This document shows positions 1 to 33,634 of a DNA stretch of 33,634 nt, piece after piece. Both the position numbers and the translations under genes were made by a program. Numbering within the stretch: position 1 is the first letter of the stretch; the number at the start of each line of letters is the position of its first letter. The notes below the pieces were generated by a model, which had not been told where the DNA came from, made no database searches, and saw nothing but the letters and a program-made list of their open reading frames with translations. The DNA is from Candidatus Schekmanbacteria bacterium (GTDB taxonomy: Bacteria > SZUA-182), in the NCBI GenBank assembly GCA_016235675.1, contig JACRJN010000135.1, positions 1 to 33,634 on the forward strand, in the 5' to 3' direction.

Positions 1-1
1 A

Positions 2-46
2 TGCACTTCTGGAGTGTCGTCGCTATCCGGCGTGTATAATAAATAA
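2..46 (+). CDS. Possible C-terminal tail of RnfG (partial)
   Basis: The open frame running in from the window edge ends with a serine-rich tail, TSGVSSLSGVYNK, and a stop at 44-46. In the usual rnfCDGEAB order rnfG lies directly before rnfE, and RnfG proteins end in a flavin-attachment motif of the S/T-G-A-T type. SGVS is a weak match to that motif. The other two frames also stop within 62 bases, so the assignment rests mainly on gene order. The upstream sequence would settle it. Confidence 0.2.
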   Translation, partial: CTSGVSSLSGVYNK

Positions 47-71
47 ATGGAGTAAAGTAGGATAAGATGTT

Positions 72-113
72 GGGTGGGCTGTGCCAACCATTGGTGGGCA
101 CAGCCCACCCTAC
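72..113. repeat. Paired copies of a GGTGGGC-ACA-GCCCACC hairpin repeat
   Basis: Two copies of a short dispersed palindrome lie head to head: 72-90 in reverse orientation (one base differs from the other copies) and 91-113 forward. Each complete copy folds as a 7-bp stem with an ACA loop, and the pair can form a longer cruciform. It sits just before rnfE. Other copies are at 3021, 3711, 8781, 9044 and 12691. Confidence 0.85.
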
Positions 114-140
114 ATATATTTGAATGTTGGAGATATGATC

Positions 141-731
141 ATGAGTCTTATATCAGAATTTACCAAGGGTTTCTGGAAGGAAAATCCGACTTTCCGGCTG
201 ATGCTGGGGATTTGCCCGACATTGGCCATCAGTACCATGGCCATCAACGGGATTGCTATGGGATTGGCGGTGACCTTTGTGTTGGTGTTCTCCAATCTTT
301 TTGTCTCCGCCTTGCGTAAATATACTCCCGATAAGGTACGGATTGCCGTTTTCGTTATCCTGATTGCCGCCTTTGTGACCATTGTCGATTTGGTGATGCA
401 CGCCTATTTCTTCAGCCTGCATAAGACCTTGGGGATTTTCATCCCGCTGATTGTGGTCAATTGTATCGTTTTTGCTCGTGCCGAGGCTTTTGCCGCCAAG
501 AATCCGGTGCTGGCTTCTGTGATGGACGGCCTGGGCATGGGCATCGGCTTTACATGTGCAGTCACCTTTGTCGGTGCCATCCGGGAGATTTTGGGCAACG
601 GCACAATCTTCGGCGTGCCGCTGTTCGGCAAAAGCTATCTGCCGTTTCTGATCATGGTGGTGCCGCCCGGCGCCTTCGTTACCCTGGGCTTCATCCTGGG
701 TATGATGAACACCCTGACGCAGAAGGAATAA
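141..731 (+). CDS. rnfE: Rnf electron transport complex subunit RnfE
   Basis: This is an integral membrane subunit of the Rnf complex, which couples electron transfer between ferredoxin and NAD to ion movement. It is 196 residues with about six hydrophobic helices. The [18 protein letters not shown] segment near the start and the [12 protein letters not shown] loop are typical of RnfE/NqrD. Longer starts exist upstream (81, 135), but 81 lies inside a repeat. GGAG at 129-132 is well placed for the ATG at 141. rnfA starts four bases after its stop, so the two are probably translationally coupled. RnfE and RnfA are related and insert in opposite orientations. Family assignment is secure. Confidence 0.95.
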
Positions 732-735
732 AACT

Positions 736-1314
736 ATGCTCGATTATGTCTTAATGGTGATCGGGGCGATATTAGTCAATAACATCCTCCTGGCGCGCTT
801 TTTGGGCAACTGCCCCTTTATCGGCTGTTCCCAACAGATCGAATCGGCTATCGGCATGGGGCTGGCCGTTATCTTCGTTTTGACCCTGGCCGGGGCGCTA
901 ACCTGGCTGGTGAATGCCTATATCCTGCTTCCCTTGGGGATCGGCTATTTACAGACCATCGCCTTTATTTTGGTGATTGCGGCTCTCGTGCAGTTTGTGG
1001 AGATGGTGATCCAGAAAACCAGTCCCGGTTTGTATCAGGCTTTGGGTATTTACCTGCCCCTGATTACCACTAATTGCTGTGTTTTGGGCGTGGCTTTGAT
1101 TAACGTCAACGAGGGTTATAATTTCCTGCAAGCGCTGATATTTTCCGCCAGTTCCGCCGCCGGATTCGCTTTTGCCCTGTTTATTTTTGCCGGGATGCGC
1201 GAGCGTCTGGCCTTTTCAGCAGTCCCCAAACCGTTTCAAGGCATCCCGATTGCACTGATAACGGCGGGGTTGTTGTCCCTGGCCTTTTTCGGTTTTGCGG
1301 GGATGATAAAGTAG
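736..1314 (+). CDS. rnfA: Rnf electron transport complex subunit RnfA
   Basis: This membrane subunit of Rnf is 192 residues with six predicted helices and is paralogous to RnfE. Diagnostic segments are [18 protein letters not shown] near the N-terminus and [17 protein letters not shown] in the middle. Conserved cysteines in these segments hold an iron-sulfur centre between RnfA and RnfE in characterised complexes. Length and order (E-A-B) match the canonical operon. A 107-base gap with a long inverted repeat separates it from rnfB, which is unusual because these genes normally abut. Confidence 0.96.
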
Positions 1315-1322
1315 AATTTTTT

Positions 1323-1405
1323 TCACCACGAAGCACACGAAGATCACGAAGAGAAAAAGTATTTTAAATTTCTTTACTTCGTGTCCTTCGTGATCTTTGT
1401 GGTGA
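1323..1405. repeat. Imperfect 29-bp inverted repeat (CACGAAG type) between rnfA and rnfB
   Basis: The arms at 1323-1351 and 1377-1405 pair with a few mismatches around a 25-base AT-rich loop. The motif with repeated CACGAAG units is a dispersed element seen in many environmental genomes. A shorter, one-armed relative is at 7068-7088 before the PIN gene. Placed inside an operon, it could form a strong hairpin in the rnf mRNA. Confidence 0.8.
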
Positions 1406-1421
1406 ATAAAGAGGAAGTGTT

Positions 1422-2213
1422 ATGATCGAACCAGTAATCAACTCAGTATTAACCTTAAGCGGTATCGGTCTGGTTTCCGGTCTGGGACTGGGAATCGCCG
1501 CCAAGAAATTTGCCGTGTTTGTCGACCCCAGGGTTTTGGCTATCGAGCAGGTTTTGCCCAGTGCCAATTGCGGGGCTTGCGGGTTTGCCGGCTGCCATAA
1601 TTTTGCCGAATCGGTGGTGACGGGGAAAGCCGATGTCAGCGGCTGTCTGGTCGGAAAAGATGCTGTGGCGCAAAAAGTGGCGGCGGTAATGGGTATCGAA
1701 GCCAAAACCGGTCAGTTTATGGTTGCCCGCCTGTTATGTCAGGGGGATGACTGCAAGGCGGAAAGAAAATACCACTATCTGGGCATCCAGGATTGCAAGG
1801 CCGCTTCTTTATTGGCAGGCGGAGACAAGGCTTGCGCCTATGGTTGTCTGGGATTGGGTTCTTGTGTTGGCGTCTGTCCGGTCAATGCCATCAGTTTAAA
1901 TGGTAACGGTCTGGTAAAAGTGGACGAGGCAAAATGTATCGGCTGCAAGAAATGCACGCTGGTTTGTCCCCGCAAGGTGATCCAGATGGTTCCCGCCGCT
2001 CAGGAGGTTACGGTACTCTGTAATTCTGTGGATAAAGGGCCGGTGGTCAAAAAAAACTGCCAAATCGGTTGCATCGGCTGCGCTCTGTGCAAAAAAGCCT
2101 GCCCGGTTGAAGGGGCAATTGTCGTGGAAAATTTTCTGGCTCGCATCAACCCGCAACTTTGCGACCGCTGCAAAAAATGTGTTGCCAAATGTCCTACCCA
2201 TGCTATTATATAG
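1422..2213 (+). CDS. rnfB: Rnf electron transport complex subunit RnfB (ferredoxin-like)
   Basis: This is the iron-sulfur subunit through which ferredoxin electrons enter or leave Rnf. It is 263 residues. A membrane anchor at roughly residues 8-28 is followed by the RnfB-type 4Fe-4S domain with cysteines at 50, 53, 58 and 75. A cysteine-rich segment (CAYGCLGLGSCVGVCP) and ferredoxin-type clusters CIGCKKCTLVCP, CIGCALCKKACP and CDRCKKCVAKCP follow. GAGGAAG precedes the ATG. It is the last rnf gene, and a terminator lies about 50 bases after the stop. The multiple clusters fit RnfB proteins of anaerobes. Confidence 0.96.
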   Translation: MIEPVINSVLTLSGIGLVSGLGLGIAAKKFAVFVDPRVLAIEQVLPSANCGACGFAGCHNFAESVVTGKADVSGCLVGKDAVAQKVAAVMGIEAKTGQFMVARLLCQGDDCKAERKYHYLGIQDCKAASLLAGGDKACAYGCLGLGSCVGVCPVNAISLNGNGLVKVDEAKCIGCKKCTLVCPRKVIQMVPAAQEVTVLCNSVDKGPVVKKNCQIGCIGCALCKKACPVEGAIVVENFLARINPQLCDRCKKCVAKCPTHAII

Positions 2214-2262
2214 GGACGCATCAAACGTCTCTATAGCTTGAGAATAATATTAGATTACCGTA

Positions 2263-2296
2263 GGGGCGAACCTGGTGTTTGCCCCTTTTTTATTTT
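2263..2296 (+). terminator. Rho-independent terminator after rnfB
   Basis: A 9-bp stem (2263-2271 with 2277-2285, one G-U pair) closes a five-base loop and is followed by TTTTTTATTTT. A second, weaker stem (AGGGACG with CGTCTCT, 2213-2232) lies just upstream. This marks the end of the rnf transcript. Confidence 0.75.
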
Positions 2297-2337
2297 GGGG
2301 GTTGTTTAAATAACAGTTGTGTTTTGCTAAGGAAGCG

Positions 2338-2661
2338 ATGAATCTGTTACAGAAAATACAAACATGTTTTAGCTTGAATTCTGTATTATATACACGTCAT
2401 GCCAGAGCCGAAATGCGAGATGAAGAATTTGGCCAAATCATGGAAAATGAGGTTTGCGAAGCCATAAGCGCCGGAGAAATTATTGAGGATTATCCGGGCG
2501 ATACTCCATATCCAAGCATGTTGATTTTAGGTGAGACATTGGCAGGCCGTTCTTTGCATGTCGTTTGTGCTTACGCCCGGCAGGATAACTTGGCGATTAT
2601 AATTACCGTTTATCAGCCTGACCCGGGATTATGGATTGAATATAAAAGGAGAAAGCCATGA
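2338..2661 (+). CDS. DUF4258 family protein, likely toxin partner
   Basis: This 107-residue protein resembles DUF4258 proteins, which often pair with YgiT-type zinc-finger proteins in toxin-antitoxin-like modules. It shows the features of the family: RHARAEMRDE near the N-terminus, the IIEDYPGDTPYPSMLILG block, and LHVVCAY followed by a strand and a YQPDPGLW ending. An in-frame TTG at 2317 is possible, but AAGGA at 2329-2333 favours the ATG at 2338. The next gene overlaps its stop by four bases. The toxic activity is inferred from the family pairing and is not visible in the sequence. Confidence 0.75.
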   Translation: MNLLQKIQTCFSLNSVLYTRHARAEMRDEEFGQIMENEVCEAISAGEIIEDYPGDTPYPSMLILGETLAGRSLHVVCAYARQDNLAIIITVYQPDPGLWIEYKRRKP

Positions 2662-2888
2662 AATGTGTCATTTGCCATGGAGAGCAAGTTGAGATTATTC
2701 AGGTTAATGAAGAGATTAATTTAGGCAATGACATTGTTTACATTCCCGTAAAGATTTCCGTATGCAAAACCTGCGGAGAGCGTTATTATGACCGGCAGAC
2801 CATGCAGTTTTTAGAGGATATTGAGAAAAAATTACATGCCGAACAGGGGAAATTAAAGGAGGTTGGGAAGGTTTTGGTATATGGATAA
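2658..2888 (+). CDS. YgiT-type zinc finger protein, likely antitoxin partner
   Basis: This 76-residue protein has two CxxC pairs, CVIC near the start and CKTC around residue 36. These form the zinc-binding fold of YgiT/MqsA N-terminal domains. The segment GERYYDRQTMQFLEDIEKKL after the second pair is typical. It lacks the C-terminal helix-turn-helix of full MqsA, so it is a short form. It overlaps the DUF4258 gene by four bases (ATGA), which supports a co-translated pair. Its role as an antitoxin is inferred from this arrangement. Confidence 0.8.
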   Translation: MKCVICHGEQVEIIQVNEEINLGNDIVYIPVKISVCKTCGERYYDRQTMQFLEDIEKKLHAEQGKLKEVGKVLVYG

Positions 2889-3018
2889 AGAAGAAAGGGA
2901 ATTTCAAGAACTTTCCCTGTTGTATCAGAATGCCACAGCAAATATTGAGGCTTTAGGGATTGTGTTACAATTCCCATTTTGTCATTCCCGAATGAAGTTA
3001 TCGGGAATCCAGTTTTAA
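2881..3018 (+). CDS. Small ORF with repeat-derived C-terminus (45 aa)
   Basis: The frame starts with an ATG overlapping the YgiT gene stop by eight bases and follows an AAGGAGGTTGGG ribosome-binding stretch. The first 30 or so residues are acidic and helical (MDKEEREFQELSLLYQNATA). The remainder is translated from a palindromic repeat (stem 2984-2991 with 3001-3008). It may be a gene remnant whose 3' end was replaced by the repeat. I recognise no family. Confidence 0.3.
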   Translation: MDKEEREFQELSLLYQNATANIEALGIVLQFPFCHSRMKLSGIQF

Positions 3019-3043
3019 AATTGGTGGGCACAGCCCACCCTAC
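2984..3043. repeat. TTCCCGA palindrome followed by a GGTGGGC hairpin copy
   Basis: An 8-bp inverted repeat (ATTCCCGA with TCGGGAAT, nine-base loop) lies at 2984-3008. A forward copy of the dispersed GGTGGGC-ACA-GCCCACC hairpin follows at 3021-3043. Together they fill the gap before the siroheme gene. Confidence 0.75.
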
Positions 3044-3069
3044 AGAAATTTATCTAAAGAGGAAATAAT

Positions 3070-3702
3070 TTGCCTGCATATTATCCGGTATATTTAAACT
3101 TAAACGGCAAGAAATGCCTGGTGGTCGGTGGAGGAGTTGTGGCTGAGCGTAAGGTGTTGACCTTGCTGGATTGTGGGGCGAACGTTAAGCTAATCAGCCC
3201 GGCTTTGACCCCAAGATTAGGAGAGTTGGCCGGTCAGCGGCGCTTTGAGTATGTGAGCCGCACCTATCAGCCGGGGGATTCGGCGGGCAGCTTTTTGGTG
3301 GTCGGTGCAACGGATAATAGAAAATTGCACGAACAAATAACCGCCGAGGCGGAAAGCCATAACATATTGGTGAATATAGTGGATGTGCCGGATTTGTGCA
3401 ACTTTATCGTTCCTTCCATCGTCAGCCGGGGGGACTTGCAGATCAGCATTTCCACCGGCGGCAAAAGCCCGGCCATGGCCAAAAAAATCCGCCGCGAACT
3501 GGAGCGGCAATTCGGCGACGAATACGCCCAGTTCCTGGAACTGATGGGACAATGGCGGCAGGAGGTATTAGAAAAGATTCCCGATGGGGAAAAACGCCGA
3601 GAGGTCTTCCAAAATCTGGTGGATTCGGATATACTGCACCTGCTGAAAGAAGGAAGGCGGGAGGAGGCTTTGAGGCGGGCGGGGGAGTTGATGGGGTGTT
3701 AG
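3070..3702 (+). CDS. Precorrin-2 dehydrogenase / sirohydrochlorin ferrochelatase (Met8/CysG-B type)
   Basis: The protein (210 residues) oxidises precorrin-2 to sirohydrochlorin with NAD and, in bifunctional members, inserts iron to give siroheme. Visible features are the NAD-binding loop VVGGGVVAERK at residues 18-28, an aspartate in NIVDVPDLCNF at about 105 that is essential in Met8p, and the ISTGGKSPAMAKKIRRELE signature. The C-terminal helical dimerisation part is present. The start is TTG at 3070, preceded by AAGAGGA. No closer ATG fits. In the Ahb pathway siroheme is an intermediate to heme, which fits the ahbC and ahbD genes downstream. It is close to the usual length of single-domain members. 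Confidence 0.9.
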   Translation: MPAYYPVYLNLNGKKCLVVGGGVVAERKVLTLLDCGANVKLISPALTPRLGELAGQRRFEYVSRTYQPGDSAGSFLVVGATDNRKLHEQITAEAESHNILVNIVDVPDLCNFIVPSIVSRGDLQISISTGGKSPAMAKKIRRELERQFGDEYAQFLELMGQWRQEVLEKIPDGEKRREVFQNLVDSDILHLLKEGRREEALRRAGELMGC

Positions 3703-3710
3703 ATTTTTGC

Positions 3711-3728
3711 TGGGCACAGCCCACCCTA
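3711..3728 (+). repeat. Partial GGTGGGC hairpin copy
   Basis: The sequence TGGGCACAGCCCACCCTA matches the dispersed hairpin but has lost the first bases of the left arm. It lies nine bases after the dehydrogenase stop. Confidence 0.75.
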
Positions 3729-3797
3729 CGTAGTTACGTAGCGTTGGGGTTCATCCCCAACATAGCAGACGCAGGGGAATATTTCTTACGTTGGGCA

Positions 3798-4025
3798 GCG
3801 GGGGATAAACCCCATAAGCCCTAACTTAAGTATTTTCCTCTCCCATGAGACTGTGTCGCAATGTAGTTACCTGATTTATCAGGTACAGCCTGTGGTACCC
3901 GATAAATCTGATAACTACAATATGTGGTATCGGTGAGGTTTCAAAAACCAATTGCGACACAGTCTCCAGGGGGAGAGGGAACTTTAAAAATGCCTTAAGT
4001 TAACGCTTATGGGATGAACCCCCGC
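3798..4025. repeat. Large outer inverted repeat enclosing a MITE-like element
   Basis: Outer arms pair in the same order on both sides of a central element: GCGGGGG (3798) with CCCCCGC (4019), CCCATAAG (3811) with CTTATGGG (4006), ACTTAAG (3824) with CTTAAGT (3994), and CCTCTCCC (3837) with GGGAGAGG (3971). The pairing is interrupted by small bulges. The central 120 bp is a separate palindrome. Confidence 0.75.
3847..3966. mobile_element. MITE-like 120-bp element with perfect 16-bp terminal inverted repeats
   Basis: The ends GAGACTGTGTCGCAAT (3847-3862) and ATTGCGACACAGTCTC (3951-3966) are exact reverse complements. A second inner pair (3863-3880 with 3901-3918) matches at all but two positions. 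There is no room for a transposase. I see no clear target duplication, and no second copy in the window. Confidence 0.55.
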
Positions 4026-4047
4026 GCCACAAAAAGGAGAATACAAT

Positions 4048-4248
4048 ATGTCGGCCAAAATCGTTGATTATGTGAGTTTCAGGGTTGAGAAATCCAAATT
4101 GGAAAAGGCCAAGAAGTATTTTCACGTCAAAAGTGATGAGGCGGTTATAGAGCGGGTTTTTAGCTGGTTTGAATATGCTAAAGATGTAAACGAGGCTATG
4201 GAGGGTGTTGGCGGCAAAGGGAAAATTAGAAAAGTATATGAGGGCTAG
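4048..4248 (+). CDS. Small hypothetical protein, antitoxin-like
   Basis: This 66-residue charged protein has a good ribosome site (AAAAAGGAG). It starts with a possible beta strand (IVDYVSFRVEKSKLEKAKKY) followed by helices, which could be a ribbon-helix-helix-like fold. I do not recognise the family. It lies just before a VapBC-like pair, and its size suggests a solitary antitoxin or regulator. This is inference only. Confidence 0.5.
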   Translation: MSAKIVDYVSFRVEKSKLEKAKKYFHVKSDEAVIERVFSWFEYAKDVNEAMEGVGGKGKIRKVYEG

Positions 4249-4306
4249 GGGCGGTGATTGTCGCCGACATAAACCACCCCAATAAAGTCGAGAAAGTGGG
4301 AAGAAA

Positions 4307-4528
4307 ATGCCAAGAACAATAACCATTGAAGCAGTTGAGAAAGAAATAGAGCAGCTTACCCCTGGTGAGCAATTGAAGTTAATAGAAAAGCTGGCCCATC
4401 GTCTAAGCAAAGCTGGTTCGGTGATTAAAAAGAAACTGGATTGGAAGCAGCTTTACGGTTTGGGGAAGGGTTTGTGGAATGAAGACGCCCAGGAATACGT
4501 TAACCGGCTAAGAGAAGAGCGTACATGA
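4307..4528 (+). CDS. VapB-like antitoxin
   Basis: This 73-residue protein has an N-terminal helix pair (VEKEIEQLTPGEQLKLIEKL) and a C-terminal tail (LYGLGKGLWNEDAQEYVNRL) typical of antitoxins that precede PIN-domain toxins. The last four bases overlap the start of the PIN gene (ATGA). The tail is the likely toxin-binding part. Confidence 0.75.
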   Translation: MPRTITIEAVEKEIEQLTPGEQLKLIEKLAHRLSKAGSVIKKKLDWKQLYGLGKGLWNEDAQEYVNRLREERT

Positions 4529-4971
4529 CTTTTTCCAAAAAAATTAACCGGCTAAATACTGTTTTCCTTGATACGGCGCCGATTATTTATTATATTGAAG
4601 CGCATCCTCATTTTGGTAATTTAGTCATGGAAGTTGTTAATGCCTTTCAATCAGGGGAAATTACCGCTTTTTCCTCGGTTCTTACCCTTACTGAAGTTTT
4701 ATCCAAGCCACTTGAAGTCGGCAATGAGCAATTAGCAAAACGCTTTGTCGGTTTCCTTAATTATAGCGAGAATCTTAATTTACTGGAAATTTCAGCGCCG
4801 ATTGCTGAGAAGGCCGGAAGGTTACGGGGACAATATCCAAATCTGAAAACGATGGATGCCCTACAAATTTCAGCGGCTATATGTTTTGATATAGACGCAT
4901 TTGTAACCAATGATGTCAGGCTGAAGCAGATAAAGGGAATAGATATTATTGTTTTAAAAGATTATTTATAA
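4525..4971 (+). CDS. PIN-domain toxin (VapC-like)
   Basis: This is a 148-residue PIN-domain protein, expected to be a metal-dependent RNase toxin. Conserved acidic positions are visible: the aspartate in VFLDTAPIIYYIE near residue 14, the glutamate in LTLTEVLSKP near residue 55, and the aspartates in KTMDALQISAA and FVTNDVRL in the C-terminal half. It overlaps its antitoxin by four bases and ends 19 bases before the HemX-like gene. The pair therefore lies inside the heme gene series on the same strand. Confidence 0.85.
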   Translation: MTFSKKINRLNTVFLDTAPIIYYIEAHPHFGNLVMEVVNAFQSGEITAFSSVLTLTEVLSKPLEVGNEQLAKRFVGFLNYSENLNLLEISAPIAEKAGRLRGQYPNLKTMDALQISAAICFDIDAFVTNDVRLKQIKGIDIIVLKDYL

Positions 4972-4990
4972 AGCATTCAGGATATTAATC

Positions 4991-5782
4991 ATGCCGGGAA
5001 TATTTACTAAAATAGCCTTGATATGTTATGCTCTGGCCACTTTGCATTATCTGCTCTTATTGACATCGGAGAAGATTAAGCAAAGCTCGGTCGGGTTGAT
5101 CGCTACCGGATTTACTGTGGCCGGATTCATCGCCCAGAGTGGGGAGTTGATTTTACAAACGGTGCAGAACGGGCATATGCCTTTTGTCGGCGCCCGTTCC
5201 TCAATGGCTTTTTTTGCCTGGGCGATAGTTTTGGCCTATCTGTTTGTCGAGACCAGGTATAAGATGGTAATCTTCGGTTCTTTTGCGCTGCCTCTGGCTT
5301 TGCTGACCGGCATCTATTCTTCGTTATTACCTGCGCAAATCGAGCCGCTGATTTCCGGCAATAAAGGGGTGTTTATCGCCGTCCATGCCTCGACCGCCTT
5401 TATCGGGTTTGCCTCGTTTTCCCTGGCGGTTTGTGCCTCCATCATGTATTTGATCCAGGAGCGGCAGTTGAAGTCCAAGCATCAGGGACGCTTTTATTAC
5501 CGGCTGCCCTCGCTGGAAATTTTGGATAAATTCAGTTATAAAAGTATCTCCATCGGCTTTCCCATCTTTACCATTTCGGCGCTTTTAGGGCTGATTTGGG
5601 CTTTCAGCAGTCATCCAACGCAGAGAGGCTTGCGTTTTCAGGAAATCTGGTGGATTTTTATCTGGCTGGCCTATGCCATTTTGTTGCAGGTGCGCATAGC
5701 TTTCGGCTGGCGTGGCCGACGGGCGGCTTATGTGGCCATCGCGGTTTTCATCCTGGCGTGCGTGCCCTTTGTGTTAAGGTAA
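4991..5782 (+). CDS. HemX / CcsA-family membrane protein
   Basis: This 263-residue protein has about eight hydrophobic helices and belongs to the cytochrome c assembly (CcsA/HemX) family. The segment KGVFIAVHASTAFIGFASF and the later EIWWIFIWLAYAILLQVR are recognisable. The second is a weakened form of the tryptophan-rich WWD region of true CcsA. The stop is one base before hemA, the usual hemX-hemA arrangement, in which HemX is thought to influence glutamyl-tRNA reductase levels. A direct role in heme delivery for cytochrome c assembly is possible given the cytochrome genes downstream, but no ResB/Ccs1 partner is in the window. Confidence 0.8.
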   Translation: MPGIFTKIALICYALATLHYLLLLTSEKIKQSSVGLIATGFTVAGFIAQSGELILQTVQNGHMPFVGARSSMAFFAWAIVLAYLFVETRYKMVIFGSFALPLALLTGIYSSLLPAQIEPLISGNKGVFIAVHASTAFIGFASFSLAVCASIMYLIQERQLKSKHQGRFYYRLPSLEILDKFSYKSISIGFPIFTISALLGLIWAFSSHPTQRGLRFQEIWWIFIWLAYAILLQVRIAFGWRGRRAAYVAIAVFILACVPFVLR

Positions 5783-5783
5783 A

Positions 5784-7055
5784 ATGGAAATAATCATCGT
5801 CGGTCTAAGTCATAAGACGGCCCCGGTTGAAATTCGTGAAAAGATTTCCTTCCCGGAGCACAAATTACCGGATGCTCTAACTCAACTTGGTACCTTTCGG
5901 GCCATCAAAGAGGGGATAATCTTATCCACCTGCAACCGGGTGGAGATTATCGCCCATACCGATTGTCTGGAGGGCGGAAGCCTGGCCATCAAAGAATTTA
6001 TCTCCCGGTTTCATCAAATCCCGATTCCCGAATTCGAATCGCATCTATATATCCATCACCATCAAAAGGCCATGCAGCACCTTTTTCGGGTGGCGTGCAG
6101 CCTGGACTCCATGATTGTAGGCGAACCGCAGATTTTGGGGCAGTTGAAGAGCGCTTACACCACAGCCTTGGAATGCAAGACCACCGGAATCGTGCTCAAT
6201 AACCTGCTGAGCCGCTCCTTTTCCGTGGGCAAGCGTGTCCGATCGGAAACCGGGATCGCCAAGAACGCGGTCTCCATCAGCTTTGCCGCGGTGGAATTGG
6301 CCAAGAAGATTTTCAGCGAGTTGAGCGATAAAACGGTGATGGTGATCGGTACCGGGGAGATGAGCGAGCTGGTGGCGCAGCACTTGATTGGCAACGGGGT
6401 CAAAAAGGTGCTGGTGACCAACCGCACCCAGCAGCGGGCGGTGGAGTTCGCCGAAAAGTTCCAGGGCGAGGCCGTGCCTTACGATGATTACAAGCAGGAG
6501 ATAACACGGGCGGATATTGTGATCGCCTCCACCGGCGCGCCGCATTTTATCCTGCATCATGAGGACATTATCAAGGTCATCCATCAGCGCAAATATAATC
6601 CGATGTTTTTTATCGACATAGCAGTGCCCAGGAATATCGATCCCAAGATTAATGAAATCGATAACGTTTATCTCTATGACATCGACGACCTGGATTCGGT
6701 GGTGCAGGCCAATATCAAAGAGCGGCAGAAAGAGGCCAAAGTTGCTGAGGAGATGATCGAACAGGATGTGACGCAGTTTGCCAACTGGATGTCTTCGCTG
6801 GATGTGGTGCCGGTGATTGTGGCCTTGCGGGAGAAGATGGAGAGCATCCGCATCCAGGAATTGAACAAGGCGCTGGCTCGTCTGGGAAATCTGGGGGAGA
6901 AAGAACGCAACGCCCTGGAGATTCTGACTAACGGGATTATCAACAAGATTCTGCATCAGCCGACGATCGCGCTCAAGCAGCAGGCCAGTACCGACGATAT
7001 TCACAACATCCTGGACGCCACCCGTAAACTGTTCGATTTGGAGGGGAAGTGTTGA
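5784..7055 (+). CDS. hemA: Glutamyl-tRNA reductase HemA
   Basis: This 423-residue enzyme reduces glutamyl-tRNA(Glu) with NADPH to glutamate-1-semialdehyde, the first step of C5-pathway tetrapyrrole synthesis. It shows GLSHKTAPVEIREK at the start, the catalytic cysteine at residue 50 in STCNRVEI, and GEPQILGQLK. The NADPH domain follows (VMVIGTGEMSELVAQHL), then a C-terminal helical dimerisation domain. Full length. The next enzyme, HemL, is not in the window. A 345-residue frame on the opposite strand is a shadow of this gene. Confidence 0.97.
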   Translation: MEIIIVGLSHKTAPVEIREKISFPEHKLPDALTQLGTFRAIKEGIILSTCNRVEIIAHTDCLEGGSLAIKEFISRFHQIPIPEFESHLYIHHHQKAMQHLFRVACSLDSMIVGEPQILGQLKSAYTTALECKTTGIVLNNLLSRSFSVGKRVRSETGIAKNAVSISFAAVELAKKIFSELSDKTVMVIGTGEMSELVAQHLIGNGVKKVLVTNRTQQRAVEFAEKFQGEAVPYDDYKQEITRADIVIASTGAPHFILHHEDIIKVIHQRKYNPMFFIDIAVPRNIDPKINEIDNVYLYDIDDLDSVVQANIKERQKEAKVAEEMIEQDVTQFANWMSSLDVVPVIVALREKMESIRIQELNKALARLGNLGEKERNALEILTNGIINKILHQPTIALKQQASTDDIHNILDATRKLFDLEGKC

Positions 7056-7093
7056 GGGGTTGGATTTAACCACGAAGAACACGAAGAAAAAAG

Positions 7094-7567
7094 ATGAAGA
7101 AACTCCAACTATATTTTGAGACCTCGGTTTTTAACTTTGCTTTTGCCGATGATGTGATTGAAGAAAGAGAAATTACTTTAACTCTTTTTGAACAGGTAAA
7201 GCAAAACCGTTATGATGTATTTATTTCTGACATAGTTACCAGAGAAATATTAAATGCTCCCAAAGAAAAAGCGGATCAACTTTTGGAATTGATTAGTCAA
7301 CTAAATCAAGTAAAACTGAAAGTTACCGGTGATTGCGTCGATTTAGCGCAAAGATATATTAAAGAAGGGATTATTCCGGTAAAGCATGAATACGATGCTT
7401 TACATATTGCTATAGCGTCTGTGAATAATTTGGATGCTATAGTTAGCTGGAATTTTAAGCACATGGTAAAGATGAAGACAAAAAGAGAAGTTAAAGCTAT
7501 TAATCTTCTTTCGGGCTACAAGGAAATTGAAATTATTTCACCCCAGGAGGTGATTTACAATGATTGA
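7094..7567 (+). CDS. PIN-domain protein, ETS-type toxin candidate
   Basis: This 157-residue protein is a PIN-like nuclease of the subgroup that starts LYFETSVFNF, with glutamate in place of the usual first aspartate. Other family marks are SDIVTREILNAP, KHEYDALHIAIASVNN and the IVSWNFKHMV block. A CACGAAG repeat fragment (7068-7088) immediately precedes the start. The following 59-residue gene overlaps its stop by eight bases, forming a toxin-antitoxin-like pair between hemA and hemC. Confidence 0.8.
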   Translation: MKKLQLYFETSVFNFAFADDVIEEREITLTLFEQVKQNRYDVFISDIVTREILNAPKEKADQLLELISQLNQVKLKVTGDCVDLAQRYIKEGIIPVKHEYDALHIAIASVNNLDAIVSWNFKHMVKMKTKREVKAINLLSGYKEIEIISPQEVIYND

Positions 7568-7739
7568 TGAACCTAAACCTATGAAGGAAATTCATGAAAT
7601 ACGAGAAAAATTGTACGAAGAAACCAAAGGAATGACTAAAAAAGAGTTGATTGATTATTTTCGCAAAGCGGGCGAGGAAGCGGCTCAAAAATACGGACTC
7701 AAGCTGCGGAAAATGATTAAGCATAAGCGGGCGGCTTGA
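7560..7739 (+). CDS. Small partner protein of the PIN gene (59 aa)
   Basis: The start at 7560 lies inside the end of the PIN gene and follows a near-perfect AGGAGGTGA site at 7545-7553. The protein is highly charged and helical (EIHEIREKLYEETKGMTKKE). This is a pattern I associate with the small partner genes of ETS-type PIN proteins. The likely role is antitoxin. It is 28 bases upstream of hemC and short enough that many gene callers would skip it. Confidence 0.75.
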   Translation: MIDEPKPMKEIHEIREKLYEETKGMTKKELIDYFRKAGEEAAQKYGLKLRKMIKHKRAA

Positions 7740-7767
7740 GAATAATTGAAGTCAGGAGCAAAACTTA

Positions 7768-8697
7768 ATGGCGAATAGTAAAAAAACCTTGATTATCGGA
7801 AGCAGAGGCAGCCAGTTGGCCTTATGGCAGGCGGAGCATGTCGTTCGCTGCTTGCAGGATAATCATCCCGGATTGTCGGTGAAGATTACCAAAATAAAAA
7901 CCCAGGGGGATAAGATTCTGGATGTGCCTTTGGCCAAAGTGGGCGGCAAGGGCTTGTTTGTCAAGGAATTGGAGGAAGCGTTGCTGGATGGGCGCATAGA
8001 TTTAGCCGTGCACAGTATGAAGGACGTGCCGACCGATCTGCCCGAAGGTCTGGCAATCAGCGCCATTACCGAGCGGGAGGATGTGCGGGACGTTTTGATT
8101 GCCAAACCCGGCGTTACTTTAGACAACCTGCCCAAAGATGCGGTAATCGGTACCAGCAGCTTGCGTCGCCAGGCACAATTATTAAATTACAATCCAGCTT
8201 TCCGGATTGTCCAGTTGCGGGGGAATCTGAACACCCGCTTAAAGCGCATGGAAGAACAAAATATGGACGGGATTATTCTGGCCGCCGCCGGGGTAAAACG
8301 CCTGGGGTTTCAGGACAAGATCGCCCAATGCCTGCCCATGGAATTAAGCTTGCCGGCGGTAGGGCAGGGTAGTTTGGGGATCGAAACGCGCACAGCCGAC
8401 GAGGAAGTCAATCGCTTGATCGCCTGCCTCAATCACCGGGAATCGGCGCTGGCTGTCACCGCCGAGCGCGCTTTTTTAACCCGTCTGGAGGGCGGATGCC
8501 AGGTGCCGATTGGAGCCTGCGCCTATGTCGAAGGGGATAACATCACCCTGCAAGGTTTGATCGCGCGCGTGGATGGCTCAACCCTTCTGCGCCGCCAAAT
8601 TTCAGGTAATGTAAGTAAGGTTCGGGAATTAGGCGTGAGATTGGCCGAGGAATTGTTAGATTTAGGCGGACGGGAAATTTTAGATGAAGTGTATTGA
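7768..8697 (+). CDS. hemC: Porphobilinogen deaminase HemC
   Basis: This 309-residue enzyme polymerises four porphobilinogens to hydroxymethylbilane. It shows GSRGSQLALWQAEHV at the N-terminus, the active-site loop VHSMKDVPTDLP, and GTSSLRRQAQL. The cofactor-binding cysteine is at residue 244 in GGCQVPIGA, which holds the dipyrromethane primer. Full length. A long repeat-rich gap follows. Confidence 0.97.
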   Translation: MANSKKTLIIGSRGSQLALWQAEHVVRCLQDNHPGLSVKITKIKTQGDKILDVPLAKVGGKGLFVKELEEALLDGRIDLAVHSMKDVPTDLPEGLAISAITEREDVRDVLIAKPGVTLDNLPKDAVIGTSSLRRQAQLLNYNPAFRIVQLRGNLNTRLKRMEEQNMDGIILAAAGVKRLGFQDKIAQCLPMELSLPAVGQGSLGIETRTADEEVNRLIACLNHRESALAVTAERAFLTRLEGGCQVPIGACAYVEGDNITLQGLIARVDGSTLLRRQISGNVSKVRELGVRLAEELLDLGGREILDEVY

Positions 8698-8780
8698 AAA
8701 TAAGTAAACCGGGCAGCACAAAGCATAAAATAATCCTCCGACGTAGTCCCAGGGCTTTAGCCCTGGAAGATCAGGCATTA

Positions 8781-8802
8781 GTAGGGTGGGCTGTGCCCAC
8801 CA
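8781..8802 (-). repeat. GGTGGGC hairpin copy, reverse orientation
   Basis: This is a full-length reverse copy of the dispersed palindrome (GTAGGGTGGGCTGTGCCCAC core). It lies 15 bases after the CCAGGGC hairpin. Confidence 0.85.
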
Positions 8803-8826
8803 AATCCTATGCCGGACAATAAGAAT

Positions 8827-8966
8827 TTGGTAGCGTAGAAATACAGAGACCTGAAGCGTCATTGCGAGGCAGCCTTACCGCCGAAGCAATCTCAGGCGCA
8901 CGCATGGAGATTGCTTCGCTTAAGCTCGCAATGACACTTTGGGGTCTCCCTATTGCTACGCGACCA
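8827..8966. repeat. 140-bp imperfect palindrome, copy 1
   Basis: The ends TTGGTAGCGTAG and CTACGCGACCAA pair with one mismatch. Inner arms GTCATTGCGAG and CTCGCAATGAC, and GAAGCAATCTC and GAGATTGCTTC, pair exactly. A second, window-truncated copy starts at 33541. The element resembles the widespread intergenic palindromes that carry the CATTGCGAG motif. Confidence 0.8.
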
Positions 8967-9043
8967 AGAATTTTAGCGGTAGAAAAAGCAGTACAGACAT
9001 ATATTCATCCTGGCGGTTTTGGCAACGCGAAAGGGCTACTAAA

Positions 9044-9065
9044 TGGTGGGCACAGCCCACCCTAC
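9044..9065 (+). repeat. GGTGGGC hairpin copy, forward
   Basis: This is a complete forward copy of the dispersed 7-bp-stem hairpin, 160 bases before the TraF-like gene start. Confidence 0.85.
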
Positions 9066-9120
9066 AATAATCCTACTAGCCATGAATTGTCTTTCAGGAA
9101 ACCATAACTCAATTTAGGGC

Positions 9121-9149
9121 TTGCAATGGCCGATGGGTTTTGCTATCTT
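9121..9149 (+). promoter_or_regulatory. Possible sigma-70 type promoter for the TraF-like gene
   Basis: TTGCAA at 9121-9126 and TATCTT at 9144-9149 are separated by 17 bases, about 78 bases before the chosen start at 9227. The match is moderate, so this is only a candidate. Confidence 0.3.
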
Positions 9150-9226
9150 ATTCCAGTAGTTATTGTATGGGGAAGGTGAGCTTTTGCCCCCTTGCCATAT
9201 GTTTTTCCTGTTATAAGGAGAAAGAA

Positions 9227-10750
9227 ATGAAAAAGCTTTTGTTGTCTGGTTTTATTTTTGTTTTTTGCAGTTTGTTATTCCTGGCAAAAGTCCAAGCGGA
9301 GCAATGGCAGATTGTCGGCCCCCGGGCTTTAGGCATGGGCGGGGCGCATGTGGCGGTGGTGAACGACGCTACCGCGGCCTACTGGAACCCGGCGTCCTAC
9401 GGTTTTTTCGGACGAGGGGAAAAGGACAAGGACGAGCATCCCGATAAAACCTGGGGTACGGATGTCAATTTCGGAGTCGGGGTGCAATTACAGGGTGAGA
9501 TGGTCAAAGAGGTTAACGACGTTCTCGATTATGATTTTGATGCTTTATCAACCAAGGCTGATGTCGGGGGCATTACCTTGGCTGATTTGGATGATTTTAC
9601 CAAGATGGTGGCCGAGATTAAGGATTTGCAGAACAACAAGATCGGCGTAAACGTCATGGGTAATTTGGTGGTGGCGGCGCGTATTAAGAATTTCGGTATC
9701 GGCGCCTATGGCTTATCGGAATTGGGGGCTGATCCGAACATCGATACAGTGAATTTTGGTATTACACCTACATCAGGTCTTGAAACTCCAATAACTGAAA
9801 TTGCCGGTTTGGGGGCGGCTTTAGGAGGCGCTGCCTATACTCCCACGGTTTTGACTCCCGCTCAACGCGCGACTTTAATCGCTACGATAGACGATATGGA
9901 TCTCCTTACGGGGACGGGGTGGACGACGGCGCAAGCGACGGATGCTGTAAACGCTTTGGATGACGCCTTAAATACCGCCGGAATAACCTCGGTTTCCGAT
10001 CAGGATGTCGCGGCTTTTGAGAATATAGCGCAAGTGGCCAATAATCTGGTAACCGCTACTGGCGGCGGCGGCAATTTGAGCGATAACAATACTACCGTAC
10101 TTTTTAAAGGCGCCGCTGTGTTGGAAGTCCCGCTCACTTACGGCTATGCCATTAGCGATAACCTGTCCATCGGCGGCAATTTAAAGTATATGCAAGGCGT
10201 GGTTTATCAGAAAACCATCAAGGTTTTCGATCAGGATAAGGACGATTTCTTTAAAAACGCTTATGATGATTATACCCGCAGCAGTACTTTCGGGGTGGAT
10301 TTAGGGCTGCTGGCTAAATTGGGCGATTTCAGATTAGGTGTCGTCGGACGCAATTTAAATACCCCGGAATTCGACGCCGTCGGATCGGGAAAATATCAAC
10401 TGGATTCCCAGGTGCGGGCGGGAGTGGCTTATATGCCTGCCAAATGGCTGACCTTGGCGCTGGATGCCGATCTTTTGAAAAATAACACCCCTTTTGCTAA
10501 TTTCGATTCCCAGAATATCGGTGCCGGGATAGAGTTGAGAGTTTTAAATTTCCTGGTCTTGCGCGGTGGGATTTATAATAACATCGCCATGAGCAACAGC
10601 GATCCGGTATATACCGCGGGCTTGGGATTTAATTTCTGGGGCGTAAATCTGGATCTCGGAGCGGCGGTCAGCAGCGAGACCAGCGATCTCGATGGAAATA
10701 AAATCCCCCAGGAAGTGCGGGCGGAGGCTGCTTTCTCCTTGCAGTATTAA
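9227..10750 (+). CDS. TraF-family outer-membrane beta-barrel protein
   Basis: This 507-residue exported protein has a signal peptide ending at about VQA (residue 24). The block PRALGMGGAHVAVVNDATAA plus YWNPA is typical of the TraF_2/FadL-like outer-membrane barrels annotated as conjugal transfer protein TraF. That annotation is a family label and does not imply conjugation. Between about residues 180 and 290 there is an alanine- and threonine-rich insert with little barrel character. Alternating strands resume afterwards. AAGGAG precedes the ATG at 9227, while the longer upstream start has no signal peptide. Substrate unknown. Confidence 0.75.
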   Translation: MKKLLLSGFIFVFCSLLFLAKVQAEQWQIVGPRALGMGGAHVAVVNDATAAYWNPASYGFFGRGEKDKDEHPDKTWGTDVNFGVGVQLQGEMVKEVNDVLDYDFDALSTKADVGGITLADLDDFTKMVAEIKDLQNNKIGVNVMGNLVVAARIKNFGIGAYGLSELGADPNIDTVNFGITPTSGLETPITEIAGLGAALGGAAYTPTVLTPAQRATLIATIDDMDLLTGTGWTTAQATDAVNALDDALNTAGITSVSDQDVAAFENIAQVANNLVTATGGGGNLSDNNTTVLFKGAAVLEVPLTYGYAISDNLSIGGNLKYMQGVVYQKTIKVFDQDKDDFFKNAYDDYTRSSTFGVDLGLLAKLGDFRLGVVGRNLNTPEFDAVGSGKYQLDSQVRAGVAYMPAKWLTLALDADLLKNNTPFANFDSQNIGAGIELRVLNFLVLRGGIYNNIAMSNSDPVYTAGLGFNFWGVNLDLGAAVSSETSDLDGNKIPQEVRAEAAFSLQY

Positions 10751-10771
10751 TTTAAGTGGGAGTGTGCTAAC

Positions 10772-11023
10772 ATGAAAGCTCTGCATATTCATAAGACATT
10801 GGAAAAAGATAGTGAACTATATCTTACGGAATTACCTTATAAAAAAGGACAACTTGTTGAAATAATTGTTCAGGCTGAACCGTTAGAAAAAGTAAAGATA
10901 GCCTTTACGGCACGTCAACTGCGAGATTCCGGTTTGGTCGGCCTTTGGAAGGGACATAAGGATATTAAAGATAGTTCTGATTTCGCCAGGGAATTGCGGG
11001 AAAAAGCGCAAAGAAGAAATTAA
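10772..11023 (+). CDS. VapB-like antitoxin
   Basis: This 83-residue protein has an N-terminal strand-rich half (LYLTELPYKKGQLVEIIV) suggestive of a swapped-hairpin DNA-binding fold. The C-terminal motif DSGLVGLWKGHKDIKDS plus FARELREKA is common in antitoxins preceding PIN toxins. The PIN gene follows after eight bases. It sits 21 bases after the barrel gene. Confidence 0.8.
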   Translation: MKALHIHKTLEKDSELYLTELPYKKGQLVEIIVQAEPLEKVKIAFTARQLRDSGLVGLWKGHKDIKDSSDFARELREKAQRRN

Positions 11024-11031
11024 GTGAACAA

Positions 11032-11424
11032 GTGATAATTTTAGATACGGATATTATGATTGACATATTGCGGCAACGTCTGCCGGCAATAGAGTGGTTG
11101 GATTCATTGGAGAATGAAGAAATTGTTTTGCCTGGATTTGTAGTAATGGAAATTCTTCAAGGTTGTTCTAATAAGCTTGAACAAAAGCAAATTGAAAAGA
11201 AACTAATGATTCTCGCTAGATTATGGCCATCGAAAGAAATATGTAATGAGGCGGTGAATACATTTGCTCTTTTTCATCTCAGTCACGGTTTAGGAATTCT
11301 TGACGCAATTATCGGGCAAACTGCTGTGGCTTTAGATTTGCCATTGTATACTTTCAATCAAAAACATTATGCTGCCATACCAGGTATTAAAACCGTACAA
11401 CCATATGAAAGACAAAAAAATTGA
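11032..11424 (+). CDS. PIN-domain toxin (VapC)
   Basis: This 130-residue PIN RNase candidate starts at GTG. It carries LDTDIMIDILR at the N-terminus, the glutamate in VVMEILQG, and the aspartate in LGILDAIIGQTAVAL. A typical ending, LYTFNQKHYAAIPGIK, matches VapC proteins. It forms a canonical vapBC pair with the preceding gene. The function is inferred from the family. Confidence 0.87.
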   Translation: MIILDTDIMIDILRQRLPAIEWLDSLENEEIVLPGFVVMEILQGCSNKLEQKQIEKKLMILARLWPSKEICNEAVNTFALFHLSHGLGILDAIIGQTAVALDLPLYTFNQKHYAAIPGIKTVQPYERQKN

Positions 11425-11486
11425 TTTATATGGGACATCTGAGGAAATATTGGAGGAAGGATGGGTATCTTCCTTTTTAAGCAAAA

Positions 11487-12065
11487 ATGAAACAACTTTG
11501 TATCTGCTTGTTATTCTTGATGTTACTCTCATCCTGCGGTGGGATTGATGTCAATCGTTCTTTCATCGGGGTGGATCGCTTTCATCCCCAGAAGATTGTG
11601 GTGCTGCCCATCCGGGTGGGCAGCTATGACATGTCCCGCGAAATAGTGGAATATTTTGTGGCGCGTAAATTGGCGGCAACCGGCTGGTATAAGGATGTGG
11701 TGGATTCGCAAATGGTGCAATCCCGTTTGAGCGAATCGCCGGTATTATTGCGGGATGTTAGCGATTTTGTAGTAAGTTTCAATACCTTGGGTGTCTCTAA
11801 CCGGCTTTTAGCCCAAAAATTGGGGGAGGTTTTTCAGGCTCAGGCGCTGCTTTTAGTGAACGTTAATGATTGGGGATACGGCAGGGTGGAGGGAGAAAAG
11901 GCGGCAAAAGTAGGTTTGACGCTGAATGTGGTGGATTCCAACAGCGGTGATTTGATTTGGAAGGGCAGTCATCGCCTGGTTGAGGAGTATATGATATTTC
12001 GTCCAAACTTGGATGATATATGTGAAAAATTAGTGGTTATGATGATAGAGGAAATGCCGCATTAA
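11487..12065 (+). CDS. Exported lipoprotein of unknown function
   Basis: This 192-residue protein has a lipoprotein signal peptide with lipidated cysteine at residue 17 (LLSSC). The body contains KIVVLPIRVGSYD and the late motif DSNSGDLIWKGSHRL. These recur in CsgG/GNA1162-like periplasmic lipoproteins that measure or assemble at the outer membrane. The fold assignment is tentative. It is followed 13 bases later by another lipoprotein, so the two probably work together. Confidence 0.65.
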   Translation: MKQLCICLLFLMLLSSCGGIDVNRSFIGVDRFHPQKIVVLPIRVGSYDMSREIVEYFVARKLAATGWYKDVVDSQMVQSRLSESPVLLRDVSDFVVSFNTLGVSNRLLAQKLGEVFQAQALLLVNVNDWGYGRVEGEKAAKVGLTLNVVDSNSGDLIWKGSHRLVEEYMIFRPNLDDICEKLVVMMIEEMPH

Positions 12066-12078
12066 AAAGGAGCATATT

Positions 12079-12603
12079 ATGAGAAAAATTGTAAGCGCCG
12101 TGTTGGGGGTGGGGATTTTTAGCCTCCTTACAGGGTGTACTGCCGTTACTTCTCCGGCTAATCGGGTCATTATCGGGACAGTATCAGACGTGGACGGCAA
12201 GCCGGTGGCGGGGGCGATTGTTACTACTTCCCCCATCAGTTCTTCAGTATCTACCGATAAAGAAGGGCGGTATATGATTAAATCCTTGCAGGAAGGGGAA
12301 TATACCCTTCACGCCAATAAATTGGGTTATGTTTCTCAGCCGACCAGAGTAAAGGTGCGCGGAGTGGAATTTGTCCAGGGGGATGTGCAAATAATTCCTG
12401 AGGAATTAATGCCGGCAAGCTCTCCCGCTTATGCCGTTCCGACATATGTAGAACCGGCTCCTGAAGTGGAGACGCAGCCGGTGCAGCCTGCATCGTCGCC
12501 AAAAGAAAAAGCCCCGGAGGGTAAAAAGGATCTGCCGACTTCCGGAGCATCTTCCGGCTTGGGTGAAAAATCGGCCGGCAGTAAGGCTTGGTGGGAAAAA
12601 TAA
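12079..12603 (+). CDS. Lipoprotein with carboxypeptidase-regulatory-like domain
   Basis: This 174-residue protein has a lipobox cysteine at residue 20 (SLLTGC). Residues about 28-100 form a CarboxypepD_reg-like beta sandwich (GTVSDVDGKPVAGAIV, followed by STDKEGRYMIKSLQEGEYTL). The rest is a proline-, serine- and lysine-rich low-complexity tail ending in AWWEK. The tail may span the periplasm or contact peptidoglycan. It is cotranscribed with the previous lipoprotein. Confidence 0.75.
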   Translation: MRKIVSAVLGVGIFSLLTGCTAVTSPANRVIIGTVSDVDGKPVAGAIVTTSPISSSVSTDKEGRYMIKSLQEGEYTLHANKLGYVSQPTRVKVRGVEFVQGDVQIIPEELMPASSPAYAVPTYVEPAPEVETQPVQPASSPKEKAPEGKKDLPTSGASSGLGEKSAGSKAWWEK

Positions 12604-12690
12604 ATGGTTTTTCCGTAAGCCATTAGCCCACCGTTTTAAACTGTTCCTGGCTGATATTTGACTGGCATAAATAATGTCAGGCCATCAAAT

Positions 12691-12713
12691 TTGGTGGGCA
12701 CAGTCCACCCTAC
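12691..12713 (+). repeat. GGTGGGC hairpin copy with one mismatch
   Basis: A forward copy of the dispersed hairpin with a C-to-T change in the right arm (CAGTCCACC), located 33 bases before the cobA-hemD start. Confidence 0.8.
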
Positions 12714-12745
12714 AAGTACCATAGAAATTCAATAAAGGATAGAAG

Positions 12746-14260
12746 ATGCAGACCGGTAAGGTTTTTTTAGTCGGAGCAGGCCCCGGCGATCCGCAATTGA
12801 TTACCGTCAAGGGCGCGGAATGCTTGCGTCGGGCGGATGTGGTAATTTATGATTATTTGGCCAATGAACAATTGTTGAAATATTGTTCGCCCCAGGTGGA
12901 GTTGATTTATGTGGGGAAAAAGGCCAGTAGCCATACGCTGCCTCAGGGCGATATTAACGAATTGATTGCCCGAAAATCGAAAGAGGGCAAGACGGTTGTG
13001 CGCTTGAAGGGCGGCGACCCCTTCGTATTTGGCCGCGGCGGAGAAGAAGCGGAAATATTGGTAGCGCAGAAAGTTCCCTTCGAAATCGTGCCCGGTGTGA
13101 CCTCAGCCATCGCCGCTCCCGCTTATGCCGGGATTCCCCTGACCCATCGGGATTTTACCTCCAGCGCCGCCTTTATTACCGGACATGAAGACCCGGCCAA
13201 AGAAGAAAGCAGCATCGCCTGGGATAAATTAGCCACCGGAGTCGGGACGTTGGTGTTTTTGATGGGCGTGAGCAATTTACCCAATATCACCCGCCGGTTG
13301 ATGGAAAACGGTCGTTCGCCTCAAACCCCGGTTGCCCTGGTGCGCTGGGGCAGTACTCCCAGGCAGCAGACTTTAGTCGGAACGCTTCAGGATATAGTGC
13401 AGAAGGCGCAAGTCGCGCAAATCAAACCGCCTACAGTGATTGTAGTGGGCGAGGTCATCAATCTGCGCCCGATTTTAAACTGGTTCGAGGCTAAACCCTT
13501 ATTCGGCAAACGAGTGCTGGTGACCCGTTCCCGCGAACAGGCAAGCTCACTTACTGCAAGCTTGACCGATTATGGTGCGGATGTGGTGGAAATGCCCACC
13601 ATTCAGGTTGTCCCGGCGGATGATTATGCTGATTTGGATGCGGCTATTAATGATTTGGAAAATTTTGACTGGGTGATATTTTCCAGCACAAACGGGGTGG
13701 ATTATTTCCTGCGTCGTTTGCGCGTTCAGTATAAAGACATCCGGCAGTTGAAGGGCGTAAAGATTTGCGCCATCGGCCCGGCTACCGCTCAGCGTCTGGA
13801 AGATTTGCATCTGACGGTAGATTATGTGCCGAACGAATATCGGGCGGAAGGGATTATCGAGGGCTTGAAACAGCAGGGAATTGCCGGAGCGCGGGTTTTG
13901 ATTCCCAGAGCCGAAGTCGCCCGCGAGGTCTTGCCCGAAGAATTGACCCGTTGCGGCGCCCAAGTTCAGGTAGTGCCCGCCTATAAAACCATCCAGCCGG
14001 AGGTGGATTGGGATAGGTTGCAAGGTAAAAAGATCGACGTGGTGACCTTTACCAGTTCATCCACCGTCACCAATTTTGTTAATGCGGTAGGTGAGGGGAA
14101 GGTAAAAGCCATACTAAACGGGGTATTGGTAGCCAGCATCGGCCCGATTACCGCCGATACGGCCAAGGATTTAGGGATTGAGACCAAGATCATGCCGGAG
14201 AGCTACACCATCCCTGATTTGGTTGAGGCGATTGTGAAATACTTTAATAAAGTTGAATAA
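12746..14260 (+). CDS. Uroporphyrinogen-III C-methyltransferase / synthase fusion (CobA-HemD)
   Basis: This 504-residue fusion carries two activities. The N-terminal domain (about 1-245) is a SAM-dependent uroporphyrinogen-III methyltransferase making precorrin-2, with GAGPGDP at 10-16, a LKGGDPFVFGRGGEE block and GIPLTHR. The C-terminal domain (from about 251, starting FGKRVLVTRSREQ) is a HemD-type uroporphyrinogen-III synthase with FSSTNGVDYFLRRL and FTSSSTVTNF. It cyclises the HemC product and methylates it, feeding the Met8-like enzyme encoded upstream. The cobA-hemD fusion is common in anaerobes. Full length. Confidence 0.96.
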   Translation: MQTGKVFLVGAGPGDPQLITVKGAECLRRADVVIYDYLANEQLLKYCSPQVELIYVGKKASSHTLPQGDINELIARKSKEGKTVVRLKGGDPFVFGRGGEEAEILVAQKVPFEIVPGVTSAIAAPAYAGIPLTHRDFTSSAAFITGHEDPAKEESSIAWDKLATGVGTLVFLMGVSNLPNITRRLMENGRSPQTPVALVRWGSTPRQQTLVGTLQDIVQKAQVAQIKPPTVIVVGEVINLRPILNWFEAKPLFGKRVLVTRSREQASSLTASLTDYGADVVEMPTIQVVPADDYADLDAAINDLENFDWVIFSSTNGVDYFLRRLRVQYKDIRQLKGVKICAIGPATAQRLEDLHLTVDYVPNEYRAEGIIEGLKQQGIAGARVLIPRAEVAREVLPEELTRCGAQVQVVPAYKTIQPEVDWDRLQGKKIDVVTFTSSSTVTNFVNAVGEGKVKAILNGVLVASIGPITADTAKDLGIETKIMPESYTIPDLVEAIVKYFNKVE

Positions 14261-14301
14261 AAGATGGGTAAAATTGTCGATTTTGTGGTTTAGAATTCAT
14301 T

Positions 14302-14440
14302 CCCTCTCCCTTTGGGAGAGGGCTAGGGTGAGGGTAGCATAAGTTAATTTTTTTGAGCTTTTGTACCCTCATCCCAACCTTCTCCCGGAGGGAGAAGGAG
14401 CTTAAGTCAACAGCATTGACCTTCTCCCAGGGGGAGAAGG
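14302..14440. repeat. Cluster of CCTTCTCCC-type palindromes
   Basis: The stem CCCTCTCCC-TTT-GGGAGAGGG (14302-14322) is followed by TAGGGTGAGGGTA, which pairs with TACCCTCATCCCA near 14365. Further stems CTTCTCCC/GGGAGAAG lie near 14380-14400 and at 14420-14440. The whole block is a nested inverted repeat of a kind found in many environmental genomes. TTAAGTGAACAGTATTG at 14446-14462 matches the end of the 100-bp element described at 14759. Confidence 0.75.
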
Positions 14441-14487
14441 AGTTTAAGTGAACAGTATTGATTTAAGTGGAGGGTGTAAGGTAAGCC

Positions 14488-14748
14488 ATGAATAACTATG
14501 CTGATTTTCTGACCATGGTCTCTACTGAATTTCATAGATATTTAATGGAAAATGAAAAACTTAAAGTAGCTATTCCTGCAAATGCGCTGATTATTTTTCA
14601 AATTGACGGGGAAAATGGTTTTAACGACTGGCACAAAAAAATTTCCCTGAAAAACCGTGAGATTAATCAGCCGATAATCTATGTTAACGTTAAAAAATGG
14701 AGGAGATATTCCTCTATAGAAGAAATAAGTTTGGCGGAAGCGGCTTAA
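14488..14748 (+). CDS. DUF5647-like small protein
   Basis: This 86-residue protein starts with YADFLTMVSTEFHRYLMENE, then a strand-rich part IPANALIIFQIDGENGF and a late PIIYVNVKKW. This pattern matches my memory of DUF5647 proteins, which are small and of unknown function and often lie near toxin-antitoxin genes. No partner gene is next to it. The name is a moderate-confidence family call with no function assigned. Confidence 0.6.
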   Translation: MNNYADFLTMVSTEFHRYLMENEKLKVAIPANALIIFQIDGENGFNDWHKKISLKNREINQPIIYVNVKKWRRYSSIEEISLAEAA

Positions 14749-14758
14749 ACCCAATACC

Positions 14759-14859
14759 GTTCACTTAAGACGTAGCGCAGGGCTTCTATCCCTGCTTATG
14801 GGGTGGCTTTGGCGGGAACGAAGGAGCAGACCTAAAGGTCTGCGCTACGTTAAGTGAAC
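14759..14859. repeat. 100-bp palindromic element, copy 1
   Basis: The ends GTTCACTTAA and TTAAGTGAAC pair, followed inward by GTAGCGCAG with CTGCGCTAC. Inside are a second stem (CAGGG with CCCTG) and an AGACCT-AAAGGTCT stem. A nearly identical copy lies at 32841-32940, 18 kb away. The element is too small to encode a protein. Confidence 0.85.
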
Positions 14860-14910
14860 ATAAGGGATTAAAACTAGTTTAAGGTAATAAAATAAGGAGG
14901 GTTATTTGAA

Positions 14911-16092
14911 ATGATCGGTTGTAGTAAGCTGTTGTGCGGGACGGCGACGGTGGCGGAAGTCATGCGTTTGCAACGGGACAGCGAGAAGTTGCCCGCTCAT
15001 ATGTTGCAATTTTCGGCGGATATGCGTCCGCTGGTGGTTTGGAATATGACCAACCGCTGTAATCTGCGCTGCCTGCACTGTTATATAAACGCCGAGGATA
15101 AGAGTTATCATGACGAGTTGACCAACCAAGAAGCGCGGGCGTTTATTGAGGATATTTGCGCGATGAAAGCCCCGGTGCTGTTGTTTTCCGGCGGCGAGCC
15201 GTTAATCCATAAAGATATTTTCGAGTTGGGAAGTTATGCCAAAAAATTGGGCACCCGTCCGGTCATTTCTTCCAACGGCACCTTGATCGACACCACTATC
15301 GCCCGTCAAATCAAAGAGACCGGTTTTGAATATGTGGGAATCAGCATCGACGGGGTGGAAGAAACCCACGATCATTTTCGCCAGAAGAAGGGCTGCTTCA
15401 AGGCTGCCATCAAGGGGATTAAAAACTGTTTGGATGCCGGAGTGAAAGCCGGTGTGCGCATTACCGTCAACAAGCATAATTACAAGGACTTGCCGGCGGT
15501 ATTGGATATTGTGGAAAATGAGGGCATCCCCCGTTTTTGTATGTATCATCTGGTTTATTCCGGCCGCGGTAAAGAAATGGTGCAGGATGATTTGACCCAT
15601 GAGCAGTCACGCTGGGTGATGAGCGTCTTGATTGACAAGACACTTGACTGGAATAAGCGTGATGTCAAGGCCGAAATTCTGACCACCGATAATCATGCCG
15701 ACGGCGTGTATTTGCTGCAATATGTTCGCAAACATATGCCGGAACGGGAACAGGAAGTGGTGGAGTTGTTGAAGCTGCACGGCGGCTGTTCCGCAGGCGG
15801 CAAGTTTTCCAATGTCGATCCCAGAGGCAACGTTCATCCCTGCCAGTTCTGGAGCCATGTAACCCTGGGCAATATCCGCCAGACCAAATTCAGCCAGATT
15901 TGGACGGATATGAACGCCAATCCGTTGATAGACAAGCTGCGCAACATGCAGCAACATGTCAAAGGGCGCTGCGGCATCTGCAATTACAAGCACTTGTGCG
16001 GCGGCTGCCGAATCAGAGCCGAAGTGGTGAATAAAGATACCTGGGGGCAAGACCCGGCTTGCTATTTGACCGATGCGGAGATTAGCGGTTAG
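14911..16092 (+). CDS. ahbC: Radical SAM 12,18-didecarboxysiroheme deacetylase AhbC
   Basis: This 393-residue radical SAM enzyme of the alternative heme pathway removes two acetate side chains from 12,18-didecarboxysiroheme, giving iron-coproporphyrin III. The N-terminus MIGCSKLLCGTATVAEVMR is characteristic of AhbC. The radical SAM cysteines are at 50, 54 and 57 (CNLRCLHC). A C-terminal SPASM-like cysteine set follows (GGCSAGGKFSNVDPRG, CGICNYKHLCGGC). AAGGAGG precedes the ATG by a spacing that fits this start. AhbD is encoded 1.6 kb downstream, separated by a small module and hemB. Confidence 0.92.
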   Translation: MIGCSKLLCGTATVAEVMRLQRDSEKLPAHMLQFSADMRPLVVWNMTNRCNLRCLHCYINAEDKSYHDELTNQEARAFIEDICAMKAPVLLFSGGEPLIHKDIFELGSYAKKLGTRPVISSNGTLIDTTIARQIKETGFEYVGISIDGVEETHDHFRQKKGCFKAAIKGIKNCLDAGVKAGVRITVNKHNYKDLPAVLDIVENEGIPRFCMYHLVYSGRGKEMVQDDLTHEQSRWVMSVLIDKTLDWNKRDVKAEILTTDNHADGVYLLQYVRKHMPEREQEVVELLKLHGGCSAGGKFSNVDPRGNVHPCQFWSHVTLGNIRQTKFSQIWTDMNANPLIDKLRNMQQHVKGRCGICNYKHLCGGCRIRAEVVNKDTWGQDPACYLTDAEISG

Positions 16093-16134
16093 CGTTTTGA
16101 TATTGTTCTAACATAGAGAGTCCGGATATAAAAT

Positions 16135-16431
16135 ATGATAACGGCGTCTTCGGTAAACCGTGTTTCTATTAGATTGACTCACGAGAGATGGTATCATATT
16201 GTTGAAAACCATGATGATTTGGCTGGTTATTTTTACGAAGTTTTAGAGACGATAGAAACGCCGGGGTTTATAGTGAGAGGTAGCAACGGAGCATTAAAGG
16301 CAGTCAGAAATATGGGTGATATGTGGCTGGTTGTTGTATACAAAGAAATTTCTAAAAGAGATGGATTTGTTATAACGGCTTATCTGTTGGATAAGAGGCC
16401 GAAGAGGGAAATAATATGGCGACGGCATTAA
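16135..16431 (+). CDS. Small BECR-like toxin candidate
   Basis: This 98-residue protein has the order RLTHERWYHIVENHDDLAGY, a middle VRGSNGALKAVRN, then WLVVVYKE and FVITAYLLDKRP. The strand-rich end and conserved histidines resemble barnase-EndoU-ColicinE5/D-RelE type small toxins. It overlaps the DUF2283 gene by 16 bases, an arrangement seen for such pairs. Toxicity is inferred. Confidence 0.6.
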   Translation: MITASSVNRVSIRLTHERWYHIVENHDDLAGYFYEVLETIETPGFIVRGSNGALKAVRNMGDMWLVVVYKEISKRDGFVITAYLLDKRPKREIIWRRH

Positions 16432-16658
16432 AAAGCAAGGATTTGGTTAATAATTGCCTGAGTTTGGTATCGGGTTTTATAAAACTGCCGCTTGAACATA
16501 TGTGGGTGGATTATGACCGGGAGGCCGATGTTTTATATTTGAGTTTTAGGAAGCCGCAAAGAGCTACTAAAACTATAGAGACTGATGATGATATTTTAAT
16601 CAGAAAAGATAACAATAAAATTGTTGGGATTACTGTTTTAAATGCAAGCTGTAGATAA
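16416..16658 (+). CDS. DUF2283 family protein, likely partner of the upstream gene
   Basis: The last 55 residues (VDYDREADVLYLSF, then DDDILIRKDNNKIVGITVL) are a clear DUF2283 domain. The N-terminal 25 residues are a helical extension. The translated start overlaps the upstream gene. DUF2283 proteins often follow small toxin-like genes, so an antitoxin role is likely but unproven. Confidence 0.78.
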   Translation: MATALKSKDLVNNCLSLVSGFIKLPLEHMWVDYDREADVLYLSFRKPQRATKTIETDDDILIRKDNNKIVGITVLNASCR

Positions 16659-16725
16659 TAGTGCAATCTGATTTTATTACCTATTAGGGCAATCTCAAAG
16701 CTTGCTTATGTAAAAGGACTAAAAA

Positions 16726-17703
16726 ATGTTTTTTCCCACTTATCGCCCGCGCCGACTGCGGGAGACCCCGAATTTACGGCGTTTGGTGCGGGAAACCAGA
16801 TTGTCGGTGGAAAATTTGGTTTATCCGGTTTTTGTCACCCATGGAACCAATGTAAAGCGGGAAATTCCCTCCATGCCGGGTAATTATCATTATTCCGTCG
16901 ATACTTTGGTGAACGAGGCGCGGGAGGTAGCGGCCCTAGGGGTACCGGCGCTTTTGCTGTTCGGGTTGCCCGACAAAAAGGATGAAGCCGGATCGGAAGG
17001 CTATGCCAAAAGCGGGATTGTGCAGCGCTCCTTGCGTGCCCTGAAAAAGGCTAAACCGGACTTGCTTTTGATAACCGATGTCTGCCTTTGCGAATACACC
17101 AGTCACGGGCATTGCGGGGTATTGACCAAGGACGGGAAAATCGATAACGACGCCACTTTGCCGGTATTGGCGCAAATAGCCTTGTCTCATGCCGAAGCCG
17201 GGGCGGATATGGTGGCGCCCTCTGATATGATGGACGGGCGGGTGGACGCCATCCGTCAGTCTTTAGATATGAACGGCCATAAAAACATCCCCATCATGTC
17301 CTATGCGGCTAAATATGCCTCCGGGTTTTACGGCCCTTTCAGAGAGGCGGCGCTTTCCACCCCGCAATCCGGGGATCGCTGCTCCCATCAAATGGATCCG
17401 GCCAATAGCCTGGAAGCGTTAAGGGAAGTAGCGCTGGATGTGGACGAGGGGGCGGATATTATCATGGTCAAACCGGCGCTGGCCTATCTGGACATAATCG
17501 CCAAAGTGAAGGAAGAATTTAATCTGCCGGTGGCGGCCTATAACGTCAGCGGCGAATACTCCATGGTCAAGGCTGCGGCTGCCAACGGCTGGATCGACGG
17601 GGAACGGGTGATGATGGAAATCCTGACCGGCATCAAGCGCGCCGGAGCCGATATTATCATTACCTATCATGCCAAAGCAGCGGCCAAGGTTTTAGGGAGG
17701 TAA
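16726..17703 (+). CDS. hemB: Delta-aminolevulinic acid dehydratase HemB (zinc type)
   Basis: This 325-residue enzyme condenses two 5-aminolevulinate molecules to porphobilinogen. The active-site lysines are at 196 (AAKYASGF) and 249 (MVKPALAY). Cysteines 120, 122 and 130 ([11 protein letters not shown]) form the catalytic zinc site, so it is the zinc-dependent type. SDMMDGRV and [12 protein letters not shown] are family signatures. AAAAGGA precedes the ATG. ahbD begins three bases after the stop. Confidence 0.97.
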
Positions 17704-17706
17704 ATA

Positions 17707-18828
17707 GTGCATTCACATCACGGTCATCCGATAAATAAAGACGAAGCGTTGCCGCGTTTGATCGCCTGGGAATTAACACGTTCCTGCAACCTGGGTTGCT
17801 TGCATTGCCGCGGTTCTGCAACATTGGATCGTGCCGGTGACGAATTAAGCTTGGCAGAGGCTTACAAATTAATCGATCAGATTACGGAACTGGCTAAACC
17901 GATATTAATCATGAGCGGCGGCGAACCGTTGGTGCGTCCGGATGTGTTGGAGATCGCCCAATATGGAACTAATAAAGGCTTGCGGGTGGTTTTAGCCACC
18001 AACGGCACCTTGTTGACACAACCTTTGGCGGAACGTCTCAAGGAATGCGGGATTCAACGGGTGAGTATCAGCATCGACGGGGCAAACGCCCAATCTCATG
18101 ACGCATTTCGCGGTATGCCCGGTTCTTTTGACCTGGCATTATGCGGCATCGAAATATTAAAGAAGGCCGGGCTGAGTTTCCAGGTAAATACAACCATCAC
18201 CCGGCGCAATTTAAAGGAAATTCCGGCCATTGCCGACTTAGGGATTAATCTGGGAGCGGCGGCGATTCATATTTTCCTGCTGGTGCCGACCGGACGCGGC
18301 AAGGAAATAGAGGGGGATGAAATCAGCCCTCAGGAATATGAAGATGTTTTAAATTGGTTTTACGACAAGCAGAAGGAATTCAAAGAGATAACTCTCAAAG
18401 CCACCTGTGCCCCCCATTATTTCCGGATCATGCGTCAGCGCGCTAAAGCGGAGGGGATTAAGATCACTCCCCAAACCCACGGAATGGAAGCTATGACTAA
18501 GGGTTGTCTGGGCGGGTCAGCCTTTTGTTTTATATCCTACAAAGGCGATGTCGCCCCCTGCGGATATTTACCGGCCTGGGCGGGCAATGTTCGCAAGCAG
18601 CATTTTGCGGACATTTGGAAAAATTCTAAAGTATTCCAGGATTTGCGCAACCCCGATATTTTAGGCGGCAAATGCGGACATTGCGAATACCGGCGTGTTT
18701 GTTCCGGATGCAGGGCCAGAGCCTATGCCCGTTATGGGGATTATCTGGCTGAAGAGCCGTATTGCATCTATCAGCCGGGGAGCAAAGGTGGAAAAAGTGG
18801 CGGGAGAAATAATTTGTCCGCAATGTAA
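17707..18828 (+). CDS. ahbD: Radical SAM heme b synthase AhbD
   Basis: This 373-residue radical SAM enzyme oxidatively decarboxylates two propionates of iron-coproporphyrin III to vinyls, producing heme b without oxygen. The radical SAM cysteines are at 27, 31 and 34 (CNLGCLHC). The short histidine-rich N-terminus and [12 protein letters not shown] match AhbD. Cysteine sets near the C-terminus ([22 protein letters not shown]) are SPASM-like auxiliary cluster ligands. The start is GTG, with GGGAGG overlapping the hemB stop. This close coupling to hemB supports the pathway call. Confidence 0.92.
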
Positions 18829-19249
18829 AGCCGTTGTAAAGGAATATTATAATCCGACTCCTACCGTCGATTTAATAATCGAATGTGAAGATGAGCACGG
18901 CAGCAGGGGGATTGTCTTAATAAAGCGGAAAAATTTCCCTTATGGGTGGGCGTTACCCGGCGGTTTTGTAGATTATGGAGAAACTTTGGAAGCGGCGGCA
19001 ATTCGGGAAGCTAAAGAAGAAACCGGCCTGGATGTTGAATTGACACGCCAATTTCATGCTTATTCCGACCCTAAACGCGATCCTCGGCAACATAATATAT
19101 CAGTAGTATTTATTGCCCAGGCAAAGGGGTGCCCTGTAGGGGGGGACGATGCCGCGGCGGCGGAAATATTTAGTTACGATTATTTGCCTGAAGAGATGGC
19201 TTTCGATCATAGACATATTATTCATGATTATTGTTTTAAACGTTATTAA
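18788..19249 (+). CDS. NUDIX hydrolase with N-terminal zinc-ribbon-like segment
   Basis: This 153-residue protein has the NUDIX box at about residues 59-81 (GGFVDYGE then REAKEETG), with the full G-x5-E-x7-RE-x2-EE-x-G spacing. A CPQC pair at 10-13 hints at a degenerate zinc ribbon. Substrate is unknown, and it could act on a nucleotide diphosphate. I chose the GTG at 18788, preceded by GGGAG. Longer ATG starts lie deeper in ahbD. It overlaps ahbD by 41 bases, so it is probably the last gene of the heme series. Confidence 0.85.
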
Positions 19250-19329
19250 ATAAACAATTATTCAAAGTGACACTATTATAATAGAGGTTTTAAATCGATT
19301 AATAGCGAAAATTATGGGTAATTTTTTGC

Positions 19330-19359
19330 TTGACTTTTACCGTAAATACACGATATATT
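19330..19359 (+). promoter_or_regulatory. Sigma-70 type promoter for the multiheme operon
   Basis: TTGACT (19330-19335) and TATATT (19354-19359) are separated by 18 bases in an AT-rich region. This is the best promoter match I noticed in the window and implies a leader of about 120 bases before the first cytochrome gene. Confidence 0.6.
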
Positions 19360-19375
19360 AAAAATTCGGAGACAG

Positions 19376-19391
19376 TGCCTTTCGCAAGGCA
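19376..19391 (+). promoter_or_regulatory. Leader hairpin upstream of the multiheme operon
   Basis: TGCCTT and AAGGCA form a 6-bp stem around a TCGC loop, about 10 bases after the predicted transcription start. It may be a regulatory or stabilising leader structure. I see no conserved riboswitch core around it. Confidence 0.35.
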
Positions 19392-19485
19392 GGCCATATA
19401 GAGTATAAAACAATAAAACGTTGTTCTAATAAAAACATTGTATAAGTTTTAATGCTTATCTTAACCCAAAAGGAGGTTTAAAGTT

Positions 19486-20556
19486 ATGTCCAATGGGGCC
19501 TCAAGAGAAGGTAGAAAGTGGTTGATTCTGGGTATCCTCTTCTTTGGTCTTATGGCAATGTATTCGGTTCTTCCTCGTGCGGCTGCTGCGGCAGACGAAG
19601 AAAACTGTTTAATGTGTCATAAGCACCGTGGAATGGGAAGAATTGATGCGCAGGGTAACAGAAAGATTTACCATGTTAACGAAGAAACCTTTGCCAAATC
19701 GGTGCATGGTCGTGTGCCCTGTCGCGGTTGCCATGTCGGCATTGCAGAAATTCCCCACAAAGTAATCACTCAGAAAGTTGATTGCGGCGTGCAATGCCAT
19801 AAGAAAGAACCTTCCACGGGACGTGACTTCTCTCACCGCGGCGTTTATAAAAACTACAAAAGAGGTGTTCACGGTACCGATCTAAGAAACCCGGAGCCGG
19901 GCAAGCCGGTATGTAAATACTGCCATCAAAATCCCCTCTATACCAGGACTTCCATAGGCCGGGAAAAACCCATCGAAAGAGTTCTGGCCAGATGTCAAGC
20001 CTGCCATACCGAAAAAGAATGGGCACATACCTTTTATATGCACGTTGAACACCGTTTAATGAAGAGAACTATGCGCGGTCGTTTACAAGTGGTGGAATTG
20101 TGCGCCAGTTGCCATGCCGATAAAGATTTAATGAAGAGCAAGGGACTTTCCAAGAAAGCCATCAACGCAGTTGATACTTATAAGATGACCTATCATTGGA
20201 AGGCTTTGGAACTGGGCAGAACGGATACGGCTGATTGCCTTGATTGCCATACCTACTATGAGCCGTATAACCCCGATAATATCCATCTGATTTTAAGAAC
20301 CAGCGACCCTGAAGCGTCCATCCATCCGAATAATAAAGGGAAGATTTGCGGTCAGGATTTTTGTCATGACGGAAAGAATGCCGCAGGACCCAAAGCGGGG
20401 CCGAACCTGGCTAATTTAAATATGCATATGGATTGGGAAGACCCCGAACATATAGTAGAGTTTATTACAGCCCAAATGTTCTTTGTGTTGACATTCGGCA
20501 CCTTAGCCTTCTTGTTCATTTGGATGTTCCTGGAATTGTTGCGCCGACTTTTTTAA
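19486..20556 (+). CDS. Membrane-anchored octaheme c-type cytochrome
   Basis: This 356-residue exported cytochrome has six CXXCH sites (first at C41) plus one CX3CH (CGVQCH) and one CX4CH (CGQDFCH), giving up to eight hemes. A signal peptide ends in an alanine run near residue 36. A C-terminal hydrophobic helix (about 326-352) anchors it, with a positive tail, so the heme domain faces the periplasm. AAGGAGG sits well before the ATG. It is the first gene of the 12-gene unit and may pass electrons between the membrane and the periplasmic cytochromes. I recognise no named family. Confidence 0.9.
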   Translation: MSNGASREGRKWLILGILFFGLMAMYSVLPRAAAAADEENCLMCHKHRGMGRIDAQGNRKIYHVNEETFAKSVHGRVPCRGCHVGIAEIPHKVITQKVDCGVQCHKKEPSTGRDFSHRGVYKNYKRGVHGTDLRNPEPGKPVCKYCHQNPLYTRTSIGREKPIERVLARCQACHTEKEWAHTFYMHVEHRLMKRTMRGRLQVVELCASCHADKDLMKSKGLSKKAINAVDTYKMTYHWKALELGRTDTADCLDCHTYYEPYNPDNIHLILRTSDPEASIHPNNKGKICGQDFCHDGKNAAGPKAGPNLANLNMHMDWEDPEHIVEFITAQMFFVLTFGTLAFLFIWMFLELLRRLF

Positions 20557-20623
20557 ATTGAACAAGTAAAGTTAAATAGATATTATTTTACTAGAACAGT
20601 AAATTATGGAGGTGGGATAAATC

Positions 20624-21505
20624 ATGAAGAGAAAAAAGGTGCTGCTGGGAGCAGGGGCGATTATGTTTTTCGTCATGTTGCTCTTGGGTGTCCTTAAAGT
20701 AGTCGGTATAACAGATACGCCGGAAATTAATGCGTCTGAAAAAGCGGAACCCGCTGGCGGTGAAAAGACTGAATTAAAACTGGATACGATTCATAAAGAT
20801 ACGGATTGGTATATTAAGCATGCTCACTTTCATGAATGGATTGAAGAGGAAATGCCTAAAGACAATAACCCGGCCATGTGCCTGGTCTGCCATGGCAATA
20901 ATCCTCATGCCAATGCCAAAATGACCAGATCGATATTGAATATGCACACTGTTTTCTGTGCTTGTGAAACGTGCCATTTCAGATTCGATCCCAAAGAAAA
21001 AGGAAAATACGGTTTCAGATGGTATGATGGTTCTGAGGCAATTCAGGCTTCACAACGTCATTATGGTACTAATTACGATGCGGCAACCGGTCGGGTTTTA
21101 ATGGAAAATACGCTGGTTAACTTCAAAATAACCCCCTTCCTGATGTGGGAAGGTAAATATTATATGGTCAATTTGCGGCAGGATGCACCTGAAGCTAAAG
21201 AATATTTATCCAAAAAGGGTACATATTCTCCTGAAGAACAAGCCGCCATCAAAACCAAGATTCATGCCAGTATTGAGACCAAAGGTCGTGAATGCAGCGA
21301 ATGTCATTCCGTAAACACAGTAATTCCCTTTAAGAAACTAGGTTTTGATGATGAACGGGTAAAGGATTTAACCGGTTTGAATATCGTGGGGATGGTTGAT
21401 AAATATCAGAAATTCTATATTCCGGATATTTTCAAACAAAAGAGGATGTATGACGAATCTGCTCTTGAAGAAACTGTAGGATCAGCAGAAAGATCAGAAA
21501 AGTGA
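20624..21505 (+). CDS. Membrane-anchored triheme c-type cytochrome
   Basis: This 293-residue protein has an N-terminal membrane helix (about residues 5-29) with no clear cleavage site, and three CXXCH sites (CLVCH, CETCH, CSECH). The first two lie about 30 residues apart, and the third follows a roughly 110-residue heme-free stretch. Many extra histidines (DWYIKHAHFHEW) could be axial ligands. It has a strong GGAGGTGGG ribosome site. The stop overlaps the start of the NHL gene, so the two are coupled. No named family is recognised. Confidence 0.85.
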   Translation: MKRKKVLLGAGAIMFFVMLLLGVLKVVGITDTPEINASEKAEPAGGEKTELKLDTIHKDTDWYIKHAHFHEWIEEEMPKDNNPAMCLVCHGNNPHANAKMTRSILNMHTVFCACETCHFRFDPKEKGKYGFRWYDGSEAIQASQRHYGTNYDAATGRVLMENTLVNFKITPFLMWEGKYYMVNLRQDAPEAKEYLSKKGTYSPEEQAAIKTKIHASIETKGRECSECHSVNTVIPFKKLGFDDERVKDLTGLNIVGMVDKYQKFYIPDIFKQKRMYDESALEETVGSAERSEK

Positions 21506-22470
21506 TGTTAGATTGTGTAACAAATAAAATAAAGTTAGCCCCCTGGATTACCTTGGGGCTAACTTTAGCCCTCTGTGCGAACGCCTCTGCTTTCCCTGTC
21601 AGGTTGGTTACTGATTCATTCGAACTTGAAGGCGGGCCTGGATTGAAGTTTCATGAGCCTACAGATGTAGTTGTGGGGAAAAATAGTCGCATATATGTGT
21701 TGGATGGTGTAAATCACCGGGTTCAGGTTTTTGAAAGCAATGGTAACTTTCTATTCAAATTCGGTGAATTCGGCAGCGATGAAGGTTCCCTTAATATGCC
21801 TATGGGATTGGGTGCCGACAGAGCCGGAAATATTTATGTAGCAGATACCAGAAATCATCGGGTACAAGTTTTCGATAGTAACGGTAAATATCTGAAAAAG
21901 ATCGAACTCCCTCGTAAAAAGGGGGATGAAGCCCTACCTGATCCGACCGATGTTTTGGTTGTAAGCCCTCCGGATGAAGATGAAAAAATATGGATAACGG
22001 ATAATGATAATCATCGAATTCATATTTTTGATAAAGATACCTTAAAATTGGAAACAACAGTCGGCAGACATGGATTCGATGAGGAAGGCAAATTTCGCTA
22101 TCCGCATAATATGACGGTTGACAGCAGTTATAATGTCTACGTGGTAGATGTGTTGAATACGCGGGTGCAGGTATTTACCAGAGCTGGGAAATTTTTAAGA
22201 GAGATCGGCGAATGGGGGATAAAAGAAGGCACTTTTTTCCGTCCCAAAGGGGTTGCGGTAGACGCTCATGACCGGGTGTATGTCAGCGACGGTTATATGG
22301 GAGTTGTGCAGGTTTTTACGAAAGACGGCGAATACGTCGGTGTAATTGCCAAAGACAAGAATAAAGAATTAAAATTTAATGTTCCTATCAGTATTTATAT
22401 AGACGGCACAAATAGATTGTATGTAGTACAAGAATTAGGTCATAAATTAAGTGTATTTAAACTGCCATAA
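21505..22470 (+). CDS. Exported six-bladed NHL-repeat propeller
   Basis: This 321-residue protein has a signal peptide ending ANASA at about 30. Six NHL-type blades follow (for example PTDVVVGKNSRIYVLDGVNH, then NIYVADTRNHRVQVF). The middle blade has an acidic insert (SPPDEDEK). The ATG at 21505 shares one base with the preceding stop, and a GTG at 21502 is equally possible. NHL propellers are protein-binding scaffolds and recur in multiheme gene clusters, where they probably position cytochromes. No catalytic residues are visible. Confidence 0.9.
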   Translation: MLDCVTNKIKLAPWITLGLTLALCANASAFPVRLVTDSFELEGGPGLKFHEPTDVVVGKNSRIYVLDGVNHRVQVFESNGNFLFKFGEFGSDEGSLNMPMGLGADRAGNIYVADTRNHRVQVFDSNGKYLKKIELPRKKGDEALPDPTDVLVVSPPDEDEKIWITDNDNHRIHIFDKDTLKLETTVGRHGFDEEGKFRYPHNMTVDSSYNVYVVDVLNTRVQVFTRAGKFLREIGEWGIKEGTFFRPKGVAVDAHDRVYVSDGYMGVVQVFTKDGEYVGVIAKDKNKELKFNVPISIYIDGTNRLYVVQELGHKLSVFKLP

Positions 22471-22513
22471 TTTTGGTGAAGATGTGGTTTTCTTACAATC
22501 AAAATTGCTAGGT

Positions 22514-25500
22514 ATGATGCAGAGAAATAAGTTTATAAAATTTATTATATTATTTTTGGTAAGCCAATTATTTCAAATATCTGGTATTGAGGCGTCGGTA
22601 ATTTCCTCTAAACGCGAATGTGCTAACTGTCATATTTGCTGGATGGATGATTTTGTTATGCCGGGAAATAAAATCTTCGTAGACCGGGTTATCCGTGAGG
22701 TATCTGTTATGATTGCCGGAAGATTGGGTGTTGTCAGTACTGAAGAGATATGTTATACATGCCATGACGGATCAGTGAGAGATTCACGGGATCAAACGTG
22801 GATGCCCGGCGGCCACCCCGTTTATGTTATCCCTTCCGAAAATGTACAAGTCCCGAAAACCTTCCCATTGAATAAAGACGGTAAAATATATTGCGGAACA
22901 TGCCACAGCGCGCACGGCGTCGATTGGGGTAAGAAACAAGAAGAGCAGATGCTGGAGCGTACTGTATTCTTACGGTTTGAAAATCCCAATTCTTTCATAT
23001 GTAAGCAGTGTCATGTTAATAAAGTTAGAAGCAAGGCGCACAATAATCATCCTGTCGATGTAACCACTATAAAAATACCTCAGGAAGTATATGATCTCGG
23101 CGGAAAAACCGGCTTTATGAAAGATCAGGTTATATGTCAATCCTGTCATAGGGTTCATGGGGCAAAGGGCGGTTATAAATTATTAATAAAATCTATAAAG
23201 AATTCAGAGTTATGCGGAATCTGCCATAAAGATAAATACGTCGATGATCGGGCTGAAGCGGAAAAAAGAGGTACACATCCGGTAAATATAGTACCGAAAT
23301 ATGCACAAATCTCCCAGGAAGCGAAAAATCGCGGCTCCAGGGAAGGCAGTGACGGGAAAATAATTTGTTTGTCCTGTCATAAAATTCATAACGCGCCGGA
23401 AGGGACAAAAATATTGCTTGCCAGCAACAGCGGGTCCAATCTCTGTCGCTTATGTCATCAGGATAAATACGATCAAATATCCAGCACCAAACATGATTTA
23501 CGGGAAACGGCACCTAACGAGAAAAATATCTGGGGGCAGTCACCGGAAAGCGGAGGGCTTTGCAGCGCCTGTCATTTGCCTCACGGCGGACAAGGGGCCA
23601 AGATGTGGGCCAGAAAACCGGCCAATAACAACGAACCGATTGCCAGATTATGTTTAAGCTGTCATTCTGAAGGTGAAGTGGCCAAGAAAAAACAGTTGGG
23701 AAAGATTTCCCATCCGGTTGGAGTTTCCATAACCAAGGTTGACGGAGAAACATCACTGCCGCTATGGAGCGAGGAAGGGGTAAAAATACTTGATGGGAAA
23801 AAGGGTAATGTAAATTGCGCCAGTTGCCATAATGTTCACCGGTGGGATGCTAACTCCATGGAGAAAAAAGATATTGCTAAAGTCGAAGGTGATGCTGCCA
23901 ATAGTTTTCTGCGCATAAAAAATGATGTTGGTTCGCCGCTTTGTAATGACTGCCATGAAGATAAAAGTTATATTGAAAATAGTGACCATGATATGTCCAT
24001 GATGGCTTATAAACATCCGCGTTCTCATTGTATTCAAATGTTGGGTGAGGATCAAAGTGAAATGTTAAAACTTCCCAAAGAGACTGTACATAAGCTTTTG
24101 GGAAAAAGCGAAGGTAAAACGGGAATTTGTGGTACATGTCATACGCCGCATAATGCCTTATATTACAGATTGTGGAGCAGAGAGATTGGGCCGGGGGCGA
24201 ATGCAGGTGAAAAGTTATGCTTTACCTGTCATGCAGCAGGTCGGGTTGCTGAAGTAAAACAACTGGGGCAATATACACATCCGACCGGCGCAAGCATACT
24301 AAATTTGGGGATAACGCCAACAACCAATTTACCACTCTTTGATGATGAGCTAAACAGGGTAAAAAATGGTAAAGTAATGTGTTTTTCTTGCCATAATCCT
24401 CACAGATGGGATCCGAATAAAAAAGAAAAAGGCCCGGGTGTAAAAACGGAAGGCGACGCCAGTAACAGCTTTTTACGGATCGCGGCAAACGATAATAATT
24501 TTGCTATCTGCGCCAGTTGTCACGGCGATAAATGGCCGATAAAAAATACCAAGCATGATCTGGCGCTCTCACGTCCGAAAGAAAAAAATCTACGCGGTCA
24601 AACTACTTCAGAAGTCGGTGTCTGCGGAGCCTGTCATATTGTACATAACGCGGCCTATAAATATCGTTTGTGGAACAGGCCGCTAGGTCCCGGAGACGAT
24701 CCGGTTGCTAAACTTTGTCAGAGTTGCCATAGTGACGGTCGTTGTGCGGAGGTAAAACAGATTGGCAAAAATACCCATCCGTTAGGAAAAGATATTCGCG
24801 GCGCCCTTCAAGGGAAGGCGGAAGCTCCGAATTTCCCCACATATGATGATGATCTGGCCAAAGTCTCCCCTGGAAAAGTTTATTGTTCATCCTGTCATAA
24901 TCTCCATCAGTGGGACGCGGAGAAAGCGGAACAAGGTGATGGGAAGCTGGCAGAAGGCGATATGACAAATAGCTTCCTGCGTGCCAAAAATACTGACGGG
25001 TATGCGTTTTGTATTAAATGTCATCCAAAGAAAGATACGGTTGTGGGGACAGATCATGATATGCGGGTTTCGGCGCCGAACGAAAAGAATTATTTTGGTG
25101 TAAGCATCTCTAAGGGCGGGGTATGCAGTGCTTGCCATGTTGTGCATAATACGCTCAACGATGTCAAGTTATGGGCACGGGAATTGGGGCCCGGTACCGA
25201 CGGTATTTCGAAACTGTGCAGGAGCTGCCACAACGAAAACGGCCCTGCGAAAACAAAACTGATTTCATTCGGTAAGGATTCGCACCCGATAAATGCCGAT
25301 ATTCGTAAAGCAGAGGGCAGTACCTCCTTCCCGCTCTTTAATTTTGCCGGTTACCGGGATAAAAACGGCAAAGTATATTGTGCATCCTGCCATGATCCGC
25401 ATTTATGGGATGCAGCGCAGGATAAAGGCGGTCCCGGTGTACCTGTGGAAGGGGATCAGTCAAACAGTTTCTTAAGAAAAAGAAATCTTCCCAGTCCCGA

Positions 25501-26263
25501 TTTTTGTGGTGATTGTCATCCCGAAAAGGCGTTGGTTGAAGGAACGGATCATGACATGAATATAACCGCGCCTGCCGCAAAAAATTTAGCGGGCCGAACG
25601 GTCAAGCAGGATGGTATCTGTAGTGCCTGCCATATTGTCCATAATGGATATAATGAAGTACGTTTATGGGCCAGAAAATGGGGGCCGCCGTATATTCAGG
25701 ACTGGAATAAATTATTAGGGGTGGAAAGCGATCGTGCAGTTCAATTTTGCACCAGTTGTCATTCGGATAACGAGCCGGCCCAGGTCAAACAGCCAAAGCA
25801 CGGCTTGCATCCCTATCCTTTCCTGGTGGGTATCAGAAAAGCCTTTGACACTCAATGGGTGCCATCTTATCAACCGTTAAAATACGTCTACAAAACATTG
25901 AATACAGTTATGACGAATCGTATGATGGATGATAATACCAGGCCGGCTTATCCACCATATACAGACAGCGGTGAAATATCCTTGGACAACGGCGATTTGA
26001 CCTGCCCAACCTGCCATAATCCGCATAAATGGTATCAAAGGGAGTTTAAGAAAGGAACCGGAGTCAATGAAGAGGGAAGAACCAATACCAGCTTTTTGCG
26101 CAAAGATGTATTGTATGAGTTTTGTATAGACTGTCACTCTTACGATGCCTTGTACCGGATGAAATATTTCCACTCATCACGGACGCGGGAAAAATTGGAT
26201 CCGCCGACGAAATATGATGAGATAAGATTGATGTTAAAAAATGCCGGTGCCACCAAAAAATAA
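22514..26263 (+). CDS. 28-heme c-type cytochrome with five tandem tetraheme modules
   Basis: This 1249-residue exported protein has 28 CXXCH motifs. After a signal peptide (KFIKFIILFLVSQLFQ), the N-terminal part holds hemes 1-8 in a looser doubled-CXXCH arrangement. Hemes 9-28 form five modules starting at base positions 23561, 24128, 24623, 25124 and 25619. Each module has four CXXCH sites and four extra histidines. Conserved elements are a CSACHxxHN start, LWxR with GPG, CHNxHxWD, EGD and NSFLR, and a final HDM. The last module is diverged and extended and replaces HDM with YFH. An upstream start at 22451 lies inside the NHL gene. I prefer ATG at 22514. It is probably a periplasmic or surface electron conduit. 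Confidence 0.9.
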   Translation: MMQRNKFIKFIILFLVSQLFQISGIEASVISSKRECANCHICWMDDFVMPGNKIFVDRVIREVSVMIAGRLGVVSTEEICYTCHDGSVRDSRDQTWMPGGHPVYVIPSENVQVPKTFPLNKDGKIYCGTCHSAHGVDWGKKQEEQMLERTVFLRFENPNSFICKQCHVNKVRSKAHNNHPVDVTTIKIPQEVYDLGGKTGFMKDQVICQSCHRVHGAKGGYKLLIKSIKNSELCGICHKDKYVDDRAEAEKRGTHPVNIVPKYAQISQEAKNRGSREGSDGKIICLSCHKIHNAPEGTKILLASNSGSNLCRLCHQDKYDQISSTKHDLRETAPNEKNIWGQSPESGGLCSACHLPHGGQGAKMWARKPANNNEPIARLCLSCHSEGEVAKKKQLGKISHPVGVSITKVDGETSLPLWSEEGVKILDGKKGNVNCASCHNVHRWDANSMEKKDIAKVEGDAANSFLRIKNDVGSPLCNDCHEDKSYIENSDHDMSMMAYKHPRSHCIQMLGEDQSEMLKLPKETVHKLLGKSEGKTGICGTCHTPHNALYYRLWSREIGPGANAGEKLCFTCHAAGRVAEVKQLGQYTHPTGASILNLGITPTTNLPLFDDELNRVKNGKVMCFSCHNPHRWDPNKKEKGPGVKTEGDASNSFLRIAANDNNFAICASCHGDKWPIKNTKHDLALSRPKEKNLRGQTTSEVGVCGACHIVHNAAYKYRLWNRPLGPGDDPVAKLCQSCHSDGRCAEVKQIGKNTHPLGKDIRGALQGKAEAPNFPTYDDDLAKVSPGKVYCSSCHNLHQWDAEKAEQGDGKLAEGDMTNSFLRAKNTDGYAFCIKCHPKKDTVVGTDHDMRVSAPNEKNYFGVSISKGGVCSACHVVHNTLNDVKLWARELGPGTDGISKLCRSCHNENGPAKTKLISFGKDSHPINADIRKAEGSTSFPLFNFAGYRDKNGKVYCASCHDPHLWDAAQDKGGPGVPVEGDQSNSFLRKRNLPSPDFCGDCHPEKALVEGTDHDMNITAPAAKNLAGRTVKQDGICSACHIVHNGYNEVRLWARKWGPPYIQDWNKLLGVESDRAVQFCTSCHSDNEPAQVKQPKHGLHPYPFLVGIRKAFDTQWVPSYQPLKYVYKTLNTVMTNRMMDDNTRPAYPPYTDSGEISLDNGDLTCPTCHNPHKWYQREFKKGTGVNEEGRTNTSFLRKDVLYEFCIDCHSYDALYRMKYFHSSRTREKLDPPTKYDEIRLMLKNAGATKK
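23561..26263 (+). repeat. Five in-frame repeats of about 165 codons (tetraheme modules)
   Basis: Spacing between module starts is 567, 495, 501 and 495 bases, so modules 2 to 4 are nearly the same length. Identity is clear at protein level and much weaker at DNA level, so the duplications are old. Confidence 0.85.
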
Positions 26264-26317
26264 TACGTTAATGTAGTTTCAACATAATAACCAGTTTTTT
26301 TAAGGAGGATGTCTCCG

Positions 26318-26518
26318 ATGACTTTAGGTAAATTTCGGTATATTCCAAAAGGGCGTTATTTCCCTCCCCACACCGATATTAAAACAGAGGGGGATGTAAG
26401 AAGGGAAAGAAATGTAACGTTGATATTTATTGTTTTTTGCGTAGTTATCGCAATCGGTGTTCCATTCCTGGTTAATTTGGGGAAAGCGCTTTTTGCCATT
26501 CAACCAGTAATTTATTAA
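26318..26518 (+). CDS. Small single-span membrane protein A (66 aa)
   Basis: The N-terminal 33 residues are basic and polar (FRYIPKGRYFPPHTD, then RRERN). One hydrophobic helix (about 35-58) and a short tail follow. By the positive-inside rule the N-terminus is cytoplasmic. AAGGAGG at 26302-26308 gives nine-base spacing to 26318, so the in-frame ATG at 26309, which abuts it, is unlikely to be used. No family recognised. Its position between the giant cytochrome and protein B suggests a small subunit of the complex. Confidence 0.8.
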   Translation: MTLGKFRYIPKGRYFPPHTDIKTEGDVRRERNVTLIFIVFCVVIAIGVPFLVNLGKALFAIQPVIY

Positions 26519-26544
26519 GTGCGGAAAATTCGGGAGGGAAAAAA

Positions 26545-26790
26545 ATGAATACATCAACCGAAAAGGAATTAGTTTTTGATCCAACCAGTGCAACGGCAAA
26601 TAAAACCTTAACTGGGGAATTGGCTACGGCTGAAAAAATTGCGGCATATCATCTCGATATACCACCTTTGGGATTCAAAGGTAAATTAATAACCATCATT
26701 GAATTGATTGGCTTAATTTATGTAATGTATTTAACCGGTGATTTTATGGTAGGTCATATAACTCATATGATACATCTGTTTAGTCACTAA
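26545..26790 (+). CDS. Small single-span membrane protein B with histidine cluster (81 aa)
   Basis: The N-terminal 45 residues are soluble. One membrane helix (about 46-66, KLITIIELIGLIYVMYLTGD) is followed by a short C-terminal stretch with four histidines in ten residues (HITHMIHLFSH). These could ligate heme or metal or bind quinone at the outer face. GGGAGGG precedes the ATG. It probably partners protein A. I recognise no family. Confidence 0.78.
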   Translation: MNTSTEKELVFDPTSATANKTLTGELATAEKIAAYHLDIPPLGFKGKLITIIELIGLIYVMYLTGDFMVGHITHMIHLFSH

Positions 26791-26846
26791 TAAGCGACCT
26801 CAAATTACCTAATAGTGGTTATCCAGAATAAGGAGAGTGGGGAAGC

Positions 26847-27902
26847 ATGGATAAACGGCATAAAGTTCAAAAAGCGTTTTTGGCCGGCTTTATGTTGATA
26901 TTGCTGCTTAATGGTTGCGGCAAAGCGTCTCATGAAGCGGAAGAGCCGAAAAAAGCTGTAAAAAAGAGTAAAATCGATTTGGTAAGGCGCACTAAATTGA
27001 GTAAAGAAAAGGAGTCCGGCGGAACAATCATAGGTGGAGAGGTAAAAGAAAATACTGTTTTACAATTAGTTAAAAGTCCGTATATTGTAAATCGGGATTT
27101 GACGATATTGCCGGATATAAAATTAACCATAGAGCCTGGAGTAGTGGTTAGAGTGGCGCCCTATACCTCGATAGTAGTGCGAGGGAATTTTCAGGCAATA
27201 GGAGCAAAGGACAAAAAAATTAAATTTGTAGCATCGAATGAAGAAGAACTATGGGACGGTTTAAGATTTATGGATGAAAGCTTCGATTATAACAGCGATG
27301 AATTAATTGAGGGCAATGGATGTATAGTGGAAAACTGTCAGTTCGAAAAAGCCAAAACCGCGATTATCTGTGATAAATCCTCTCCGGTGATACGGAATAA
27401 TGTATTTAAAAATAATGAAGAAGCGGTAAAGTGTCGTAATCATTCGATGGGTGCCTTAATTGCCAACAATATAATAGAGGATAACAATATCGGAATAACC
27501 TGTGAAGAATATTCAAACCCCGAAATAATTCATAACACTATTATCGGTGCGGAAGGCAGAGGGGTAAGTTGTACTATTTATTCATCCCCTAATGTGACTT
27601 ATAATATCATTTTTGGAAAAGGTGAGTCATGGTGGAAAGGGATAATTTGCCAGGATAACTCTGCACCGAAAATAACTCATAATAATATATATTCTAACGG
27701 TGGATATAATTTTTACTATGTTAAAATGAAGCCGGGTGAAGGTACTCCGGAAATCGATGCCCAAAATAATTGGTGGGGCTTGAGTGATAAAGAAGAAATC
27801 GCAAAAAGGATAAACGATAAGGGGGACAAAGGCGATTTAGGGGAGGTAAAATTTGAACCGTTCTTAAACAGCAAAGTCGGAAATGCCGGGCATGAAGCAT
27901 AG
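26847..27902 (+). CDS. Right-handed beta-helix lipoprotein
   Basis: This 351-residue lipoprotein is lipidated at cysteine 24 (LLNGC), followed by a lysine-rich linker. From about residue 70 it shows parallel beta-helix rungs with repeated short strands and asparagine-rich turns (VIRNNVFKNNEEAV, NIIEDNNIGITCEE, NTIIGAEGRGVSC). It ends with a NosD-like NNWWG motif. Such folds bind polysaccharides or proteins. No catalytic acids are evident, so a scaffold or surface-contact role is likelier. Confidence 0.82.
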   Translation: MDKRHKVQKAFLAGFMLILLLNGCGKASHEAEEPKKAVKKSKIDLVRRTKLSKEKESGGTIIGGEVKENTVLQLVKSPYIVNRDLTILPDIKLTIEPGVVVRVAPYTSIVVRGNFQAIGAKDKKIKFVASNEEELWDGLRFMDESFDYNSDELIEGNGCIVENCQFEKAKTAIICDKSSPVIRNNVFKNNEEAVKCRNHSMGALIANNIIEDNNIGITCEEYSNPEIIHNTIIGAEGRGVSCTIYSSPNVTYNIIFGKGESWWKGIICQDNSAPKITHNNIYSNGGYNFYYVKMKPGEGTPEIDAQNNWWGLSDKEEIAKRINDKGDKGDLGEVKFEPFLNSKVGNAGHEA

Positions 27903-27962
27903 TAGCTCCCGATAAATAAACTAATTATCCAATAAGGTCAGTCAGAGAGGAGGAACCTTTAA

Positions 27963-29261
27963 ATGTTAGGTAATTTGCGTACATGGGTTCGCGAGAATAA
28001 ACCTAAGGCGATATTGTTTGGTGTAATAGGTCTGATAGTTTTTGGTTTCCTGAATTTTGAGCTAATCCATTTTTCATCGAGTCCCCCGTTTTGTCGTATG
28101 GCTTGTCACAATATGGTGCTGGAAGTCGATCAATGGGCGAAATCCAGTCATGGTAAAAGACATATTGATTGCGTAAGCTGTCATTATCGCGAAGGGTTGG
28201 TTGGTTACATGACGGCCAAAGTTTTAGCCATGAAAGATTTAGTGAATTCAATCACCGGGCAAATGGGATTGGAGATGCATGATCCCCATGAACAGGAAGA
28301 ATTAGAACATCATTATGAGTGGCCGGCTCCCGGTACTTTAGTGTTGACACCGGATTTAATTGAGTCGGAAAAAAAGATGGATCATATAATATTGCCTCAA
28401 TATATCCATAATGTGGAAGTCGATTTAGGGATGGGGCCCTGCAAAAAAGTCGATGAACATGGGAATTATCGGATACAGTTACATCGACACAGCTATCTTT
28501 GGAACAATGTAGAGATGAATTGCCGGGGATGTCATTCAAAATTAGGCAACCGCGGCCGGCATTCAAAAAAGAATATCGCGGATTTTGTGATAAAGAACGC
28601 CTTGATGAGTTTTAAGGGGCAGTCGGAAAAAAGAAGAAAAGGTATTATTGTTCCTCACGCTATACATTTGGACAAGGGAATAGCTTGTATTGACTGCCAT
28701 GCGGAAATTGTTCACGGCCCGGATGAATTCAGAGAAGAGAATGGCGCGGTAATGCCGAGAATGGAAATCTGCTTTAGATGTCATAACGATAGACGTGCAC
28801 CGAGAGATTGTACATTATGTCATGAAATGCAGAAGAAAATGAACCTGGGTATTGAAGGTGCAGGAGTAGAGGATACCCCGAATTATATGTATCCCAACAG
28901 TGCTACCTGTACCGATTGCCATTTACAGGAAAATCAATGGAAAATGTCTCCAAAGGTTTGCTCGGATTGTCACGGCGATGAGGGTCATGGCGCAACAATG
29001 ATTGAGTGGCAAACCAGTACCAAGGAGTTGTTAACACAGGTCGAGCCGTTGGTGGACGAAGTGGGTAAAGGCATCGAGCAGGCAAAACAACGCGGTAAAA
29101 ATGTCGGTGCTGCAGAGGAATTATATAACGATGCTTTATATAATTATGAATTTGTAGTAAGTGATGGCAGTAAAGGTGCACATAATGTCGATTATGCCGC
29201 AGCTTTGTTGAATTCAGCCAAAGAAAAACTGCAAAACGCCAGTGAGCGTTTGATAGAGTAG
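27963..29261 (+). CDS. NapC/NirT-type membrane octaheme cytochrome with C-terminal helical domain
   Basis: This 432-residue protein has an N-terminal membrane helix (about 17-36) followed closely by CRMACHNM at 44-51. The helix-then-heme-then-methionine layout is that of NapC/NrfH-like quinol dehydrogenases. The first heme site is CX3CH. Seven CXXCH sites follow: CVSCH, CRGCH, CIDCH, CFRCH, CTLCH, CTDCH and CSDCH. The last 90 residues are heme-free and helical (LVDEVGKGIEQAKQRGK). It is the probable entry point for electrons from menaquinol into the cytochrome chain. AGAGAGGAGG precedes the ATG. Confidence 0.9.
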   Translation: MLGNLRTWVRENKPKAILFGVIGLIVFGFLNFELIHFSSSPPFCRMACHNMVLEVDQWAKSSHGKRHIDCVSCHYREGLVGYMTAKVLAMKDLVNSITGQMGLEMHDPHEQEELEHHYEWPAPGTLVLTPDLIESEKKMDHIILPQYIHNVEVDLGMGPCKKVDEHGNYRIQLHRHSYLWNNVEMNCRGCHSKLGNRGRHSKKNIADFVIKNALMSFKGQSEKRRKGIIVPHAIHLDKGIACIDCHAEIVHGPDEFREENGAVMPRMEICFRCHNDRRAPRDCTLCHEMQKKMNLGIEGAGVEDTPNYMYPNSATCTDCHLQENQWKMSPKVCSDCHGDEGHGATMIEWQTSTKELLTQVEPLVDEVGKGIEQAKQRGKNVGAAEELYNDALYNYEFVVSDGSKGAHNVDYAAALLNSAKEKLQNASERLIE

Positions 29262-29276
29262 TTAAACAAGATAATC

Positions 29277-29306
29277 ATTCATGGGGAGTTGATACTCCCC
29301 ATGAAT
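29277..29306 (+). promoter_or_regulatory. Perfect 13-bp hairpin after the NapC-like gene
   Basis: ATTCATGGGGAGT (29277-29289) and ACTCCCCATGAAT (29294-29306) pair exactly around a TGAT loop, 16 bases after the stop. No T-run follows, so it may be an RNA stability or processing site within the operon transcript. It would hide the candidate start ATG at 29301. Confidence 0.7.
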
Positions 29307-29330
29307 GAATTATCGTTAGCGGTGGAGCAA

Positions 29331-29819
29331 ATGCTGCGGAATAAATATATTAAATATTTAATCATAAATACGGCGGTTTTATTTGGAATACTGTATATAA
29401 ATATAAATTATAATAGCGCCATAGCTGTTGAAGATAAAGAGATTATACAAAAAAAACAAAAAGAATTAAGAACGGTAGCAGAAAAATACGCTAAAGCCTA
29501 TGCTAAAAGAAATTATAAAGAGATGTATGAACTATTAATTCCGGTATATAAGAAACGTGTTCCGCTCTGGGAATTTAAGGATTTTGTGACCTATCCCGGT
29601 GTAACGGATGGATATATTCAAGTGGAAGTTGTTGATGTTAGCATTTTACCTAAAGGTGAATTTAAGTTTGGTAAAGTAATGCTCAAGATTGTAATTACTG
29701 AAAACCAAAAATATAAAACAACCGGGGAATCGGTAAAAGTGGAAAGAGAAAAATGGGAATTTCAGGACTGGGTCGAAATAAAGGGGAAATGGTTAAAAAT
29801 TGAAAAATATGACAGCTAA
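29331..29819 (+). CDS. Exported NTF2-like small protein
   Basis: Three in-frame starts exist (TTG 29289, ATG 29301, ATG 29331). I prefer 29331, which gives a 162-residue protein with a proper signal peptide (NKYIKYLIINTAVLFGIL) and avoids the hairpin covering the other two. GGTGGAG lies close upstream. The mature part begins with a helical stretch (AEKYAKAYAKRNYKEMYELL), followed by strands ending in WVEIKGKWLKIEKY. This resembles NTF2/SnoaL-like or lumazine-binding small proteins. Function unknown. Confidence 0.7.
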   Translation: MLRNKYIKYLIINTAVLFGILYININYNSAIAVEDKEIIQKKQKELRTVAEKYAKAYAKRNYKEMYELLIPVYKKRVPLWEFKDFVTYPGVTDGYIQVEVVDVSILPKGEFKFGKVMLKIVITENQKYKTTGESVKVEREKWEFQDWVEIKGKWLKIEKYDS

Positions 29820-29840
29820 ACATAAAAAGGAGGATTAAAA

Positions 29841-29927
29841 ATGTTGGCGATAGCAGAAGTATTATTAATATTATTAGGTTTTTCTTTTCTAATGTTAGTT
29901 GTATATGTAGTGTTAGGTAAAATCTAG
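29841..29927 (+). CDS. 28-residue membrane peptide
   Basis: A start with an exact AAAAAGGAGG site at a normal spacing gives the peptide MLAIAEVLLILLGFSFLMLV plus VYVVLGKI. It is almost entirely one hydrophobic helix. The gene sits between the NTF2-like and TPR genes of the same operon, on the same strand. It may be a small subunit that stabilises the membrane part of the cytochrome complex. Too short for most gene callers. Confidence 0.6.
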   Translation: MLAIAEVLLILLGFSFLMLVVYVVLGKI

Positions 29928-29998
29928 GCGGCGAAATAAAAATTAAAAAAAGGTTAAAAAAATTTAAATCTTGTAGGCAACTATGAGGAGATGTGTCT

Positions 29999-31282
29999 AT
30001 GCCTAAAAAAAGATTAATGCTGCTATGTTTATATTATTCATTAGCGGCTGGTATAGCTTTATTGCCGGTTAATGTTATGGCCGGTAATTTGGAAGATGCC
30101 GAAAATCTTTATCGCAAAGGTGAATATGAAGAGTCTTTAAAAAAAGCCAATGATGCTTTGAAAGAAGACGAGAAAAATGTCAAAGCGCACAAAGTAGCGA
30201 TAAGAAATTATAATAAATTGAACAGAATAGGTGCTGCATTGACAAAGTATACCAAATTGGTAATAGAAAAAAAGAATGAGCCGGTTTATCATTTTGCAGT
30301 TGCCTTTATATATGATTTAAAAAATAATACCGATCGTGCAATAGAAGGGTATGAGAAGGCATTGAATTTAAATTCAAAATTGCCTTTGGCGAATTATAAT
30401 TTAGCCTGGATTTATGAAGATAAAGGCGATTTAAGTAAAGCTATAGATTATTATCAAAAAGAGCTAAGCAATAATTCGAATGATGTCGACACTTATAAAA
30501 ATTTGTCTAAACTCTATTTAAAAATGAAGCATTACGATAAAGCGTTAGAAACAGCTCAAAGTCTTCTGGCGGCCGGTGCAAACAATAGAGTTGCCTATGA
30601 TTTAATCGGTGAAGCGTATTATGGAATGGGCGATAATGACCGAGCCTTGGATGAATGGAAAAAGACACTGAATATTGACCAAAAAGACGTTCAGGTTGGG
30701 ATTTATAATGTACGCGGTGTAATATTTAATGCCAAAGGCTATTATAATAGCGCTATGAAGGAATTCAGGAAGGGGATTGAAAACGGGCCTAATCCGAGAC
30801 TCTATTATAATTTAGGTGAGGCATATATGAGTAAGGTGCAGGAGAAGACCTTCGGCAAGAAAAATGACAAGTGGTATAATGAAGCCGTAAAAGAATTTCA
30901 GAATGCAATCCAAGCTAATCCGAAATTCGGCGAAGCGTATGTCGGTTTAGGTGAAGCATATTTCGGGATGGGGATGAATGATCAAGGGATCGCCCAATAT
31001 GAAAAATATGTCGAAATAAGTCCCAGAGATGTTGACGGTTTGAACAGATTAGGAAATGCCTATAAAAGGTTGGGTCGTTATAAAGATGCCGTGGATAGGT
31101 TTACCCAGGCATTGGATGTAGATAATAATAATGCGGAGGCATACAGAAATTTAGGGTATGCTTATTATTATCAAGGTTTGCAGGATGCGGCCAAAGCACA
31201 ATGGGAAAAATCATTAAAGCTTGAACCGAATCAGCCTCTTTTGCGCGAACAGATAAGCAGTGCCTTTAAAAAATTCAATTAA
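29999..31282 (+). CDS. Exported TPR-repeat protein
   Basis: This protein (427 residues) has a signal peptide ending VNVMAG (residue 29). About ten tetratricopeptide repeats fill the mature part (for example LPLANYNLAWIYEDKGDLSK, AEAYRNLGYAYYYQGLQDAA). GAGGAG precedes the ATG at 29999, while the GTG at 29993 is too close. Periplasmic TPR proteins scaffold multi-protein assemblies, here most likely the cytochrome complex. There is no catalytic domain. Confidence 0.9.
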   Translation: MPKKRLMLLCLYYSLAAGIALLPVNVMAGNLEDAENLYRKGEYEESLKKANDALKEDEKNVKAHKVAIRNYNKLNRIGAALTKYTKLVIEKKNEPVYHFAVAFIYDLKNNTDRAIEGYEKALNLNSKLPLANYNLAWIYEDKGDLSKAIDYYQKELSNNSNDVDTYKNLSKLYLKMKHYDKALETAQSLLAAGANNRVAYDLIGEAYYGMGDNDRALDEWKKTLNIDQKDVQVGIYNVRGVIFNAKGYYNSAMKEFRKGIENGPNPRLYYNLGEAYMSKVQEKTFGKKNDKWYNEAVKEFQNAIQANPKFGEAYVGLGEAYFGMGMNDQGIAQYEKYVEISPRDVDGLNRLGNAYKRLGRYKDAVDRFTQALDVDNNNAEAYRNLGYAYYYQGLQDAAKAQWEKSLKLEPNQPLLREQISSAFKKFN

Positions 31283-31318
31283 AAGAGAAATTAAAGTCAT
31301 CACAAGGGTAGAATAGGT

Positions 31319-32329
31319 TTGAGTGTGAAAAAAGGTCAAGTCATAAAATTAATATTAGTTATAATATTGCTCTTGAGTTTACCGGCTTATGTCTATAGTT
31401 TGCGCGTTCCGGATCCGGAATTAGCTAAAAAAGAGAATCCACACTGGAACGGTAAATCATGTTTAATCTGTCATGAGGAAGAGCCGAAAAAGGATCAAAA
31501 GGCAACTTTTAAATTTGGCGCTGATTTTGTAAAATTATGCAATAGTTGTCATGATACCAGTTTGTCACGCGTTGAGGAACATCTGGTAGATGTTAAAATC
31601 AATACCGATAATGCCAGATTTAAAATGCCTCCCGCCGATTTCCCATTACCTGACGGTAAAATCAGTTGTATAACCTGTCATGATCTAAGATTGCAGGAAC
31701 AAAATAATTTGAAAGTAAAAGAAAATAATCCGATGTTTTTGCGTCGGTATCCTTCAGAAATTATGCAGACCTTTGAGTGGGCTGATTCTGAAATAGATGA
31801 GCGGTATCGCCAATCCAGATATGCAATGTGTTTAAATTGTCATGTGCAAGGGTCGGTGATGGCTTGGAGTCCTCATAAAAATCAGATAAAGCCGAATGGG
31901 GAGATAAATGAAGAATTATGTTTATTCTGTCATTATGAGGTGCCGGATAGAAATATTATAGATCGAAAGGATTGGAAGATAAGAGGGTCGTTGCAGTTTC
32001 AATGTAAAAATTGTCATATGGGAAAAACCAGATTTCATCCTATTCGGGTAACTCATTATGGTAATGTACCGCCTCCCAAGATTGATAGTCAGATAAAATC
32101 TACCGAGCGGGTAATTGGTCTATTAATTCCCTTAGATAAAGACGAACAGGGGGTGGAAAGATTAACCTGTTCATCTTGCCACAACGCCCATCAAAAGGGT
32201 GTGTTGAAAAATGAAACCACAATAAAAGGCTCCGATGAGCCAAACCGTCTGCGTTTACCAGGATATAACATCTGTTTAGGCTGTCACGGTGAAGCAGTGG
32301 GGGTCCCGCAAGGCGGTAGGCCGTTTTAG
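31319..32329 (+). CDS. Periplasmic octaheme c-type cytochrome
   Basis: This 336-residue exported protein has eight CXXCH sites (CLICH, CNSCH, CITCH, CLNCH, CLFCH, CKNCH, CSSCH, CLGCH) and a signal peptide (VIKLILVIILLLSLPAYVYS). The first codon is TTG at 31319, with GTG at 31325 possible. No membrane helix is seen at the C-terminus, so it is probably soluble. It shares the doubled-CXXCH style of the giant cytochrome. It is the last gene of the unit, followed by a terminator. Confidence 0.87.
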   Translation: MSVKKGQVIKLILVIILLLSLPAYVYSLRVPDPELAKKENPHWNGKSCLICHEEEPKKDQKATFKFGADFVKLCNSCHDTSLSRVEEHLVDVKINTDNARFKMPPADFPLPDGKISCITCHDLRLQEQNNLKVKENNPMFLRRYPSEIMQTFEWADSEIDERYRQSRYAMCLNCHVQGSVMAWSPHKNQIKPNGEINEELCLFCHYEVPDRNIIDRKDWKIRGSLQFQCKNCHMGKTRFHPIRVTHYGNVPPPKIDSQIKSTERVIGLLIPLDKDEQGVERLTCSSCHNAHQKGVLKNETTIKGSDEPNRLRLPGYNICLGCHGEAVGVPQGGRPF

Positions 32330-32496
32330 TAATAAGGGACTTAGAAGATATTAAAGTACCGTTATTCCTAAATTAGGCTTCAGGTGCAGAAAGAGACCCT
32401 CCCTTGGAGGGTATTTGAATTAGCCCAGAGTCTGGAGCCAAATAGGGTATAATTGAAATTTCTATGCCCCTATACGTAGGGTTAAATAAAATTTAA

Positions 32497-32539
32497 AAAA
32501 GGTGGAATCAAATATTGACAGATTCCGCCTTTTGTTTTT
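32497..32539 (+). terminator. Rho-independent terminator of the multiheme operon
   Basis: AAAAGGTGGAATC (32497-32509) pairs with GATTCCGCCTTTT (32521-32533), with one G-U pair and an 11-base loop, followed by GTTTTTA. It lies about 170 bases after the last cytochrome gene. Confidence 0.7.
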
Positions 32540-32707
32540 AGTGTGCCCGGTAGGGTGCAGTTATACAAATTAGTTTTAAAAGATATAATATCTGATACTA
32601 TTTCGCTATCAATCATTAAAGAATAACTGTCAGGAGTTATACCTGCGATGCTCATAAACTGTGATTCATCAATCTGTCAAATTAAAAATTAAGGAAGGAG
32701 TATTTAG

Positions 32708-32826
32708 CCCGGATTATTCATAAATTGGGGCAATCCATTGATTTTTGTAGTGCCGGGGTTTATCCCCGGCTGATTGGCCGAAGAGCGGGGGACAAGCCCC
32801 CGCGCTACGTTTATGAATAATCCGGG
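32708..32826. repeat. 119-bp element with perfect 17-bp terminal inverted repeats
   Basis: CCCGGATTATTCATAAA (32708-32724) and TTTATGAATAATCCGGG (32810-32826) are exact reverse complements. Two inner hairpins are present: GCCGGGG-TTTAT-CCCCGGC, and GCGGGGG-ACAAG-CCCCCGC. Similar hairpin cores occur near 3735-3810. Confidence 0.8.
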
Positions 32827-32840
32827 TTAGACGGGATACC

Positions 32841-32940
32841 GTTCACTTAAGACGTAGCGCAGGGCTTTAGCCCTGCTTATGGGGTGGCTTTGGCGAGCAC
32901 TTCGGAGCAGACCTAAAGGTCTGCGCTACGTTAAGTGAAC
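32841..32940. repeat. 100-bp palindromic element, copy 2
   Basis: This is nearly identical to 14759-14859, including the GTTCACTTAA/TTAAGTGAAC ends and the GGGGTGGCTTTGGCG centre. It is flanked by a 15-bp direct repeat (GGGTTAGACGGGATA at 32824-32838 and 32948-32962), which resembles a target duplication or a host repeat it inserted into. Confidence 0.85.
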
Positions 32941-32999
32941 AGTATTGGGGTTAGACGGGATAAGCAGGATTTACAAGATAAAAAAATTAAATTAATTAC

Positions 33000-33239
33000 C
33001 CTGAGTTCGGGATAAGTTTATTGCAAATACAATAAGTTAGACAAATCTGCACATGATTTTCCCCTCTTTGGCAAAGAGGGGTGGGGGAGATTTTCTAATT
33101 GAATCTAACCTTAAGTAATTATTCAAATAGAGCATTTTATTGAAAAATATGATTTTTTATGGAAGATTACCATATGAAAATCCCCCTTAATCCCCCTTTG
33201 CTAAAGGGGGAAACTATAGCTTGTTATCCCGAACTCAGG
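33000..33239. repeat. Nested inverted repeat with 16-bp outer arms
   Basis: Outer arms CCTGAGTTCGGGATAA (33000-33015) and TTATCCCGAACTCAGG (33224-33239) match exactly. Inside, a CCCCTCTTT-GGC-AAAGAGGGG hairpin (33061-33081) is mirrored by CCCCCTTTGCTAAAGGGGG (33192-33210), each flanked by GATTTTC/GAAAATC. Confidence 0.75.
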
Positions 33240-33319
33240 TTAATTACCCTGTCCAGATGGTTAATCCTGTCAAAAAATCTTTTTGAATTTTGGATTGCAT
33301 TTTGCATTTTTCTCTTTCT

Positions 33320-33371
33320 CGTCAGAGCGTAGGCGGTATAAACCATTCGGGTGGCTTATTACGCTCTGACG
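33320..33371. repeat. 12-bp inverted repeat CGTCAGAGCGTA
   Basis: The arms at 33320-33331 and 33360-33371 pair exactly around a 28-base loop. No T-run follows. Confidence 0.65.
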
Positions 33372-33540
33372 TAGTACGTCGTCCATTTTATATTGACAGG
33401 TTGGGATAAGGATTTTATGCCCTCTGAAATGAAAAAAATAAAGCAAAAATGAAATGAATTTTTAAAAACCGGTTTAAAAATATCCTGTTTTTTGCTTTTG
33501 CAAAAGTTGACTTGCTGTTTTAGTCAAATTTAACTTTTTG

Positions 33541-33634
33541 GTAGCGTTCTCAATAAGAGACCCAAAGCGTCAAAAGCGAGGCAGCCTTATCGCCGAAGCA
33601 ATCTCATGTGCACGCATGGAGATTGCTTCGCTTC
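33541..33634. repeat. 140-bp imperfect palindrome, copy 2 (truncated by window end)
   Basis: It starts with GTAGCG and follows the element at 8827-8966 closely through GAGATTGCTTCGCTT, with several substitutions and small differences in the first third. The right half lies beyond the window. Confidence 0.8.

Follow-up and report, generated by a model that had tools for sequence, protein, structure and literature searches.

The window analysed here, a 33,634-nucleotide stretch of DNA from a Candidatus Schekmanbacteria bacterium, contains at positions 22514–26263 (+ strand) one gene for a 1249-residue, predicted secreted protein with 28 CXXCH motifs. The protein appears to be a single secreted chain in which a diverged first module and two half-modules precede five complete modules resembling the protomer of the tetraheme cytochrome OmcE. 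We lean towards interpreting it as a finite, covalent version of OmcE, in which a capped line of 28 hemes would lead from the quinol pool across the periplasm.

Primary Structure of the 28-Heme Cytochrome

The longest reading frame extends from 22451 to 26263, opens with GTG at 22451 and overlaps the upstream gene. The ATG at 22514 is the better start, as it yields a Sec signal peptide; residue numbers of the protein are nevertheless counted from 22451. The Sec-type signal peptide (22514–22594, +) has a hydrophobic stretch after MMQRNK, is devoid of a lipobox, and is likely cleaved near IEA/SV, judging from the sequence. By inspection, we found neither a lipobox nor a membrane segment beyond the signal peptide in the mature part of the protein. 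Counting CXXCH motifs in the reading frame confirmed the 28 hemes that the earlier note had claimed, and the motif scan detected no relaxed heme-motif variants in the protein. The whole gene (22514–26263, +) was annotated as a 28-heme concatenated OmcE-like cytochrome on the basis of its 28 CXXCH motifs, its match to Paired_CXXCH_1 (PF09699, 3.2e-57; 190 bits against a cut-off of 20.6), and the OmcE profile and structure matches described below. The protein also exceeds the cut-off of the TIGR01905 model (113 vs. 25.2). A DmsE-family decaheme cytochrome (TIGR03508) was ruled out, the score of 80.1 bits being far below the cut-off of 192.2, as was a c7-type wire like GSU1996, TIGR04257 not being among the model matches at 0.001. 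An active enzyme was considered and set aside; the protein is without any unusual heme motif.

Tetraheme Modules and Histidine Ligands

Hemes 9–28 are distributed over five tetraheme modules, all on the + strand: M1 (hemes 9–12, residues 344–508, 23480–23974), M2 (hemes 13–16, residues 509–697, 23975–24541), M3 (hemes 17–20, residues 698–864, 24542–25042), M4 (hemes 21–24, residues 865–1029, 25043–25537), and M5 with the C-terminal cap (hemes 25–28, residues 1030–1270, 25538–26260). They comprise 165, 189, 167, 165, and approximately 196 residues (M5 plus a tail), respectively. Five modules of about 165 residues with four CXXCH motifs each had been proposed from the sequence, and the division holds with M2 and M5 being longer. 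The pairwise identity of the modules is 35–49% and still 28–44% once Cys and His are disregarded, indicating that they share more than the heme motifs.

Each module presents the same elements in order: an HD, heme a (CXXCHxxH), heme b, an HP, heme c (CXXCHxxH), and heme d. Four histidines outside the CXXCH motifs therefore recur per module, namely those of HD(M/L), of the heme a CXXCHxxH (usually HN), of HP, and of the heme c CXXCHxxH (H-x-W), just as the earlier note had recognised. When 49 module pairs taken from relatives in many genomes are aligned, invariance is confined to the CXXCH residues, these same four histidines in each module, and a small number of further positions (P, FL/R). 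The insert of approximately 24 residues that follows the HD of M2 brings three additional histidines.

Hemes 1–8 had been described as a different cap. They instead comprise one diverged tetraheme module (hemes 1–4, 22595–23050, +), which forms the N-terminal cap, and two half-modules (hemes 5–6 and 7–8, 23051–23479, +) of the pattern HP ... CXXCHxxH ... CXXCHxDK. This assignment follows from the ligand pattern, which runs on upstream of M1: from heme 3 onward, all odd-numbered hemes are CXXCHxxH and one conserved histidine follows each even-numbered heme, so that hemes 3–8 show the same pattern as the full modules. Heme 1 reads CXXCHxxW; the W does not vary within the class and is present in most relatives. 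Because of this replacement of CXXCHxxH, the 28 hemes of the protein have 27 conserved distal histidines among them. A heme close to the N-terminus may hence have an open site, a different residue as its ligand, or a ligand donated by a partner protein.

The Module Belongs to the OmcE Protomer Family

A profile of the five modules searched against the PDB ranked OmcE (7tfs) first with 5.2e-9, followed by a further tetraheme cytochrome, 9yuq, and gave OmcS (6ef8) a weak E of 0.12. The profile of the 49-row alignment gave 2.3e-10 for OmcE and 4.6e-9 for 9yuq. Since multiheme proteins look alike through their heme motifs, we made two controls. The true module profile scored 50.5 bits against OmcE, compared with at most 29.6 bits in 100 trials in which every non-Cys/His column of the profile was permuted with Cys and His kept, and at most 26.9 bits in 200 trials in which the OmcE residues were shuffled around fixed Cys and His; the OmcE sequence used here was pieced together from the search alignments. 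The ligand order of OmcE from Geobacter sulfurreducens (HD, 1+, 2, HP, 3+, 4) is identical to that of the module (HD, CXXCHxxH, CXXCH, HP, CXXCHxxH, CXXCH), and LW, LPLF, and FLR residues are also common to both.

We modeled two consecutive modules, the first half being M3, with AlphaFold on the 49-row module-pair alignment (pLDDT 88, pTM 0.82). The secondary-structure elements of the model recur at approximately 167 residues, so that the repeated fold expected for a modular protein is indeed predicted. Among the 10 chains compared by VIA-align, OmcE was first and the sole strong structural match, with Z 8.2 and an rmsd of 2.8 Å over 129 of 202 residues. The alignment places residues 178–334 of the model, in the M4 half, on OmcE residues 30–231, from the HD to heme d. 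Foldseek with the same model returned no significant match and one meaningless result. This silence fits a published observation (PMC9473688): secondary structure is scarce in OmcE, and fold servers return only OmcE itself and close homologues.

By its sequence, ligand order, boundaries, and predicted fold, the tetraheme module is thus a member of the OmcE protomer family. As for the linear heme wire that had been suggested from the regular period, the modeled fold does match that of the linear heme chain of OmcE, and by homology with OmcE the hemes would be placed in a line.

Module Junctions and End Caps

In OmcE, a histidine from the adjacent subunit ligates one heme (PMC9473688, PMC12954529). 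The OmcE chain stops right after heme 4, and the missing ligand must therefore come from another chain. At every module junction of the 28-heme protein, the HD sits 15–16 residues past heme d. This constant spacing makes the HD a candidate for the inter-subunit histidine of OmcE, and from its position it is the natural candidate for the ligand of the last heme of the preceding module, which in the concatemer would lie within the same chain.

The two ends of the protein differ from the junctions. No HD is found ahead of heme 1, and after heme 28 a conserved histidine (H1241, 26171–26173) follows at a spacing of 16 residues as part of the motif C.DCH..(E/D)AL.R.K..H, with no further module. Both cap motifs recur in relatives of 18 to 38 hemes, and the end caps that had been expected from the diverged termini are accordingly real and conserved, the N-terminal one lacking the HD and the C-terminal one having its own histidine. 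Without an HD before heme 1 and with a histidine of its own after heme 28, the protein seems closed at both ends to polymerisation of the OmcE type. Whereas OmcE is a single module that forms a non-covalent polymer through histidines crossing between subunits, the present protein is not built of single-module protomers joined by inter-subunit histidines but of five fused modules in a chain with capped ends.

The caps bear on the possibility that the secreted protein, by joining end to end or with a 35-heme paralogue, makes extracellular nanowires with a larger repeat unit than that of OmcE. OmcE itself does form an extracellular filament (PMC9473688, PMC12954529), and a signal peptide without any membrane anchor would suit such a destination. 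However, nearly all relatives with 18 to 38 hemes lack the OmcE manner of joining at either end, and the gene accompanies inner-membrane cytochromes in most of them. We consider extracellular nanowires unlikely.

Relatives, Module Number, and Duplication History

A full-length scan of genome contigs turned up two close relatives, both from MAGs, besides one weak match, and in a wider sample 24 of 386 genomes carry relatives. Within the class, 28 hemes are present in all eight members whose gene is complete. In the family of G018, the proteins have 28 or 24 hemes and are one tetraheme step apart; we take G018 to be Desulfurobacterium thermolithotrophum and G191 to be Thermovibrio ammonificans, judging from their gene content. 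The capped relatives have 18, 24, 28, 30, 33, 34, or 38 hemes, and in several lineages the caps are kept while the middle varies. We left aside relatives of 35 to 37 hemes without end caps as apparently different subfamilies (the G000/G003 paralogues and second copies in G369, G229, and G497; approximately 2100–2500 residues).

Module number therefore varies among homologs, from 18 to 38 hemes, as the earlier note had anticipated, and according to the sequences duplication does lengthen the chain in relatives. A direct comparison of two blocks in the 38-heme relative revealed that ten hemes have recently been duplicated in tandem, over approximately 1 kb and with 77% identity in protein and 84.6% in DNA. 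The idea of growth by module duplication stands to that extent, but ongoing growth of the 28-heme protein itself does not. Its gene contains at the DNA level only short repeats that are 61–84% alike, and in a module tree the modules group by position and not by protein (12 label changes vs. 34.6 in shuffles), the last module forming one clade with a support of 97/89. The grouping by position holds also together with the 35-heme paralogue. Since it extends across species and to the paralogue, the duplications in the 28-heme protein are old, and the module tree and the absence of close DNA repeats rule out a recent expansion of the gene. The constant number of 28 hemes in the class also speaks against ongoing growth.

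Many hemes per protein and their flexible number across relatives could be accounted for if the protein were mainly a periplasmic electron store (capacitor) or redox buffer, having no fixed end-to-end path. The strict order of modules, the ligand spacing, and the conservation of both caps suggest, on the contrary, that both the heme line and its termini are important, and a store appears to us the least likely of the functions considered.

Operon and Neighboring Genes

Upstream of the wire gene, and on the same strand, are a hexaheme c-type cytochrome with a C-terminal membrane helix (19486–20556, +), a triheme c-type cytochrome with an N-terminal membrane anchor (20624–21505, +), both found in the same place in relatives, and a secreted six-bladed NHL propeller (21502–22470, +; PF01436, 2.7e-29). 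The NHL gene lies directly upstream of the wire gene in nearly all capped relatives. The order in relatives of the class is the hexaheme cytochrome with the C-terminal helix, a cytochrome b561, the membrane-anchored triheme cytochrome, the NHL propeller, and the 28-heme protein. The same order, with a b561 or b561-sized gene, occurs in Desulfurobacteriaceae and in two more families, the third having 28 hemes and the fourth 34. In the window, a b561 gene is not at its usual place between 20556 and 20624; a copy with 57% identity is located on another contig of the genome (C54). Downstream, a small single-helix membrane protein of 66 residues (26318–26518, +) is conserved in relatives and is followed by a small membrane protein of 81 residues (26545–26790, +). 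One relative encodes a protein similar to the latter between its genes for b561 and the triheme cytochrome.

The operon, consisting of the hexaheme and triheme cytochromes, b561 in relatives, and the NHL propeller, suggests that electrons are taken up from the quinol pool of the inner membrane. Its surroundings in Desulfurobacteriaceae, where a published porin-cytochrome cluster lies directly upstream, would also allow the protein to belong to a conduit in the outer membrane or to be a cytochrome of the cell surface, as in the PCC3 clusters, which include cytochromes of similarly large size (PMC5566968). In the present window, we recognised no reading frames for a porin or a PCC3-type inner-membrane protein; no homologue of the Desulfurobacterium-type porin was found in the genome, and the 28-heme protein has no lipoprotein signal. 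A role at the outer membrane is improbable in our view. In one relative, a gene without hemes near the operon was considered as a porin and rejected, as it encodes a propeller.

A Possible Wire Across the Periplasm

The protein is likely a wire, and the chances that it bridges the periplasm are about evenly balanced. In the mechanism that we propose, the 28 hemes would form a single line with bis-histidine ligation, one near the N-terminus possibly being open. The HD at each module start would ligate the final heme of the preceding module, inside the same chain, and the ends could not extend, because the first module lacks an HD and the last heme would be closed by the C-terminal histidine. 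Electrons would enter from the quinol pool through a c/b561/c complex, hop along the heme line, and exit at its far end, so being carried through the periplasm from the inner towards the outer membrane.

OmcE rises by 34 Å per four hemes (PMC12954529). With this rise, a wire of 28 hemes would be approximately 24 nm long and one of 24 hemes 20 nm. The length of about 24 nm is close to the width of the Gram-negative periplasm. The heme counts of the relatives correspond to 15 to 32 nm by the same rise, and with so wide a spread of module counts a strict match to the periplasm width is not apparent. More tentatively, and with somewhat less than an even chance in our estimate, the widespread family may consist of capped OmcE concatemers acting as fixed-length wires across the periplasm, docked by the NHL protein to the c/b561/c quinol complex, with the module number setting their reach. 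If true, a solid path spanning the periplasm would take the place of diffusing shuttle cytochromes. A Geobacter mutant without shuttle cytochromes still feeds electrodes (reviewed in PMC12307469).

In the cytochrome nanowires known so far, the polymerised subunits are not linked to each other covalently, and it is debated how electrons get through the periplasm. A one-chain wire whose module has a solved structure, with defined ends and a conserved operon, would make the question of periplasm crossing testable: it could be expressed, its length altered in whole modules, and its position in the envelope determined. In evolutionary terms, it would also link long multiheme proteins of one chain to a monomeric filament subunit in a simple manner.

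Comparison With Known Multiheme Systems

Wires of fused heme repeats are already known. In the dodecaheme cytochromes of the GSU1996 type, triheme c7 domains stand in a row and form a linear wire within a single chain. They are like the present protein in that fused repeat domains make a one-chain heme wire, but their modules are triheme c7 units (TIGR04257) and not tetraheme OmcE modules. The large PCC3 cytochromes also have very many hemes, a low residue-to-heme ratio, and repeats, and have been proposed to be molecular wires; unlike the present system, PCC3 clusters are recognised by their porin together with a different membrane protein of five helices, and no link to OmcE was made there (PMC5566968).

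In the porin-cytochrome (Pcc) clusters with Dester_0351 and Theam_0871, the named hexaheme membrane cytochrome appears to head the 28- or 24-heme operon, and neither the large cytochrome nor the NHL protein is mentioned in the passages on these clusters (PMC4245776). The window differs from these clusters in having no adjacent porin cluster. In the searchable literature, which most subscription papers lie outside, we found neither fused OmcE modules nor OmcE-like families; new with respect to that literature are the relationship with OmcE, a concatemer that is covalent and capped, and the combination of fixed caps with a variable middle. A 28-heme cytochrome itself has been counted before, in cytochrome gene clusters of Deferribacter autotrophicus and D. 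desulfuricans (PMC6896113). That report differs from ours in giving the heme count alone, with no module analysis and no link to OmcE. The Deferribacter protein is possibly of the same family as the 28-heme relatives in G254, G391, and G517, and it resembles the present protein in residing in a cytochrome-rich cluster with a gene annotated as b561.

Heme sites and longer relatives of the 28-heme protein

The first heme-binding site of the 28-heme protein (window 22619-22642) reads CXXCHxxW in place of CXXCHxxH, the usual form elsewhere, and consequently the distal histidines number one fewer than the hemes. The tryptophan of this motif is invariant across most relatives.

The genome from which the window derives also encodes a 35-heme paralogue (G000:C154, locus L038:1462-5886), with a counterpart in a relative (L039:4307-8836). 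The paralogue contains the five modules of the 28-heme protein and, in addition, approximately eight further C-terminal hemes. In a 38-heme relative (L126:8278-13197), a block of ten hemes, corresponding to two and a half modules, is duplicated in tandem with a DNA identity of 84.6%; this duplication is recent. Very long relatives of about 2100-2500 residues with 35-37 hemes (L127:5727-13307, L128:4375-11658, and L129:1-6444) lack the end caps and adjoin genes for 7- or 8-heme proteins, possibly constituting a surface-exposed subfamily.

Genes surrounding the 28-heme cytochrome

Directly upstream of the cytochrome operon, window 12746-18828 carries siroheme-dependent heme pathway genes encoding uroporphyrinogen methyltransferase/synthase, HemB, and AhbD and AhbC-like radical SAM proteins. 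The cytochrome b561 gene is missing between the hexaheme and triheme genes (window 20545-20630), its place in relatives; a 57% identical copy resides on a separate contig (G000:C54:8788-9558), remote from other cytochrome genes. Downstream, window 26847-32329 encodes a beta-helix protein, a NapC/NrfH-like 7-heme membrane cytochrome, a 176-residue protein, a TPR-containing protein, and a cytochrome with 8 hemes. A block whose members match in size and heme count is located 3' of the 28-heme cytochrome gene in two relatives (L028 and L031).
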